Shown: piece after piece, positions 1 to 64,000 of the stretch | How positions within the stretch are numbered: the stretch's first letter is position 1 | Layout of the letters: each line of letters begins with the position of its first letter | Source of the DNA: Cytophagales bacterium | GTDB lineage: Bacteria > Bacteroidota > Bacteroidia > Cytophagales > Spirosomataceae | NCBI GenBank assembly: GCA_013298025.1 | Contig: JAAFJE010000003.1 | Coordinates: 124,001-188,000 of the forward strand | DNA length: 64,000 nt | Direction: 5' to 3' | Notes under the pieces: model-generated | The model's database searches: none | What the model was told of the DNA's origin: nothing | Seen by the model: the letters and a program-made list of their open reading frames with translations, nothing else | Position numbers and translations under genes: made by a program

Positions 1-1
1 T

Positions 2-2215
2 TTTGAAGAAACCCAAGCGATATTATTGGTAGCCAAAGACGTAACCGACTATAAGCGAGCCAGCGAAAACGAAAAAAAATCCTTGGTTCAACTCAAAGCC
101 ATTTTTGAGCAAACCCAAGAGGCCATTATTTTATTTAATGACGAAGGAGCTATTACGCAAGTAAACTCGTCGGCGTGTAAGCTATTACAACTGGCTGCGG
201 CTCAAATTCAAGGGCAAACCGTTGCTAAATTCTTGGAAAAAGTACAAGACGAGCATTTTCAGCAGTTTTGGAAGGTATTTTTAGAAGGGAAAAAAAATAA
301 GGGAATCACTACGTTTGTAAGAGCCGATGGTAAGAAAATATTAGTCAATTTTAAGTTTAAACGCAACCTCGTCGAAGGGCTACACATGGGTGCTTTTAGC
401 GATATTACAGACAGCTATCAGCAACAAAAACTTACGTCAAATCTCAACGAATTATATCGTTTGCTTTCCCGCACAATCGAGTATAACCAATTTATAAACA
501 AAGCTTTAGATTTAGTATGTAATGTTACGGGTTTTGAAATGGCTCAGTTGTGGGTACTTGATGCCGCCAAGCAAAAACTCAAAAATGTATGTGTAGGGCA
601 TAAAAAAGGTTCGCCCAAACACCAAGTTCCTTTGTACGATATTGCTCTGAGCGATACCGACGTATTAGAAGTAAAAACCTTACAAACCCAACAAGAACAG
701 CAGTGGGTAAGAATAAAATACAACATTTATCAGGAGGCTTTTGTGTGTCATTCGCACCTTATTCCCTTGAAAAGTCGAAATGAAGTAGTAGCAGTACTGG
801 CTTTTTGTGCAACACAAGCCATTGAGTTGAGCAAATCGCAACAAGTCTTTTGTAAAAATGCTACGGAAGTATTAGGGCTAAAAATTGCTAAAATCAATAT
901 TATCCAAGAACTAGATAAGGTTTTTCATCACTCAAACGGGCTTATTTGTACCATCACCAAGCAAGGGTATTTTACGAAAGTAAACCCAATGGTATGCCAT
1001 ATTTTAGGCTTGTCTGAGCATCAGATACAAGGCAAACCTTTTAGTCAGTTTTTGCACAAAGACGAAGTAGGCATTTGCCATTATCTGAGCAATTTAGTAG
1101 AAAGTAAAAATCAATCGCTAGAGTTTTCTTGTAGGTTAATTAGCAAGTCGAAGGTGTGTCATTGGATAGAATGGTCTGCTGTTTATGACCCTCATGCCGA
1201 ATGCGTTTATCTTACGGGCAAAGACATAACCGAAGAGAAAATATCACAGAAGAAGTATTTGCAAGAAGCTGAAAATAACGCTGTTATCCTTTCTTCTATC
1301 AAAGATGGTTATTTTATTGTTCGCAAAAATGGAGAAGTAAAATATTGGAATAATGCCGCTACCGAGATGTTTGAGCTATGCCCTAAACGCCCTAGACCAT
1401 TGCTTTTTTGGGATGTATTACAGGCTCAACCAGGGAGTACTTTTTTCAAAATACACCAAAAATATCTTGGCAAAGCACAAGAACAATACTTTACGGTTTA
1501 TCATGAAAGCAAACAAAAATGGTACGCTGTTTCGTATTATCCTATCGAAGACGATATGGCTATTTCGTACCGAGATATTACCCAATTGAAGGAGCAAGAA
1601 CAAGAAATTGAGACAATGAAAGTGAATTTAGAGTCGTTGATAGACAATACCGATGATTATATATGGTCGGTCGATAAAAACCTCTGTTTGCTTACCGCCA
1701 ATTCGCCTTATCTCAATAGAATGTATGCCTCTATTGGCAAAAAACCCGTCGTGGGCGAATCGGTATTGTACCCCGTAATGCCCAAAGAATGGAATAGACA
1801 ATTTAAGCAATATTATAAAAAAGCCCTTGCTGGACAAGCATTCACGATTGTAGAACAATGGTTTAATCCATTAAAAAATACGCATGAGATTTTAGAAATA
1901 AGTTTTTATCCTATTTATCGAAATCATCAACGGATAGGCGTGGCGTGTTTTTCTAAAAACATCAGTGAGTCGGTCAAGCATTTGCAAGCGATTGAGTCGC
2001 AAAACCATCGTTTGCGAGAAATCGCTTGGTTGCAGTCGCATAAAGTACGAGGCCCACTTTCAAGAATCATGGGTTTGGTTGGGCTTGTGGGCAATGGGTT
2101 AGAAGAAGCCATTCCGATGAATCAGTTACTACAGCACATCAACGACTCGGCACTAGAGCTTGATGGCGTGATTCATGAGATTGTTAAAAAGGCAGAAAAA
2201 TGGAATATTCAATGA
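2..2215 (+). CDS. Multi-PAS/GAF sensor protein with terminal HKVRGP dimerisation helix, 5' end cut by window
   Basis: The reading frame is open from base 2, so the N-terminus lies outside the window. At least four PAS-like blocks are visible (for example EEAIILFNDEGAITQVNSSA near the start, and HHSNGLICTITKQGYFTKVN around residue 300), with a GAF-like stretch around residues 140-290 (FEMAQLWVLDAAKQKLKNV). The C-terminus carries QSHKVRGPLSRIMGLVGL, which resembles a HisKA phosphoacceptor helix. The protein stops about 45 residues later with no HATPase domain (no N, G1 or G2 boxes). Proteins ending in this motif are common in Cytophagales. It probably senses a cytoplasmic signal and either passes phosphate through a partner or acts as a dimerised scaffold; that role is inference. 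No transmembrane segment is seen in the visible part. Confidence 0.85.
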   Translation, partial: FEETQAILLVAKDVTDYKRASENEKKSLVQLKAIFEQTQEAIILFNDEGAITQVNSSACKLLQLAAAQIQGQTVAKFLEKVQDEHFQQFWKVFLEGKKNKGITTFVRADGKKILVNFKFKRNLVEGLHMGAFSDITDSYQQQKLTSNLNELYRLLSRTIEYNQFINKALDLVCNVTGFEMAQLWVLDAAKQKLKNVCVGHKKGSPKHQVPLYDIALSDTDVLEVKTLQTQQEQQWVRIKYNIYQEAFVCHSHLIPLKSRNEVVAVLAFCATQAIELSKSQQVFCKNATEVLGLKIAKINIIQELDKVFHHSNGLICTITKQGYFTKVNPMVCHILGLSEHQIQGKPFSQFLHKDEVGICHYLSNLVESKNQSLEFSCRLISKSKVCHWIEWSAVYDPHAECVYLTGKDITEEKISQKKYLQEAENNAVILSSIKDGYFIVRKNGEVKYWNNAATEMFELCPKRPRPLLFWDVLQAQPGSTFFKIHQKYLGKAQEQYFTVYHESKQKWYAVSYYPIEDDMAISYRDITQLKEQEQEIETMKVNLESLIDNTDDYIWSVDKNLCLLTANSPYLNRMYASIGKKPVVGESVLYPVMPKEWNRQFKQYYKKALAGQAFTIVEQWFNPLKNTHEILEISFYPIYRNHQRIGVACFSKNISESVKHLQAIESQNHRLREIAWLQSHKVRGPLSRIMGLVGLVGNGLEEAIPMNQLLQHINDSALELDGVIHEIVKKAEKWNIQ

Positions 2216-2296
2216 CAAAGCATTCCGTTTACTACATTTTACAACCGTTTAAAACAAATTCTATTCATTAACTATAGTATTGGTTAGCTTTATGCC

Positions 2297-2304
2297 TAAC
2301 TTTG
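2297..2304 (+). promoter_or_regulatory. Bacteroidota -7 promoter element for terC
   Basis: The 8-mer TAACTTTG matches the Bacteroidota TAnnTTTG -7 consensus exactly and ends 22 bases before the terC ATG. A TTG at 2280-2282 could be the upstream element, but its spacing is shorter than usual. Confidence 0.5.
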
Positions 2305-2326
2305 AGAAATTTTTTAAACAGACAAA

Positions 2327-3088
2327 ATGGATTTTATACACGCATTACTTGGAAACGATTTAGGAAAAGCATTATTGATTATTGGTAATTTGGTACTCAT
2401 AGAAAGTCTTTTATCGGTTGATAACGCTGCGGTTTTGGCAACAATGGTGATGGATTTACCGAAAGAAGACCGAGAAAAAGCTTTAAAATACGGTATCATT
2501 GGAGCTTATTTATTCAGAGGTGTATGCTTGCTTTTTGCAGCTATGCTGGTCAAAGTGTGGTGGTTGAAACCCCTCGGAGGCTTGTATTTGCTATATTTAT
2601 GCTACGGTTTCTTCAAACCTAAAAAAGCCGAAGAACACGAAGATGCACCCGATAAAAGTAAAAATTGGGTATATAAGCATACCATTGGGCGTTTTGGCGT
2701 ATTTTGGAGTACGGTTATCATGGTAGAAATCATGGATTTAGCTTTTTCGATTGATAACGTATTTGCAGCCGTTGCTTTTACGGAAAATATTTACCTGATT
2801 TGGATAGGCGTTTTTATTGGGATTCTCGCTATGCGATTTGTAGCTCAAGCTTTTGTGAGATTGATGGAACATTATCCGTTTTTAGAAACATCGGCTTTTG
2901 TTGTGATTGGGCTTTTAGGTGTTAAGCTTACCCTATCGGCTTTTTGCCATTTGTATCCCAACAATGCCCTTTGCCAGTTTTTAGAAAGCGAAACCGCCGA
3001 TTCTTATATTTCGCTTGTTACGGTAGGTGTATTCGCCTTGCCCGTCCTCACATCAGTTTTATTCAATTTCCCTAAACATGAAAAATAA
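2327..3088 (+). CDS. TerC family integral membrane protein
   Basis: This 253-residue protein belongs to the TerC/Alx family of multi-pass inner membrane proteins, linked to metal (Mn, tellurite) homeostasis. The two family repeats are visible: IESLLSVDNAAVLATMVMDL near residues 22-41 and VEIMDLAFSIDNVFAAVAFT near 138-157, each with the acidic DN/SIDN pair inside a membrane helix. About seven hydrophobic segments can be seen, and length is typical. The start ATG follows a clear -7 promoter element. The beta-barrel gene begins three bases after its stop, so the two are probably co-transcribed. The family call is firm; the transported ion is not shown by the sequence. Confidence 0.92.
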   Translation: MDFIHALLGNDLGKALLIIGNLVLIESLLSVDNAAVLATMVMDLPKEDREKALKYGIIGAYLFRGVCLLFAAMLVKVWWLKPLGGLYLLYLCYGFFKPKKAEEHEDAPDKSKNWVYKHTIGRFGVFWSTVIMVEIMDLAFSIDNVFAAVAFTENIYLIWIGVFIGILAMRFVAQAFVRLMEHYPFLETSAFVVIGLLGVKLTLSAFCHLYPNNALCQFLESETADSYISLVTVGVFALPVLTSVLFNFPKHEK

Positions 3089-3091
3089 TTT

Positions 3092-3673
3092 ATGAAAAAG
3101 ACGTTTTTATTAGCTGTTTTTTCTTGCCTTATGTTGTGGGCTATGCAAACGGCAGCACAACAAAAAAACAGCCCCGTTACTGCTAAGTTTTTGTTAGAAG
3201 CAGGCGTAGAATATGGAGGCGATGAGATTTTGAAAGTCTTTTTTACCAATGGCGGTGAGCAATCAATGAAAGCCGGCCAAGGAGGTTATATAGCAGTAGG
3301 AGGGCAGTTTCAATTGGCAAGTGTCAAAAACCTTTTGCTCAGAACTTCCATTGGCTTCAAGTACAATACTACAGCCGCCAAAAACGCCGACATTAGCCTT
3401 ACACGTATCCCTATCAATATTATACCTTATTGGCAAATCAACAACGATTTTCGTGTAGGTCTGGGCATTACAACGCACCAAAGTGTAAGTTTCAAAGGCG
3501 ATGGCTATGTTTCGGATGTCGATTTTACGAGCTCGCTTGGTACGAGGGCAGAATTAGGTTATAAATGGATAGCCCTCACATACACATCTATCGACTATAA
3601 AACAGCTTTTGGACAAAAAGTATCAGCTAGTTCAGTAGGTGTAGCTCTTTCTTTTACTTTTCCGAATAAATAG
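3092..3673 (+). CDS. Small outer membrane beta-barrel-like protein
   Basis: A 193-residue protein with a clear signal peptide (MKKTFLLAVFSCLMLWAMQTAAQQ). The mature part has alternating polar and hydrophobic strands separated by short turns and ends in aromatic SFTFPNK, the usual look of a small Bacteroidota outer membrane beta-barrel. It starts three bases after terC, so it likely shares that transcript. A stable hairpin follows its stop. No specific family is recognised, and the cellular role is unknown. Confidence 0.75.
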   Translation: MKKTFLLAVFSCLMLWAMQTAAQQKNSPVTAKFLLEAGVEYGGDEILKVFFTNGGEQSMKAGQGGYIAVGGQFQLASVKNLLLRTSIGFKYNTTAAKNADISLTRIPINIIPYWQINNDFRVGLGITTHQSVSFKGDGYVSDVDFTSSLGTRAELGYKWIALTYTSIDYKTAFGQKVSASSVGVALSFTFPNK

Positions 3674-3705
3674 TATTTATAGTGCATTTATATCTAAAAT
3701 CATTG

Positions 3706-3734
3706 ACAGCCAGAGAATTATATTCTTTGGCTGT
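3706..3734 (+). terminator. Hairpin terminator after the terC operon
   Basis: Thirteen-base arms (ACAGCCAGAGAAT and ATTCTTTGGCTGT, one G-T pair) with a three-base loop, followed by a moderately T-rich stretch. It lies 33 bases after the beta-barrel gene stop. Confidence 0.7.
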
Positions 3735-3834
3735 TGGTTTTATAAGCAGTAGTGACAATGACTGAGCATAAAAGTTCGGTTGAAAATTCGGTTGAAAAAA
3801 TGTAGTTTTGTTAGAAAGAATAACACCGAAAGGC

Positions 3835-5355
3835 ATGATACAAAAATATCCAGTAGGCATTCAAGATTTTGAAAAGCTTCGTCGAGAAAATTTTCTTTAT
3901 GTTGACAAAACCGATTTTGTCTATCAAATGGCAAACATCGGCGGATATTACTTTCTTTCTCGTCCACGGAGGTTTGGCAAGTCATTGTTTATTAGTACTT
4001 TAGAGTGTTTGTTTTTGGCTAAAAAAGAACTTTTCAAAGGCTTATTCATAGAAGACAAATGGAATTGGGAACAAACCTTTCCGATTATTAGAATTTCTTT
4101 TAGTAATATTAGTCATAAAGAAAAAGGGCTTTATCGGGCCATCGACGAGCAGTTAGATAAACTTGCAGAGGGCTACGGAATTGTTTTGCGAGAACAATTT
4201 ATCAGTGGAAAGTTTAAAGAACTCATCGAAAAACTTTCAGAAAGTCGGGGAAAAGTAGTGGTTTTGATAGACGAATACGACCGTCCCATCATTGATTATT
4301 TGGGAGAAGATACTGCCAAAGCCATTGAAAATCGGGACATCATGAAGGTGTTTTATTCCATCTTGAAAGATGCTGACCCTCATTTGAAACTGGTCTTTAT
4401 TACGGGCGTTTCTAAGTTTTCGAGGGTGAGTATTTTTTCTGATTTGAATAATTTACAAGACCTTACGACCAACAAATTCTTTGCAGGTTGCTGTGGCATT
4501 ACCGAGCAAGAATTAGCTTCTTACTTTGCCCAAGAGTTAGAAGAAACCAGTAAAGAACGCATCAAAGAATGGTACAATGGCTATTCATGGGATGTAAAAA
4601 CGAGCGTTTATAATCCTTATTCCCTGCTGAGTTTTTTTGTACAAGGATATGATTTTAAAAACTACTGGTTCGATACAGGCACGCCTACATTTCTGATTAG
4701 GCTTGCTAAACAGATTCATTTATACGATTTTGAAAACCGAGAAACGAGTTTGTCACATCTCAATTCTTACGACCTCGAACGCTTGGAGTTGATACCCTTG
4801 ATGTTCCAAACGGGCTATCTCACGTTCAAAAGTTACGACGAAGAAGGCGATATTTATACCTTGGGTTTTCCGAATAAAGAAGTCAAAAAGTCGTATTTAG
4901 AAGTGCTGCTAGATGCCGTGCGAGAATACCCCAGCGACCAAGGTGTTGTGCTTGTAAACGAGCTACGGAAAACACTTCTAGCAGGCAATATCGACAAGTT
5001 GGAAGGTATTTTAAACTCGCTTTTCAAATCGTTGCCGTATGAGCTTTGGCAAAAGGAGAATGAACATTTTTATCATGCTATTATTCATTTAGCATTCACG
5101 TTGTTAGGTGTTTATGTGCAATCGGAAGTGCAAACTTCCGACGGTAGGATGGACGCTTTGGTACGAATGAAGGAATATATTTATTGCTTTGAATTTAAGT
5201 TGGACGGCTCGGCAGAGGAGGCATTGGCACAAATCAAGGACAAAGGTTATCTGCAACCCTTTGCCCAAGAAGGAAAGAAATTGATAGGCATAGGCATTAA
5301 TTTTTCTACTGAAAAGAAGAAGGTAGAGGCGTTGAAGTGGGAGGAAATAGCATAA
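3835..5355 (+). CDS. AAA-ATPase-like protein with C-terminal PD-(D/E)XK domain, copy 1
   Basis: A 506-residue protein from the ATG that matches its two paralogues (MIQKYPVGIQDF); an upstream in-frame TTG at 3808 is less likely. The N-terminal AAA-ATPase-like domain has a Walker A in SRPRRFGKSLFIST (about residues 40-53) and a Walker B in VVVLIDEYDRP (about 140-150). The C-terminus has a PD-(D/E)XK pattern: GRMDALVRMKEYIYCFEFK. These correspond to Pfam AAA-ATPase_like plus PDDEXK_9, a family abundant and often multicopy in Bacteroidota with no settled function. A central block (about residues 208-275, QDLTTNKFFAGCCGITEQEL onward) differs from the other two copies. The second copy follows 15 bases downstream. 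Confidence 0.88.
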   Translation: MIQKYPVGIQDFEKLRRENFLYVDKTDFVYQMANIGGYYFLSRPRRFGKSLFISTLECLFLAKKELFKGLFIEDKWNWEQTFPIIRISFSNISHKEKGLYRAIDEQLDKLAEGYGIVLREQFISGKFKELIEKLSESRGKVVVLIDEYDRPIIDYLGEDTAKAIENRDIMKVFYSILKDADPHLKLVFITGVSKFSRVSIFSDLNNLQDLTTNKFFAGCCGITEQELASYFAQELEETSKERIKEWYNGYSWDVKTSVYNPYSLLSFFVQGYDFKNYWFDTGTPTFLIRLAKQIHLYDFENRETSLSHLNSYDLERLELIPLMFQTGYLTFKSYDEEGDIYTLGFPNKEVKKSYLEVLLDAVREYPSDQGVVLVNELRKTLLAGNIDKLEGILNSLFKSLPYELWQKENEHFYHAIIHLAFTLLGVYVQSEVQTSDGRMDALVRMKEYIYCFEFKLDGSAEEALAQIKDKGYLQPFAQEGKKLIGIGINFSTEKKKVEALKWEEIA

Positions 5356-5370
5356 AACATAGCTAAGAAA

Positions 5371-6888
5371 ATGATACAAAAATATCCAGTAGGCATTCAA
5401 GATTTTGAAAAGCTTCGTCGAGAAAATTTTCTTTATGTTGACAAAACCGATTTTGTCTATCAAATGGCAAACATCGGCGGATATTACTTTCTTTCTCGTC
5501 CACGGAGGTTTGGCAAATCATTGTTTATTAGTACTTTAGAATGTTTGTTTCTGGCTAAAAAAGAACTTTTCAAAGGCTTATTCATCGAAGATAAATGGAA
5601 TTGGGAACAAACCTTTCCGATTATTAGAATTTCTTTTAGCAATATTAGCCATAAAGAAAAAGGGCTTTATCGAGCTATCGACGAGCAACTGGATAACCTC
5701 GCAGAGGGCTATGGAATTGTTTTTCGAGAAAAAATTATCAGTGGAAAGTTTAAGGAACTTATTGAAAAACTTGCTGCAAGTCGAGGGAAAGTAGTGGTTT
5801 TGATAGACGAATACGACCGTCCCATCATTGATTATTTGGGAGAAGATACTGCCAAAGCCATTGAAAATCGGGATATTATGAAAGTGTTTTATTCGATTTT
5901 GAAAGATGCCGACCCTCATTTGAAACTGGTCTTTATTACGGGTGTTTCTAAGTTTTCGAGGGTGAGTATTTTTTCTGATTTGAATAATTTGACCGACATA
6001 ACGCTTAGTCATCACTTTTCAGCAAGTTGTGGTATTTCAGAAGTTGAATTGGAAACGTATTTTCAAGAAGAATTACAGGTTTACGACAAAGAAAAAATAC
6101 GAGCGTGGTACAATGGCTACTCGTGGGATTTAGCCGTGCGTGTATATAATCCTTTCTCTTTGATGCACTTTTTCAGAGAAGGCAAATTTCATAACTATTG
6201 GTTCGATACAGGCACGCCAACCTTTCTTGTTAGGCTTGCCAAGCAAATTCATTTGTACGATTTTGAAAACCGAGAAACAAGCCTTTCTCACCTGAGTTCC
6301 TATGACCTCGAACGCTTGGAATTGCTACCGCTGATGTTCCAAACGGGTTATCTTACGTTCAAAAGTTATGATGAAGAAGGCGATATTTATACCTTGGGTT
6401 TTCCGAATAAAGAAGTCAAAAAGTCGTACTTAGAAGTGCTGTTAGACGCTGTGCGAGAATACCCCAACGACCAAGGCGTTGTGCTAGTTAATGAGTTAAG
6501 AAAAACACTTTTAGCAGGTAATATCGACAAACTGGAAGGTATTTTAAACTCGCTGTTTAAATCGTTGCCGTATGAACTTTGGCAGAAAGAAAATGAGCAT
6601 TTTTACCATGCGATTGTCCATTTAACCTTCACGTTGTTAGGTGTTTATGTGCAATCAGAAGTACAAACCTCCGATGGCAGAATGGACGCTTTGGTACGGA
6701 TGAAAGAGTATATTTATTGCTTTGAATTTAAGTTAGACGGCTCGGCAGAGGAAGCATTGGCACAAATCAAGGACAAAGGTTATTTACAACCTTTTGCCCA
6801 AGAAGGAAAGAAATTGATAGGCATAGGCATTAATTTTTCTACTGAAAAGAAGAGGGTAGAGGCGTTGAAGTGGGAAAATATAAGCTAA
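5371..6888 (+). CDS. AAA-ATPase-like protein with C-terminal PD-(D/E)XK domain, copy 2
   Basis: A 505-residue tandem paralogue of the preceding gene, starting with the same 12 residues and almost identical DNA over the first roughly 600 bases. Walker A (RRFGKS), Walker B (LIDEYDRP) and the nuclease motif (MDAL...CFEFK) are intact. The central block (TDITLSHHFSASCGISEVEL and following) is unlike copy 1 but almost identical to the copy at 56311. The gene is therefore a mosaic, best explained by gene conversion. Function is unknown; nuclease activity is inferred only from the motif. Confidence 0.88.
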   Translation: MIQKYPVGIQDFEKLRRENFLYVDKTDFVYQMANIGGYYFLSRPRRFGKSLFISTLECLFLAKKELFKGLFIEDKWNWEQTFPIIRISFSNISHKEKGLYRAIDEQLDNLAEGYGIVFREKIISGKFKELIEKLAASRGKVVVLIDEYDRPIIDYLGEDTAKAIENRDIMKVFYSILKDADPHLKLVFITGVSKFSRVSIFSDLNNLTDITLSHHFSASCGISEVELETYFQEELQVYDKEKIRAWYNGYSWDLAVRVYNPFSLMHFFREGKFHNYWFDTGTPTFLVRLAKQIHLYDFENRETSLSHLSSYDLERLELLPLMFQTGYLTFKSYDEEGDIYTLGFPNKEVKKSYLEVLLDAVREYPNDQGVVLVNELRKTLLAGNIDKLEGILNSLFKSLPYELWQKENEHFYHAIVHLTFTLLGVYVQSEVQTSDGRMDALVRMKEYIYCFEFKLDGSAEEALAQIKDKGYLQPFAQEGKKLIGIGINFSTEKKRVEALKWENIS

Positions 6889-6969
6889 TAGTAATCCTTT
6901 GTGCATAACGAATGCACACTGCCTCCTCGCAAAAAAATATCCGAAAAAGGTATTAGACAGCCGATAACT

Positions 6970-7686
6970 TTAAAAAAACGTCAGTAATTCATCAAATCGT
7001 TGTTCGAGATTTTCGGTGACAGTACCGCCGTGATAACAAATGACTTTTTCGATAGGAAATTGGCGAATTTTATGGATAGAAGCAATAGCATTGGGCAAAT
7101 CGAGGGTATATTGAATATTGGCTATTTCAAAACGATTATCTTCTATTACAAACGCATCGGCAGCAATGAGTGTTTTAAGGCTAGGAATATACAGGGAAAT
7201 ATGCCCAAGTGTATGCCCTGGGGTAGGAATTGCCCAAATATCAGCGTGCCATGTTTCGTCTAAATACACATCTACCGCTACAGGTTTCATGCTTTCGAGC
7301 TTTGCCTGAAATGCCAAGGCTTCGGCTCGTTCTTCTTTCGGAATGCTAGGTAATAAACTTTGAATCTGATGCAGGCGTTGCGATTTACGTTTGCCTGACA
7401 AATAAAGTGCTTCTAACCATGAAGCATATACTTTTATATGCGGAAAAGCTTCTTTGATTTCGGCTAAAGCCCCACAGTGGTCGATGTCGTGATGCGTAAT
7501 AATAATACCCGTGAGCTGGTCTAATGTTCGGTCGTATGTTGTCATGGCTTCGGCTATCAAGGGCATAAAGCCCGCATAGCCACCATCGACAAGAAACAAA
7601 TTATCTGGCGTTTCTATCAATACAGGATGAATGTATTGCGTTTGCCCTTTCCAAGCGTAAGGGATGGTTAGTTCAAAAACTTGCAT
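6970..7686 (-). CDS. MBL-fold metallo-hydrolase
   Basis: A 238-residue metallo-beta-lactamase-fold protein. The zinc ligands are clear: ITHHDIDHCG (HxHxDH-type motif, about residues 64-73), a later histidine in TPGHTLGHIS, the bridging Asp in LIAADAFV and a final His in VICYHGG. No signal peptide, so it is likely cytosolic. The family includes glyoxalase II-like thioesterases and lactonases; the substrate cannot be told from sequence. It lies downstream of the DUF255 gene on the same strand, but a strong hairpin between them suggests separate transcription. Confidence 0.88.
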   Translation of the reverse strand: MQVFELTIPYAWKGQTQYIHPVLIETPDNLFLVDGGYAGFMPLIAEAMTTYDRTLDQLTGIIITHHDIDHCGALAEIKEAFPHIKVYASWLEALYLSGKRKSQRLHQIQSLLPSIPKEERAEALAFQAKLESMKPVAVDVYLDETWHADIWAIPTPGHTLGHISLYIPSLKTLIAADAFVIEDNRFEIANIQYTLDLPNAIASIHKIRQFPIEKVICYHGGTVTENLEQRFDELLTFF

Positions 7687-7774
7687 GGCGTAAGGTTATA
7701 AAGTATAACAGAGGTTAATAAATATATTTGCAAAATACTATTTTTTCATGAAATTATTGTAGTGAAATGCCATG

Positions 7775-7821
7775 AAAAAACGCCTAATATCTAGGGAAAA
7801 TCTCAGACACTAGGCGTTTTT
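7775..7821. terminator. Bidirectional A/T-flanked hairpin terminator
   Basis: Eleven-base perfect arms (AAAAACGCCTA and TAGGCGTTTTT) around a 24-base loop. It sits 18 bases past the stop of the minus-strand DUF255 gene, and its outer A/T runs give a U tract on either strand. Confidence 0.8.
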
Positions 7822-7838
7822 GTTCATTATTTATGCTT

Positions 7839-9821
7839 TTAGCCTGCTACTTGTTCCCATACTTCGGCTACGCTTGTAACGGGGCGTTGACATACTTTGT
7901 TGAAACAAACAAATACTTGGGTTTGTCCGTCAATTGCTTGGCGATTTTCGAGCAAAGGCAATTGACTGTTTTCAACTGTGCCAGCTACTACTTTGTTCGG
8001 ATAATATTTGTGTTCGAGTTGTTTTCTGAAACTTTCCGCTTGTGAACCAACCAAGGCAATTTCTACCGTTGGGCTCAGCATTTGCGTAGCCAAGCAGGCC
8101 CAATTGGTAAGGTAATCGACATTTTTGGTCAATAAATTTTTGACTTTAGCCAACATCAGCTTCGCTAAATCTACAAAATCTTCTCTGTCGAGTAGCAAGC
8201 CCAAATTGTATAAATTCTTCGCCATCATGGAGTTGGAACTAGGAATTACATTGTCGAACAGCTCTTTTTTGCGGGCAATCAAATGCTCGGCTTGTTGGTC
8301 GGTAAAGAAAAATAATTCATCTTCGGCATCCCAAAAGTTTTGATACACATAAACGCTCAATTTCTCAGCCAAATGCAACCATTTTTCTTGGAAAGTCACC
8401 TGATACAATCCCATAAAAGCGTCAATTACGGTGGCATAATCTTCTAAAAATCCAATAATTTTGGCTTCTCCTTTTTTGTAAGAATGCCAAAGCTGACTGC
8501 CTTGCAGGAGGTTTTTTTCGATAAAATGAGCATTTTTTAAAGCCAATGTCAAAAATGAAGGCTCTTCAAAAACCTTGTAGGCATCGACCAAACCTTTGAG
8601 CATGAGGGCATTCCATGAACACAGTATTTTATCGTCTAATCCCGGTCGAATACGCTCGGCTCTTGCGGCCAATAATTTGGCATTTTTTTCTGCAAAATCA
8701 GAATTGAGGAAAACTTGGTTTTTCCATAAAATATTTACGCCATGTTCCCAGTTGCCATCATCCGTAATTTGGTAGGCACGGCAATAGCGTTCGGCTTCGG
8801 CATGGCCCAAAATGCGTTGGATGTCGGCTTTTGTCCAAGTATAAAACTTGCCTTCTACACCTTCCGAGTCGGCATCTAAAGCCGAGTAAAAGCCTCCCTC
8901 TTCGCTGCACATTTCTCTTGCTACCCAAGCGACGGTTTCATACACTACCTGTTGGTAGAGCGGCTGTTCGGTGAGGCAATACGCTTCGGCATATACACTG
9001 AGGAGTTGTCCATTGTCGTAGAGCATTTTTTCGAAATGCGGACAAAACCATTCGCTATCAACCGAATAACGAGCAAAGCCTCCGCCTAGTTGGTCGTAAA
9101 TCCCACCCATCGCCATTTTATTGAGGGTTAGCACCAAGTGTTGCAAAGCGGCTTCTTTATGTGGAGGATTTTCGCTGATATAACGCATCAAGAAAAGCCA
9201 AATAGAAGGCATCGGGAATTTGGGTGCACGGGCAGTACCGCCCCATTCGCTATCAAATGATTGAGCCAATTTGCTGTACATGGCTTCGAGGTCGTCGGCA
9301 TTGAAAAAGAGTGTATCGGCTTGTAAACCATATTTTTCGGTTTCTAGTACCAACATATTTTGCGTAAATCCTTCCGCCGATTTTTGTAGTTCGGAGGTGT
9401 GTTTTTGAAAACCATCGGCAACGGCATACAGTAATTTTTGCCACTTGGGGGCGGGAAAATACGTTCCTCCGTAAAAAGGTTTGCCATCGGGCATCAAAAA
9501 AACATTCAAGGGCCAGCCTCCTTGTACGCCCATCGCTTGTACAGCATCCATATAAATAGCATCGATGTCGGGGCGTTCTTCTCTGTCCACTTTAATATTG
9601 ACAAAATACTCATTCATGATGGCGGCTAGTTCTTCCTGCTCAAAGCATTCCCTTTCCATCACATGACACCAGTGGCAGGCCGAATAGCCAATGCTCACTA
9701 AAATGGGTTTGTTTTCTGTTTGGGCTTTCTCCAAGGCCTCTTGTCCCCAAGGAAACCAGTCCACAGGGTTGTGGGCGTGTTGTAATAAATATGGAGAAGT
9801 TTCTTTTGCTAAACGATTCAT
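7839..9821 (-). CDS. DUF255 thioredoxin-like/YyaL family protein
   Basis: A 660-residue protein of the YyaL / spermatogenesis-associated protein 20 family. It opens with [21 protein letters not shown], the family hallmark, followed by a thioredoxin-like domain with the CHWC redox pair in [14 protein letters not shown] (about residues 48-61). The rest is an (alpha/alpha)6-barrel-like glycosidase-fold region with [17 protein letters not shown] and [13 protein letters not shown]. Length is typical. It is probably cytosolic with a redox or chaperone-like role; the biochemical function is not established. A strong terminator follows. Confidence 0.92.
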
Positions 9822-10057
9822 TATTTTTTAGTTTTTAATATAAAATGGTTAATCAAACACGAAAAATGGGTACGAATTTCCTTTACACACATAAGTCAAC
9901 ACTCCTGTTTAAATGACATTTTTTTGGCAAAATAGTTTCATTTTATCCGATTTTACAAACGAAATAAACATTTGTTTATCCTTGGTTTTTTGCTATTGTT
10001 ATGATTACCTACAAATTATAAATGTACTTTCTACCAGAAAAAATCCTAAATGTTTAG

Positions 10058-10065
10058 TATTTTTG
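10058..10065 (+). promoter_or_regulatory. Bacteroidota -7 promoter element for the FAD oxidoreductase
   Basis: TATTTTTG matches TAnnTTTG exactly and ends 31 bases before the ATG at 10097. No convincing -33 TTG is seen at the ideal distance. Confidence 0.45.
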
Positions 10066-10096
10066 TGAAACTTTTAAGGATAACAACCTTACGCTT

Positions 10097-11665
10097 ATGC
10101 ACAAACAATTTTCTTTTGTACTAACGCCCGAAGAGGCTTTCGACGACGTTTTATTTGAACAAATCGTAAAAAAATCGGCTGGCATTGCCAGTGACCAACC
10201 TGCACACATCCGTACCACCAAACGCTCGATTGATGCCCGTGGCCGACAGGTAAAGGTAAACGTTGAAGCCGAGGTTTTTGTTGACCAAACGCCTACGCCA
10301 CGCATTGCCTACACTTGTAGCTACCCCGATGTTACGAAAGCTCCACAAGCCATTATTGTGGGAGCAGGCCCTGCTGGGATGTTTGCTGCCTTACGTTTAT
10401 TAGAACTGGGCATCAAGCCTATTGTTTTGGAAAGAGGCAAAGATGTACGCACCCGACGACGTGACCTTGCGGCTATTAATAAAGAACATTTGGTCAATTC
10501 TGAATCCAATTATTGTTTTGGTGAAGGAGGAGCAGGCACGTACTCCGATGGCAAACTTTATACCCGTAGTAAGAAAAGAGGCGATATTCGTAGGATTCTA
10601 GAAATCTTTGTCGCACATGGAGCTACCGAAGAAATTCTGGTAGATGCTCACCCACATATCGGGACAAATAAGCTTCCTAAGATTGTGTCGAACCTCCGAG
10701 AAAGTATTTTACAAGCTGGAGGCGAAGTACACTTCAATACCAAAGTAACAGATTTTATCGTTGAAAACCAAATCATGCGTGGGGTAATCTTGGAAAATGG
10801 CCAAGAAATAACAGGTATTGGCGTGATTTTGGCCACAGGCCATTCGGCAAGAGATATATTTGAGCTTTGTCAACAACGAGATATTTATATTGAGGCCAAG
10901 CCTTTTGCCATGGGTGTAAGGATAGAACACCCCCAAAGTTTGATTGATTCCTTGCAGTACCATCGCCCCGATAGGGGACGTTACTTGCCTGCGGCTTCTT
11001 ATAGCTTGGTAGCTCAAACCTATTATAAGGGCATTCAGCGAGGCGTGTTTTCTTTTTGTATGTGTCCGGGCGGATTTATTGTGCCAGCCGCCACAGCACC
11101 CGGCGAGTTGGTTGTCAATGGAATGTCGCCTTCCAGAAGAGATTCAAGGTTTGCCAATTCGGGCATGGTGGTAGCCATCAATGAAATAGATTTAAAACCT
11201 TACCAACAATATGGTGCATTGGCAGGCTTACAATTGCAACGAGAACAAGAACAAAAGGCTTGTCGCTTGATGAATGGCACACAAATAGCTCCTGCTCAAT
11301 TGGTGGGTGATTTTATCCAACAAAAAGTATCTAAATCTTTGCTCGAAACTTCTTATCAGCCGGGCGTAGCATCGGTTGATATGTATGACGTCTTGTTGCC
11401 ACATATTGCCCATCCTTTGCAAGCAGGTATCAAGCAATTTGGACAAAAAATGCGAGGCTACGGCACTAACGTAGGACAAATCATTGGCATCGAAAGTCGC
11501 ACGTCTTCGCCTGTACGGATTCCAAGAGATAAAGAGCAACTTGAACACATACAGATAAAACGCTTGTTTCCTTGCGGAGAAGGAGCAGGGTATGCAGGAG
11601 GCATTATGTCGGCAGCAATGGACGGCGAACGCTGTGCAGAGAAATTGGTAGAACTATACAAATAA
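10097..11665 (+). CDS. NAD(P)/FAD-dependent oxidoreductase (COG2509-like)
   Basis: A 522-residue flavoprotein. After an N-terminal domain of about 85 residues it has the dinucleotide-binding motif IIVGAGPAGMFAALRLLELG (about residues 87-106). A second conserved part, NYCFGEGGAGTYSDGKLYTR, is typical of the uncharacterised FAD-dependent dehydrogenases of COG2509. The C-terminal RLFPCGEGAGYAGGIMSAA closes the FAD site. Length is typical of the family. It is soluble, single-gene, with its own promoter; the substrate is unknown. Confidence 0.9.
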   Translation: MHKQFSFVLTPEEAFDDVLFEQIVKKSAGIASDQPAHIRTTKRSIDARGRQVKVNVEAEVFVDQTPTPRIAYTCSYPDVTKAPQAIIVGAGPAGMFAALRLLELGIKPIVLERGKDVRTRRRDLAAINKEHLVNSESNYCFGEGGAGTYSDGKLYTRSKKRGDIRRILEIFVAHGATEEILVDAHPHIGTNKLPKIVSNLRESILQAGGEVHFNTKVTDFIVENQIMRGVILENGQEITGIGVILATGHSARDIFELCQQRDIYIEAKPFAMGVRIEHPQSLIDSLQYHRPDRGRYLPAASYSLVAQTYYKGIQRGVFSFCMCPGGFIVPAATAPGELVVNGMSPSRRDSRFANSGMVVAINEIDLKPYQQYGALAGLQLQREQEQKACRLMNGTQIAPAQLVGDFIQQKVSKSLLETSYQPGVASVDMYDVLLPHIAHPLQAGIKQFGQKMRGYGTNVGQIIGIESRTSSPVRIPRDKEQLEHIQIKRLFPCGEGAGYAGGIMSAAMDGERCAEKLVELYK

Positions 11666-11676
11666 GTGAGTTGATG

Positions 11677-11715
11677 GTACGAAGGATTGTATCATCATGA
11701 ACAAATCCTTCGTAC
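11677..11715. terminator. Convergent hairpin between FAD oxidoreductase and YceI genes
   Basis: Perfect 12-base arms (GTACGAAGGATT and AATCCTTCGTAC) with a 15-base loop, lying between two convergent stops. No clear T tract follows on either side, so the terminator call is structural only. Confidence 0.6.
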
Positions 11716-11728
11716 AAAAGTCTATTGT

Positions 11729-12301
11729 TTAGTTCTTTTGAAACTCGCCAGTAGCCCGAATCATGATTTCATCACCCACCATCACTGTGGCTAATTTACC
11801 ACCGATGCCAAAGTCGCTTCTTTTGATGGTGGTAGTTGCTTTGATGCCTAATTGTAATTTTTTATTGTTCGGATTAGGATGTGCCGCAGGGCCGTTCATC
11901 GTTACGTCGAGTGTAATACTTTTGGTTACACCTTTGATGGTAAGATTGCCCGTCATTTTGTATTTATTTCCTTCTACTTTTTTGAGTGCCGTACTTTTGA
12001 AAGTAATGGTAGGAAATTGTTCTGCTGCAAACATATCTTCTCCTTTGAGGTGGTTGTCACGCATCTCAAGGTCGGTATTGATACTAGCCGACTCGATAGT
12101 AATTTCAAAAACAGCATCAGACAAATCATCTTTGCTTGCTGTAATTTTTCCATCAAATTTCTTGAAATAACCATCTACCTCCGAAATGCCATGATGCTCG
12201 GCGATGAAGGTAAATTTAGAATGTCCTTTGTCGATAGCCCATTGTGCATTCGATACCAGAGAAACAATTAAAAACGAGAATAATAACGCTACTTTTTTCA
12301 T
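11729..12301 (-). CDS. YceI family periplasmic protein
   Basis: A 190-residue protein with a signal peptide (MKKVALLFSFLIVSLVSNAQ) and a YceI lipocalin-like domain. The family signature is visible: WAIDKGHSKFTFIAEHHGIS, then FDGKITASKDDLSDAVFEIT, DNHLKGEDMFAAEQFPTITF and a closing FGIGGKL...VGDEIMIRATGEF. YceI proteins bind isoprenoid-like lipids in the periplasm. It is a single gene convergent with the FAD oxidoreductase. Confidence 0.93.
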   Translation of the reverse strand: MKKVALLFSFLIVSLVSNAQWAIDKGHSKFTFIAEHHGISEVDGYFKKFDGKITASKDDLSDAVFEITIESASINTDLEMRDNHLKGEDMFAAEQFPTITFKSTALKKVEGNKYKMTGNLTIKGVTKSITLDVTMNGPAAHPNPNNKKLQLGIKATTTIKRSDFGIGGKLATVMVGDEIMIRATGEFQKN

Positions 12302-12554
12302 TATAATTGGATTGTTTAGTGAAGGTTAACGTATTAGGACTAACGGAAGATAAGCCATATTACAAAGGCGAAGTTACATTTTTCTATAGTTAATCCTAAA
12401 AAAATATAAGAAAAACTAGATATATCAATAATAAATCCCTTAAATTTTCGTCTAAATGACGTTCTCCGTTGGAAGACCTTTGCATTTATGCGGATAACAG
12501 AAGTAAATATGTTGGTAAAGCTATTTTCCACCAGCTTATGTTGGGGACTGTGTT

Positions 12555-13115
12555 CTATGCTGCGTTTTTGTATTTCTCAAATGCGTCTGTCATAATTTTT
12601 AATAGCTCGGTATGCTTGATTTTCAGTCCATTTGCCGAAATGTTGAGTTTTAAGCCATGACTTTTTGCGGTTAATGTCAATAGTTTTCTTTTGATTACAT
12701 TGGTCTGCTTTGAAATATATTTGTCATGGTTACTTATTTCAACAGTAACAAAACGTTGTTTAGAAGCAATGGATGCTTGAATACTGTATTCATAAACATT
12801 TGAGATGTCAGACCAATGGATAAGTCCAAAATTGACAATACTGGAATTGTCACAAATACCTTGTTCGTCTATAACAAGTCCATAGTTTTTATCGAACAGC
12901 TTTTTTGTAAAAAAAAAGATACCAAAAAGTCCCATAAAAATTCCACCATAGGAGGCGATTGATTTTGAAATAGCGTTGTTGAAAATAGGATTACTTACTT
13001 GTGGGTTTGAAATAAGTATCCAAAGTCCGCCACTAAGAAAAAGAATGCTGAACACTAATAGTTTCGTTAGTTTTATTTTGCTCAGTTCAATTTCTATGCT
13101 ATTATTTTCTGTCAT
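12555..13115 (-). CDS. STM3941-like two-TM membrane protein
   Basis: From the ATG at 13115 (MTENNSIEIELSKIK) the protein has 186 residues; an in-frame start 12 codons upstream (13151) is possible but lacks family-like residues. Two hydrophobic segments (LLVFSILFLSGGLWILI and SIASYGGIFMGLFGIFFFT) are followed by a PH-like soluble half with GLVIDEQGICDNSSIVNFG and IHWSDISNV. This arrangement matches the STM3941 family, whose function is unknown. It is the first of several small minus-strand genes in an accessory-looking, gene-sparse stretch. Confidence 0.75.
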   Translation of the reverse strand: MTENNSIEIELSKIKLTKLLVFSILFLSGGLWILISNPQVSNPIFNNAISKSIASYGGIFMGLFGIFFFTKKLFDKNYGLVIDEQGICDNSSIVNFGLIHWSDISNVYEYSIQASIASKQRFVTVEISNHDKYISKQTNVIKRKLLTLTAKSHGLKLNISANGLKIKHTELLKIMTDAFEKYKNAA

Positions 13116-13195
13116 ATTGTCCAGTTTTAATGTATTGTTAAAATCTATCAACGTTGCGTATATGTATGATGTATATGCTGTGCTGACGGTAGTTT

Positions 13196-13612
13196 TTATT
13201 GTATTTCAATCTTAGCCAATTTGTTCACATTCATTGGAGTTACGGGTAATGTAATAAAATGTGACTTACTTCCATAAACCAAGCTATCTCTCAAAAATAC
13301 GGAGTCAAAGTATAATTGTATTCGACGACCTGTACTATCCGTCAGTCTTATGCCGGTTTGTGGTTTCACTGTAACGATTACATCATTCCCGTTCTTATCC
13401 TTACATTTAAGCGTTTCAATCCCATTATAAAAATTTTTGCCACCCTTTAAGGCAACTCCAATTAATCCAAGTCTAAAATCATACGCATCATTTATTTTAT
13501 TTGGGTCAATATTTTGAAGTTGTTCTTTGAAACTACAGGAAGTCATGTAATAAGTTGAACATGAGGTCGTTGTTAAAACAAAAATTGTCAAGATAAAATA
13601 ATACTTTCTCAT
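13196..13612 (-). CDS. Small lipoprotein of unknown function
   Basis: A 138-residue protein with a lipoprotein signal peptide (MRKYYFILTIFVLTTTSC, lipobox cysteine at residue 18). The mature part is mostly beta, with KDKNGNDVIVTVKPQTGIRL and DSTGRRIQLYFDSVFLRDS. No known family is recognised. It lies 44 bases upstream of the STM3941-like gene on the same strand and may share a transcript. Confidence 0.65.
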   Translation of the reverse strand: MRKYYFILTIFVLTTTSCSTYYMTSCSFKEQLQNIDPNKINDAYDFRLGLIGVALKGGKNFYNGIETLKCKDKNGNDVIVTVKPQTGIRLTDSTGRRIQLYFDSVFLRDSLVYGSKSHFITLPVTPMNVNKLAKIEIQ

Positions 13613-13855
13613 ACAGTCAATCAGTCTTTGATTAATAACTTTTTTAGTTGTTCAGGAATAAATTTATACAAATATTACTCTTTATATACTTTTTAATTCG
13701 ACTATTAAATGCTTGGTATTCAATGGTTAAGTTACTTCTAATAGAAAGAGTTTGCAAATGGCAGGATTGAACAGTTACCCTACGCACAAAGTTTTTAGAA
13801 AGCACCAAAGCCTAAATTATGCAAGTTAGCCTGTTTTTTCGCAAACATTAAATGT

Positions 13856-14347
13856 TTAGTGCTTGGTGTCCTCATTCCTTTTTATTGGTATCCATATTTC
13901 TTCCTCCGAAGTCGGGTCATTGTTTTTGTATTTGTCACCCAAGACTTCAAAATGAGGTCTGTTGTCTAAAGTATAACTTGAAGTTGGCAACCACGTTCCC
14001 AAAATATATTTAAAAATGGAAGTATCTGTGTTTAAACACTTGTAGTCGAAAACGGCATAAAGCCCACCTTGTAAAACAAACGTTTCCATTTCGGTCGGCA
14101 CATTGTCGAAGGTTGCAACTTCAACAGTTGCCCACCTTTCAAATTCATTTGTTGGCTTGAAGTCTGTAAAATGGTTAGGCTTGTAAACGACCAATGAAAT
14201 GAGGTCGTTTGTTAAGTTGTTAGCTATTTCTTTTCGTCTTGGTGAGAAAGTCCGCCAAAGTTCGCCAATTTTATAGTCGGCCAAACTCATGGTTAGTCGT
14301 CTGCCTATTAATTTCTTTTCGTTTAATACTTCAATTCTTGGTGTCAT
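13856..14347 (-). CDS. GyrI-like / AraC effector-binding domain protein
   Basis: A stand-alone 163-residue GyrI-like small-molecule-binding domain. The opening (PRIEVLNEKKLIGRRLTMSL) and the central FVLQGGLYAVFDYKC and YILGTWLPTSSYTLDNRPHFEVLG match the effector-binding domain seen at the end of AraC regulators and in GyrI/SbmC. There is no DNA-binding domain. It is framed by attC-like sequences, so it may be a gene cassette. The ligand is unknown. Confidence 0.8.
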   Translation of the reverse strand: MTPRIEVLNEKKLIGRRLTMSLADYKIGELWRTFSPRRKEIANNLTNDLISLVVYKPNHFTDFKPTNEFERWATVEVATFDNVPTEMETFVLQGGLYAVFDYKCLNTDTSIFKYILGTWLPTSSYTLDNRPHFEVLGDKYKNNDPTSEEEIWIPIKRNEDTKH

Positions 14348-14420
14348 TTTCTAGTTAAATATCTTTTGTCGTTCCTATTTTGTCCGCTGTGTTATTCGGA
14401 ACGGTATGGTCGATTATATT

Positions 14421-14550
14421 TACTGCTAAAGGGCTTTACGATGGGCGTTTTTCCAAGCACAAATGCCTAATTTATTACTAAAGTTTATTAAAATCACAAG
14501 GCTTCATTGCACGTCACCCCGCCTGAAGCAAAACCCGTGTTATATGCCGC
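14421..14550. repeat. attC-like inverted site (downstream border of the M28 gene)
   Basis: On the minus strand this begins GGCATATAACACGGG and folds back on CGCCCATCGTAAAGCCC with G-T pairs, around an inner segment ending AATAAACTTTAGTAA. Its first bases are complementary to the GTTATATGCC that starts the neighbouring M28 unit, the relation expected of an integron cassette and its own attC. No integrase is in the window. Confidence 0.4.
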
Positions 14551-14564
14551 TTTTCTCTCTGTCT

Positions 14565-15485
14565 TCATAATGAAGACAACGTGTTAAACACACCGTCAAT
14601 TACTTTTGCCATGCGTTTAATGTCAAGAGTTGCCATTGTGTCAGTTGGTTCGTGATAATTTTTGTTTCTGAAAAAGGATGTATCTGTAATCATTAAAGCA
14701 CTAAAACCAAATTTCCAATAATTCAAATGGTCGGAAAAATCAATGCCTGGCAAAGCTGGTGGAGCCGTAAACTTTTTTGTCCTGATGGCTTTTGTCGCTT
14801 TATACTTTCGACAAAATTTTCTAGTGAACTGTCCTGCACCAAACTTTTTTACAAGTGTAATGTAGTTTCCTTTATTGCCATAGAAGAGTGAAAGTAGTCC
14901 AATTGGATAGGATTGTGATTTCTTTTCATCGGAGAAGTACCCAATCATTTCAAGTGAAATCATTCCGTAAACTTCGGTTTTGTTGTCAACAAGAGATTTG
15001 GCGTGAATATAACTGCCCATATATTCAGTCCTAAAGTATGGCGGTTCCTCCAAAGAATATGCGACAAGGTCAATACGTTGCTTTAATTTTTGTCCATTTA
15101 AAAGTCTGGAAAGCTCAAGAAGTCCAACAACTCCGCTTGCATTGTCGTCCGCACCTTCTTGGTTGTCGCAAACGTCATAGTGTGCACCAACAATAATTCT
15201 CTTTTTATTTTCTGTCCCGAAGGAACAGATTACATTTTTATAAACTTGTCCATTTACAGAATACTCTTGAATACAAACACTGTCGGAATATTGCTTGAAA
15301 ACTGATTTAATATATTCTGCCGTGCTATTGAGTTGGTCAATATTTTTGTAAGTGCGAAATTTACCTGTCTTCGTAATTGCTGTCAAATGAGATTTTATTA
15401 TTGTCGTGTCCGAAATTGTCGTAGCGAAACAATAGCTTGTCAATAGTAAAAATGTAACGGTCGATATTAATTTAAGTCGTTTCAT
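14565..15485 (-). CDS. M28 family exported metallopeptidase
   Basis: From the ATG at 15485 the protein is 306 residues and has a signal peptide (MKRLKLISTVTFLLLTSYCFA); the 27-codon upstream extension reads through the attC-like border and is rejected. M28 zinc ligands are in order: His and Asp in VGAHYDVCDNQEGADDNASG, the Glu pair in SLEEPPYF, an acidic residue in SLEMIGYF and the last His in DFSDHLNYW. It is probably a periplasmic or lipid-anchored aminopeptidase. It sits about 30 bases inside a unit bounded by attC-like sites, as promoterless cassette genes do. Confidence 0.88.
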   Translation of the reverse strand: MKRLKLISTVTFLLLTSYCFATTISDTTIIKSHLTAITKTGKFRTYKNIDQLNSTAEYIKSVFKQYSDSVCIQEYSVNGQVYKNVICSFGTENKKRIIVGAHYDVCDNQEGADDNASGVVGLLELSRLLNGQKLKQRIDLVAYSLEEPPYFRTEYMGSYIHAKSLVDNKTEVYGMISLEMIGYFSDEKKSQSYPIGLLSLFYGNKGNYITLVKKFGAGQFTRKFCRKYKATKAIRTKKFTAPPALPGIDFSDHLNYWKFGFSALMITDTSFFRNKNYHEPTDTMATLDIKRMAKVIDGVFNTLSSL

Positions 15486-15511
15486 TGTTTGTTGGTGTGT
15501 CGTTCTAAAGT

Positions 15512-15650
15512 GGCATATAACGGACGAGGCTTGTGGCTGTGGCGATTTCTCAGCAACTTCGCCCAATCCTGTTCCTAAAGTTTATTTAAAATTCTGTCGT
15601 TTAATCTATTTCCCAAACCGCCATAGCGACAAGCCTATGTTAGCGGCAGG
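15512..15650. repeat. attC-like inverted site (upstream border of the M28 gene)
   Basis: On the minus strand the site starts GCCTGCCGCTAACATAGG and ends CCTCGTCCGTTATATGCC. Outer arms (AGGCTTGTCGCTATGGCG against CGCCACAGCCACAAGCCT) pair with few mismatches around about 75 bases. The inner AATAAACTTTAGGAA is shared with the site at 14421. The ends differ as expected for two adjoining cassettes. Confidence 0.45.
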
Positions 15651-16207
15651 CTTTCTTTGCCAAATTGTCGTTGTCCGTTCGGAAAAAGTCAAATCTATTT
15701 TTTACAATTTAGTGTCAAAATGCTATTTGTCAATACTTTAAACTCAAAAAATTTGTCAAAACAGCAAGATAAAGTATCAATATTTACGAAAAATTCCGCT
15801 TTCAAATCGCTTGTCTAATCAACGAAAATATCAACTTCACCAACGTCCGACAAGCTTTTTTCTCATGATTTTAAGCTCAATTTCGTATCCGTTCACCAAA
15901 AATCGTGTCCTAAACGAAGGTCTTTTCTAATTGTCAAACTTTCGTTTTCCTTTTTTCAAAAGTATCAAAAGTGCTGATAAAATATCCGCCGAGAAGCATT
16001 TTCTAGCTCAATTTTAATCGAAAAAACCAACGTCGTTTCTTCACCTTTCAGCCTCAAAAATGCCTAAAAAATATCCGCCGAGAAACATTTTTTAGCCCAA
16101 TTATCAGTCGAAAAACCTCAATTTTGTTTCTTAACCTTTCCCAGAAAAATACAAATACCAAAAGCTTTTCCCGTAGAAACTTTTCCGTCCGCAAGGCTTT
16201 TCCTCCT
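15651..16207. other. Non-coding cassette-like segment with an internal two-copy repeat
   Basis: No credible gene is seen here. Two imperfect copies of a roughly 90-base unit, each starting AATATCCGCCGAGAA, lie at about 15978-16056 and 16068-16146, and a weaker third copy may precede them. The segment is bounded by complementary attC-like ends (TTAGCGGC near 16215, GCCGCTAA near 15645). Confidence 0.4.
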
Positions 16208-16250
16208 AAGCTTGCCGCTAACGCTTGTGCAACCGCCACAATTTTAAGTG
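16208..16250. repeat. Truncated attC-like half site
   Basis: On the minus strand TGGCGGTTGCACAAGC followed by GTTAGCGGC resembles the right half of the sites at 15512 and 14421. No matching left half is seen upstream. Confidence 0.3.
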
Positions 16251-16560
16251 ATAGGCTGGGTAAATACTAAAAATTTATGTTAAAAACCTTTTCTAACGCT
16301 GTAATTTCCTATCCAAAAAAAACATTTTTTGCTGTGTCTGTTGAAAGGTTACTACAGTAGTTCAAGTGTGTTTTTATGGGTATGTTTCATTGGGGAATGA
16401 TAGTGCCAATATACAAATTACTGTTGTCATTTTCAATGATGGAGCAAAGAAGAATGTTAGAAAAACAGAAAGAAATACATGATTTAGCCAACTATTAGGC
16501 ACTCTTGGCAATTTGTCTATCATGTTTGATGAAATGCAAGAAAAGAATGAAACACAAAAA

Positions 16561-16586
16561 AGCCCTTAAACTTTCGTCTAAGGACT
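16561..16586 (-). terminator. Terminator hairpin of tRNA-Arg pseudocopy A
   Basis: The outer arms of an AGCCCTTA/TAAGGRCT stem with a T tract on the minus strand; one mismatch relative to the other two copies. Confidence 0.55.
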
Positions 16587-16588
16587 TC

Positions 16589-16670
16589 TGGTGGTCTCGT
16601 AGGGATTCGAACCCCAAACCTTCTGATCCGTAGCGGGAGTCGCACTCTCAGATGCTCTATCCAATTGAGC
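16589..16670 (-). pseudogene. Degenerate tRNA-Arg copy A
   Basis: This copy keeps the D-arm, T-arm, 3' acceptor strand and encoded CCA of the intact tRNA-Arg at 16829. It lacks the 5' acceptor strand, which is replaced by an A/T-rich spacer. Its anticodon loop holds a 14-base insertion (GAGTGCGACTCCCG) that can itself form a GAGT/ACTC hairpin. It cannot make a normal tRNA. The unit repeats with an exact 120-base period. Confidence 0.75.
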
Positions 16671-16680
16671 AAAACAAAAA

Positions 16681-16706
16681 AGCCCTTAAACTTTCGTCTA
16701 AGGGCT
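16681..16706 (-). terminator. Terminator hairpin of tRNA-Arg pseudocopy B
   Basis: Perfect 8-base arms (AGCCCTTA and TAAGGGCT) with a T tract on the minus strand, directly upstream of pseudocopy A. Confidence 0.6.
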
Positions 16707-16708
16707 TC

Positions 16709-16790
16709 TGGTGGTCTCGTAGAGATTCGAACCCCAAACCTTCTGATTTGTAGCGGGAGTCGCACTCTCAGATGCTCTATCCAATTGAGC
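16709..16790 (-). pseudogene. Degenerate tRNA-Arg copy B
   Basis: The same truncated design and the same 14-base anticodon-loop insertion as copy A, 120 bases away. It also has substitutions in the anticodon region and T-arm (CAAATC for GGATC, TCTACGAG for CCTACGAG). Sharing the insertion shows A and B were duplicated after it arose. Confidence 0.75.
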
Positions 16791-16800
16791 AAAATAAAAA

Positions 16801-16826
16801 AACCCTTAAACTTTCGTCTAAGGGCT
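16801..16826 (-). terminator. Terminator of the intact tRNA-Arg
   Basis: On the minus strand an AGCCCTTA...TAAGGGTT hairpin with a long T tract starts immediately after the encoded CCA end of the tRNA. Confidence 0.75.
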
Positions 16827-16828
16827 TC

Positions 16829-16905
16829 TGGTGGTCTCGTAGGGATTCGAACCCCAAACCTTCTGATCCGTAGTCAGATGCTCTATCCAATTGAGCTACG
16901 AAACC
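16829..16905 (-). tRNA. tRNA-Arg(ACG)
   Basis: A complete cloverleaf: acceptor strands GGTTTCG and CGAGACC, D-arm GCTC/GAGC, anticodon stem TCTGA/TCAGA with loop CTACGGA giving anticodon ACG, T-arm with GGTTCGAATCC, discriminator A and an encoded CCA. A terminator follows at once. Two broken copies lie downstream of it in 120-base steps. Confidence 0.93.
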
Positions 16906-17173
16906 GTATCCGTTGCTGTGTTTCGGGACTGCAAAATTAGTAGATTAAATTCATAAACCAAATACTTTTTAGAAAAAAATTAAAAAAAATTCTGCACACA
17001 GATACTTTTTTTACCTTTAGTATAGTTTTTTCAGTTGTTAAGTATATTGTAAGTATTATGGTAATTTGCTATTTTTCAGTATCTTATTTAAGGTATTACT
17101 GTGTAGGTTTACCAAAAGATAAGGCCGTTGTATAACCTGATAAAAAAGTTTCAATATGCTCTTTTGTTCGGTA

Positions 17174-17956
17174 TCAAAATGCTTGCTTCTTTTCAAGTTC
17201 GGGGAACGCCCTATCAATGCGTTTGGCTAGTTCTGGTAATTTAATTGTCGGAACGGCAGGAAAAAGATGATGTTCTAAATGGTAAAACATATTAAACGTT
17301 AATATATTCTTCCAGCCAGCACGCTGCGTTCTGGCAAATTCTGGGCTATCGTGCGTGTCGTGATGGACTAGCCAAACTGCAAAGAAAGCCATCATAAACT
17401 CTGCGAATACCATGACGATGATATGATAAAGCAGAAAATCAATGTTGAAATAAACAACGATAAAGGCAAAAACAGCAATCGAAAACAATTCTAACAATAC
17501 ATTCCATTGGTAGTGCTTGTTCCCAAGTTGTAAGGTTACTTTATGAATGAGCAACAGATGGATTGGCCCGTAAAGCATAGCTCCGTACCATGTCATACCT
17601 GCCGATTTTCCTTCGTAGTCTTCTGCTGTCAAACAAAATTTATGATGCCTGATGTGGTGAAACTTTACCGCATGTACAGAAACCATTAAAGAAATGCTAT
17701 TCAAATATAATGTCAACCAAGTTAAAAACCGATTTGTGCCAAGCGAATTATGAAATCCATTATGTACTTGTCGAAATGCTGCCAGGAAGTAAAATGCCGA
17801 AAAAGGCAAGGCAAGTAAATAGTATTCAAAATAAGCAAGCGTTATAGAAACCAAAAACCAAGGGATGGTCAAATTGTTTTCAATCATCATTTCTTTAAAT
17901 GAAAGCGTTTTCAAGTCTTTCCATTCAACTTTTCTTAGAATCTCTTGATGTGTCAT
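17174..17956 (-). CDS. Fatty acid desaturase family protein
   Basis: A 260-residue membrane-bound desaturase/hydroxylase-type di-iron protein. The three histidine boxes are visible: HNGFHN (about residue 87), HHIRHH (about 122) and HLEHH (about 231), separated by hydrophobic segments. It is shorter than the typical desaturase (300-370 residues), so a related hydroxylase function is possible. It is a single gene, placed between the tRNA-Arg cluster and the decayed end of the CRISPR array. Confidence 0.87.
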   Translation of the reverse strand: MTHQEILRKVEWKDLKTLSFKEMMIENNLTIPWFLVSITLAYFEYYLLALPFSAFYFLAAFRQVHNGFHNSLGTNRFLTWLTLYLNSISLMVSVHAVKFHHIRHHKFCLTAEDYEGKSAGMTWYGAMLYGPIHLLLIHKVTLQLGNKHYQWNVLLELFSIAVFAFIVVYFNIDFLLYHIIVMVFAEFMMAFFAVWLVHHDTHDSPEFARTQRAGWKNILTFNMFYHLEHHLFPAVPTIKLPELAKRIDRAFPELEKKQAF

Positions 17957-18186
17957 GTTGCCTTAGTTTTTATGAAATGGATACCAACGAACAAGGCTTG
18001 GCGATGGGGCAAATTTCTAGAAACCCTGCCAAAACCTCTAACAAATTTAACTTAAAATATTACAAATCAGTCTATTTCTAAAAGATATACAGCTACAAGC
18101 CAATATTAGACACCATTGCTCATTTGAGAAATAGCCTTATTCTATTCGATTGCACGTAAAGCCGAAGCAGAGCCTTGGCTCTACAA

Positions 18187-19098
18187 TCCTTAATCCTTGT
18201 TGGAATGGACTACATTTTCAGACCCACAGTAGCTACGAGTTTCCAACTCGGATGTATAAGCAATCTTAATTGATGTTATAATTGACCATAGTTTCTGACA
18301 TACACTCGTAAAGCCGATGCACTGCATCGGCTCTACCCGTCTTAATCCTTGTTGGAATGGACTACATTTTCGGTCCCACAGTAGCTACGATTTTCTAACT
18401 CGTATTGCAAAGCAATCTTAATCCATGTTATAATTGACCATAGTTTCTGACATACACTCGTAAAGCCGATGCACTGCATCGGCTCTACCCGTCTTAATCC
18501 TTGTTGGAATGGACTACATTTTCAGACCCACAGTAGCTACGATTTTCTAACTCGTATTGCAAAGCAATCTTAATTGATGTTATAATTGACCATAGTTTCT
18601 GACATACACTCGTAAAGCCGATGCACTGCATCGGCTCTACCCGTCTTAATCCTTGTTGGAATGGACTACATTTTCGGCCCCACAGTAGCTACGATTTTCT
18701 AACTCGGATGTATAAGCAATCTTAATTGATGTTATAATTGACCATAGTTTCTGACATACACTCGTAAAGCCGAAGCAATGCCTTGGCTCTACAAGCCTTA
18801 ATCCTTGTTCTGTTGGAATATCGTTTCAGACCCACAGTAGCTACGAGTTTCCAACTCGTATTGCAAAGCAATCTTAATCCATGTTATGATTGACCATATT
18901 TTCTGATATGCACTTGTAAAGCCGAAGCAATGCCTTGGCTCTACAAGCCTTAATCCTTGTTCTGTTGGAATATCGTTTCAGACCCACAGTAGCTACGATT
19001 TTCCAACTCGTATTGCAAAGCAATCTTAATCCATGTTATGATTGACCATATTTTCTGATATGCACTTGTAAAGCCGAAGCAGTGCCTCGGCTCTACAA
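18187..19098. repeat. Six 152-bp tandem units resembling a decayed two-spacer CRISPR block
   Basis: Units start at 18187, 18339, 18491, 18643, 18795 and 18947, exactly 152 bases apart, and the true array begins at 19099, again 152 bases on. Each unit holds two segments resembling the CRISPR repeat (one starting CTTAATCCTTGTT and ending TTTCAGAC, one starting ATCTTAATCCATGTT and ending TTTCTGA). Between them are two constant spacer-sized pieces: one with CCACAGTAGCTACGA, the other a palindromic GTAAAGCCGA...TCGGCTCTAC. 152 is twice the mean repeat-spacer length. The block lies at the trailer end of the array. Confidence 0.85.
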
Positions 19099-22000
19099 GT
19101 CTTAATCCTTGTTCTAGTGGAATATGGTTGCTGACGGCTCTAAGCTGTTATACAACGGCTTAGACTATTGTCTTAATCCTTGTTCTAGTGGAATATGGTT
19201 GCTGACATATAAACGAGTACGGCTCGGTATATTCAGGAACTGTCTTAATCCTTGTTCTAGTGGAATATGGTTGCTGACATAAAGTTCTTAAAAACTTTCC
19301 TTATAACAATGTTAAGTCTTAATCCTTGTTCTAGTGGAATATGGTTGCTGACAAGTAGTAAAAAACATCACGTCTATTGAAGGCGTGGTGGGTCTTAATC
19401 CTTGTTCTAGTGGAATATGGTTGCTGACAAAACCACTATCGGACGATGAGAAACGTTCGATTTGTCTTAATCCTTGTTCTAGTGGAATATGGTTGCTGAC
19501 AATCATTGACAAACAGTTCAATGATTACGTAGAATTACTAAAGTCTTAATCCTTGTTCTAGTGGAATATGGTTGCTGACTTTGTTTTTGAACAGTTCACC
19601 TGTTCAGAAATTGAGAAGTCTTAATCCTTGTTCTAGTGGAATATGGTTGCTGACCAAAATGCGTGTGCAAACATGGATAGCAATACGTTGAATGTCTTAA
19701 TCCTTGTTCTAGTGGAATATGGTTGCTGACAGTAAAAAACGAAAATATTGTCACAACATTTAAAGGTATGTCTTAATCCTTGTTCTAGTGGAATATGGTT
19801 GCTGACAGGCGGTTTTATTGCCTGAAACGAACTTCAAAGGCTGTCTTAATCCTTGTTCTAGTGGAATATGGTTGCTGACAAAAGATAATTTTTATTTTGA
19901 TGAAGAAATCGAAAAATGTCTTAATCCTTGTTCTAGTGGAATATGGTTGCTGACCAAATTTGTAACTGATTTTTAAACCTTTAAGAACGTGTCTTAATCC
20001 TTGTTCTAGTGGAATATGGTTGCTGACAATGAAAGGTATTTCACTTTAACAAAAAAAAGTGAACGTCTTAATCCTTGTTCTAGTGGAATATGGTTGCTGA
20101 CATTGCAAGAAAAAAGTCTTTTGAAAATTCTGAAAATCAGTCTTAATCCTTGTTCTAGTGGAATATGGTTGCTGACCTCTAAAAAAGATGAGCATTTTTG
20201 TAATTCGTAGAATTGTCTTAATCCTTGTTCTAGTGGAATATGGTTGCTGACATGACAACAAGGAGTTAACTCCGTTGCAAGCATACTTGGTCTTAATCCT
20301 TGTTCTAGTGGAATATGGTTGCTGACTTAAGAGGTTTGTTGTTTGTAAAACAAATAATAGATGATGTCTTAATCCTTGTTCTAGTGGAATATGGTTGCTG
20401 ACTGAATTTTAAAAACAGGTGACTCAAACTACCTGATATGTCTTAATCCTTGTTCTAGTGGAATATGGTTGCTGACAATGACGGACGACAACAAGGAATT
20501 GACACCATTACAAGCATAGTCTTAATCCTTGTTCTAGTGGAATATGGTTGCTGACATTTACAATGACAACGAAATTATGAACGAAATAGAGTTTGTGTCT
20601 TAATCCTTGTTCTAGTGGAATATGGTTGCTGACCTTACAAAATGCGTGCGAAAATATGGATACTACAACGTTAGTCTTAATCCTTGTTCTAGTGGAATAT
20701 GGTTGCTGACACAATGACAAATTTTAAATATAATGCTCGATTAAACCGTCTTAATCCTTGTTCTAGTGGAATATGGTTGCTGACACAAAAAAAATCGTCA
20801 TCCTTTGCATTTGCCTTGTTGCAATGTCTTAATCCTTGTTCTAGTGGAATATGGTTGCTGACCATTTGTAAACCAAGCCCCTTGTGGGAAAACAGAAAAA
20901 TGTCTTAATCCTTGTTCTAGTGGAATATGGTTGCTGACTCAAAGGCTTTACTGTAGCCGTTCACGGTGAATCGTCTTAATCCTTGTTCTAGTGGAATATG
21001 GTTGCTGACGAGTAGTAAATCAGAACCCTTAAAAAATTAAAAGAAAATAGTCTTAATCCTTGTTCTAGTGGAATATGGTTGCTGACATAAAGAATACAGT
21101 TGCAATCAAAACGATTTTGCAAAAAGTCTTAATCCTTGTTCTAGTGGAATATGGTTGCTGACACGGTCAAAAAAATAAAAGAAGGCTCAATTATGATTTG
21201 TCTTAATCCTTGTTCTAGTGGAATATGGTTGCTGACCAAAGGTGTAATGGTTTATTAAGGTTCGATTCCTTAGCAGTCTTAATCCTTGTTCTAGTGGAAT
21301 ATGGTTGCTGACACCCATATATAAACTGGTATGACGTAATTGGCTTTAAAGTCTTAATCCTTGTTCTAGTGGAATATGGTTGCTGACTTTCTGTTATGTA
21401 TTCGGTATCGTTTGTTTCGGAGGTTGTCTTAATCCTTGTTCTAGTGGAATATGGTTGCTGACGATACACTTAAAACCGAAAACAATAAACTTTTTGATGG
21501 TCTTAATCCTTGTTCTAGTGGAATATGGTTGCTGACGGGTTGAAATCCAAAAGCAAGCTGAAACCGAAGAAGCTGCTGTCTTAATCCTTGTTCTAGTGGA
21601 ATATGGTTGCTGACGGTAAAAAGGTCACATTTGACATAAGCCTTTACAATCCAGGTCTTAATCCTTGTTCTAGTGGAATATGGTTGCTGACCCTTTATCG
21701 CCAGTGCGTTAGGCAACTTTCAATTGTCTTAATCCTTGTTCTAGTGGAATATGGTTGCTGACATATTTAGAAGTGTTATTTGAAGGAATCTTCAAAAAAA
21801 CAGTCTTAATCCTTGTTCTAGTGGAATATGGTTGCTGACACAAGTTGGCCGCAATAGCTCAAATGTTCTCTATAAGAGAAGTCTTAATCCTTGTTCTAGT
21901 GGAATATGGTTGCTGACTACAAAGCGTAGAAGCTTACAGCCAAATTGCATCTCTGGTCTTAATCCTTGTTCTAGTGGAATATGGTTGCTGACCTAATCGA

Positions 22001-23559
22001 AAAACTAAAGAAAGGACTTTAATAAGTCTTAATCCTTGTTCTAGTGGAATATGGTTGCTGACAAAAACTGCATATCAGTTGATTACAACAAACTGAAATC
22101 CGTTGTCTTAATCCTTGTTCTAGTGGAATATGGTTGCTGACAAGTTATTCACGGAATCGAGAAGGCACAGGCACGAAGTGTCTTAATCCTTGTTCTAGTG
22201 GAATATGGTTGCTGACAAGGGTGGCAGCGGAGTACTTTACGAAATTTGGGGCTGAGGTCTTAATCCTTGTTCTAGTGGAATATGGTTGCTGACTTTATTA
22301 TGCCGAGCTAATAGAAACTTAATTAAGGTCAGTCTTAATCCTTGTTCTAGTGGAATATGGTTGCTGACACCACTTATTTTTAGAGTACCAATGAAACAAC
22401 CAGAAGGTCTTAATCCTTGTTCTAGTGGAATATGGTTGCTGACTGATTATGCTCGCCCAAGCAACGAGCAAATCACAGTCTTAATCCTTGTTCTAGTGGA
22501 ATATGGTTGCTGACCTGAGTACACCGACGACGAAGTAGATGTGCTTTTGGGCGTCTTAATCCTTGTTCTAGTGGAATATGGTTGCTGACAAATTAATTCA
22601 ATACCTAGAAAATTCAAATTTTTATAGGTCTTAATCCTTGTTCTAGTGGAATATGGTTGCTGACTCTTTTTTGTACTCAGACGAAGGGATTATACATATT
22701 AAGTCTTAATCCTTGTTCTAGTGGAATATGGTTGCTGACACGGTTTAAAAGCTGTAGATTTTATTCGTCCTAAGGTCTTAATCCTTGTTCTAGTGGAATA
22801 TGGTTGCTGACAAGATTTCATTACTTTCTGTGAAACAAATTTACAGGAGTGTCTTAATCCTTGTTCTAGTGGAATATGGTTGCTGACTGCGTGTGAAAAT
22901 CTTGATTCAAACTCTTTAAATAGCTGTCTTAATCCTTGTTCTAGTGGAATATGGTTGCTGACCCAAAGTTTGTTTTTGTCCAAACTGCTCAAAACCGTCT
23001 GTCTTAATCCTTGTTCTAGTGGAATATGGTTGCTGACTTTTTTTTAACGGCTACTTAACTATTAATTGATTTGTCTTAATCCTTGTTCTAGTGGAATATG
23101 GTTGCTGACTGCTTCATTTGCTTTTAAAAAATCGGTTAGAGAGTTTTTGTCTTAATCCTTGTTCTAGTGGAATATGGTTGCTGACATCTGATGACTAATC
23201 AGATTGAGGTTTTCATTGAAAAGTCTTAATCCTTGTTCTAGTGGAATATGGTTGCTGACTATTCATCATGCGGATGAAATAAGTTCTATTGCTTTCTTGT
23301 CTTAATCCTTGTTCTAGTGGAATATGGTTGCTGACAAAAACAAATTTCATTAACAGCAGAAAAATGGCTGTGTCTTAATCCTTGTTCTAGTGGAATATGG
23401 TTGCTGACAAAAATTAGGCGTGAATTTTAACGCCTCTATCATGGGTCTTAATCCTTGTTCTAGTGGAATATGGTTGCTGACCCAATTGGCACAACGGACA
23501 AACCTTTTATTGCTAGTTCACTGTCTTAATCCTTGTTCTAGTGGAATATGGTTGCTGAC
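19099..23559 (-). CRISPR. CRISPR array, 60 repeats of 37 bp, 59 spacers
   Basis: I count 60 repeats, with start-to-start distances of 70-79 bases and spacers of 33-42 bases. The repeats look identical by eye. On the minus strand each repeat starts GTCAGCAACCATATTCC and ends AAGGATTAAGAC; the ATTAAGAC end is a typical crRNA 5' tag. This and the adjoining cas genes place the leader at the right (after 23559), so the newest spacers should be near 23523 and the oldest near 19099. Repeat and spacer lengths fit type III. Several spacers are related to each other (see findings). Confidence 0.98.
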
Positions 23560-23771
23560 TCGATAGGTTTTTAAGTTGTTGATAGTCAAAATATTAAGCG
23601 TTAAAATATTTGAAATTTTATATTTTTCCACGGTAATCTTCTATCAAAAAATGTACCTTTTTTTTACTTCGAGTAAATGTTTTAGTAAAAATATATACTG
23701 CTGTGCATACTTGCAAGTATGAAACCTATTAATTTCTAATTAAAATTTGGCATACTTTATCGGTTGCCTTC
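23560..23771 (-). promoter_or_regulatory. CRISPR leader
   Basis: An AT-rich, gene-free stretch between the last repeat and the stop of the TPR/cold-shock gene. It contains a perfect 16-base palindrome, CATACTTGCAAGTATG, at 23706-23721 and, near the array, a TAATATTTTGAC element resembling a -7 box on the minus strand. Leader identity is inferred from repeat orientation and position. Confidence 0.65.
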
Positions 23772-25259
23772 TTATACAACCTGTGCAATATGCAGGGCTT
23801 TTTTGCCAAGTTTCTTTTTTACAGGGTCTAATACATACGCATAGTTGCCTTGTAGCCTACTGCCTGTGGCTACGCCCAAGCTTGTTAGCATGACTTTCGG
23901 AATGTATATGTCTTGTACAAAACCAAACCCTCCCTTGGTCAATTGTACCGTGCCTTCAAAAGGATGTATCCAGTTGGGTTGTTGGGTGGGGGTTTTTACC
24001 TGTACCCAGTGTACTTTGCTTTTGTCGTGTGGTGCTACAAACAGGGTGATACATTGCCCTTGCTGTGGCTTGGGCAATAGGCGATAGTACGGAAAACCGC
24101 CTTCTGTGCCTTCCGAACTGATGTATTTCAACCATTTTTGCTCGGTTTTTAATTCCGTTATGAGGGCTTCTACTTGTAGGAGGTCGGCATACAATAGGCT
24201 TTCGGCTTGGGCTGCCCATCCATGATAGCGTTGTGGGTTGTGGTGGCTCGCTACGCTTTCAAACCACGAAGCGTTGAGGATGTTCTGCAAGGCTTGGGGT
24301 AGTTGCCAGCCTTTTTGTTGGCGGATGTTTCTACAGTGTTCGGCTTCGCTTTTGGCTTCTGCCCAATAGTGCATTTTTTCGAGTTGTTGGGCTAGTTGAA
24401 GTTTGACACCTACCAAAAATTCGTCTGGACTTTTACACAAAACCGCACGACAGAGGCAAGCCAACTTGTCGTTGTCGGTTTCAACGCATTGGCTGAGTAA
24501 TTCCCAAACCCAAAATTCGTTACTCTTGCTACGGGCAAAAGGCAAAAAAGAGGTATAGGCTTCGCTACGTCCTGCCGAAGTAAGCAAGAGCAATTTTACA
24601 CGATAATACTTAACATACACAAAAGAAGGGTTTTGTGTTTCTAGCTGCTGAAACAATGCCAACCACGCTTGTTGTTGGGCCATATCAAGCGTATCAAACA
24701 GGGGTAAAAGCTTTTTGGCAGTAGCTATCATTGCTCTTTCTACAAGAGGCGTGTATGGAGTACCGTTAGGCGATATTTCTTTTTCAAAGTCTTTGATAGC
24801 ACTGTTGCTAAGGTTGTAGTCTTGGATAAAATCAAGAAAATGTACCCAGTGATTTGCTATTTTAAGGGAAAAACTCAAAAGTGCCGACCGTAGTTCGTGG
24901 CTTGGGGCTTGCAGTAGGCGGAAGTTTTGCCAAAAACATTGAAACAAATCAATGGCCAAGGGTAAAAAAGCTTCGCCCATGCGTTGAAGGCGATACAATT
25001 GTTTAATCAATTGCCATCCGATTTGTTCGAGTAAAATTCCTTCTGTTTGCACTTGTGGATATGCCATGAGTTCGTGCAAAATTGCCTGAAAACGCAATTG
25101 TTGTTCGCCTGCCATTTTCAATTGGTCGAACTTTACCCATGCCCATGCCCGAAACGCCCAAATATCGTTGGGTTGCTGGTCGAGTATTTCTTGTGCTAAA
25201 AACAAGGCTTCGTCGAGTTTGCCTTGTTGACGTAAGCTTTTGATTTGGTTGTGAGTCAT
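23772..25259 (-). CDS. TPR-like protein with C-terminal cold-shock/OB-like domain in the cas operon
   Basis: From the ATG at 25259 this is 495 residues (MTHNQIKSLRQQGKLDEALF); a TTG at 25295 overlapping the cas2 stop would add 12. The N-terminal three quarters are helical and TPR-like. The last 75 residues hold FEGTVQLTKGGFGFVQDIYI and end DPVKKKLGKKALHIAQVV, a cold-shock-like beta-barrel with the aromatic GFGFV nucleic-acid-binding strand. It resembles the DUF7017 family. It directly follows cas2 and is the last gene before the leader, so an RNA- or DNA-binding role in adaptation or crRNA handling is plausible but unproven. Confidence 0.75.
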   Translation of the reverse strand: MTHNQIKSLRQQGKLDEALFLAQEILDQQPNDIWAFRAWAWVKFDQLKMAGEQQLRFQAILHELMAYPQVQTEGILLEQIGWQLIKQLYRLQRMGEAFLPLAIDLFQCFWQNFRLLQAPSHELRSALLSFSLKIANHWVHFLDFIQDYNLSNSAIKDFEKEISPNGTPYTPLVERAMIATAKKLLPLFDTLDMAQQQAWLALFQQLETQNPSFVYVKYYRVKLLLLTSAGRSEAYTSFLPFARSKSNEFWVWELLSQCVETDNDKLACLCRAVLCKSPDEFLVGVKLQLAQQLEKMHYWAEAKSEAEHCRNIRQQKGWQLPQALQNILNASWFESVASHHNPQRYHGWAAQAESLLYADLLQVEALITELKTEQKWLKYISSEGTEGGFPYYRLLPKPQQGQCITLFVAPHDKSKVHWVQVKTPTQQPNWIHPFEGTVQLTKGGFGFVQDIYIPKVMLTSLGVATGSRLQGNYAYVLDPVKKKLGKKALHIAQVV

Positions 25260-25291
25260 GGCGTAAGAGAGTTTAGGTTTAATTCGTTTGC

Positions 25292-25780
25292 TCAAAAAAT
25301 AACCGTGTGCTTAGGGGCTGTCATGAGGTCGAGTTCAAAGTTTTTGCCAATACAAGTCAATTTATTGAGCATATCTTCGCCTACTGGCAGCACCATAATG
25401 CTATCTTCGTTTTCGTAGCAATCGTTGGTTTGTTTGAGTATGGCAATCACCTCTTTGTGCATTTTATGGGTAAGTCGGGCAAAAAAAACCGACTTTTGTA
25501 CCCGAATACAGCCTTGTTTTTCGAGGTATTTTGCCACTAATCGCCTGATTTTATCGTTTTCAATATCATATAAAATAAAACAGTACATTTCGTCAGTTTT
25601 TTTGTGTTGATTTTGTTGAAACCATTGCAAAAACACGCCTAGGTGTTTGGGCAAATCGTCACGGGTAAGCACTTGCTCGATGCTTTCTTGGGGCAAGCTT
25701 GGCAAGGCGTGCGTCGCCCAAAGTTGGTTGAGTTCTTTGGGCGATAAAAGTGGGCTAGGCGATTTTTTCTTTCTGGGCAT
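25292..25780 (-). CDS. cas2: CRISPR-associated Cas2 with N-terminal extension
   Basis: A 162-residue protein whose C-terminal ~95 residues are Cas2: YCFILYDIENDKIRRLVAKY with the metal-binding Asp, then GCIRVQKSVFFARL and the dimer strand EDSIMVLPVGEDM. The first ~65 residues (PRKKKSPSPLLSPKELNQLW onward) are an extension not found in ordinary Cas2 (80-110 residues). It bridges two Cas1 dimers in the integrase complex. It lies 11 bases after the primase-like gene and before the TPR gene, in one operon. Confidence 0.93.
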   Translation of the reverse strand: MPRKKKSPSPLLSPKELNQLWATHALPSLPQESIEQVLTRDDLPKHLGVFLQWFQQNQHKKTDEMYCFILYDIENDKIRRLVAKYLEKQGCIRVQKSVFFARLTHKMHKEVIAILKQTNDCYENEDSIMVLPVGEDMLNKLTCIGKNFELDLMTAPKHTVIF

Positions 25781-25790
25781 TGTGGTGTAT

Positions 25791-26780
25791 TTAGTTTTGC
25801 ATCAATACTGGATTCAGCGTAATGCCTTCGGTGGTACATTCGGGTACAAACAAAAGCTTGCTCAAAGCTGTGTGCAAAGCATTGGCCAAATGAAGGTCTG
25901 TGCCTGTTTTGGGCGAATGTACCAGACTAAAGCCTTTTTTTCCATGAAAAACATTTACTTCTGCGGTGCGGTAGCCTTGTCGAATCATCACTTTGATGCC
26001 GTAATTGAGTGCTTGTACTTGCACCAGTTCCCAATTGTGCATTTGGCAAAGTATATGTACATCGCCCTCCATTTGTTGCAAAATGGTGGGTACAAATACC
26101 TGTTTAGCTGCCTTTTTTACGGGAGCATGAGGGTTGATGGCTTGGCGTACAGCGTCGTATTTCTGCTGATTAATTTCCTTTTTTTCTTTTACCAAGGGCT
26201 TGGCGGTGGTGGCTACAGGTGTTGCTGGAGTTTGGGCATCGTCGAATAAAGCTTGTGTAAAGCTTTTCCAATCAACAGGCAAGGCAAGCGGATTGACATA
26301 TACATGAGGGTCGTGTGCCAAGAAGCAAGCCCTTGTAGCATCGCAGGTGCGTAAATCTATGCTGCCAGCCAAGTGTATGCTCTCGGCAAATTGTGTGGCA
26401 AAAGCCCGATAAAATGCTTTGTAGGTAGCCAAATCCTGACAAGGCTCTTGCAACAAGCACAATACCTTAAAGCCTTCGCCACTAGGCGACACAAATGCCA
26501 AGGCAACTCGCTCGTCTTGCAACACAATGTTGGGTACTTTTCCTTCTTCAAGTATGCAATGGTCGATGTCGAGCAATACAGCATGACAAGCCGTAAAGGC
26601 TTCCGAACGGCGTTGATTCCCTACAAAACTAGCTGCTACAAGATAGGGCAGGCGTGTTTTGAGCTTGCGATAGGCATTGGCATCCATGTCTTTGATTTTG
26701 CGTAAACGCAAGGTTTCGGCTTGTAGCGACGCATGGCTACGAATATGCGTAGCAAGGTCTGCCAAAGAGATAGCCTGCAT
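25791..26780 (-). CDS. CRISPR-associated primase-polymerase-like (VirE_N/BT4734-type AEP) protein
   Basis: A 329-residue protein with an archaeo-eukaryotic-primase-like domain of the BT4734/VirE N-terminal type. Visible motifs: AVLLDIDH (DxD metal site, about residue 68-75), FVSPSGEGFKVLCLL (about 96-110) and DATRACFLAHDPHVYVNP (about 147-164). The C-terminal half (DVHILCQMHNWELVQVQALN onward) is a separate small domain. Located between cas1 and cas2, it matches the known association of CAPP primase-polymerases with type III adaptation modules. Primase or polymerase activity is inferred from family and context. Confidence 0.8.
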   Translation of the reverse strand: MQAISLADLATHIRSHASLQAETLRLRKIKDMDANAYRKLKTRLPYLVAASFVGNQRRSEAFTACHAVLLDIDHCILEEGKVPNIVLQDERVALAFVSPSGEGFKVLCLLQEPCQDLATYKAFYRAFATQFAESIHLAGSIDLRTCDATRACFLAHDPHVYVNPLALPVDWKSFTQALFDDAQTPATPVATTAKPLVKEKKEINQQKYDAVRQAINPHAPVKKAAKQVFVPTILQQMEGDVHILCQMHNWELVQVQALNYGIKVMIRQGYRTAEVNVFHGKKGFSLVHSPKTGTDLHLANALHTALSKLLFVPECTTEGITLNPVLMQN

Positions 26781-26851
26781 CGCCTCTGTAGGGTTGGCGG
26801 TAATGTTTTGTCCGAAAAAAAAGGTTGGTGTTGTGAAGGTTGTAAAGGGGG

Positions 26852-27793
26852 TTAAGCGTTAAACTTTTTCATTTCACTGGCTAGTTTCTGTGCTTCCAAT
26901 TGGATGTGTACCAGTCGGGTTCTTTGTAACCCTTCTAATACTACTTTTTCATGCAAATAATCGTTAAACGACTGAATCAAAATGCGTTTGCCAATCGTGC
27001 CAAGCCAATAACTTCCTAATGTTACTTCAAAAAACTCTTCGCAAACAACTTCTTGTAGGCATAAATGACAAACTACGTAGTCGGCCCAATGCCTAAAGGG
27101 TTCTATAAAATCATACACCAATACTGGGCGGTTGTACTCGTCACGGTGCATAACGCCAATGTAGGGGTCGAGTCCGGCATGAATCAATGCCGATTCGCAA
27201 TGACCATACAACATACCATAAGCATAATTGAGCAAACAATTGAATGCGTCGGTAGCAGGATGTTTAGAACGTTTAGTAAAACGATAATTGTCGGGCAACA
27301 ACTGGCTGAGTTGTTCAAAATATACACGTCCCATACTGCCTTCAAAACCTCGCATACTGGCAAAAGCTTCGGGGAGGCTACTTTTTCCTTGCTGTTGGGC
27401 TATCTTGCGTTGGTATTGCTGAATGGCCTCTACGCTTGTAGCTACGTCTGTTGTTTGCAGCATTCCCAACAATTCGAGTACAGCTATTTGCCCAGATGCC
27501 TTTTTACTGAGTATGCTGATAATCCAGTCGAGGGCTGTAGGATGTTGAGAAAAAGCTAATTGATTTTTCCGAATACTTGAAATAGAACCAAACTGGTTGC
27601 TCCATACACGCCCCATCGGGAAGCCCTTTTGGTCGATAAAAAGTAAATCTATGTTGTGTTGAATAGCCGTGGCAATTACTTCATACGTAAGCTTGGTTGC
27701 TGGGTGTAGCTGAATAGATTTTACCTGAAAAACAGGGATATACATTACTTGGTCGGTATGTTTTACACAAAACCGACCTCCTTCGATGCTCAA
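26852..27793 (-). CDS. cas1: CRISPR-associated endonuclease/integrase Cas1
   Basis: The 313 residues from the TTG at 27793 are Cas1. Catalytic residues are present: Glu in MRGFEGSMGRVYFEQL, His in SALIHAGLDPYIGVMH and Asp/Glu in VLVYDFIEPFRHW. The frame stays open upstream and encodes QLIVNRKGASLSIEGGRF, which looks like the family's first beta-strand, so the true start is probably upstream at a non-ATG codon (an ATA at 27817 or ATC at 27838) and the coordinates given are a minimum. It has no reverse transcriptase fusion. With Cas2 it integrates spacers at the leader end of the adjoining array. Confidence 0.92.
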   Translation of the reverse strand: MSIEGGRFCVKHTDQVMYIPVFQVKSIQLHPATKLTYEVIATAIQHNIDLLFIDQKGFPMGRVWSNQFGSISSIRKNQLAFSQHPTALDWIISILSKKASGQIAVLELLGMLQTTDVATSVEAIQQYQRKIAQQQGKSSLPEAFASMRGFEGSMGRVYFEQLSQLLPDNYRFTKRSKHPATDAFNCLLNYAYGMLYGHCESALIHAGLDPYIGVMHRDEYNRPVLVYDFIEPFRHWADYVVCHLCLQEVVCEEFFEVTLGSYWLGTIGKRILIQSFNDYLHEKVVLEGLQRTRLVHIQLEAQKLASEMKKFNA

Positions 27794-27873
27794 AGAAGCC
27801 CCTTTACGATTGACTATGAGTTGTGTTGTTGCGAAGATGTATCTCTGTTTAGTTTCGATGCAAAATAAAACTT

Positions 27874-27898
27874 TATTTGTGTAATGTATTTACCCTTT
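27874..27898. promoter_or_regulatory. Operator-like site upstream of cas1, similar to the cas6 operon operator
   Basis: TTTGTGTAATGTATTTAC here resembles the dyad arm TTGTGTAAACAATTTAC at 44763-44791, with the same 4-base spacing between TGTAA and TTTAC. Only the left side is well conserved. Confidence 0.4.
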
Positions 27899-27967
27899 TT
27901 GAAAATAGCCTATAAAAGGCTTGCAATAGTTTAGATGATGGTAAAATAAAATTTGCTATCAAGCATA

Positions 27968-28804
27968 TCAATGTTGCTCTACAAGCCTTTGGGTGGTTTG
28001 GGTAAGATTACCACGGATAAAAAACTGTACTTGCTGTATGTCCATTTCATTGAGCCACTTACGCCATAAAGCCAATATAATGTCTTGTTCTCGTAAAATT
28101 TTACTTTTGGGCGAAACCTCAATTATCGAAACTGATAAAGCTGGAAACTTCTTATGAATGGCAATCAAGCCTTCGTTGGGCGATGCCAATACGTTTTCCC
28201 AATTAGGAAGCTTCCGAAGGCGTGCTATCATCCTCGAATCGGTTGTGCGGTTGCCTTGTTGCCCTACATAGCGGTTTGATTCAAAATCGAAATAACCATC
28301 GGTCAAAATAAACAAATGATTAAAGGTTTCGGTACGTACATCATTGCTAAGGTAATCGTTGAAATAACGCCACAAATCGGCTCCTTGAAAATGTTTTTCT
28401 TGGGTTTTATGGGCTGTGGCTTGCTGGTAAAGTTGATGCACCAACGAGGGCAAACGGCTTTTGAGTTGCTCAATGGCTTTGCGTTTTTCACTGAGTTTGA
28501 GTTTGCCTAAATCAAGGTATAAATCTTGTGTAAATACTTGTTCATCAATACCGCCTTCTTGTGGAGCAATCACCACCTTAAAAATATCTTTGGCATAAAT
28601 ATAATGTTTCTTTTTTGCCTGATTTTCAAAGGCTTGAAAGATAGATGCCACAATGGCTTCATCTCTTGCTGCCTGATTGGACTGTAAAAGGCGGTCTGAG
28701 AGGTCGAGCAATACAATAAAGCTATGCTTGTTGGCTTGTGCCATGCCTTGTTGCATAAGGCACAAGCATAAAAAAACGAGTGTAATAGTACGTATAGTCG
28801 GCAT
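27968..28804 (-). CDS. Exported VWA-like protein in the cas operon
   Basis: A 278-residue protein with a signal peptide (MPTIRTITLVFLCLCLMQQGMA). Its mature domain has a von Willebrand A-like fold: SFIVLLDLSDRLLQSN in place of the MIDAS DxSxS motif and FNHLFILTDGYFDF as the TDG strand. The MIDAS is therefore degenerate (DLSDR). It lies between cas1 and a four-TM coiled-coil gene on the same strand. No known CRISPR family is recognised. A periplasmic or surface interaction role is inference. Confidence 0.7.
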   Translation of the reverse strand: MPTIRTITLVFLCLCLMQQGMAQANKHSFIVLLDLSDRLLQSNQAARDEAIVASIFQAFENQAKKKHYIYAKDIFKVVIAPQEGGIDEQVFTQDLYLDLGKLKLSEKRKAIEQLKSRLPSLVHQLYQQATAHKTQEKHFQGADLWRYFNDYLSNDVRTETFNHLFILTDGYFDFESNRYVGQQGNRTTDSRMIARLRKLPNWENVLASPNEGLIAIHKKFPALSVSIIEVSPKSKILREQDIILALWRKWLNEMDIQQVQFFIRGNLTQTTQRLVEQH

Positions 28805-28865
28805 AATATATTGGTTTTAAATGGTCAATAATTGTGAAAAGGTGTTGAACGGGTGTAATACCTTT

Positions 28866-30035
28866 CTATGCTGCACTGCTATTGAGGTACTTCCCACGGA
28901 AATATTGGTATTTACTCTCACAAGCTTGGTGCAATGCCTCATTGTTGGGGATGGTAGCCACAAGCTTAATCCATCCATCATAAAACATGGCTGCGTAGCG
29001 TTCTAGCTCTGTCAGACTCACTTTGCGGGTTTGTTTTTCCTCGTTGAGTCGCTTGATGTCTATTTCTAGTTGCTTTATTTGGGCTTGCAAACCGAGCAAG
29101 CTGTTGCGTAACGCAACGATTTTGTCTTTTAGTTCTTGAATTTTTTCCTTTCGGCGTTCAATTTCCAGACCAATTAGTTTTTTCATGTCGGTTTTACCTA
29201 ATTCTTCTACAAAAGCCATCACTACACCACCCCAAATAAGTGTACCAATAAAACCCATCATCAACACCGTATAAAAATCGCTGCTGTGCCACCAGGCATG
29301 GTTGGGGTCGCCTGCTCCTGTCATGATGCGTAATTGCTGGTTGGTTTCTTCTATTTTATAAGCAATGAGTCCATCCAAAACAAGCGTGGCTAATACCGCA
29401 AGACCAATCACTATGTAACGTTTGCGTCCTTGGTATTTTTTCCAAAGGGCTTCTAGCAGTGTGGCAAACAAAAACAAAAGAATGGGTGCAAACCAATGGA
29501 AATTAAAATGGGTAAAAGCATCTACCGAAAAAATGGCATTGAATACCGTATTCAGACTTTCGTTGTCTTCCGACTGCTTGAGGTCTTGGTCGAGGTCACG
29601 GGTCATGCCCATATATACGGCACTGATGTAAAACACAATAATGTACAACAAGCCCAAGGCACTGCCAAGCCCCAAACGCCATAAATTAAAACTATTCACG
29701 GCATGAGGTTTGTGGGCTTCTGCGGTTTTCTTCCGCCATTCGTGGATTTCCTCGTCTAAATCGTCAATTTTCGATTCTAAGGCAGGGATTTCTATAGCCG
29801 TGACCTTCTCGCTATCTTTTTCGAGGGTAATGATATTCTTCTCCAAGCCCGCAATTTGCTCATCCAATTGTTTTTGGTAGGCTAGTTGCTGCTCAATATC
29901 GGCACTTTCGTCCATGATATGGCCGCTTCTGATTTCCAAGAAGGCATTGAATAAAGCATCGGGGTTTCCCTTGTGAGCAATGGCTTGCTCTGTACCGTAA
30001 TCACGTAGATTAACTTTGATGATAGTTGTTGTCAT
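28866..30035 (-). CDS. Four-TM coiled-coil membrane protein in the cas operon
   Basis: A 389-residue protein without a recognised family. A cytosolic coiled coil (about residues 45-100, QLDEQIAGLEKNIITLEKD onward) is followed by four hydrophobic segments (LGSALGLLYIIVFYISAVY; WFAPILLFLFATLLEAL; YIVIGLAVLATLVLDGLIAY; VLMMGFIGTLIWGGVVMAFV). A second coiled coil (about 295-355, KEKIQELKDKIVALRNSLLG) comes before a short globular end. It is downstream of the helicase and upstream of the VWA-like gene, suggesting a membrane complex encoded with the adaptation genes. The function is unknown. Confidence 0.7.
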   Translation of the reverse strand: MTTTIIKVNLRDYGTEQAIAHKGNPDALFNAFLEIRSGHIMDESADIEQQLAYQKQLDEQIAGLEKNIITLEKDSEKVTAIEIPALESKIDDLDEEIHEWRKKTAEAHKPHAVNSFNLWRLGLGSALGLLYIIVFYISAVYMGMTRDLDQDLKQSEDNESLNTVFNAIFSVDAFTHFNFHWFAPILLFLFATLLEALWKKYQGRKRYIVIGLAVLATLVLDGLIAYKIEETNQQLRIMTGAGDPNHAWWHSSDFYTVLMMGFIGTLIWGGVVMAFVEELGKTDMKKLIGLEIERRKEKIQELKDKIVALRNSLLGLQAQIKQLEIDIKRLNEEKQTRKVSLTELERYAAMFYDGWIKLVATIPNNEALHQACESKYQYFRGKYLNSSAA

Positions 30036-30049
30036 AACCTTGCTAGTTG

Positions 30050-30238
30050 ATTGATGTTAATTTAATTGTGATTGAGTGATTTGTGATTGAGTGATTTGTG
30101 GGTTGGTTAATTAGCGAGTTGTGAATTGGTTAATTAGCTAGTGTCCTTGCCTAAAATAGGTTGATTTTTACTCCCTCATTCACTAACTCACTAACTAACA
30201 ACTCACTAACTCACAACTCACTAATTAACCATTCACCA
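30050..30238. repeat. Long low-complexity inverted repeat (GTGATTGAGT / TAACTCACAA type)
   Basis: The left half repeats TGATTGAGTGATTTGTG and GGTTAATTAGC; the right half repeats CACTAACTCACAACTCAC, giving a large imperfect hairpin. It fills the gap between the helicase and coiled-coil genes. Similar elements lie at 44976-45115 and 48465-48640. No gene is seen in it. Confidence 0.65.
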
Positions 30239-31543
30239 CTAATACCGAACTCTGTGGGCATTGTTAGAAAACAAGTTTGCTCTCGCCCTCGTAATGCCTG
30301 TATAAAGGAAACGTAAACTCTTGTTGTCGGGCATCCAAGTATTGAGCAACACCGTATTCCATTCGTTGCCTTGGGCTTTGTGGGCCGTAAAGGCATAACC
30401 ATAACTCACCGATAAAGCCGACAAATATTCGTCGTCACGCACATCTTTCGATTGACGAAAGGCTGGATTATTGCGATTGGCCGACGCAAATAAAGCCTTG
30501 CGTTTTTCGTATGTAAACGATTTTGCATCTATCAGTGGGTCGAGTAGAATTTTGGCAACAAATGCTTGTGCTTCTTTCCCCTGACGGTACGTACACAAGG
30601 TGGCTTCCATAAATGATGACTCGGCTATTGTAAATACTTTCTGATTCACCGCTTTTACTCGTACTACTTCACCACTAGGAATATAGCCATAAGACCCATA
30701 ATACGCACGGTTTAAAACCAACCAATCGCCTTTGGCAAGTATGCCTGTATGTCCTAATTTTTCCCGCACTAATTTGTTCATTGTTTCGACATAACTATTA
30801 GCCCATCCGATAATGGCCACGTTGTCGGTGCGTTTGTCATCATAATACTCCAAGTACACATGAGCGGCTTTTTCATAATTGCCCATGTGTTTACCTACCC
30901 AATTGGTATAGCCTTGATTTTCTAAAATCATCTGACGCACCTCATAGGCCGTTGTCAAAATATCAGAACCTTCTGCCTGACGCATCACTTTAGACAAAGA
31001 CAATACCCTGCCTTTCAATTGAAAGCGATGGGTAAGATAATTGGCATCAAGTGCGGGTGCTACGTCGTTGGTTGCATATCCAATAGGGGATAACTGGCAG
31101 TCGTCGCCCACAAAAATGAGCTTGTTTGCCTTGTTCCCTTGTTTGACAAAAGCAATCAATGCCGAGAGTACAGGTGTTTCTTGCTCAAATTCCAAAGACG
31201 ATTGCATTACATCGCTAACCATCGAACTTTCATCCATGATATAAACGCAAGGCATTTCCTCTTCGTTAGTTCTAGGAACGAAACGCACACAAGCCTTGTC
31301 AATATCGGTAACGGGGCTGAATATATGACTATGCACCGTAGTTGCATCAAAGCCCGTTTTGGCTGATAAGTTTTGTGAGGCTCGTCCTGTAGGTGCAAGC
31401 AATTCAAACGATTTGCCACGGCTACTCAAAAGATGAGCCACAGCTTTCATAATAGATGTTTTGCCCGTACCAGCCGCACCCTTAATGATAAAGAAATGTA
31501 AGGGGCTGTCTAAAAACGCTTCAACTTGTTGAAGCACGTACAT
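30239..31543 (-). CDS. RecD/Dda-like superfamily 1 helicase
   Basis: At least 434 residues. Motif I is FFIIKGAAGTGKTSIMKA (about residues 18-35), motif II YIMDESSMV, motif III VGDDCQLSPIG and motifs V/VI SYGYAFTAHKAQGNEWNTVL and FLYTGITRARANL, giving an SF1B RecD2/Dda-like helicase. The bases upstream of the ATG encode FVPTAEQ in frame, which looks like the family Q motif, so translation may begin upstream at a rare codon (ATT at 31609). A -7 promoter element lies just beyond. It is the first gene of the minus-strand operon that includes cas1 and cas2. It may generate or process DNA for adaptation. Confidence 0.82.
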   Translation of the reverse strand: MYVLQQVEAFLDSPLHFFIIKGAAGTGKTSIMKAVAHLLSSRGKSFELLAPTGRASQNLSAKTGFDATTVHSHIFSPVTDIDKACVRFVPRTNEEEMPCVYIMDESSMVSDVMQSSLEFEQETPVLSALIAFVKQGNKANKLIFVGDDCQLSPIGYATNDVAPALDANYLTHRFQLKGRVLSLSKVMRQAEGSDILTTAYEVRQMILENQGYTNWVGKHMGNYEKAAHVYLEYYDDKRTDNVAIIGWANSYVETMNKLVREKLGHTGILAKGDWLVLNRAYYGSYGYIPSGEVVRVKAVNQKVFTIAESSFMEATLCTYRQGKEAQAFVAKILLDPLIDAKSFTYEKRKALFASANRNNPAFRQSKDVRDDEYLSALSVSYGYAFTAHKAQGNEWNTVLLNTWMPDNKSLRFLYTGITRARANLFSNNAHRVRY

Positions 31544-31641
31544 TTGTTCGGCAGTAGGAACAAAACCAAGAGCGGAAGTAAATTGAGTTGTTGTTGTGAA
31601 GGTAGAAATGGGGTTTTAGTGAAACTTTTACAATAACAATA

Positions 31642-31649
31642 CAAAGGTA
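31642..31649 (-). promoter_or_regulatory. -7 promoter element for the helicase-cas1-cas2 operon
   Basis: On the minus strand TACCTTTG matches TAnnTTTG exactly. It lies 99 bases before the annotated ATG and 33 bases before the alternative ATT start. Confidence 0.45.
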
Positions 31650-31745
31650 AATATATTTTGTGGAATATTAATACTCAAAATGTATATTTTTTCAAAAAAT
31701 ATTGAAAATCATTTGGTATTGTTAAAAATAGGCTTTCTATTTCTG

Positions 31746-31761
31746 TTTGCAACGATGCAAA
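31746..31761. promoter_or_regulatory. Palindrome between WYL regulator and helicase operon
   Basis: TTTGCAACGATGCAAA has perfect 6-base arms. It lies 45 bases before the WYL gene start, in the divergent intergenic region, and a half-site with the same CGATGCAAAA occurs upstream of cas1 at about 27855-27867. It is a candidate binding site for the WYL protein. Confidence 0.4.
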
Positions 31762-31805
31762 ACTAAAACATATTTGAGTATTTTATTTTCTCAAATTTTC
31801 TAAAA

Positions 31806-32777
31806 ATGTCTATTAATAAAAATCAATTTAAGAGATTAGAACTGTTGCATGGTTTATTAAGTAAGAAACAGCCTGTTCGTTGGTCTGAGATAGATGTGTT
31901 GTATAAGCAACATGATATTATTGTCGATAAAAAAACAATTTACAATGATTTAGAAGCTTTAAAAGAGTTGTTTCAAGCACCCATTGAAAAGGAAAAGACG
32001 AAGTTTTTTTATGCCAAAGAATTTTCTTTGTACGAACTTTTCAATGTTGATGATGTGCAATTGGCATCGGAATTGACGGCTTTGTTTGAGCAATTTGCTC
32101 ATTTTCCACAATTCAAAGGCTTAGAAGAAGTACAATTAAAACTCAAAGCCCGCAACACAACCGAATCTTCGTTACAAGTTGTTTCATTTGAGCAGAACGA
32201 CGATTACCGAGGACTCAAGCGTTTGGATGAATTATATGAAGCCATTAAAAGTCATAAAACGTTAAAAATCTATTATAAAGATTTTGATAAAATGCCTTTT
32301 GAGTACAGTATTAGTCCGTATATGCTAAAAGAATACCACAATCGTTGGCATATTTATGGGTACGAACACAAAAAGCATGAAATATACAATTTGGCACTCG
32401 ATCGCATTGAGTCTATCCAGTCGTCTGATTTTAGCTACAGAAAACAGCAGCCCAGCGATTTGGCATTTTTGAACGATATTATAGGCTTTACCTATTTCAG
32501 GGATGCCATCGTTGAAACCATTAAAATCAAGGTTGAATTGCCTAGAGCCCATTATGTCAGAACAAAGCCATTGCATCACAGCCAGCGTGAAGTAATAGAA
32601 GAAAGTACCGATAAATATTTGGTATTCACCTACCAATTGCGATTCAACAACGAGTTATTAGCCAAGCTACTTGAATTTGGGAAAGACCTTGAAGTTATAG
32701 AGCCAATTCATTTACGAGAAAAAATGATAGCGCAAGTACGCATGATGGCCCATAAATACGGATTAAATATTCCGTAG
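31806..32777 (+). CDS. WYL-domain transcriptional regulator
   Basis: A 323-residue regulator. The N-terminus is a winged helix-turn-helix (FKRLELLHGLLSKKQPVRWS, KKTIYNDLEALKELF). A WYL domain follows at about residues 145-230 (LKIYYKDFDKMPFEYSISPY and WHIYGYEHKKHEIYNLALDR), then a WCX-like C-terminal domain. WYL proteins near CRISPR loci act as transcriptional regulators that bind nucleotide-like ligands. It is transcribed away from the helicase-cas operon and sits between that operon and the cmr operon, so it is the prime candidate regulator of both. Confidence 0.88.
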   Translation: MSINKNQFKRLELLHGLLSKKQPVRWSEIDVLYKQHDIIVDKKTIYNDLEALKELFQAPIEKEKTKFFYAKEFSLYELFNVDDVQLASELTALFEQFAHFPQFKGLEEVQLKLKARNTTESSLQVVSFEQNDDYRGLKRLDELYEAIKSHKTLKIYYKDFDKMPFEYSISPYMLKEYHNRWHIYGYEHKKHEIYNLALDRIESIQSSDFSYRKQQPSDLAFLNDIIGFTYFRDAIVETIKIKVELPRAHYVRTKPLHHSQREVIEESTDKYLVFTYQLRFNNELLAKLLEFGKDLEVIEPIHLREKMIAQVRMMAHKYGLNIP

Positions 32778-32798
32778 AGACGGTGCACCGCACCGTCT
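32778..32798. repeat. REP-like palindrome just after the WYL stop
   Basis: AGACGGTGC and GCACCGTCT form 9-base perfect arms around a 3-base loop starting one base after the stop codon. It may double as a terminator. Confidence 0.55.
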
Positions 32799-32905
32799 AA
32801 CACAATCGTGAGAATAATTGAGTGAATAATTTAGAGAATTGCAAATGAGAGAGTTAGTGAATGGTAAGTAAATGAGTGAAAGAATGGACAAATAGACGAT
32901 AAACC

Positions 32906-32981
32906 GTTTTAATTTTTGGTGGAATATGTTTGCTGGCACTCGTAAAGCCGATGCAGTGCCTCGGCTCTACAAGTCTTAATC
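32906..32981. repeat. Isolated CRISPR-repeat relic with palindromic spacer-like segment
   Basis: A degenerate repeat (GTTTTAATTTTTGGTGG then AATATGTTTGCTGGC) is followed by ACTCGTAAAGCCGATGCAG...TCGGCTCTACAA and then GTCTTAATC, the first bases of a repeat. The middle piece is the same palindrome seen six times at 18187-19098. This is about 9 kb from the array. Except for this and the palindrome at 32778, nothing is seen in the 340 bases before the terminator. Confidence 0.7.
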
Positions 32982-33120
32982 ATGAAGATGTAAACAAAGT
33001 AGCTTCGTTTTTCACCTTTAGCCTCTTAGAAAAACGGCATAAAGCAGCAGAAAAACCGAGTAGTACAACGGTGTAAGTAGTGAATGAAGGGTAAATTTTT
33101 TAAAAATATAAGATTGAAGC

Positions 33121-33158
33121 TAATGCTACCCCCATACGCAGCTATGGGGGTAGCATTA
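33121..33158. terminator. Strong hairpin downstream of the cmr operon
   Basis: Perfect 16-base arms (TAATGCTACCCCCATA and TATGGGGGTAGCATTA) around a 6-base loop, about 70 bases after the last minus-strand gene of the operon and followed by T-rich sequence on that strand. Confidence 0.75.
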
Positions 33159-33226
33159 TGATTTTTACCCATCAAAAAGTTGAATTTGCTAGGCTTTACA
33201 CAAATGTTGGAAGCATACGCACTTGT

Positions 33227-33574
33227 CTAATACGCCCGAAATTGCACAAACTCAAAACGAGAAGTTTTGGTATCGCCTATTTGTTCTGTGATGCGTTCGG
33301 TTGTGCTGGCAATACACAAGATACCCATTGCTTTCAGTCGTTGTACCAACCTGAAAGCAAAAGTCATTTCACCCATTAGATGCACCGCAAGCGGATTGAT
33401 TTGGCGAATTTTTACTTCGTACTCTTCTACAAGTATATCAAGCGAAGCGGAATCTAAAGCAGGTGAAATTTGCGGAAAAGGCAAGTCTATTACTTCTTTG
33501 TACAACAACATTGCATGGTCATACTGCTTGGCAGACCATTGTTTACTGGGGTGATTGGTGAGATTGAGGAGCAT
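33227..33574 (-). CDS. Small Csx15/Csx20-like CRISPR-associated protein, putative ring nuclease
   Basis: From the ATG at 33574 this is 115 residues (MLLNLTNHPSKQWSAKQ); a TTG three codons upstream would overlap the csx1 stop and is less likely. The opening LLNLTNHPS resembles the Csx15 start, and the C-terminal half (VHLMGEMTFAFRLVQRLKAM, then CIASTTERITEQ and FEFVQFRAY) has the TTER...FVxFRxY pattern of Csx20-like proteins. These small families are predicted ring nucleases that degrade cyclic oligoadenylate. It follows csx1 by five bases and ends the operon. Family placement is by eye. Confidence 0.6.
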   Translation of the reverse strand: MLLNLTNHPSKQWSAKQYDHAMLLYKEVIDLPFPQISPALDSASLDILVEEYEVKIRQINPLAVHLMGEMTFAFRLVQRLKAMGILCIASTTERITEQIGDTKTSRFEFVQFRAY

Positions 33575-33579
33575 GGTTA

Positions 33580-34887
33580 TCAATTAATAAAATGTATTTC
33601 TTTTACTTTTTTAAGATTTCGCTTTAAGCATAATAAAAAATCAGTTCCTGTTTTAGGATTACTACGAGCAAACCCAGCATGTTGTATATCATTTCTATGC
33701 TTTGAACCTAAATCTCCATAAATTTCCTGAATATCAGTCATATATGGCAGTTCATTCAGTTTACTAATAACACTCATTTGTTCGTTTTTTTCAGTATCAT
33801 TTTCACTATATATAAATGGTTCTCTGGGGTCTTTTCCTAAAAGGGCAGAAGTAATATTCCTATTACTTTTATTTTGATAATCCAAATGTGATTGATGAAG
33901 ACAAATTGTAATAATAAACTCTTGTAGGAGCGTAATACCTTGCTGAATTAAACCACTATTCAAACACCATTCGACAGCTAAAATACCATTAAAAACATCG
34001 TCTAGTTGATAATCTTTAACTCTATCTTGAATTTTATTAAGTAATTCGTTTAAAGGATTTAACTTTGGAATCTGTGTTGAAAATTCAGCAATAGTATCAA
34101 TACTTTTTTTGAGTATATGTGGAATTTCAGCATCTATAATTGCTTGCCCACGATTAGTGGTAAACATTTCCATTAATGCTTGTAGATTTTCTGCAAAATT
34201 TGTCAATTCTGTTTTAATTTTCTTGTTAGTATTTTTTGAATTAGCAGCATGACTAAAATCTGAATATTTGAGTGTTTTAATTAACTTTTGAGCATTACCA
34301 AAATCTATAAAATCAGAAGTTGCGGTTGTCCATTCTTGTAATTGTGCAAATGCTGTTAAATTTAATAAAGGTGCTTTTCTATCAGAAGGATTGGGGTATT
34401 TTTCATCTATTTTATAAGCCTCTCCCAAAGCTTCAAATGCTCCATACAATACATTGCTTACTGTAATTTTTTTTAATACTTTAGCGTATTGCAATAAAAC
34501 CATTGATAGCATGGGCAACGACCTAAATCCATGAGTTATATCCAAAGTTATGTCATCTCGTTCTTCTAAAACATTGTACACACTTAGAAACACATTCCAA
34601 ATTTCATCTTCTGAATACCCTTCTGCAATTGGCGAAATAGGGATAATTTCAAAAACATAGTGATACTTGGTTAAAGACTGTACCAAGGTATCCCAATGTT
34701 TATTCTTAGCTCCTTGGGTGAGGAATATATAAACTTTGTCTTTACTCGTCCAGTTTTTAGTAATGAGTTGAAGTATAGCATCTTGTACATAAATCACAAC
34801 AGAACTTTCCCCTAATTCATCAGACTTGTAAACACATGGTTTATAATTATTAGTCCCCAAAAACGAAATAAAAACTTTACGTCCCAT
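33580..34887 (-). CDS. csx1: CARF-HEPN ribonuclease of the Csx1/DxTHG family
   Basis: A 435-residue type III effector. The N-terminal CARF domain starts KVFISFLGTNNY and contains ITLDITHGFRSLPMLS, the DxTHG signature (about residue 114-120). The C-terminal HEPN domain carries RNDIQH (R-x4-H catalytic motif, about residue 400). Such proteins bind cyclic oligoadenylate made by Cas10 and then degrade RNA non-specifically. It is one base from the AAA_14 gene stop-start junction and five bases before the Csx15/20-like gene. Confidence 0.92.
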   Translation of the reverse strand: MGRKVFISFLGTNNYKPCVYKSDELGESSVVIYVQDAILQLITKNWTSKDKVYIFLTQGAKNKHWDTLVQSLTKYHYVFEIIPISPIAEGYSEDEIWNVFLSVYNVLEERDDITLDITHGFRSLPMLSMVLLQYAKVLKKITVSNVLYGAFEALGEAYKIDEKYPNPSDRKAPLLNLTAFAQLQEWTTATSDFIDFGNAQKLIKTLKYSDFSHAANSKNTNKKIKTELTNFAENLQALMEMFTTNRGQAIIDAEIPHILKKSIDTIAEFSTQIPKLNPLNELLNKIQDRVKDYQLDDVFNGILAVEWCLNSGLIQQGITLLQEFIITICLHQSHLDYQNKSNRNITSALLGKDPREPFIYSENDTEKNEQMSVISKLNELPYMTDIQEIYGDLGSKHRNDIQHAGFARSNPKTGTDFLLCLKRNLKKVKEIHFIN

Positions 34888-34888
34888 T

Positions 34889-36046
34889 TTAAAAGTTGAG
34901 TTTAGTTAACTGATTAAAACCATACACCGTTGCATCGCTACGTTTTTGAAATTGGTCTCCACCATATACAATATGCGTATTGGTTGAGGGATTGATTTTC
35001 TTGAGGTAGTTCAAACCTTTGAAAAAGTCTGGCTGAATTGTTTTCCCTGATTTTATTTCGATGGCTTCGAGCTGTACACCATTTTGTACCAATAAGTCTA
35101 TTTCGTGTTGTGCGGTATCTCGCCAAAAGTAAAATTGCGGTCTTTTTCCTTGATTAAGCATTTTTTTCATCAACTCTGTAATGACCAAATTTTCAAATAA
35201 ATTACCTTTAGCAAAATGTACATTTAATTCTTCTGTTGTACGAATACCCAATAAATGAGCCGCTAAACCTGTATCATAAAAATACACTTTTGGGGTACTT
35301 ACCAAGCGTTTACTGAAATTCTCGAAATAAGGATTGAGCCGATACGCCACAAAGGACGTTTCCAAAACCGACATCCAAGCGTTAATCGTTTTGTTATCTA
35401 AACCCAATTCTACCCCAAGATTATTTTGGTTAAATAACTGTCCAATGCGTCCGGCTAATAATCGAATAAATCGCTGAAATAAATCAAGGTTCATGATATT
35501 TTTTACTTGTCGTACATCTCGCTCGATATAAGTCTGTAAATAACTATCATAAAAATCTTCTGAACTAATGCCATTGACCAATTTACGGGGATAAAAACCT
35601 TGTATCAATTGGCTTTCCCAATCGTCAGACAAGTAAGCTGTACCTTGTAATTCTTCTACTGCAAAGGGCAATAAATTAAAAATTGCCACACGACCAGCCA
35701 GCGATTGCGTGATTTTTTCCATCAATAAAAAGTTCTGTGAACCCGTCAAAATATATTCGCCTAAGCGTTGCCGAGCATCTGTATAAACCTGCAAATACGA
35801 AAACAACTCAGGTACATATTGTACTTCGTCAAGAATAACCCCGTTTTGATAGGTTTCCAAAAAACCTACAGGGTCTTGTTGAGCAAAAAGTCTATCAGAA
35901 GGATTTTCGAGTGATACATACTGATAATCAGGACGTAAAAGCTTCGTCAAGGTAGTTTTGCCAGACTGCCGAGGGCCCGTAATACTTACGATAGGATATT
36001 TTCCTAATAGTTCATTTACTTTATGTGCAATGGTACGAGCTATCAT
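34889..36046 (-). CDS. AAA_14/DUF4143 ATPase inserted in the cmr operon
   Basis: A 385-residue ATP-binding protein. Walker A is IVSITGPRQSGKTTLTKLL (about residues 18-36), Walker B VILDEVQYVPELFSYLQ, and TGSQNFLLMEKITQSLAGR is the sensor region. The DUF4143 part ends with a nuclease-like fold (RDTAQHEIDLLVQNG...LEAIEIKSGKT), a PD-(D/E)XK-like pattern. It has its own perfect inverted repeat overlapping its start and is a common stand-alone gene in Bacteroidota. It may be a passenger or an insertion between cmr6 and csx1; a CRISPR function is not shown. Confidence 0.85.
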   Translation of the reverse strand: MIARTIAHKVNELLGKYPIVSITGPRQSGKTTLTKLLRPDYQYVSLENPSDRLFAQQDPVGFLETYQNGVILDEVQYVPELFSYLQVYTDARQRLGEYILTGSQNFLLMEKITQSLAGRVAIFNLLPFAVEELQGTAYLSDDWESQLIQGFYPRKLVNGISSEDFYDSYLQTYIERDVRQVKNIMNLDLFQRFIRLLAGRIGQLFNQNNLGVELGLDNKTINAWMSVLETSFVAYRLNPYFENFSKRLVSTPKVYFYDTGLAAHLLGIRTTEELNVHFAKGNLFENLVITELMKKMLNQGKRPQFYFWRDTAQHEIDLLVQNGVQLEAIEIKSGKTIQPDFFKGLNYLKKINPSTNTHIVYGGDQFQKRSDATVYGFNQLTKLNF

Positions 36047-36049
36047 TTT

Positions 36050-36086
36050 CTTGTATATTTAGGAATTGGATTCCTAAATATACAAG
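36050..36086. promoter_or_regulatory. 17-base-arm inverted repeat at the AAA_14 gene start
   Basis: The arm CTTGTATATTTAGGAAT and its exact complement flank a three-base TGG centre. It ends 4 bases before the ATG at 36046, where it would block translation as an RNA hairpin or transcription as an operator. Confidence 0.75.
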
Positions 36087-36111
36087 AAAAATCAAAAAGA
36101 GATATAGGTTT

Positions 36112-37179
36112 TTAATGAAAATAACCATAGCCCACGGCAGTTTTTGCACCAATGCCGTGGTTGGTGAGGGCATCTTTAAGCCAATCTTTAATTGTTTTAT
36201 CTTTTAGCTTATCACTTTTTGTATTCAGTTCCGATGACCCTATAAAGAATTTAAAAGGACTTTTAGTAACAGTTAAAAAAGAAACAGGTACAGGAGATTG
36301 CGTATCTGTAGGAGGTTCTGTCCCTTGATAATATTTGGGATAATGAACATTCATAATATCAGGCTCTATTCTTGGCTTTTCATTGGGAAAAGCATCAAAG
36401 AATACCAATTTACCTGCACTTGATTGACCACCAAACCATTTTACGAAAGTATCATCTTTAAGAGCCGAATTTTCCTCATTTTGATACATATTAAGAATAA
36501 TCCAACTACGAACAACGCCCTTTATTGAACTGGCAGGAATGTATGGAACACCGTAAATATGGTGTAAAGTCATAGAGGTTTCATACACAGAATGCCCTCC
36601 CAATCCTACTACTAAATGATAGCTTGGGGTTAATGTTACATCAATAACATTTTCACCAAATAACGCTTTCGCATTATTACAATGACGTTTGTTAAGGGCT
36701 GCAAACTTATTTTCTAATAAACCAAAGTTTTCTTTGATTTCAAATCCTCCATTTTTTGCATTGCGTAAAAAGGAAAACTTATCACTTTCAAAACGAGCAA
36801 ACTTGTTAAGTTTCAAATGAAAGTTATCAATATCGTTGATTAAAGATTTTTTTGTATCACAAGGTATCTGGCTAAACTCAAGTCTAAAGCTGTCACCACT
36901 TCTTTCTTGCTCAAGTAACATTTTCTCATATTCTTTTTTAAAATCTTCTTCTAACGCTGCCTCTTGTTTTCGTTGCTCAATTTGTAGTTTTTTCTCGCTG
37001 TCTACAGAGAAAGTTATTCCGTTAATAATTATTTTATCAACAGGAATTCCTTCAAACTCACATTCTAAACCGCTAAACTCTTTACCAATATCTGGTAAAT
37101 CTTTGTTTATAGATAACTGTTTGTTTTCAAAAAGAACGTGCCTTGGTTTAGGTTTTATTCTAAATATGCCCTTTTTCAT
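36112..37179 (-). CDS. cmr6: Type III-B RAMP protein Cmr6
   Basis: A 355-residue RAMP (ferredoxin-fold) subunit of the Cmr complex. The C-terminal two thirds contain VVGLGGHSVYETSMTLHHIY, then GVPYIPASSIKGVVRSW (glycine-rich RAMP region) and SPVPVSFLTVTKSPFKFFIG, ending with HGIGAKTAVGYGYF. A charged N-terminal region of about 150 residues is longer than usual. Cmr6 caps the crRNA 3' end with Cmr1. Its start codon overlaps the cmr5 stop by one base. Confidence 0.92.
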   Translation of the reverse strand: MKKGIFRIKPKPRHVLFENKQLSINKDLPDIGKEFSGLECEFEGIPVDKIIINGITFSVDSEKKLQIEQRKQEAALEEDFKKEYEKMLLEQERSGDSFRLEFSQIPCDTKKSLINDIDNFHLKLNKFARFESDKFSFLRNAKNGGFEIKENFGLLENKFAALNKRHCNNAKALFGENVIDVTLTPSYHLVVGLGGHSVYETSMTLHHIYGVPYIPASSIKGVVRSWIILNMYQNEENSALKDDTFVKWFGGQSSAGKLVFFDAFPNEKPRIEPDIMNVHYPKYYQGTEPPTDTQSPVPVSFLTVTKSPFKFFIGSSELNTKSDKLKDKTIKDWLKDALTNHGIGAKTAVGYGYFH

Positions 37180-37784
37180 TATTCTTGGATTAAATCATCT
37201 CCCTCAATTAAACCTTCTGCAAATCGGCGAAGCCAATTAAATAATGCCAGTACTTCGTTAGTTACTGCACGATATTGACCGCTTTCTAATTGGATGATAA
37301 TTTCTGATAGTTCTCCATTCTTATTGTTAATTAAATAGTGATTATCTGAAGTTTTTAACCAATTATCAACTTGATTATAAATCAATGCCCAAGCATTTCC
37401 ATCTTTTTTCTTCGACATGATAAATGCTAATGTTGCTCCTAAACCACTTGTTTTTACCATCATGGGAGTTTTTTTGACATAAGCTTTATACTCTTTACCG
37501 TACTTCTCGTAATGTTCAGCAAGTCTTTTCTTAAAGCCCTCAAACTTTTTGTCTTTATCTTTAGAAGGATTAATCAAAAAATCTTCTAAAATTTTGTTGT
37601 TAAGACTATTATCTTTCAAATCTTTTTCAAACTTCTTCTTAAAAGAAACAGTGAAAAAAGAAGCATTATTTGTTGTTTTATTATCGTTGTCATATTTGAA
37701 ATCTTTTAGTAGTAAAGTTTGATTTGCACATTTGTAAGCAAAATCTGCTCTTCCTTGTTCGATTCCATTGATTGTCTTAGCCAT
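37179..37784 (-). CDS. cmr5: Type III-B small subunit Cmr5
   Basis: A 201-residue helical protein. The start GIEQGRADFAYKCANQ and the central PMMVKTSGLGATLAFIMSKK match Cmr5; the C-terminal NEVLALFNWLRRFAEGLI closes the domain. It is longer than common Cmr5 (120-160 residues), with an added charged stretch at about 40-90. Cmr5 forms the inner filament that contacts target RNA. Its start overlaps cmr4 by eight bases. Confidence 0.9.
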   Translation of the reverse strand: MAKTINGIEQGRADFAYKCANQTLLLKDFKYDNDNKTTNNASFFTVSFKKKFEKDLKDNSLNNKILEDFLINPSKDKDKKFEGFKKRLAEHYEKYGKEYKAYVKKTPMMVKTSGLGATLAFIMSKKKDGNAWALIYNQVDNWLKTSDNHYLINNKNGELSEIIIQLESGQYRAVTNEVLALFNWLRRFAEGLIEGDDLIQE

Positions 37785-38829
37785 TTGATACCTCCTTTGC
37801 TGTTAGTAATGATTTTACAACTCGTACAATTCCTTTCCCTAATGTAGCATCGCCTCCAATTTGAATTACATCAGGCAGTGCTGTAGCAAAATAATTCATA
37901 ACATCTACGTCTGTTCGAAGAATCGCCTCTTGCTTATCCTTATCTTTTAAAAATACAGGGCTTGCCATGACTAAACTGTACATGATACTTTCGGCAGGAA
38001 GAAACTCTTCGGTAAATAATGCACCTGCTTGTACTGTACCTGTTTTGTTATCAATTTTTGTTCGTGTGATAACTTCGGTACTTAGGTTGACAAAATCTTT
38101 AAAATCGTCATTCGATAAAATAACAATATCCGTCGTGAGTTTATCCTTCCAAAAGCCATCGGTAAATTTGTATGAAAGCCATTGCCCAAGTATTTCTTCT
38201 TTTTCTTCGCCTACTTTAACTTTAATATCATAAGAACCGCTCACAGTAAAGGCATATTCTTCTAAGACAATTTTATCGTTACCAATTTTCAAACTTGTAC
38301 TTGCTGTTACACACTTATCAGATTCAGGTTCTTTTCCTGTAATTACAACTTCTATGCCCGTCAAACTCATATCACGCTTAAACTGCTCTAATACTTTTGG
38401 GCAAGTAACCCAAGCAAAAACGCCCTTTACACTTTTGACAGGAAAAAGTAATAATCGAGCATCTGAAAAGCCTAACGCACCAGCATGTGCGTCACCATCT
38501 TCTGGACCAAAAGCAAGTTCAACAGCCTGATTGTAATTTATAAGCTGCACGTCTTTTTTTAGCTTCCAATTCTCAGTTATTTTAGGGAAAATGTTAGAAA
38601 GTTCTGTTTTAACATTTTCATTATTAAACTTAAAAGATTTATCGACTAAAGAAATTCTGTTTTCAACAGCCTCTCTTACAGCACCTTTAAAAGAAGAACC
38701 TTCAATTTTAGGGAAAGAAGTATGTCTTTCTCGTTGAATAGGTAAATCAACTATACCCAAATCTGAGCCACTGCCAGCGTGCAAGGGTGTTTCGCAAATG
38801 AAAAATAGGGGTTTGGATTGTTTGAACAT
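37777..38829 (-). CDS. cmr4: Type III-B backbone RAMP protein Cmr4
   Basis: From the ATG at 38829 this is 350 residues (MFKQSKPLFFICETPLHAGS); an upstream start at 38874 gives 15 extra hydrophobic residues that are not typical. RAMP features: TPLHAGSGSDLGIVDLPIQR, FPKIEGSSFKGAVREAVEN, GALGFSDARLLLFPVKS and a terminal IQIGGDATLGKGIVRV. Cmr4 is the repeated backbone that cuts target RNA every six bases with an Asp in the thumb loop. It follows the CARF-nuclease gene, overlapping the frame of its neighbour only in the rejected extension. Confidence 0.93.
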   Translation of the reverse strand: MFKQSKPLFFICETPLHAGSGSDLGIVDLPIQRERHTSFPKIEGSSFKGAVREAVENRISLVDKSFKFNNENVKTELSNIFPKITENWKLKKDVQLINYNQAVELAFGPEDGDAHAGALGFSDARLLLFPVKSVKGVFAWVTCPKVLEQFKRDMSLTGIEVVITGKEPESDKCVTASTSLKIGNDKIVLEEYAFTVSGSYDIKVKVGEEKEEILGQWLSYKFTDGFWKDKLTTDIVILSNDDFKDFVNLSTEVITRTKIDNKTGTVQAGALFTEEFLPAESIMYSLVMASPVFLKDKDKQEAILRTDVDVMNYFATALPDVIQIGGDATLGKGIVRVVKSLLTAKEVSNG

Positions 38830-38842
38830 AATTGCTTTAATT

Positions 38843-40213
38843 TTATTTAGATGAAAATAAATCAGAAACAGCATTATCCTTGATAGAGGATTTCATAAAT
38901 GTTTGATAGATGTGCTTTTCGCTGGAGAGTTTATTTTTATGGATAAAAAAATGTTTAACTCTAAAGGTGAAAGTATCATCTCCAAAATCTTGTTTTAAGG
39001 CTTCTGTGTATTCAGATAGCATCATTTTAGTGCTTTTATCAAGCTCTTTAGCATCTGTTTTTTCTTTAGAATAGCTATAAAGAATTAGCCAAATTTCAGA
39101 AATCTGATTCTCAGGATTAATAAGGGGTTTAATTCGTTTTGAATAGTTTTCCCTGATAGTCTGCATATAGCTTTCACTTAGCAATCTATTAAACGGCTTA
39201 ATTTCAACAGCTATAAAGGTATTAGCTTTGTCCTTTATAAAAATATCAATATCTCCAAGCCCTTTAACTGGCTCATAACTATGAAGTACTTTTTCTCCCC
39301 CATATAATTTAGCATAATATTCAACAAGCTTATATTCAATTAAATATCCAAATATAATAGCTGTATATGGACTCATTTTTTCAGCATACCGACTGATAAG
39401 TTCCCCAACGATTGAAAGGTCTCTATTTTCAGATTTTATTAATTTTAAATCTCTCAATTCTTGAATTAAGTTCTCATCAGCCTTATTCCGCTTGTTATTA
39501 TTTTTAATGATTTCCACATATTTCTCAATAATACCCCAATCAAAATTGATTGGTAAATTACCAATTTCAATAAGTTCAGCGCTATCTTCATATATGTAGT
39601 AGATGATAATTTCCTCTAATTGTGCCAAAAGTGTTAATACAGGAATAACTGCCTTATAGCCGCCAGAAATATTCAATACAGTATTAGTAGATTCATTTTT
39701 TATACTGTGTACTTCATCTATTAAATTAAAAAAGCCTTGGTCGCTAAAAGTTTGACTATCTGTTACTTGTAATCCCTTTATAGTTCTAATGTCAACATTG
39801 ACGATTTTTTCAGGGAAACTCTTTTTTAGGGTGTCTGAAATCAACTTTCCTGCTATACCCGACAGTGGAGTATCAGTTGTTAGTAAATAGACCTCAAATG
39901 TTTCACCAACATATTTATCCATTAGTTTAACAATACTATACACCTCGGCACAACAATGAATATTTAATTCTGTTGGCGTTTTGCTGTATTCCCAACAATC
40001 AGACTTTTTAGTCATATTTGTCAAAAAGTAGCTACTAATAATACTGCTTAATTCATCTATATCCGATTTGTCAGGATATTCAAGAATAGCGTCATATAGT
40101 GTATCTATTTTTGCATTATTATTTTTTGTCACATGGCTGATAGCTCGTTGTACTTCATTACTTTTAAAGTTTGTAATGATAGATGTACCAACGGTAGTTA
40201 TTAGTTTTATCAT
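38843..40213 (-). CDS. CARF protein fused to a PD-(D/E)XK nuclease-like domain, inside the cmr operon
   Basis: A 456-residue protein. The N-terminal CARF domain begins KLITTVGTSIITN and contains VLNISGGYKAVIPVLTLLAQ (about residues 178-197), as in Csm6 and APE2256-type proteins. After a helical linker, the C-terminus holds GLGDIDIFI and FIAVEIKPF (Asp near 321, E-x-K near 336), a PD-(D/E)XK core. No HEPN R-x4-H motif is seen. It overlaps cmr3 by four bases and precedes cmr4, so it is co-expressed with the complex. It is likely a cyclic-oligoadenylate-activated nuclease, analogous to Card1/Can2 but with different sequence. Confidence 0.8.
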   Translation of the reverse strand: MIKLITTVGTSIITNFKSNEVQRAISHVTKNNNAKIDTLYDAILEYPDKSDIDELSSIISSYFLTNMTKKSDCWEYSKTPTELNIHCCAEVYSIVKLMDKYVGETFEVYLLTTDTPLSGIAGKLISDTLKKSFPEKIVNVDIRTIKGLQVTDSQTFSDQGFFNLIDEVHSIKNESTNTVLNISGGYKAVIPVLTLLAQLEEIIIYYIYEDSAELIEIGNLPINFDWGIIEKYVEIIKNNNKRNKADENLIQELRDLKLIKSENRDLSIVGELISRYAEKMSPYTAIIFGYLIEYKLVEYYAKLYGGEKVLHSYEPVKGLGDIDIFIKDKANTFIAVEIKPFNRLLSESYMQTIRENYSKRIKPLINPENQISEIWLILYSYSKEKTDAKELDKSTKMMLSEYTEALKQDFGDDTFTFRVKHFFIHKNKLSSEKHIYQTFMKSSIKDNAVSDLFSSK

Positions 40214-41304
40214 AAAATTGATTTAATTCGTTTATTCATATCTAAGTTGCCTACATAAAATAATCCAAAACCTTCGTTTGCCCTGTAGTCGCTAATTGAT
40301 GAAACAGGATTTTTTTCAAGACTTTCTACAAAAGCCTTCGTAGTACCGTTTAGTATTTTAACATAATAAACACTTCCAGCAGGTACTGCTTTCATCATTG
40401 ATTTTGGAAAACCGCCTTTTTCAGCCATATCAAACCCACCTATGTGTAATGGTTTACCTACGGCATAAGTAATAATTTCAAAATCCCATGAAGGGAAATG
40501 CTTTTTTAGGTTTGGGATATGCCCCTTTTCAAAAAAGGCAGGTGTGTTTAAGTACAGGCGAAAATGATTATTGTCGGTATAATCAATTTTATTCAGTGGA
40601 GTAAATTGTTCGTTATTATGGAAAATTACACTTTTACCTTCTGCACCCAATTTTCCTAAACATCCAACATTATCTATATTGGTCTTAATTACAAAGTTTA
40701 AGCTATGTTCAGGAGTGTTATTTTGAAGTCTAACCATTCCTACTCTGTACAATTTGCCATCTTCACTTTGTTTATTCTGCTTGTTTCTCCCAATTCCTAT
40801 TTTAAACTCTGTTTGGGTTAGTTTATTCATAGGTTGATACTTCCAATCAAAATTCATTGGGCGACTATCTTTGAGATAATACTCGAACAATTTTCTATCT
40901 ATCATTCCATTAGGTATATTTTCTATGTGCTCGTTATGCCAAAGAACATATTCTAATTTTTTAGATGAACTTGATACAACCCCTTGCATATTACTAGCAA
41001 ATAACGAGATAGCTTCATTTTCATCTTTATGTAAGCTTTTTAATCTTACCAAGTCAAGAGGAATGGGATAATAATCATTATCTGCCGAATAATAGACTCC
41101 CTCAATCTTTATATGCTCCGTTTCTTCTTTAATCCTATCTAAAGATATATTTTTTTCACTGGCGTAAGCACTTCTCAACATTCCTAAGAACACACTTGGT
41201 GGTGGTGGAAAAATACCCGTAGCGTAGGTTTCTTCTCCCATAGAAAAAGGTCGCCCATCTTTAAAAAATAAGGTATCAATGGCTTCTATTTTGATGTATG
41301 GCAT
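40210..41304 (-). CDS. cmr3: Type III-B RAMP protein Cmr3
   Basis: A 364-residue Cmr3. The N-terminus IKIEAIDTLFFKDGRPFSMG and TGIFPPPPSVFLGMLRSAYA are diagnostic; a later FEIITYAVGKPLHIGGFDMA and the terminal YRANEGFGLFYVG complete the RAMP fold. Cmr3 holds the 5' tag of the crRNA next to Cas10. It starts five bases after the cas10 stop and overlaps the CARF-nuclease gene. Confidence 0.95.
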   Translation of the reverse strand: MPYIKIEAIDTLFFKDGRPFSMGEETYATGIFPPPPSVFLGMLRSAYASEKNISLDRIKEETEHIKIEGVYYSADNDYYPIPLDLVRLKSLHKDENEAISLFASNMQGVVSSSSKKLEYVLWHNEHIENIPNGMIDRKLFEYYLKDSRPMNFDWKYQPMNKLTQTEFKIGIGRNKQNKQSEDGKLYRVGMVRLQNNTPEHSLNFVIKTNIDNVGCLGKLGAEGKSVIFHNNEQFTPLNKIDYTDNNHFRLYLNTPAFFEKGHIPNLKKHFPSWDFEIITYAVGKPLHIGGFDMAEKGGFPKSMMKAVPAGSVYYVKILNGTTKAFVESLEKNPVSSISDYRANEGFGLFYVGNLDMNKRIKSIL

Positions 41305-41308
41305 GGCT

Positions 41309-43102
41309 TTACAGGTTAAAAAAGGTTTTAGGACAAAGTTCTCGTTGCATAAAACGGCAAAAGTTTAGTGCTGAAAAGAAATTAGGTAAATCTGATAAAT
41401 TTGCATTGTGCAATTTATCTAAAGTCTCACCCATCGTTTTTACAGCTTTTTGTTTCTCTTCCTTTGAACCTTTATTTACTGCACGGGTGAGCGTTCTTTT
41501 GATTTCTGTAATCAGTAATTTACTACTGTCTTTTTCTAATTTATTATCTTCATCAACAAGCTTTTGAAACTCTGTTTCCAAGACCTTAATGTATTTATCT
41601 GAGAAATACGGGGTATCCTTATCTTCTCTATCCATTAATCCCTCTGTGATTTTTTTTAACAAACCGATATGCTCATTTTTCCAGACTGTTTCTAAACTCT
41701 CACCAGACCCTTTGATAACAGAAATACCAAAGCAATTTTTGTCGTCGTCTATATCTTTGGCTTTATCCATCATGGTATGGGCTTGTTGAAGTACCAAACG
41801 TAAAGGCTCTTTGTAATGTGCTATACAAATACCTGCTGAAAAAGTTATTTCTTTGCCATCTTTTCTGTAGGTTGCTAAAGGGTTGCTAACTTCTGTTTTA
41901 TATGCCTCTTGCAATTCTTGTAAAACACCAAACAGATGATTGATATTGACAAAACCCAAATAATCATCTCCACCAGCATATACTGTGTAGCCTTTAACTT
42001 CCTTCTTTACTATCTCATCAGCTTTTTTAGCAAAAGCACTCAAATGTTTTGAAAAATCCTCATGGAATGTTTCCAAATTTCCGTTAACGTTTGCACCGCC
42101 TAACCATTTGCCCATACTGTCACCATCAAATGTCAAAACAGCGTAATATTTATGTTTATCACTTGATTTAAACCCTTGCTTTTCAGCTACCTTCCAATAG
42201 TTCTCATGACAGTTAAGAATAGAATTTGGAGTTAGTGAACTGTTATCATTTGATTCTCTTATTGTCTTTTCTAAATAAGGCTTTCTTTCAATATTCTCCT
42301 TATAGAAAAGTTGATCATTTGTTTCGCTGAGTAACTTGTAACAGATTTTAGCAAGTCCATCATTTTTTAAAATATGATGAACGTGCATTAATGCAATAGA
42401 AGCAGTAGAGGGAAAGGATTCAGCTTTGTAAGCTCTTTTAGTATAACTTACTGCACTCAAGGCTTCGCCTTCGTCTAATTTGTAGTTAGTAGTTTTATGA
42501 GAGCTTAATGCAAATTGTTTTTTCTTCTCAGGGTTTTCTCTGTAAATAATAGCATTTCGCTCTCCATCAATACTACATTTACGCCCCTTTTCTCCAATAC
42601 CATCATAAGTATATTGTTGAAACTGTCGCATATTTTTAAGCGAACCAATTACCTGCTCCAACTTTGCATAAGTTTCTTTATAGTCAGTTCCAAGCTCAAT
42701 AGCAGCCCAGTAAATATCCAAATGCTGTTCAATCTGTTGTTCAAAGGCAGGGAATGTACTTATTTTTGCATCATTTAAAGCATTCTCTGAAATACTTTTG
42801 AATTTTGCTCTAATTGCATCTTCCGTATCTTTACCAAGTTGATTTATCTCACTTTCTGTACCTGATAATTGTGCTACAAAACGATTAGGAAGAGAATTAA
42901 CTTTCTCCCAATCCTTTTCTGTCTCGTACTTTGCATAAGGAAAAACAATTTTGTGTCTTCCAATAGATGCTATACCCGTTTTTGTGAGTTCGGTTAAAAT
43001 CTTACTTCCAGCATACAAGTCCACAGTCTTTCTTGCCTGAGCAATAAAAGCCTGTACAGGGCCAATGGTTAGTAGAAATAGATATTTTTTGTTATTGCTC
43101 AT
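41309..43102 (-). CDS. cas10: Cas10/Cmr2 with active cyclase palm, no HD domain
   Basis: A 597-residue large subunit. It starts directly at LFLLTIGPVQAFIAQARKTV, so no N-terminal HD nuclease domain is present. The palm domain has FDGDSMGKWLGG and the cyclase motif VYAGGDDYLGF (about residue 372-380), which is intact, so cyclic oligoadenylate synthesis is expected. The C-terminal helical part resembles the family's D4 domain. Two CARF proteins in the same operon fit this signal. Confidence 0.95.
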   Translation of the reverse strand: MSNNKKYLFLLTIGPVQAFIAQARKTVDLYAGSKILTELTKTGIASIGRHKIVFPYAKYETEKDWEKVNSLPNRFVAQLSGTESEINQLGKDTEDAIRAKFKSISENALNDAKISTFPAFEQQIEQHLDIYWAAIELGTDYKETYAKLEQVIGSLKNMRQFQQYTYDGIGEKGRKCSIDGERNAIIYRENPEKKKQFALSSHKTTNYKLDEGEALSAVSYTKRAYKAESFPSTASIALMHVHHILKNDGLAKICYKLLSETNDQLFYKENIERKPYLEKTIRESNDNSSLTPNSILNCHENYWKVAEKQGFKSSDKHKYYAVLTFDGDSMGKWLGGANVNGNLETFHEDFSKHLSAFAKKADEIVKKEVKGYTVYAGGDDYLGFVNINHLFGVLQELQEAYKTEVSNPLATYRKDGKEITFSAGICIAHYKEPLRLVLQQAHTMMDKAKDIDDDKNCFGISVIKGSGESLETVWKNEHIGLLKKITEGLMDREDKDTPYFSDKYIKVLETEFQKLVDEDNKLEKDSSKLLITEIKRTLTRAVNKGSKEEKQKAVKTMGETLDKLHNANLSDLPNFFSALNFCRFMQRELCPKTFFNL

Positions 43103-43109
43103 TATAAAA

Positions 43110-44039
43110 TTACTTTAGCTTATTTTTTAATTCATTTTGTAAAGTCACATGGCTTGGAAATACCCTACTGGGTGGCACATGATTTAGAGTTGTAATAATT
43201 GGTTGATTTCCTAATGTCGAAATATAGATTGGAGAGGCATACCGTTTAGCACCATCACCTATAGCAGCTTCAAAATCACTATGTTTTTTCACGTTTGGTT
43301 TATTCTTATTGCCATCAATAAAATCATTTTTTTTCTCTGCAATCTCCTTTGCCTTCAAGTATTCAGCCTCTTTAACTGTATGCGATGCATCAATTATTTC
43401 TAAAGGTACATCATCAAATGATTTACCAAATTCTATCGTTTTTATGTATGGATAAGCCTCATTTCGACTAAAATTAGATGAGATTTTACCGTTACTTAGT
43501 GTAAAGTAATTCTTGGGTAGTAGCTTATGAATATCATCTATTGTACGGGGCATTGCAAAATTTAGGTCAACAGTATTATTGGTGTTTATTTTGGTTATTT
43601 TAAAAGAACCAAAACCTCTTCTACTTCTTTTACCTAAGCCCCCTAAAATGGATGTTAGTATAAAAAGGGTTTTAATTGATTCTAACGTGAAATCATTTTC
43701 AATTTTGGTTAGTGAGAACTTTACAATAAAACTTTCGTCAGATTTGGGAAAACAAGGAGTTGAAGAACCTCCTTTATGTGGTAATAAGGGAGCTTTTGAA
43801 ATATCTTTTAAGTCCTTTTCAATTCTAATTATCAGACTACTCCTTTGTTGAGTGTTCCCAAATATTTTCCCTTCTAATTCAAGCATTTTTTTCCATTCCA
43901 AATGCCCATTCATCGCTCGCCACCAAAAGCGTAAAGCTCCCTTGATAGAGGCAGGGCGGAGTTCGGGCGTTGTGCCGTCTGCTCCTGCCAGAAACATCGG
44001 CGTAATTACTTCGCAAGTAAAGGTTATGGTTTGCATCAT
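43110..44039 (-). CDS. cmr1: Type III-B RAMP protein Cmr1
   Basis: A 309-residue Cmr1. ITFTCEVITPMFLAGADG, then ELRPASIKGALRFWWRAMNG are the family signature, and LGGLGKRSRRGFGSFKITKI is the glycine-rich RAMP loop. The start is either of two consecutive ATGs. Cmr1 binds the crRNA 3' end. It precedes cas10 by seven bases and follows cas6 by fifteen. Confidence 0.94.
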   Translation of the reverse strand: MMQTITFTCEVITPMFLAGADGTTPELRPASIKGALRFWWRAMNGHLEWKKMLELEGKIFGNTQQRSSLIIRIEKDLKDISKAPLLPHKGGSSTPCFPKSDESFIVKFSLTKIENDFTLESIKTLFILTSILGGLGKRSRRGFGSFKITKINTNNTVDLNFAMPRTIDDIHKLLPKNYFTLSNGKISSNFSRNEAYPYIKTIEFGKSFDDVPLEIIDASHTVKEAEYLKAKEIAEKKNDFIDGNKNKPNVKKHSDFEAAIGDGAKRYASPIYISTLGNQPIITTLNHVPPSRVFPSHVTLQNELKNKLK

Positions 44040-44054
44040 GTATAATGTTTTTAT

Positions 44055-44729
44055 CTATCTATTACTTTTTATCTGTGAAACGGTGCCATAGCCCAAGCTT
44101 ACGCCTTTGCCGAGTCCGACGAAGTCTGGGAGGAAGGCGTTTGTCCGAAAGCGGATGTCGAAACCTAAGAGTTTTTGTTGTTTGTAGGGTATTATTTTTG
44201 ATTTCACTTCGTCGATGCGTAAGGAAATGGGTTTGTTTACGTCCCATTTTATTCCTTTGGCAAAAGAAATAATATTGGCTTTGAGGATGTTTTCCAGCAT
44301 ATCGAGCCTCATCAGTTCATCTTTTGTTTGTTGGTATTTTTCATAGTTCTCTTGGTTGAGTGCCAGCCAATTGTACATTCTGTACTCAAAAGATTTTTCC
44401 CAAATCTGTAAATTGTACTGTTGCATTTGTAGGTTTTTTACCACCAAATCTACAGGGCGTTCGCCTATGACAATGTTGAGTTGTTGGTTGTTAAACAAGT
44501 GGTGTATTTCATCTACGCCGTAGTCGATACACACAATGGCAGGGTTTTTGCCAATCCGCTTGTATTGAATTACAGGGTAGCCATACAAATACTCACGGTC
44601 GTTGAGATGGTTATGGAAAATAATATGCTCCTTGCCTGCTTTAGCAATGATTGCTCCTCTAAAAGCCGATAGTTCGTAAACTTCAATATGGGCATCAAAC
44701 TGTATGCGTAAGATTCTGATTTTAGACAT
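44055..44729 (-). CDS. cas6: CRISPR pre-crRNA endoribonuclease Cas6
   Basis: A 224-residue Cas6 of the Cas6b-like type. It has two RAMP-like halves, with LSAFRGAIIAKAGKEHIIFH in the first and the C-terminal glycine-rich loop FVGLGKGVSLGYGTVSQI. It is the first gene of the effector operon, 34 bases from a 13-base-arm dyad. It should cut within the repeat to leave the ATTAAGAC tag. The catalytic His is not assigned with certainty. Confidence 0.87.
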   Translation of the reverse strand: MSKIRILRIQFDAHIEVYELSAFRGAIIAKAGKEHIIFHNHLNDREYLYGYPVIQYKRIGKNPAIVCIDYGVDEIHHLFNNQQLNIVIGERPVDLVVKNLQMQQYNLQIWEKSFEYRMYNWLALNQENYEKYQQTKDELMRLDMLENILKANIISFAKGIKWDVNKPISLRIDEVKSKIIPYKQQKLLGFDIRFRTNAFLPDFVGLGKGVSLGYGTVSQIKSNR

Positions 44730-44762
44730 CCGTAGGGTTGTTTAGTGGCACGAAACAAAAAC

Positions 44763-44791
44763 ATAATTGTGTAAACAATTTACACAATTAT
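44763..44791. promoter_or_regulatory. Dyad operator upstream of the cas6-cmr operon
   Basis: Perfect 13-base arms (ATAATTGTGTAAA and its complement) separated by CAA, ending 34 bases before the cas6 ATG. A related half-site is upstream of cas1 at 27874. A repressor or activator dimer is the simplest reading. Confidence 0.7.
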
Positions 44792-44975
44792 AAAATACAT
44801 AATTTTTTTACGCACCATTAAACTTTGCAGGTTTGCATGAAGAATAGAAGTGAGTGAGGAGGTATTTATATGTGTCAACATAGTTTTAATGGCTTATTTA
44901 TTTTCGTAAAACTAAGGTATTAAAACGATATTTTATCAGGTATTTATACCTGTTTTTTATCGAGGAAATAAAAAA

Positions 44976-45115
44976 TTGAGTGATTGAGCGATTGAGTGAA
45001 TGAGTGATTTGAGATGAATTGATTTAGTTAATAGTGGTAATATTGGTTGATTTCTTTGTTTTTCAATCAGCTAATTAACAATCACTCATTCACTCAATCA
45101 CTAACTCACAATTAA
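44976..45115. repeat. Low-complexity inverted repeat between cas6 operon and response regulator
   Basis: GAGTGATTGAGCGATTGAG and GAATGAGTGATT on the left face CACTCATTCACTCAATCAC on the right, across about 50 bases. The element abuts the 3' end of the response regulator gene. It belongs to the same family as 30050 and 48465. Confidence 0.6.
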
Positions 45116-46425
45116 ACAATCCCATATTCTTCAATTTTACGGTAAAGCGTTGTGAGGCCAATGTGGAGGAGGCGGGCGGCTTCGGTTTTGTTGCCTTGGG
45201 TATATTGGAGTACTTTTTGGATATGTTGTTTTTCTACACTTTGTAAAGCAAACGACGCATGGCCTTGTGGTAGCGTATGGGCATATTGAATGGTATATGG
45301 CAATACTTGTGGCGTAAGTAAACCCTCGTCGGCTAAAATAATGGCACGCTCTAAACAGTTGCGTAATTCTCTGATATTGCCCGGCCAATCATACTGTTGC
45401 AGTTGTGTCCAGCAATCATCGCTTACTTGTGGTACGGGTAAATGAAAACGTTTGGCAAACGTTTGGAGAAAAGCTTGGGCAAGTAGTGGTATATCGCTTT
45501 TACGTTCTCGCAAAGGAGGCAAGGTAATAGGAAAGATGGCCAATCGGTAATATAAATCCGAACGAAAACGCCCTTGTGCCACTTCTTCGCTAAGGTCACG
45601 GTTGGTAGCGGCTACAATCCGTACTTGTACTTTTTGCAATTTGGTATCACCTACTTTGATAAAGCTACCCATTTCCAGTACACGTAAGAATTTGGCTTGT
45701 AAGTCGAGCGGCATTTCTCCTATTTCATCCAAAAACAATGTACCCAAATGTGCTTCTTCAAACAAGCCTTTTTTATCCTTGATAGCTCCGGTAAAAGCCC
45801 CAGCTTTATGCCCAAAAAGTTCAGACTCTAACAATTCTTTAGAAAACGCCGCACAGTTGAGGGCTACAAAAGGATGTTGTTGCCTGTCGGAAGCCTGATG
45901 TATCGCTTGGGCGAATACTTCCTTGCCTGTACCTGTTTCGCCCGTGAGCAGTACGGTCGTATCGGTTTTGGCTACTTTACGGGCTAAGGTAATGGCTGTT
46001 TGAATCGCTTTTGATTTACCTAATACTTGGGCAAAATCGGCAGTAGGAGGGAGGAGCGTTTGTTTATTTTCTATGACTTGGCTCAATAGAGGAATAATCT
46101 TCTCGTTGTCGTCGCCTTTTACCAAATAATCAACCGCTCCATATTTCATGGCTTTTACTCCATCTTGAATCGTGCCAAAGGCTGTCATCACAATTATTTC
46201 TATATGAGGGTATCGGCTTTTACATTGTTGGGTAAAATCGACCCCATTGCCATCGGGCAGTTTTACATCCGACAATACCACGTGTATAGGTTGTTGTTCG
46301 AGTAGTTTCCAAGCTGTTCTCAAATCGCCTGCTTCCCATACGTGGTACGACTCTAATTCGAGGATACGTTTGAGTAGAGTACGCAGGTTTTTTTCGTCGT
46401 CGATGAGTAAAACAGTTCCTTTCAT
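45112..46425 (-). CDS. Sigma-54-dependent response regulator (NtrC family)
   Basis: A 437-residue protein with three domains. The receiver (about 1-120) has DDEKN, phospho-acceptor Asp in VVLSDVKLPDGNG and Lys in DYLVKGDD. The AAA+ domain (about 140-375) has LTGETGTGKEVFAQA, the sigma-54 contact loop GAFTGA and LFLDEIGEMPLDLQ. A Fis-type helix-turn-helix ends the protein (NKTEAARLLHIGLTTLYRKI). All parts are intact. No histidine kinase is next to it. Confidence 0.95.
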   Translation of the reverse strand: MKGTVLLIDDEKNLRTLLKRILELESYHVWEAGDLRTAWKLLEQQPIHVVLSDVKLPDGNGVDFTQQCKSRYPHIEIIVMTAFGTIQDGVKAMKYGAVDYLVKGDDNEKIIPLLSQVIENKQTLLPPTADFAQVLGKSKAIQTAITLARKVAKTDTTVLLTGETGTGKEVFAQAIHQASDRQQHPFVALNCAAFSKELLESELFGHKAGAFTGAIKDKKGLFEEAHLGTLFLDEIGEMPLDLQAKFLRVLEMGSFIKVGDTKLQKVQVRIVAATNRDLSEEVAQGRFRSDLYYRLAIFPITLPPLRERKSDIPLLAQAFLQTFAKRFHLPVPQVSDDCWTQLQQYDWPGNIRELRNCLERAIILADEGLLTPQVLPYTIQYAHTLPQGHASFALQSVEKQHIQKVLQYTQGNKTEAARLLHIGLTTLYRKIEEYGIV

Positions 46426-46691
46426 GATAGCCTAGTGTTTTCAATTTGTATGCAATATACTGTTTGAGGGGCGTATGCTACAAATGAGCAAAGAAAAAGC
46501 CTGAAAAAAGTATTTGTTGGCATACACTAGGAAATACGTAGATTTTTATCGTAAATTGAGCAAAGGAAACATGGGGGATAAGGATGTAGCCTTGTGAATG
46601 AGAAGTTATAAAATAATGGTAAAGTGTAGATTAATAAATTGTGAATTAAGTGCAAACAGAGAAGAACAGACAAGCCAATATACCTACACAA

Positions 46692-47264
46692 ATGAATCTT
46701 ACCTTTGATATAACGAATGTACCTTACGGCATTTATCCTACTATACTCAACAACCAAATAAACATTGTAGTACATAACCGACAGCCCCATGCGATGCTAG
46801 TGGCAGGTATAGGAATGTTTGTTTTGTTCTTGATAGGCATATTTGTGTTGGTAAGCCTTTCTAGTACAGCATCAGCAAGCAGTTCAACAACTTTGCCTTT
46901 GATGCTCATGGGCTTAGTCTTATATTTGGTTGTATGTGTGCCTATCATTCAATATTTATGGGTTGAAATAGCCTTAGAAATTACGTCTAAAGGTGTATGT
47001 ATTAAAGAAGGCATAAGGGCATTGGGATGGGTGCGGGTGCATCGTTTCGATAGGACTACTGTACGGCTGATACAACAACAACACATCTCTACCATACACA
47101 AAGGTCATATCAGTACTCATCAACGAATTTTGGTAGAAGCCAATAGTCGGGTGATATTTGGTGCTAACTGTTCGGTTACACGTCAACTTTATCTTGTAGA
47201 AGCGTTGCAGTATTTTCATTATCAAGTACTTAGCACAGGAAAAATAAACTTCAAATCTTCTTGA
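46692..47264 (+). CDS. Two-TM membrane protein of unknown family
   Basis: From the ATG at 46692 this is 190 residues (MNLTFDITNVPYGIYPTILN); a GTG 14 codons upstream is less likely. Two membrane segments (MLVAGIGMFVLFLIGIFVLV and LMLMGLVLYLVVCVPIIQYL) precede a beta-rich domain (LEITSKGVCIKEGIRALGW) of PH-like appearance. No family is recognised. It stands alone between the response regulator and the desaturase. Confidence 0.6.
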   Translation: MNLTFDITNVPYGIYPTILNNQINIVVHNRQPHAMLVAGIGMFVLFLIGIFVLVSLSSTASASSSTTLPLMLMGLVLYLVVCVPIIQYLWVEIALEITSKGVCIKEGIRALGWVRVHRFDRTTVRLIQQQHISTIHKGHISTHQRILVEANSRVIFGANCSVTRQLYLVEALQYFHYQVLSTGKINFKSS

Positions 47265-47347
47265 GGTAAGTAAGCCCAAAAACTTGCGTATGGGTAAGGC
47301 ATAAAATTCAAAATTTTTAAGTATATTATTTAATTTTTCCTTTTATT

Positions 47348-48454
47348 ATGACAAATAAAACTAAGTTTTCTTCGGAAGCAAAAAGTCTGTTTTTTAGTGT
47401 GTTAAAGAAAAGAGTTGAAGCCTATTTTGTTCAAAATCAAATTTCTAAGTATGCCAATCGAACAATGGTTGTTAAAACCATTGTGATGCTTTCCTTGTAT
47501 ATAGTACCATTTATTGTGCTAGTGGTATGGCAGCCGAGCGGAGGCCTAAGTGCATTACTTTGGGTACTCATGGGTTTAGGCATTGCAGGTATTGGCATGA
47601 ACGTCATGCACGATGCCAATCATGGGGCGTATTCCAAGCGTGGGTGGATAAACAAATGGCTAGGGTATAGTATTTATTTGGCAGGCGGAGGCGTAGCCAA
47701 TTGGAAATGGCAGCACAATTTGCTTCACCATACTTATACCAATATTGTGCCTTTAGACGAAGATATTAAAGATAGGGTTGTGGTAAAATTATCGCCTCAT
47801 GGCAAATCAGTGGCTTTTCATCGTTTTCAATGGATTCATGCTTTTTTCTTTTATAGCTTCATGACTTTGTATTGGGTGCTTGCCAAAGACTTTGTACAAT
47901 ACGTGTCGTTTATCAAGATGGGCGTAAATACCCAAACCAAGGAACAAAACGGGGTATTTTTAGCAAAACTTATTTTACTTAAAGTGTTGTATATCGGCGT
48001 ATTGTGGGGCGTGCCGATGTATTGGGGAAACATGAGTTTTGGCGAAGTATTGGGAGGGTTTTTGCTTATGCACTTATCGGCAGGCTTGGTACTAACGCTT
48101 ACGTTTCAGTTGGCTCATAGTGTAGAAGGCACTACACACCCAACTATCAGTGAAGATAACACCATTGCCAAAGACTGGGCCATTCATCAGTTGGAAACAA
48201 CGGTTAATTTTGCTCCTAAAAATGTGTATTTATCTTGGTACATGGGCGGGCTCAACTTTCAGATAGAGCATCATTTGTTTCCTAAGATTTGTCATGTGCA
48301 TTATCCTGCCATTGCACCCATTGTACGACAAACAGCCGAAGAGTTTGGCTTAACTTATATGGAACATCCTTCTTTTGTAAAGGCATTGCAGTCGCATATT
48401 TCAATGCTCAAGCGTTTCGGCAATCTTCCTAGCCCAGAAGAGGCGATAGGTTAG
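47348..48454 (+). CDS. Acyl-lipid/acyl-CoA fatty acid desaturase
   Basis: A 368-residue membrane desaturase of the delta-5/delta-6 (FADS-like) type without a cytochrome b5 domain. Histidine boxes: HDANHG (about 93), HNLLHH (about 122) and QIEHH (about 303), the last with the Gln typical of front-end desaturases. Four hydrophobic segments are visible. Length is typical for bacterial linoleoyl-CoA desaturase-like proteins. The inverted repeat at 48465 follows and may terminate it. Confidence 0.93.
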   Translation: MTNKTKFSSEAKSLFFSVLKKRVEAYFVQNQISKYANRTMVVKTIVMLSLYIVPFIVLVVWQPSGGLSALLWVLMGLGIAGIGMNVMHDANHGAYSKRGWINKWLGYSIYLAGGGVANWKWQHNLLHHTYTNIVPLDEDIKDRVVVKLSPHGKSVAFHRFQWIHAFFFYSFMTLYWVLAKDFVQYVSFIKMGVNTQTKEQNGVFLAKLILLKVLYIGVLWGVPMYWGNMSFGEVLGGFLLMHLSAGLVLTLTFQLAHSVEGTTHPTISEDNTIAKDWAIHQLETTVNFAPKNVYLSWYMGGLNFQIEHHLFPKICHVHYPAIAPIVRQTAEEFGLTYMEHPSFVKALQSHISMLKRFGNLPSPEEAIG

Positions 48455-48464
48455 ATAGAGTTGT

Positions 48465-48640
48465 GGAATTGTGAGTTAGTGAGTTGTGAATTAGCGAGTT
48501 AGTGAGTTGTTAATTAGCGAGTTGTGACGAACCGTATTAACTAACATAGCGTATTTTTAATATAATTCATTAATTCACAACTCATTAACTCGCTAATTCA
48601 CAACTCGCTAACTCACAATTAACTAACTCACAATCCAATC
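48465..48640. repeat. Low-complexity inverted repeat between two convergent genes
   Basis: Left: repeated GTGAGTTAGTGAGTTGTG and AATTAGCGAGTT; right: TTCACAACTCATTAACTCGC and CTAACTCACAATT. The halves are reverse complements over much of their length. It lies between convergent stops and could act as a bidirectional terminator. Confidence 0.65.
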
Positions 48641-49065
48641 TATTGTTTCTTTACCTGTACGGCTTTGTCGCCTTTGCTTGAAGATTCGATGTAATATACT
48701 ACTTTGTCGCCTTCTTTGATGGGATGTTTGAGGGCTTCGGCATGGACAAAAAGGCGTTTTTGGGTTTTTGTATCGCTGATAAAGCCATACTTTTTCTGTG
48801 CATTATAAAACAAAACTACACCTTGGTGCAATACTTGATTGTCGGGATTTGTTGTTTTTTTCTCGGCAGCACTGGTAGTTTTAGGTTCGGGCTTCACTGT
48901 AGTGAGGTTGCCGTTTTCATCAACATAGACAAACATTTCCTCTAAAGCTTGCCCTTTTTTTGCATTAGTTTTGCGGGCTTCTTTTCGATCTTCCTTTTCC
49001 TGTAATTTTTTTCTTTTTTTCGATTCTCTTTCTTTTTTACCAGCCGTTATCTGCGAGTTGCTCAT
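48640..49065 (-). CDS. Cold-shock-domain protein with basic N-terminal tail
   Basis: A 141-residue protein. The first half is highly charged (KKERESKKRKKLQEKEDRK). The second is a cold-shock domain (about 78-141) with GVVLFYNAQKKYGFISD (RNP1-like KYGFI) and LFVHAEALKHPIKEGDKV (RNP2-like LFVH). It likely binds single-stranded RNA or DNA. Bacteroidota proteins of this design are common. It is a single gene. Confidence 0.88.
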   Translation of the reverse strand: MSNSQITAGKKERESKKRKKLQEKEDRKEARKTNAKKGQALEEMFVYVDENGNLTTVKPEPKTTSAAEKKTTNPDNQVLHQGVVLFYNAQKKYGFISDTKTQKRLFVHAEALKHPIKEGDKVVYYIESSSKGDKAVQVKKQ

Positions 49066-49363
49066 ACTTGATGGGGTTAAATGTTACGCTTTTATTTTTT
49101 AGTCGAAAAGACCAAAGCATTAACATAAAACGAACAGCACGACTTTAGATTAAATACTTGAGATAGTTTCTTCTTAAACAAATGTACGCATTATTATTGA
49201 GTAAAATGGTAAAAGCCTGTTAGAATTATTATCAGTTGTATGCTAGTGGAGGTTGAAACATTCCCCAATGCAACATTGACCCTCACGATGTTCCTAATAT
49301 AGGCTTAATATACATAATATAGCCATAATTATTTTATAAAGTACTATTGATTGCTGGGTAACA

Positions 49364-49391
49364 TTGCGGTTAAAGTGTAGTTCTATTTTTG
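49364..49391 (+). promoter_or_regulatory. Promoter of the TonB receptor operon
   Basis: TTG at 49364-49366 and TATTTTTG at 49384-49391 (TAnnTTTG) are 17 bases apart, close to the Bacteroidota spacing, and lie 55 bases before the ATG. Confidence 0.6.
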
Positions 49392-49445
49392 TGCCAACAT
49401 AATTAACTACGTACAAAAAGGCATTGCCTTTTAAAAAAATCCAAT

Positions 49446-52274
49446 ATGAGGCATAAAATTTTATTTACTGCAATTGTATTTTTCACATCTCTCAGCATCT
49501 CCTTAGCCCAACAAGTGGGCACAATTCGAGGGACAATCAAAGATGCTACTTCAAAGGAAGATTTAGTAGGAGCAACCGTTATCATAGAAGGACAAAACCG
49601 TGGGGCATCAGCCGACATCAACGGATTCTTCTCGCTCAACCGTATTCCTGTAGGAACATATACCTTAAAAGTATCTTTCGTAGGTTACACAACTAAAACC
49701 ATTGAGAAAGTACAGGTATTTGCCGACAAAGTAACCGAACTCAACGTATTGATAGCAGAAGAGCAATCGACACTCAATGAAGTACGAGTAGTAGGGCAGA
49801 AGCTTACCAATACCGAAATCTCGGTAATTTCCGAAATCAAGGCGGCTCAACAAATCGTCAGTGGTATTTCGGCAGCACAAATCAGCAAAACCCTCGACCG
49901 CAACGCTGCCGAAGTAGTGAAGCGTGTACCAGGGGTTACGATTTTTGGAGATAGATTTATCAATATCCGTGGTTTGAACGAACGCTACAACAGCGTTATG
50001 CTCAATAATACTTTTACGCCAAGTATGGAAACAGATGTACGTTCGTTTTCGTTCGACATCATTCCTTCTAACCAAATCGACCGTATTTTGGTATTCAAAA
50101 GCCCTGCGGCAGAATTGCCCGGTGAGTTTGCGGGGGGGGTAGTAAAAATTTATACCAAAAGTATTCCTGAGCAAAACAGTATTACACTAGATTATAGCAC
50201 AGCTTACAGAGAAGGTACAACCAATCAGACATTTTATGCTCCTCAGCATGGTAGCAACTATTGGACAGGCTTTAACGATGGCTATAGCGACCTACCTAAA
50301 TATTTTCCAGCTACACGTCAAGAATTGATTTCATCTAGTCCTGACCGTCTGACACAAATTGGACAATCGTTACGTAACAACTGGACACCTGAAAAATCGA
50401 CAGCCTTACCAGACCAACGTTTGACTCTCACAGGAGCATTTAAAATTGATGGAGCAAAGCTTAAAATTGGTAATATCACAGCCATCAACTACTCAAATAC
50501 TCGTACAACCTTCCAAATGAGTCGCAACGACTATGGCTATAGTACCATTGCTACTTCTGGCAAAGCAGACGAAGTATTTAACTTCAACGACGTACAATAC
50601 AGCAACGCCATTCGTTTGGGTGCAATGCACAACTGGGCAGTGCGTTTCAACGAAAATCATATCATTGAGTTTAAAAACCTGTATAACCAACTAAGCAACG
50701 CTCAATACGTTGACAGGGTAGGTTTTGATAATGGTAGAATGTGGAATATTCGCTCATTCGACCAAGTGTATAGAGGGATTTACACAGGGCAATTGGTGGG
50801 TCGTCATGATTTCAACAATAAAAATACCAAACTCGATTGGGTAATTGGTTACAACCAATCGTTCCGTGACCAACCCGACTACAAGCGTTTTCGTTATGAC
50901 GTAACGGCAGGCAATACACCGATTTTATTAGTACCACAAGGACAAGCCCAAACATCGAACTTAGGACGTACCAATATCACGATGGACGAACACGCTTGGA
51001 CAGGCGGGCTGAACCTTATTCAAAAACTTGTGCTACACAAAGCCGCCAAGGCAGAAGATAACCGTGAGCTAGAACTCAAGGCGGGTTTATTTTATGAAGA
51101 TAAAACCAGAAATTTCAAGGCTCGCAACTTTGGTTATGTACAAGCCAACAGTGCGTTGTTTAACATAGGAGCGTTACCCATTGAGCAAATCTTTGCACCA
51201 GCCAATATCAACAATACAAACGGGGTGAAAATAGATGAGCAAACCAATCCGAACGATTCATATACTGCCCACAACACTCTGTATGCGGCTTATGTATCGG
51301 GTAACTATTCTTTCTCGAAAAAATTCAACGTCATTGCTGGTGTAAGAGTGGAAAACAACGCACAAAAACTTAACAGCTTCGACTTGGTGGGCAATCCGTT
51401 GAACTACAATAATACCAAGACGAATATTTTGCCATCGGTAAACATGACCTATAATTTCTCTGAAAAAGCATTGTTGCGTTTAGCTTATGGCCAAACCATC
51501 AACCGTCCAGAATTTAGAGAAATTGCTCCATTCTCTTTCTACGATTTTGTAAACAACCGTAATATTTCGGGTAATTCAAAGTTGAAAAATGCTGAAATCC
51601 AAAACGTAGATTTCCGTTATGAATATTATCCTACACCAGCCGAAGTCGTGAGTATCGCAGCTTTTTATAAGTTTTTCAAAAATCCTATCGAAGTGGTGTT
51701 TGCTAGTGGCTCAAACCCTAACCTTGATTTCGACAACGCCGAAAGTGCTTACAGTACAGGGGTAGAATTTGAAGTAAGAAAATCGCTCGAACCTCTTACC
51801 AAATCGGCTTTATTACAAAAAATCAATTTGGTGTTCAATGCAGCCTTCATTTATAGCCGTGTAAAACTGAATAGTACGATTGCTTCAACGCAATCTGACA
51901 ATAGACCTTTGCAAGGGCAATCGCCATACATCATCAATGCAGGTATCAATTATAACGATACCAAGAAAAACCTACAAATCAACTTGCTTTACAACATCAT
52001 TGGTCGTCGTATCTATGCTGTAGGAAACAACTATGGCTATGCGTATCCAGACTGGTACGAAATGCCACGCAATGTGTTAGACCTTACCTTCTCTAAAGGC
52101 ATAGGCAAAAAGTTCTTGTTGAAAGGAGGCGTAACCGACTTGCTTAATCAGCAAAACATCATTTTGCAAGATGGCAATCAAGACCAAGTATTTGATAAAT
52201 CGAAAGACCAAATCATACAATCGTATCGTCCCGGACGTGTGGTGTCGTTGGGCGTAGCTTATACCATCAAATAA
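49446..52274 (+). CDS. TonB-dependent outer membrane receptor
   Basis: A 942-residue receptor. A signal peptide (MRHKILFTAIVFFTSLSISL) is followed by a carboxypeptidase-regulatory-like domain (GTIRGTIKDATSKEDLVGAT, residues about 24-110). The plug (about 130-240) contains AAEVVKRVPGVTIFGDRFIN and IRGLNERYNSVMLN. The remainder is a 22-strand-type beta-barrel ending GRVVSLGVAYTIK. It is not a SusC-type protein by the plug. It starts an operon with a surface lipoprotein; the substrate is unknown. Confidence 0.93.
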   Translation: MRHKILFTAIVFFTSLSISLAQQVGTIRGTIKDATSKEDLVGATVIIEGQNRGASADINGFFSLNRIPVGTYTLKVSFVGYTTKTIEKVQVFADKVTELNVLIAEEQSTLNEVRVVGQKLTNTEISVISEIKAAQQIVSGISAAQISKTLDRNAAEVVKRVPGVTIFGDRFINIRGLNERYNSVMLNNTFTPSMETDVRSFSFDIIPSNQIDRILVFKSPAAELPGEFAGGVVKIYTKSIPEQNSITLDYSTAYREGTTNQTFYAPQHGSNYWTGFNDGYSDLPKYFPATRQELISSSPDRLTQIGQSLRNNWTPEKSTALPDQRLTLTGAFKIDGAKLKIGNITAINYSNTRTTFQMSRNDYGYSTIATSGKADEVFNFNDVQYSNAIRLGAMHNWAVRFNENHIIEFKNLYNQLSNAQYVDRVGFDNGRMWNIRSFDQVYRGIYTGQLVGRHDFNNKNTKLDWVIGYNQSFRDQPDYKRFRYDVTAGNTPILLVPQGQAQTSNLGRTNITMDEHAWTGGLNLIQKLVLHKAAKAEDNRELELKAGLFYEDKTRNFKARNFGYVQANSALFNIGALPIEQIFAPANINNTNGVKIDEQTNPNDSYTAHNTLYAAYVSGNYSFSKKFNVIAGVRVENNAQKLNSFDLVGNPLNYNNTKTNILPSVNMTYNFSEKALLRLAYGQTINRPEFREIAPFSFYDFVNNRNISGNSKLKNAEIQNVDFRYEYYPTPAEVVSIAAFYKFFKNPIEVVFASGSNPNLDFDNAESAYSTGVEFEVRKSLEPLTKSALLQKINLVFNAAFIYSRVKLNSTIASTQSDNRPLQGQSPYIINAGINYNDTKKNLQINLLYNIIGRRIYAVGNNYGYAYPDWYEMPRNVLDLTFSKGIGKKFLLKGGVTDLLNQQNIILQDGNQDQVFDKSKDQIIQSYRPGRVVSLGVAYTIK

Positions 52275-52311
52275 ATCATAGTACAATCACAACTTTTACT
52301 CACAATTTACC

Positions 52312-54075
52312 ATGCAACTATTCAAACACAATTCCTTGAAATTCATTGCCCTGTTGTTATCAATGGCGGTGTTGTTCAATGCTTGTAAGAAAGATGAAGA
52401 AATCGGGCCAGCTCCAACTTTATCGGTTACATCAACCAACTTGGCAGGAACACCAAGTACAACTGTACAATTGAAGGCGACAATCAACGCCCCCGAAGGT
52501 ATCAAAACTATCACTGTATTGAAAAACGGGGCGGCATTTGATAGCAAGACTTTAGCTGGTGAAAAAACATACGATTATACCAAAGATTATGTTATCGACA
52601 ACTTGGCAGCTAACACGGTTGTAAACTTTACTATTTTGGTAACAGATAACAAAAATCAAACATCTGCTGTTACAACTATCCCTGTAACGATCACAGCAGT
52701 ACCGCCTAAAACCATCGTTACGGTAAGTGGTACAATTGAAGGAAACGTAACTTGGGATGCCAACAAAATCTATAAATTGGTAGGCTTTGTACGTGTAGGT
52801 GAAGAAACTACATTCGGAAGTATCACTAAAACAGGAACATTAACTATCCCAGCAGGTACAGTAATCATCGGCGACCGTGCTACAAAAGGGGCTTTAATTG
52901 TTCAACGTGGTAGCAAATTGATTGCCCAAGGTACAGCCACAAACCCTATCGTGTTTACATCTGAACGTAACGTAGGTGAGCGTGAAGCTGGCGACTGGGG
53001 CGGTCTTATCATTTGTGGTAAAGCTCCTAACAACTTGCCTGATACCCAAACAGACCGTCAGTTGGAAGGTGGCTATGGAGGATTCCACGGAGGCACAGAT
53101 GCAGCCGACAACTCAGGTGTGTTGAAGTATGTTCGTCTTGAGTATGCAGGTATTCCAATCAACCCTAACCAAGAAGTAAACGCTCTTACAATGGGTTCGG
53201 TAGGTTCGGGTACAACTATCGACTACGTACAAGCTTCTTATGGCTTAGATGACTCTTTCGAGTGGTTTGGTGGTACAGTAAACTGCAAGCACTTGATTGC
53301 CTACAAAGGATTGGATGATGATTTCGATACAGACAATGGTTTCTCTGGTTATGTACAATACGGTATTGGTATCCGTGGTACTACCCAAGCTGACCAATCG
53401 GGTTCTAACGGTTTTGAGTGCGACAACGATGCAAACGGTTCTAGCAATACGCCATTTACTTCGGCTATTTTCGCCAATATGTCTATCATTGGAGCAAAAG
53501 GTGCGGCTGAAACTTCTATCAGTACATTATTCCAAAATGGTGCACAGCTTCGTCGTAACAACAAACAAAAGCTTTACAATGTATTTATCACAGGTTATCC
53601 TTACGGCGTATATATTGATAGCCAAAGAGGAGATGCCAAAGGTAATGCTGCCAAAGGCGACATCGTATTGCAAAACGTAGTATTGGCAGGTATTGCTAAC
53701 TGGGGAACAAACAACTGGGGACTTGGTGCTGCAACCAACCCAAGAGGTTATCCTGTTTCAGACAGCGAGCAGTCAACAGCAGCTCCTGCTATCTTGATTG
53801 GCACACAAACGCCAACAGATTGGTTTAAGGCTCAAACAGGCAACAAAGTATTGTCTGATTATACCAAAACTGGTATCAGCACAACGTTGTGGTCAACGGG
53901 TCGTCCTACCTTTACCTTAACGGCTGGTACAACCGAATCGTTGATTGGCTACAACTTGCCAACAACATTGCCAGCATTCTTTGATAAAACAGATTATGTA
54001 GGTGCATTCAAAGATACAGACTGGACTTCGGGCTGGGCTGAATTTACACCACAATCTATCGTATATATCAAGTAA
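52312..54075 (+). CDS. Large surface lipoprotein with Ig-like and beta-helix-like parts
   Basis: A 587-residue lipoprotein (signal peptide MQLFKHNSLKFIALLLSMAVLFNAC). After an Ig-like N-terminal domain (about 40-130) comes a beta-helix-like region with GTLTIPAGTVIIGDRATKGA, then NPIVFTSERNVGEREAGDWG and EYAGIPINPNQEVNALTMGS. Such proteins occur next to TonB receptors in Bacteroidota and probably capture ligand at the surface. It starts 37 bases after the receptor stop. A strong terminator follows, so these two form the core unit. Confidence 0.78.
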   Translation: MQLFKHNSLKFIALLLSMAVLFNACKKDEEIGPAPTLSVTSTNLAGTPSTTVQLKATINAPEGIKTITVLKNGAAFDSKTLAGEKTYDYTKDYVIDNLAANTVVNFTILVTDNKNQTSAVTTIPVTITAVPPKTIVTVSGTIEGNVTWDANKIYKLVGFVRVGEETTFGSITKTGTLTIPAGTVIIGDRATKGALIVQRGSKLIAQGTATNPIVFTSERNVGEREAGDWGGLIICGKAPNNLPDTQTDRQLEGGYGGFHGGTDAADNSGVLKYVRLEYAGIPINPNQEVNALTMGSVGSGTTIDYVQASYGLDDSFEWFGGTVNCKHLIAYKGLDDDFDTDNGFSGYVQYGIGIRGTTQADQSGSNGFECDNDANGSSNTPFTSAIFANMSIIGAKGAAETSISTLFQNGAQLRRNNKQKLYNVFITGYPYGVYIDSQRGDAKGNAAKGDIVLQNVVLAGIANWGTNNWGLGAATNPRGYPVSDSEQSTAAPAILIGTQTPTDWFKAQTGNKVLSDYTKTGISTTLWSTGRPTFTLTAGTTESLIGYNLPTTLPAFFDKTDYVGAFKDTDWTSGWAEFTPQSIVYIK

Positions 54076-54084
54076 TTACGAGTT

Positions 54085-54114
54085 GGTATTAGGCAAGAAG
54101 TCTTGCCTAATACC
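54085..54114 (+). terminator. Rho-independent terminator after the surface lipoprotein
   Basis: Perfect 14-base arms (GGTATTAGGCAAGA and TCTTGCCTAATACC), two-base loop, followed by TTTTTATTTCTTTT. Confidence 0.92.
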
Positions 54115-54140
54115 TTTTTATTTCTTTTAACTTTACCAAT

Positions 54141-54695
54141 ATGAAACGTATCATTGCATTTGCCTTTCTGATTTTAAGCTTTACTCAATGCACCAATTCC
54201 AAAGACCCCCTGCACTATTTTTCAGAAGCCGAGCGTGATAGCCTGCTTGCCGACATCATTACCTATGTATATGTGCCTGCTCCAAATGCCAATAATCAAA
54301 CCAAATTCAAGGCTGATTTTAGGGCATTTTATGTAAAACAATTACCCAGTTTTTATTTGCAAAACTATGTTGAAAAAGACGGAATCAGTTATTTTTTTAT
54401 GATACGTCCTGTTGGGGCTAGTGCTCTGTATCGCAGAGGCGTACTAGGAAAAATGCAATTAGACCCCAAAAACCACCGCATTATTAGCTTTGAAGAAATA
54501 GCCAATACGCCTCACTTGCCCGAAGAAGTGGTACGAGAACGAGGTAAGTTTTTGTTCAATAAATTAGTTCAAGAAGGAAATTTAGATGGCTATTTAGCCA
54601 TGAAACAATACATTGAGTGGCCCGATGCCTCGCTCAAATACGATAAAAAGACCCATACGTGGGTCAATCCTCAAGCCCTTTCTCTCTTACCTTAA
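54141..54695 (+). CDS. Small lipoprotein of unknown function
   Basis: A 184-residue protein with a lipoprotein signal (MKRIIAFAFLILSFTQC). The mature part starts DPLHYFSEAERDSLLADIIT and contains YFFMIRPVGASALYRRGVLG. No family is recognised. Although a terminator separates it from the upstream lipoprotein, read-through or a weak promoter at 54115-54140 could link them, because the order TonB receptor, lipoprotein, this protein and cytochrome is compact. Confidence 0.7.
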   Translation: MKRIIAFAFLILSFTQCTNSKDPLHYFSEAERDSLLADIITYVYVPAPNANNQTKFKADFRAFYVKQLPSFYLQNYVEKDGISYFFMIRPVGASALYRRGVLGKMQLDPKNHRIISFEEIANTPHLPEEVVRERGKFLFNKLVQEGNLDGYLAMKQYIEWPDASLKYDKKTHTWVNPQALSLLP

Positions 54696-54829
54696 ATTAA
54701 ATAACCGTCTTGTATTTTCTCCTGCCTCGGCGGGAGAAAGTCCAAATGGATTTTCATATTGGTGCAAATAGCAAATACCATGATGTATCGTCATGGTATT
54801 TCTGTTGTACCGCTTACGTTAACGTTCCC

Positions 54830-55183
54830 ATGAATAAACGCAACTTATGGTTAATGCTATCGCTAGGATGTATGCTGGCGTGCCAGAAAGAAAATGTAGC
54901 ATCGTCAGACCCTTGTCAGGCAACAGAAATTAGCTTTAGCCAGCATTTGTACCCTTTGTTGCAGCAAAAATGCCTTTCTTGTCATAGCAACCTGATTCAT
55001 GATGGAGGTGTTAGCCTAGAAAATTACCAAGCTGTAGTAGCCTCTGCACAAGTAGGAGAGCTTTACGATGCTGTAGTAGAAGTAAATGGATTGCCCCCCA
55101 AAATGCCCAAAGGAGGAAAATTAAATGCTTGTGAAGTGGGTATTATTGAAAAATGGATAAAACAAGGGATGAAAAATAATTGA
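54830..55183 (+). CDS. Lipid-anchored c-type cytochrome
   Basis: From the ATG at 54830 this is 117 residues with a lipoprotein signal (MNKRNLWLMLSLGCMLAC); the 40-codon upstream extension is rejected. A single haem-binding motif, CLSCH, is at about residue 51, in LYPLLQQKCLSCHSN. A later GLPPKMPKGGKLNACEV contains the axial Met candidate. It resembles small periplasmic cytochrome c domains often found as planctomycete-type or DUF-type haem lipoproteins. Confidence 0.82.
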   Translation: MNKRNLWLMLSLGCMLACQKENVASSDPCQATEISFSQHLYPLLQQKCLSCHSNLIHDGGVSLENYQAVVASAQVGELYDAVVEVNGLPPKMPKGGKLNACEVGIIEKWIKQGMKNN

Positions 55184-55273
55184 AATTCATTTATATATTT
55201 TACATTTGTAGCCATCAGCAGGAGCTAAAAGAACCTTACAAACGCCCTGATTCACTTTGCTGCATTTGTGTTT

Positions 55274-56314
55274 ATGAAAAAAATAAGAATCGCTTCGTTA
55301 CTCATCAGTATCTTGCCGTACTGGTATTGCATCGGACAAACAGCCGAAAAAAATACAGATATGCTGATGTCGGAAGCTTTTGTAACGGCGTATAATCAAG
55401 CATCTTATGAATATTTTTACACCTTGCTTGCTCCCAAACTTCAACAGGTACTGCCTTACGACAAGCTCTTAACTTACTTCGATACGGTGCATCAAAGGGC
55501 AGGAAATATCAAGCACAAAGAATTTTACCGTTATACCGACACGGGTTTTGCCTTGTATAAAGTACAGTTTGATAAAAAACTGTATGGCTTGTATATTTTT
55601 ACCGATTCTACCCAACAAATACAAAGCTTTAGAATTGGGGCATTTAGAGATGAGAATTTACGCCAATTTCGTAAAAATATATCAAACCTCAAGTTGCCTT
55701 TCGACGAAGAATGGACAGTGGTGTCGGGTGGCCCGAAGCCCGAAGGAAACGTGCATATCAATGATGCGGCACAACTGTATGCCTTCGACTGGGTGATAAA
55801 AGACGCTAAACGACAATCATACAAAACCGATGGACTGAGTAATGAAGATTATTATGCGTTTAAAAAGCAAGTATTAGCACCTTGCGAAGGGCAAATCTAC
55901 TTGATTGTGGATGGCATTCAAGACAATAAGCCCGGTACACCCAACCTCAATGACCCACTAGGCAATTATTTAATCATAGAAACACCTAACCGAGAGTTTA
56001 TTTACTTGACCCACTTTTTCCAAAATTCAATCAAGGTTATTCAAAACCAAGAAGTAAAAGCGGGGCAAGTATTGGGTTTATGTGGCAATTCGGGTAGTGT
56101 GAGCGAGCCAACAATTCATTTTCATTTACAAAACGTAGCGGATGTCAATATTGCTACAGGCGTAAAATGCCATTTCGAGCAAATCATTGCCAACCACGTT
56201 TCTATCAGAGATTATTCGCCTATTCAACACGATGTCGTTTCTAATAAATGGCTTGGCTCAGAGCCACCTGCGGGCTTGCATGGTAAGAAGAAAGCAAAAA
56301 AGAAAAAACAATGA
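55274..56314 (+). CDS. M23 family metallopeptidase (LytM-like)
   Basis: A 346-residue exported protein from ATG 55274 (MKKIRIASLLISILPYWYCI); an ATG two codons earlier is possible. An N-terminal DUF3887-like domain (about 25-125) precedes the LytM core with NYLIIETPNREFIYLTHFFQ, then GQVLGLCGNSGSVSEPTIHF and the HFHLQ zinc motif; FDWVIKDA carries the Asp ligand. It likely cleaves peptidoglycan cross-links. Its stop overlaps the next gene's ATG (ATGA). Confidence 0.85.
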   Translation: MKKIRIASLLISILPYWYCIGQTAEKNTDMLMSEAFVTAYNQASYEYFYTLLAPKLQQVLPYDKLLTYFDTVHQRAGNIKHKEFYRYTDTGFALYKVQFDKKLYGLYIFTDSTQQIQSFRIGAFRDENLRQFRKNISNLKLPFDEEWTVVSGGPKPEGNVHINDAAQLYAFDWVIKDAKRQSYKTDGLSNEDYYAFKKQVLAPCEGQIYLIVDGIQDNKPGTPNLNDPLGNYLIIETPNREFIYLTHFFQNSIKVIQNQEVKAGQVLGLCGNSGSVSEPTIHFHLQNVADVNIATGVKCHFEQIIANHVSIRDYSPIQHDVVSNKWLGSEPPAGLHGKKKAKKKKQ

Positions 56315-57828
56315 TACAAAAATATCCAGTAGGCATTCAAGATTTCGGCGAAATACGTACAGGGGGATATTTGTACGTGGACAAAACGGCGTTTGTCCAT
56401 ACACTGGTGACGCAAGGGAAATATTACTTTCTCTCTCGTCCACGGAGGTTTGGCAAATCTTTGTTTATTAGCACTTTAGCGTGTTTGTTTCTGGCTAAAA
56501 AAGAACTTTTCAAAGGCTTATACATCGAAGACAAATGGAATTGGAAACAAACTTTTCCGATTATCAGAATTTCTTTTAGCAATATTGGACACAAAGAAAA
56601 AGGGCTTTATCGGGCCATCGACGAGCAATTGGATAACCTCGCAGAGGGCTACGGAATTGTTTTTCGAGAAAAAACTATCAGTGGAAAGTTTAAAGAGCTT
56701 ATTGAAAAGCTTGCTGAAACTCGTGGCAAAGTAGTGGTGTTAATCGACGAATACGACCGTCCCATCATTGATTATTTGGGTGAAGACACCGCCAAAGCCA
56801 TCGAGAATCGGGACATCATGAAGGTGTTTTATTCCATCTTGAAAGATGCTGACCCCCATTTGAAATTGGTCTTTATCACAGGCGTTTCTAAATTTTCGAG
56901 GGTGAGTATTTTTTCTGATTTGAATAATTTGACCGACATAACGCTTAGTCATCATTTTTCAGCAAGTTGTGGTATTTCAGAAACTGAATTGGAAACGTAT
57001 TTTCAAGAAGAATTAAAGGTTTACGACAAAGAAAAAATACGAGCGTGGTACAATGGCTACTCGTGGGATTTAGCTGTGCGTGTGTATAATCCCTTCTCTT
57101 TGATGCACTTTTTCAGAGAAGGTAAATTTCATAACTACTGGTTCGATACAGGCACGCCAACCTTTCTCATCAAACTTACCAAACAAATTCATTTGTATGA
57201 TTTTGAAAACCGAGAAACGAGTTTGTCGCATCTCAATTCTTACGACCTCGAACGCTTGGAATTGATACCCTTGATGTTCCAAACGGGTTATCTTACGTTC
57301 AAAAGTTACGACGAAGAAGGCGATATTTACACTTTAGGATTTCCGAATAAAGAAGTCAAAAAGTCATACTTAGAAGTGCTGCTAGATGCCGTGCGAGAAT
57401 ATCCCAGCGACCAAGGCATTGTGCTAGTTAATGAGCTAAGAAAGACACTTTTAGCAGGCAATATCGATAAACTAGAAAGTATTTTGAACTCACTTTTCAA
57501 ATCACTCCCGTATGAACTTTGGCAAAAGGAGAATGAGCATTTTTATCATGCTATTATCCATTTAGCATTCACATTGTTAGGTGTTTATGTGCAATCAGAA
57601 GTACAAACATCAGACGGCAGAATGGACGCTTTGGTGCGAATGAAGGAGTATATTTATTGCTTTGAATTTAAGTTGGACGGCTCGGCAGAGGAAGCATTGG
57701 TACAAATCAAGGACAAAGGCTATTTACAACCTTTTGCCCAAGAAGGAAAAAAGTTAGTAGCCGTAGGCATTAATTTTTCGAGTGAAAAGAAGAAAGTGGA
57801 AGCTTTGAGGTGGGAGGAAATAACGTAA
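56311..57828 (+). CDS. AAA-ATPase-like protein with C-terminal PD-(D/E)XK domain, copy 3
   Basis: A 505-residue paralogue of the genes at 3835 and 5371. Walker A (RRFGKS), Walker B (LIDEYDRP) and the PD-(D/E)XK motif are intact. Its first 45 residues differ (FGEIRTGGYLYVDKTAFVHT in place of FEKLRRENFLYVDKTDFVYQ), while the central block matches copy 2. The ATG overlaps the stop of the M23 gene by four bases, so here it has become the second gene of an unrelated operon. Function unknown. Confidence 0.88.
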   Translation: MIQKYPVGIQDFGEIRTGGYLYVDKTAFVHTLVTQGKYYFLSRPRRFGKSLFISTLACLFLAKKELFKGLYIEDKWNWKQTFPIIRISFSNIGHKEKGLYRAIDEQLDNLAEGYGIVFREKTISGKFKELIEKLAETRGKVVVLIDEYDRPIIDYLGEDTAKAIENRDIMKVFYSILKDADPHLKLVFITGVSKFSRVSIFSDLNNLTDITLSHHFSASCGISETELETYFQEELKVYDKEKIRAWYNGYSWDLAVRVYNPFSLMHFFREGKFHNYWFDTGTPTFLIKLTKQIHLYDFENRETSLSHLNSYDLERLELIPLMFQTGYLTFKSYDEEGDIYTLGFPNKEVKKSYLEVLLDAVREYPSDQGIVLVNELRKTLLAGNIDKLESILNSLFKSLPYELWQKENEHFYHAIIHLAFTLLGVYVQSEVQTSDGRMDALVRMKEYIYCFEFKLDGSAEEALVQIKDKGYLQPFAQEGKKLVAVGINFSSEKKKVEALRWEEIT

Positions 57829-57985
57829 TAGTATTACCTCTCACTTCAAGACTTCCACTCTTAAAAATTAAGATAGGATAAGGCTTTTTTATATTGCCAG
57901 TATCCAGACAACAAAAACTACATACTGTATCTAATTTTGAATCAATATCCTCACTGTGCAATTTGCATTACTTTAAGCACAATTT

Positions 57986-58348
57986 CTAATTTGTTCGGTC
58001 TTTGTCTATAATTACTTTTTGTCTGTGCATTTCTCCCCACGAAACAAGAGCCGAAAGTACGTCTTGCAAGGTGTCTGCATAAGATAATAGTTCGTACTCT
58101 ACTACCACAGGTACACCTATCTCCACTTTTCTTTTTACAAAGCCATTTTCTTCAAGGTCTTTTAGTACACCTGAAAGCACTTTGGCAGAGATACCATCTA
58201 TGGTTCTTTGTAAGTCATTAAAGCGGGTATGTCCGTCTTTTAAGGCAATAATTACCCGCAAAGTCCATTTGCCACCAATTACATACATAGCGTCTTCAAG
58301 GGCTTTGATGGAGGTTCTACATTTTTCTGTACTAATTACGTTTCCCAT
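57986..58348 (-). CDS. HxlR/MarR-type transcriptional regulator
   Basis: A 120-residue winged-helix regulator of the HxlR (DUF24) family: ALEDAMYVIGGKWTLRVIIA is the hallmark, with FNDLQRTIDGISAKVLSGVL as the recognition helix region. A Cys near the N-terminus (CRTSIKALED) is conserved in redox- or quinone-sensing members such as YodB. It is divergent from an azoreductase gene, the usual arrangement for a quinone- or diamide-responsive repressor. Confidence 0.92.
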   Translation of the reverse strand: MGNVISTEKCRTSIKALEDAMYVIGGKWTLRVIIALKDGHTRFNDLQRTIDGISAKVLSGVLKDLEENGFVKRKVEIGVPVVVEYELLSYADTLQDVLSALVSWGEMHRQKVIIDKDRTN

Positions 58349-58370
58349 ATTTGTATAGATTACTAACCTA

Positions 58371-58406
58371 AAGGTTACTACTTACCTTATGTATAGTAGT
58401 AACTTT
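58371..58406. promoter_or_regulatory. Inverted repeat operator between hxlR and azoreductase genes
   Basis: AAGGTTACTAC and GTAGTAACTTT form imperfect 11-base arms 14 bases apart, just upstream of the azoreductase -7 element. It is the likely HxlR site. Confidence 0.6.
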
Positions 58407-58423
58407 TGGAAAGCAAATGTACA

Positions 58424-58431
58424 TAGCTTTG
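58424..58431 (+). promoter_or_regulatory. -7 element of the azoreductase promoter
   Basis: TAGCTTTG fits TAnnTTTG and ends 28 bases before the ATG at 58460. The inverted repeat lies directly upstream. Confidence 0.55.
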
Positions 58432-58459
58432 TGACATCATTAAAATAAATTATCAAGAA

Positions 58460-59074
58460 ATGTCAACAAAAAAAGTACTTCACATTAAAGCAAGCATCAA
58501 TGGCGATGCCTCAAAAAGCAATCAGCTTTCAAACGCAATCATCGAAAAGCTCAATAACACGTATTCAGGATGCACGATTGAAACCCTCGATTTATCCGAA
58601 AACCCTCTGCCTTTTCTTACTGCTGAAATGCATCAGGCATTTTCTACTCCGAAAGAGGCACGTAGCCAAACACAGACGGCAATTATTCAGCCTTCTGAAA
58701 TCGCCATAAAACAAATCAAGGAGGCAGACATTGTAGTTCTGGCGGTTCCATTCTATAATTTTAGTATTCCTGCCAGCCTAAAAGCATGGCTCGACCAAAT
58801 TGCTCGGCCCAATGAAACTTTTAGCTATGCAACAGGCTCTCTGCAAGGTTTATTGATGAATAAAAAAGTCTATTTGGCTATAGCATCTGGTGGGATATAC
58901 ACTGAAGGAATGATGAAAGCTTATGATTTCACAGAAAACTATTTGCGTGCTGTACTTGGATTTATGGGTTTGACCGACGTAAGCACTTTTCGTATGGAAG
59001 GTATTGCTGTGCCAAATTTAGGCGAACAAGCAGTTACAAAAGCATTGGAAGCTGTAGAGGCTTATAGTTTTTAA
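58460..59074 (+). CDS. azoR: FMN-dependent NADH-azoreductase (AzoR family)
   Basis: A 204-residue flavodoxin-fold protein. The phosphate-binding start KKVLHIKASINGDASKSNQL, the PFYNFSIPASLKAWLDQIAR region (FMN contact) and LAIASGGIYTEGMMKAYDFT fit AzoR. It reduces azo compounds and quinones with NADH using FMN. It is controlled, by position, by the divergent HxlR protein. Confidence 0.92.
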   Translation: MSTKKVLHIKASINGDASKSNQLSNAIIEKLNNTYSGCTIETLDLSENPLPFLTAEMHQAFSTPKEARSQTQTAIIQPSEIAIKQIKEADIVVLAVPFYNFSIPASLKAWLDQIARPNETFSYATGSLQGLLMNKKVYLAIASGGIYTEGMMKAYDFTENYLRAVLGFMGLTDVSTFRMEGIAVPNLGEQAVTKALEAVEAYSF

Positions 59075-59100
59075 AACCTTATACAATTGCTTAGTGTCGG

Positions 59101-59128
59101 TTTGGCTGCGTTGCTACACTCAGCCAAA
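59101..59128 (+). terminator. Weak hairpin after the azoreductase gene
   Basis: Eight-base arms (TTTGGCTG and CAGCCAAA) with a 12-base loop, 27 bases after the stop; no T tract. Confidence 0.4.
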
Positions 59129-59344
59129 TTGATAAATATCATAGAGAACCGTATATAAATCACCATTATACTTTTGCTGTTTCAAGTTTAAAAACTTAGA
59201 ACAGCAAGGGAGAGCTAAGACCAACCAACGGGCTAATAAAATAATGTTTTTGCACGTGTTGTTGGTGAACAAACACCAATAATGGTGGAAATGTGATTTA
59301 TTTACTGAATTAAGCTTTATTAAAATAAGGTTTCCAAAGCTAAT

Positions 59345-59605
59345 GGAGAGATTTTGCTTCCCGATTCACGAAATAAGCTTCCCGATAGATGAAATTCCCA
59401 ATCTGATTGAGAGATTTTGCTTCCCGATTCACGAAACAAGCTTCCCAATAGATGAAATTTCTAATCTGACTGAGAGATTTTACTTCCCAATAGATGAAAT
59501 TCCTAATCTGATTGAGAGATTTTGCTTTCCGATTCACGAAATTTGTATGCTGATTGATGAAATAAGCTTTCCTATAAATAGAAATCATAATCCGATTGAG
59601 AAATT
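59345..59605. repeat. 21-bp-period tandem repeat (63-bp higher-order unit)
   Basis: Units such as ATTTTGCTTCCCGATTCACG, AATAAGCTTCCCGATAGATG and AATTCCCAATCTGATTGAG alternate. ATTTTG starts at 59351, 59414, 59477 and 59519 (steps 63, 63, 42), all multiples of 21. Both strands are open because of the period, but no start or ribosome binding site or family supports a gene. The flanks 59130-59345 and 59605-59682 hold nothing recognisable. Confidence 0.75.
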
Positions 59606-59682
59606 TTCCTGTTCTATTCACCTTTTCATCCTAATCAGAAAAAGAATATCTTTATAAATTCTTTTAAAACCTTTTTTAACAC

Positions 59683-60249
59683 ATGAAAAATCTTCCATCC
59701 TCATTACGCATCATCACAATAGGCTTTATCACTTTTATATCACTTTTGGCTTGTCGAGAAGCGACTCAAGTGAACACTAAAAAATTTGATAGTAAGGCTA
59801 CCAAAGTACAAATGGACATCCCTCAAAATTGGGATTTTCAATCAAATGTTGCTGCTGGAGATAGCTCTACCCAATATCATGAGCAATACAAAAGAACAGA
59901 TAATGGGGGATTTATTGATATAGAAACCAAATTTAATCAATCTGATAGCGCTGCAACAGCAAGGTCTGCATCGAGTGCTAAAATAATGGCAGGGCTTATA
60001 CAAACCATGAAAGTAGAAAGTAACTTGTACAAAAACCTTGCAATTTTAGATGAAAGCGACGATGCTGTGCATAGCATTGTCATTTGTAGGTATGTTTGGG
60101 GCAAAAAGAATGAATTAACTTACTCGTTGCTGGCGGTATCTTGTGAGAAAAAAATCACCAAAATTATCAAAGTCGAGACATGGGACCAGTTGGAGGAGGC
60201 AAAACAAGTAAGCATTTTAACAGCCGTAAAAAACAGTCTTACCATGTGA
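59683..60249 (+). CDS. Lipoprotein of unknown function
   Basis: A 188-residue protein with a lipoprotein signal (SLRIITIGFITFISLLAC, cysteine at about residue 24). The mature part includes KVQMDIPQNWDFQSNVAAGD, reminiscent of PsbP/DUF1795-like alpha-beta sandwich proteins. The family call is tentative. It is a single gene. Confidence 0.65.
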   Translation: MKNLPSSLRIITIGFITFISLLACREATQVNTKKFDSKATKVQMDIPQNWDFQSNVAAGDSSTQYHEQYKRTDNGGFIDIETKFNQSDSAATARSASSAKIMAGLIQTMKVESNLYKNLAILDESDDAVHSIVICRYVWGKKNELTYSLLAVSCEKKITKIIKVETWDQLEEAKQVSILTAVKNSLTM

Positions 60250-60275
60250 GAAAAACGATGGTGTTTGTTGTAAAT

Positions 60276-62216
60276 TTATGCTTCATGCCCAAGCGGAAAC
60301 GTAACGATAAAGGTGGTGCCTTGTTGTTCTTGACTGACAACACTTATATGAGCATGATTGAGGTCGGCAAATTGCTTGACTAGCGTTAGCCCGATGCCTA
60401 AACCTTTTTCGTTGTTTGTTCCAATCGTTGATATTTGCTTGCCCGATTCTTGAAAAAGTTTTTGCAGTTTTTCCTGTGACATCCCAACGCCATCATCTTT
60501 TACGGTGATACTAACTTTTTCATTATCAAATGTATAGCTAATATGAATAATGCCACCTACATCGGTAAATTTCAAGGCGTTGGCAATAAGATTTTGAAAT
60601 AATATGTGTATTTGGTTGGGGTCTGCCTGAATATATACGGGCGAAGTATAGTCATGAAGTAGTAAAATCGACTTGTTTTGTGCAATACTCACAAAAACAT
60701 TGATGATTTGTTCGATAACATCGGTAATACAAGTAGGCTGAATATGTGTTTGAAGTCCTTCTTTTTGGCTATGTGCCCACGTAAGCAAATGTTCGAGCAT
60801 ACCAGCAGTGGCAAGGGCTTGTTCATATACTTTATCGAGCATCAATTGCCTGTCTTCTTCTTTTAAAATATCTGATTTGAAGAGTTGCAAGCTGCTTAAA
60901 ATAGTAGCAAAAGGAGTTCGTAGGTCATGTCCAATGATAGAAAAGAGCTTGTTTTTGGTCTGGTTCGACGCTTGTAAAGCTTGGTTTTTTTCTTCTATCA
61001 ATTGCTTTTGTATTGAAATTTCTTCTGATTTTTTTTGTAAAGCAAGATACAAACGTTGCTTTTTTTGGGCGTTTCTATATAAAATGAATAGAATGATGAG
61101 CAAAGAAACCACAAGAATAATCGCAATCAAAATAAGCATATTGCCATTGGCTTCTTTGTGTTCTGCTACTTCTTTTTGTTGCTGTAAAATCTTGTTATCT
61201 GCTTGTGTTTTAATTAGTTGTAGGTAGTTGATTTCTTTATTTTTATTCTCATTAAAAATACTATCACTGTATTGTTTATGCAATTTTAAATAACGATACG
61301 CTTCGTCGAATTGTCCTGCCTGATGGTACGATTGATGCAAAATGGCAAGTGCCTGCATAATGTCCCATTTGGTATGGGTACGTTTAGCCAAAGCTAATCC
61401 TTGTAATCCTTCCTGAATAGCCATCGGATAATTCTGGCGTTCATAAAAACATTTGGCCAAACCTGTATAAGCAAAACTGTTTTCCCAGTCGCTCTGAAAA
61501 TCAGGGTTTTGAATGATACTGTTGTATAGTTTTTCGGCTTTGCTGATTTGTTTTTTTTCCAAATAATAATCGCCTAAATGGTTGTTGATAATGGCAATGA
61601 GCGATAGGTTATGAAGCTTGGTACTTAAATCTAAGCTTTTTTGAAAATACACGAAAGAACTATCGGCTTGGTGTTGTTTGGTAAAGATGAGTCCGAGGTT
61701 GAAGTAATTGGCTGATAATCTTTCTTGGTTTTTTATTTGTGCATTGATTGAAATGGCTTTTTGGAGTTCTTTTTTCGCACCAGAAAAATTACCTATTTCA
61801 AGATAAATTAAGCCTAGTACATTACTAGCATTGGCAATACCTGCTTTGTCTTGGATAGCTTGGCTGATGTTGTGGGTAATAATGATATATTTTAGCGCTA
61901 CGTTATACTCACTTTTTACATAATATAGCTTGGCTAAAGTTGAGTAGGCTAAGGCTTCGGCGGGTTTATGCTGTAAAATACGAGCGTATTTAATGGCTTG
62001 TTGTGCATATCGAATGCAAGAATCAGATGCAATAGATTGATATTGACGAGCAATGCCATTGAGCAAATCGAGATGTAATGTGCTTGGGTTATGGAGGGCA
62101 ATGCGTTCTTGTTCCTTCCATTGTAGAAGTAAACTGTCTAATTTACGTTGCTGAGATAAGAGTACGTAAGGAATGATTAATAAAAAAATGGTTTTGCTAA
62201 TAATTTTTAAAAACAT
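60276..62216 (-). CDS. TPR-containing membrane histidine kinase
   Basis: A 646-residue sensor kinase. A signal/anchor segment (FLKIISKTIFLLIIPYVLLS) is followed by a periplasmic TPR region (about 30-330), a transmembrane helix (MLILIAIILVVSLLIILFIL, about 355-375), a coiled coil, then HisKA with the phospho-acceptor in FSIIGHDLRTPFATILSS (about 430). HATPase follows: N box HILFQNLIANALKF, G1 VKDDGVGMS and G2 GLGIGLTLVKQF. All catalytic boxes are intact. No response regulator is adjacent. Confidence 0.94.
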   Translation of the reverse strand: MFLKIISKTIFLLIIPYVLLSQQRKLDSLLLQWKEQERIALHNPSTLHLDLLNGIARQYQSIASDSCIRYAQQAIKYARILQHKPAEALAYSTLAKLYYVKSEYNVALKYIIITHNISQAIQDKAGIANASNVLGLIYLEIGNFSGAKKELQKAISINAQIKNQERLSANYFNLGLIFTKQHQADSSFVYFQKSLDLSTKLHNLSLIAIINNHLGDYYLEKKQISKAEKLYNSIIQNPDFQSDWENSFAYTGLAKCFYERQNYPMAIQEGLQGLALAKRTHTKWDIMQALAILHQSYHQAGQFDEAYRYLKLHKQYSDSIFNENKNKEINYLQLIKTQADNKILQQQKEVAEHKEANGNMLILIAIILVVSLLIILFILYRNAQKKQRLYLALQKKSEEISIQKQLIEEKNQALQASNQTKNKLFSIIGHDLRTPFATILSSLQLFKSDILKEEDRQLMLDKVYEQALATAGMLEHLLTWAHSQKEGLQTHIQPTCITDVIEQIINVFVSIAQNKSILLLHDYTSPVYIQADPNQIHILFQNLIANALKFTDVGGIIHISYTFDNEKVSITVKDDGVGMSQEKLQKLFQESGKQISTIGTNNEKGLGIGLTLVKQFADLNHAHISVVSQEQQGTTFIVTFPLGHEA

Positions 62217-62221
62217 GCTAC

Positions 62222-62511
62222 CTAAAAATATTTAAAACAAGTTCGATTATAGAACAATACAACACCCTGATATGGCGTAGTACATCTATTTATTAAGAGA
62301 GCAAGCAAGCAATTTTTAAAGATAGTAAGATTAAACTTATAAATTTTAGTACAATTTCTGTTTTTTATAAAAAATAAAAGAAATGCTTGATTAGTATTTT
62401 TTATGACATCATAAGAAGATTGTGGAGAAAAATTATTCAAATATAGCACATTCTTAGCATATAAATTTGACAAAAGCGATTGTTTAGCAAAAATAGTGGG
62501 TTTTTCTTCGC
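62222..62511. other. Intergenic region, no gene seen
   Basis: An 83-codon open frame on the minus strand has low-complexity, atypical composition and no family resemblance. I see no RNA structure or promoter. Confidence 0.4.
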
Positions 62512-63054
62512 TTAATTATTTTCAAGCAATAGTTTCAACTGAGATAAACCTTCTTCTAAATCTTTCCCAATAACGTTGTCCATATTCATAAATAACAGCA
62601 TAATATTGCTTGGGTACTTCATTTTGCTTTGCAACGACCAGTACACTTTGGTTTGCTGGGCATCTATGGCTTTTGTACTGAGTTTGGCATAAGCGTTTCC
62701 AGCAAAAGGCTTGATGAAACGAATGGCATAAGCAACTTTTTTTAGTTCTTCTATTTCAATGATGGTTTGTTCGCCTTTGCCTGCTTTCTTCACTTGACTA
62801 TCCCAAGCCGATACAAAGCCTACTGTGCCATCGGTACCTGTATAAGTTTTTTGCATAGCTGGGTCGAGTTTGGCCCAAGCACTGTAGGTGTCTTGATTTT
62901 TGAGGTATTTGACAAAAGCAAAAACCTTTTCAACTGGCTGATTGATAATGATATGCCTTTTCACTGTATAACTTTTTTTTACAAATAAGGCTATCAGTAA
63001 TATATGGGCAATAAAGGCTAAAATACCAAATACAATAGGAGTAATAGCGGCCAT
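62512..63054 (-). CDS. SRPBCC (polyketide cyclase-like) protein with N-terminal TM
   Basis: A 180-residue protein. One N-terminal membrane helix (TPIVFGILAFIAHILLIALF) is followed by a START/SRPBCC domain: KRHIIINQPVEKVFAFVKYL, then DQTIIEIEELKK-like strands (GEQTIIEIEELKKVAYAIRF) and the final helix DNVIGKDLEEGLSQLKLLLE. Polyketide cyclase/dehydrase family proteins of this form are common in Bacteroidota. The ligand is unknown. Confidence 0.88.
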   Translation of the reverse strand: MAAITPIVFGILAFIAHILLIALFVKKSYTVKRHIIINQPVEKVFAFVKYLKNQDTYSAWAKLDPAMQKTYTGTDGTVGFVSAWDSQVKKAGKGEQTIIEIEELKKVAYAIRFIKPFAGNAYAKLSTKAIDAQQTKVYWSLQSKMKYPSNIMLLFMNMDNVIGKDLEEGLSQLKLLLENN

Positions 63055-63279
63055 ACGTAGGAAAATTTATGAGTGATTGGTTATAACAAATGATACGATA
63101 ATGACAAATTACAATTTTCTCTTAAAAAAATAAACATTTTAACCTGAAAATCTATTTATAAGAAAAGCAGGGTTGCTTTGTGAGATAATCACTTATAGCT
63201 AATGTTAGTCATCAAACATGAGTTTTCTACCCAGTTATACAAATAAGATGTGTTATTTTTGCCTTGAAACTTGTTTTTC

Positions 63280-63434
63280 TGCTAGAATAATGCAATTTTA
63301 GCTCCGCCAAACTATCTCTCGAATCCCACACGTGCTAATTATGGTTCTCGTACAAGAGCCAGTCCATTGAATTATAGTATTTGCCAACCTCTACATACCC
63401 GTGAATACCGTGCCATGTTCTTAACAACTTGGTG
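63280..63434 (+). other. Orphan open stretch without a start codon
   Basis: One frame encodes ANYGSRTRASPLNYSICQPL, ending REYRAMFLTTW before a stop. Composition is not random-looking, but no ATG, GTG or TTG start fits and no family is recognised. It may be a gene remnant or part of a structured RNA. The rest of 63055-63467 shows nothing. Confidence 0.2.
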
Positions 63435-63467
63435 AAATCCGCAATTATATTTTAATAGCTGAAATCT

Positions 63468-64000
63468 ATGAATACCTATAAAAATATCAAACAAACGTAT
63501 CTTCTAGCTGTGTTTACGGCAGTACTTATTACCGTTTTTAATCAAATGGTGATACAATATTGGCTTTATCAGAAAAATAATGATTCACGGGTTATCAATA
63601 TAGCAGGAAGACAACGAATGCTTAGTCAGAAGTTGAATGTATTTTTTTATAAAATCAGGGAACACGAGCCCAATCAGCGAGAAGCCTTACTTACCACGTT
63701 TGCTTTATGGAGCAAAACACACCAAGGGCTTATGCACGGTGATACAAGCCTACACCTTACCGCCATTGATAATGTAGCAGTGCTGCAACAACTCAAAGCC
63801 CTCAACCCACATATAGCTTTCATCGAGCATATCATCAAACACAATACACCACTTGATGTAAATGTGCTGTCACAAATTACGCAAAACCAAGCTACTTTTT
63901 TACAAAAAATGGAGCATATCGTTGGTTTATTGGAGGTTGTGTCAGACGATAAACTACACAAAATTATCATACTCGAAATTCTTTTGGCTGCAATTTCGTT
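63468..64000 (+). CDS. PilJ/type IV pili MCP N-terminal domain sensor, 3' end cut by window
   Basis: An ORF that runs off the right edge; 177 complete codons are visible. It starts MNTYKNIKQTYLLAVFTAVL with a membrane helix, then VINIAGRQRMLSQKLNVFFY, the diagnostic motif of the PilJ_N sensor domain (nitrate/nitrite-sensor-like). Two periplasmic helices follow, and a second membrane helix appears to begin (IIILEILLAAIS). The missing part is probably a histidine kinase or cyclase output. Confidence 0.82.
   Translation, partial: MNTYKNIKQTYLLAVFTAVLITVFNQMVIQYWLYQKNNDSRVINIAGRQRMLSQKLNVFFYKIREHEPNQREALLTTFALWSKTHQGLMHGDTSLHLTAIDNVAVLQQLKALNPHIAFIEHIIKHNTPLDVNVLSQITQNQATFLQKMEHIVGLLEVVSDDKLHKIIILEILLAAIS

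Follow-up and report, generated by a model that had tools for sequence, protein, structure and literature searches.

How the end of a CRISPR array farthest from its leader comes to be built of long, closely similar tandem units, and whether such units do anything for the cell, is the question raised by a locus in the genome of a Cytophagales bacterium (GenBank GCA_013298025.1, contig JAAFJE010000003.1). The window, that is, the whole stretch of 64,000 nucleotides that was analyzed, contains a type III-B CRISPR-Cas locus made up of an array with cmr and cas genes, and next to the array, at 18187-19098, six units of 152 bp. Array tails are easily dismissed as decay. Here, with a probability of roughly 0.58, the tail is read as two old, host-derived spacers with decayed repeats that were amplified in tandem and recombined with one another, leaving a near-neutral and inert end to the array.

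The array proper (19099-23559, minus strand) consists of 60 identical 37-bp repeats and 59 spacers of 33-42 nt (mean 38.0), and its identical repeats, its unique and regular spacers, and the adjoining Cmr, cas1, and cas2 genes identify it as type III-B. An A+T-rich stretch between array and cas genes (23560-23771, minus strand) is the probable leader, judging from the orientation of the array. The adaptation genes, all on the minus strand at 23772-27793, encode a 507-residue protein with DUF7017 and TOTE conflict-system S1/CSD domains (23772-25295) that adjoins cas2 (25292-25780), a CRISPR-associated primase-polymerase type B (25791-26780), and cas1 (26852-27793). According to PMC8211822, such CAPP_B primase-polymerases are nearly confined to Bacteroidetes, and most of them belong to type III operons. 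The interference genes (33580-44729, minus strand) form a cmr module that includes a Cas6 with Cas6b domains; in addition to this Cas6, the stretch encodes a TIGR02221 family (Csx2) protein, an AAA_14/DUF4143 protein, cmr6, cmr5, cmr4, a TIGR02619-like protein (below its cut-off), cmr3 (called with PF09700 above and TIGR01888 below the respective cut-off), cas10/cmr2, and cmr1. The nearest Cas1 in the collection of named loci comes from Flectobacillus (73%), followed by those of Emticicia, Dyadobacter, Runella, and Arcicella (58-61%). A similar type III-B locus, with a primase-polymerase type B and about 90 repeats, is carried by plasmid pSP2_2 of Runella sp. SP2, where it adjoins a second cas4-cas2-cas1-cas6 set.

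Orientation of the array follows from its repeat, which in the minus-strand sense ends in ...AACAAGGATTAAGAC; the repeats adjoining cas1 in relatives mostly end in GGATTAAGAC or close forms. As we take this end of the repeat to be the handle side of the crRNA, the crRNA sense would be the minus strand and 19099 the leader-distal end of the array, so that the block lies on the trailer side, where the preliminary description had placed it. None of the 59 true spacers matches the window outside the array at up to five substitutions; part of one of them (21244-21274) shows a 31-bp match at 96.8% (E 3e-3) to the uncultured phage cr53_1. Elsewhere in the window, a 120-bp unit repeated 2.7 times (16554-16873) overlaps a tRNA-Arg gene (ARAGORN, 16829-16905, minus strand).

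The geometry of the block is regular. Its units start at 18187, 18339, 18491, 18643, 18795, and 18947, and the first perfect repeat of the array starts at 19099, so that the spacing is 152 bases throughout, and each unit is organized as 37+39+37+39, that is, as two repeat-like and two spacer-like segments, both as first described. In unit 1 (18187-18338), repeat slot A (18187-18223) is followed by spacer 1 (18224-18262), repeat slot B (18263-18299), and spacer 2 (18300-18338), and the same order is kept in units 2 (18339-18490), 3 (18491-18642), 4 (18643-18794), 5 (18795-18946), and 6 (18947-19098). Given the range and mean of the true spacers, a 39-nt slot is of ordinary length. In the crRNA sense, spacer 2 of unit 6 (19060-19098) comes directly after the last perfect repeat. 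At the opposite edge, the block is cut at a palindrome: a seventh, outermost copy of the spacer-2 palindrome with 2 nt more occupies 18155-18186 (plus strand), and the repeat slot expected beyond it, at 18111-18147, is unrecognizable, matching the array repeat at only 9 of 37 positions. Tandem Repeats Finder (TRF) accordingly reports 18155-19113 with a period of 152, 6.3 copies, 92% match, and 0% indels.

Descent of the block from the array, proposed at the outset, is borne out by the match of both repeat slots, in register, to the array repeat. When each unit is compared with this repeat in all 152 phases, good matches (25-31 of 37) occur at phases 0 and 76 alone, the third-best phase reaching 15-17 of 37 (with unit 6 continued by unit 1). 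In the rest of the window, plus-strand matches to the repeat average 9.75 with a standard deviation of 2.66 and a maximum of 23 of 37, and the minus strand has no match at 22 of 37 or more. With repeats worn to this degree and only two spacers, reiterated six times, 18187-19098 is as far as shown not a working part of the array.

The preliminary description had called the six units exact, which holds for their spacing only: their pairwise identity is 82-98% (125-149 of 152), with 32 variable sites and no indel across the six. As the units differ from one another, an assembly artifact is unlikely. Likewise, similarity to the array repeat had been said to rise toward the array, and from unit 1 to unit 6 it does so in slot A (26, 27, 28, 27, 31, and 31 of 37) and not in slot B (26, 28, 26, 26, 25, and 25 of 37). 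Unit 4 is a mosaic, combining a repeat A of the far type with a spacer 2 of the near type, and more generally, of the 406 pairs that informative sites form, 109 violate the four-gamete test, indicating that the units have exchanged sequence. Thus, tandem amplification of a two-spacer block agrees with the data, while divergence alone, the other half of the original proposal, has to be supplemented by recombination among units. The absence of indels might reflect a constraint on length, which counts against reading the block as inert. Repeats A and B were also considered as ancestral versions of the repeat and rejected as such, the states that they have in common with the repeats of 16 relatives being at random level (p 0.26-0.35), a negative result that also weighs against the main reading.

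It had been suggested that units found elsewhere in the genome apart from any array would make them a general dispersed repeat. Genome-wide, the full unit lies at its six places alone, and this confinement rules out such a repeat; what is dispersed in the genome are the two palindromes, accompanied by one partial relic of the unit. The full unit is likewise found in none of 98 other genomes, two of which have a match of 32-34 bp (E ~7e-4). The relic, detached from the block at 32906-32981, lies between a WYL gene and the Csx2-family gene beside the cmr genes, and consists of a 32-nt worn repeat with a 5-bp deletion (32906-32937), a 35-nt palindrome spacer whose left flank is CACTC as in units 1-4 (32938-32972), and the first 9 nt of the repeat (32973-32981). 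When the palindrome is masked, the stretch preceding it outscores all of its 300 shuffles. The stretch that follows the relic was tried as a relic of spacer 1, and as 17 of 300 shuffles equal its score no claim is made for it.

Where the two spacers came from is the next issue. Only one of them had been thought palindromic; both in fact hold palindromes, and both palindromes occur elsewhere in the genome. Spacer 1 includes GTAGCTACGAGTTTCCAACTCG, either as such or altered by one or two changes. In unit 5 it reads GTAG-C-TACGAGTT-TCC-AACTCGTA, a perfect palindrome in which GTAG is followed after 1 nt by an 8-bp stem closing a 3-nt loop. PMC6006769 defines a GTAG REP as GTAG or GTGG located 0-2 nt 5' of a fully paired stem of 7-20 nt with a loop of 2-5 nt; spacer 1 of unit 5 falls within this definition, and in each of the remaining five units the stem carries one or two mismatches. 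Two further marks of GTAG REPs, recurrence in the genome and proximity of one copy to a RAYT gene, are present as well, in about two independent contexts. The core, GTAGCA[C/T]GAGTTTCCAACTCG, has five exact copies elsewhere, and only exact copies were counted, since a search that tolerated up to three mismatches gave 8 matches on one strand and 7 on the other, and 7 and 1 with a reversed control. One copy starts 3 nt past the stop of an ORF of 213 codons that is RAYT-like (NF047646 REP_Tyr_transpos at 75.2 bits, just below the cut-off of 80; PF01797 at 25.5 bits, cut-off 23). The remaining four lie at or across the stops of ORFs with similar tails (488, 494, and 492 residues and an 84-residue piece) and may have spread by gene duplication, so that together with the RAYT copy they represent some two independent contexts rather than five; the case for a dispersed REP is accordingly less strong in spacer 1 than in spacer 2. 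None of the five genomic copies has the extra T of spacer 1, and their flanks differ from its own. At up to one mismatch, the core hairpin has 11 forward matches in one genome of the family and none in 44 of the 59 genomes searched. The genome of the window also has five Y1_Tnp genes, four of them with repeated palindromes of their own nearby.

Spacer 2 carries a perfect palindrome found, outside the block and the relic, at nine other loci (contigs C17, C23, C4, C11, and C45, and twice each on C50 and C51). It too contains GTAG, which pairs with CTAC, so that the tag is not single-stranded, and the palindrome is absent near all five Y1_Tnp loci (about 1.5 kb of flanks, up to three mismatches); with its tag paired and proximity to a RAYT gene not found, it falls outside the GTAG REP class. 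The copies on C23 and C11 lie at contig ends amid tRNA-like repeats. At both, the left flank agrees at 6 of 8 positions with some of the units, a level reached by 13 of 2000 random 8-mers of the window, and the C23 copy is identical to spacer 2 of unit 6 at 33 of 39 nt. These two copies may be relatives of the source of spacer 2, or the dispersed element may be longer than the palindrome. A phage origin of the two spacers was rejected: the block has no phage match, and the exact palindrome patterns have none in viral contigs. A search against plasmids gave one 28-bp match (E 0.9), in a Runella plasmid with a related array that lacks a tandem tail.

These observations can be joined in a sequence of events such as the following. 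The leader-distal end of the array would once have held two ordinary 39-nt spacers with palindromes from the host genome: the GTAG-tagged REP in spacer 1 and the dispersed perfect palindrome in spacer 2. The surrounding repeats would have decayed, before the amplification or with it. Unequal homologous recombination between direct repeats could then have produced six repeat-spacer-repeat-spacer units, with further exchange among them, and in a block now idle in immunity such expansion would be near neutral. The entry of the palindromes as captured spacers, the relative timing of decay and amplification, and the lack of a present immune role are the steps that we infer. Capture has a difficulty of its own in that two adjacent self-derived spacers, both palindromic, would be odd for chance.

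The main rival to the reading as an inert, amplified tail is insertion, in which REP- or MITE-like palindromes were transposed into the tail by a RAYT or another mover and the flanking CRISPR repeats then drove the amplification. Although rather unlikely overall, this has a parallel at the trailer of an 89-repeat array in Algoriphagus, where a palindromic, dispersed-looking element of about 160 bp splits a repeat, with ATCCACTAAAAC on both sides. Two copies of this arrangement lie 247 bp apart (identified by eye, not by TRF). As this element interrupts a repeat instead of a spacer slot, insertion is a live route in the window too. In Pleomorphovibrio, moreover, the tail units fuse a piece of the repeat to a similar element, parts of which recur elsewhere in that genome, and the Y1_Tnp genes of the window's genome, with repeated palindromes near four of the five, are consistent with transposition. 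Both palindromes of the window, however, sit inside spacer segments of normal length with in-register repeats on either side, whereas insertion into a 38-nt spacer would be expected to add some 25-30 nt. The left flank CACT of the spacer-2 palindrome, moreover, is kept in the units and the relic, so that those copies descend from one event.

Whether the block has been turned to some use was approached in several ways. The preliminary description had raised the option that the block was reused as a decoy, a structured RNA, or a tracr-like element; anti-repeats, terminators, Rfam families, and covariation give no support for it. The minus strand of 18180-23600 has 60 37-mers with at least 22 matches, which is the number of true repeats and leaves none for the block. 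No intrinsic terminator occurs in 17900-19140, where shuffled sequences average 0.9, and a tracr-like or terminator role was rejected on these two grounds. Rfam gives four matches in 17000-24500, all below the gathering score, two of them being CRISPR-DR64 on slot A of units 5 and 6 (27.4 bits versus 40). Covariation in the palindrome, as proof of a selected RNA hairpin, was rejected because 240 of 500 shuffles reach the same paired percentage. Promoter-like sites were likewise set aside, with six found in the block and 3.8 expected (standard deviation 2.2). A function of the block is possible; none of these tests shows one.

Two functional alternatives were considered. In the first, the block would be a selected, hairpin-rich cap that ends or stabilizes the pre-crRNA or shields the array against convergent transcription, its copies being kept for dosage. 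The predicted folds of two minus-strand units are indeed more stable than those of shuffled sequences (z -3.85 and -2.88), mainly through the spacer-2 hairpin, and in 20 of 29 arrays of Bacteroidota the trailer has a stabler best 50-nt fold than the leader (Wilcoxon p 0.0027, with G+C content uncontrolled). Hairpins of at least 11 pairs are also commoner in trailers (6 of 29) than in far segments (2 of 55; p 0.018, or 5 of 28 and p 0.040 with the window excluded). Stem length, on the other hand, does not differ overall between trailers and leaders (Mann-Whitney p 0.37; 6 of 29 versus 1 of 29, p 0.10), the palindrome hairpin forms in predicted folds for spacer 2 only and not for spacer 1, and at the threshold applied such a tail is missing from 25 of the 30 arrays. 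Together with the terminator and covariation results, this makes a selected cap quite improbable.

In the second alternative, the units would give rise to crRNA-like RNAs acting on host transcripts that bear the palindromes (REP/RAYT), with decay of the repeats damping autoimmunity. The ATTAAGAC handle is kept in slot A of units 2-4, the near copy of spacer 2 follows a perfect repeat, and spacer 1 corresponds, but for one extra base and one change, to the REP beside the RAYT-like gene. In slot B and in the near copies of slot A, however, the handle is changed, a spacer-2 guide would be predicted to fold on itself, and the extra T and differing flanks set spacer 1 apart from the genomic REPs. 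Such self-regulation seems very improbable.

Comparison with other arrays indicates that tandem tails are not peculiar to the window. Arrays near Cas1 homologs were gathered from 38 named loci and from 29 regions, the latter given by the 29 matches outside the window's own genome in an order-level search in which 28 of 292 genomes matched, the own genome included. After removal of cases with short or missing trailers or unclear orientation, and with duplicates counted once, 29 arrays were kept, to which the Runella plasmid array was added to make 30; as several come from one genome, not all are independent. A tail was scored if TRF gave a period of at least 120 with at least 85% match in the first 1.5 kb past the last good repeat, a threshold set post hoc. 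By this measure, tandem tails are found in 5 of 30 trailers, the window included; none of the 30 leader sides has one, and of 435 background tiles, some of which come from mutually overlapping loci, only one does; the 120-bp tandem at 16554 lies in an untiled stretch. Fisher's test gives p 4.6e-6 against the background (6e-5 with the window excluded) and 0.052 against the leaders. At a period of at least 60, for which the periodicity of the arrays themselves enters, the counts are 7 of 29 trailers and 2 of 29 leaders (p 0.14).

The five tails belong to the window, Dyadobacter, Pleomorphovibrio, Phaeodactylibacter, and a Chitinophagales MAG, and in all of them the unit has 14-28 exact bases in common with the repeat of its own array. 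The Algoriphagus case described above would be a sixth. Among the matches listed for the whole genomes of Phaeodactylibacter (40 of 51 candidates scored) and Pleomorphovibrio, units with a repeat piece occur on stretches of the CRISPR contig only; elsewhere in both genomes, the matches listed contain only parts that lack a full repeat piece. The Pleomorphovibrio and Algoriphagus tails have a similar palindromic element in common, but as the palindromes differ between tails, several separate origins are likely. In a Lewinella MAG (locus L070, 9492-9780 and from 13634 on), the two arrays that flank the cas genes have a common trailer sequence with a palindrome of 32-33 bp, and in Phaeodactylibacter the two flanking arrays likewise have trailer sequence in common. 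A still broader proposal, that a palindromic tandem tail built of the array's own repeat and host palindromes is a recurrent ending of type III arrays in Bacteroidota, either because hairpin DNA or REP single-stranded DNA is a preferred substrate of Cas1-Cas2-PrimPol or because the terminus is selected, is a doubtful generalization at present.

If host palindromes were indeed taken up as spacers, or repeatedly lodged at the trailer and were amplified along with pieces of the repeat, CRISPR and REP, both of them families of short palindromes, would be linked, and the tail would offer a concrete site at which to test self-capture by adaptation genes that include a primase-polymerase. On a more practical level, palindromic tandem tails may mislead programs that find the ends of arrays.

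Degenerate leader-distal repeats and duplicated spacers are common in ordinary CRISPR arrays. The window resembles such array ends in its position at the old end, its worn repeats, and its duplicated repeat-spacer blocks. It departs from them in having a two-spacer block present six times with host palindromes in both spacers, and in repeats that are worn to 25-31 of 37 yet remain perfectly in register. Among the other Bacteroidota tails, trailer tandem units likewise combine a piece of the array's own repeat with palindromes or other element sequence; their units, by contrast, are 161-318 bp long, their repeat pieces are broken or split, and their palindromes are different.

In the open literature, by titles and the openings of abstracts, a palindrome-bearing tandem CRISPR tail was not found. 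Mobile elements are largely absent from the CRISPR loci of archaea according to PMC4390879, which notes one IS and one 132-bp MITE in euryarchaeal loci, and CRISPRs have been speculated to derive possibly from REPIN-like elements (PMC3116915). With the GTAG REP/RAYT (TnpA-REP) systems, the window shares a tagged stem (in unit 5), genomic copies, and one copy beside a RAYT-like gene. PMC3733652 describes both GTAG REPs and clusters of them that are reiterated in tandem together with flanking DNA, just as the units of the window are. Unlike in those clusters, the flanking DNA in the window is CRISPR repeat, and the palindromes stand at the positions of spacers.
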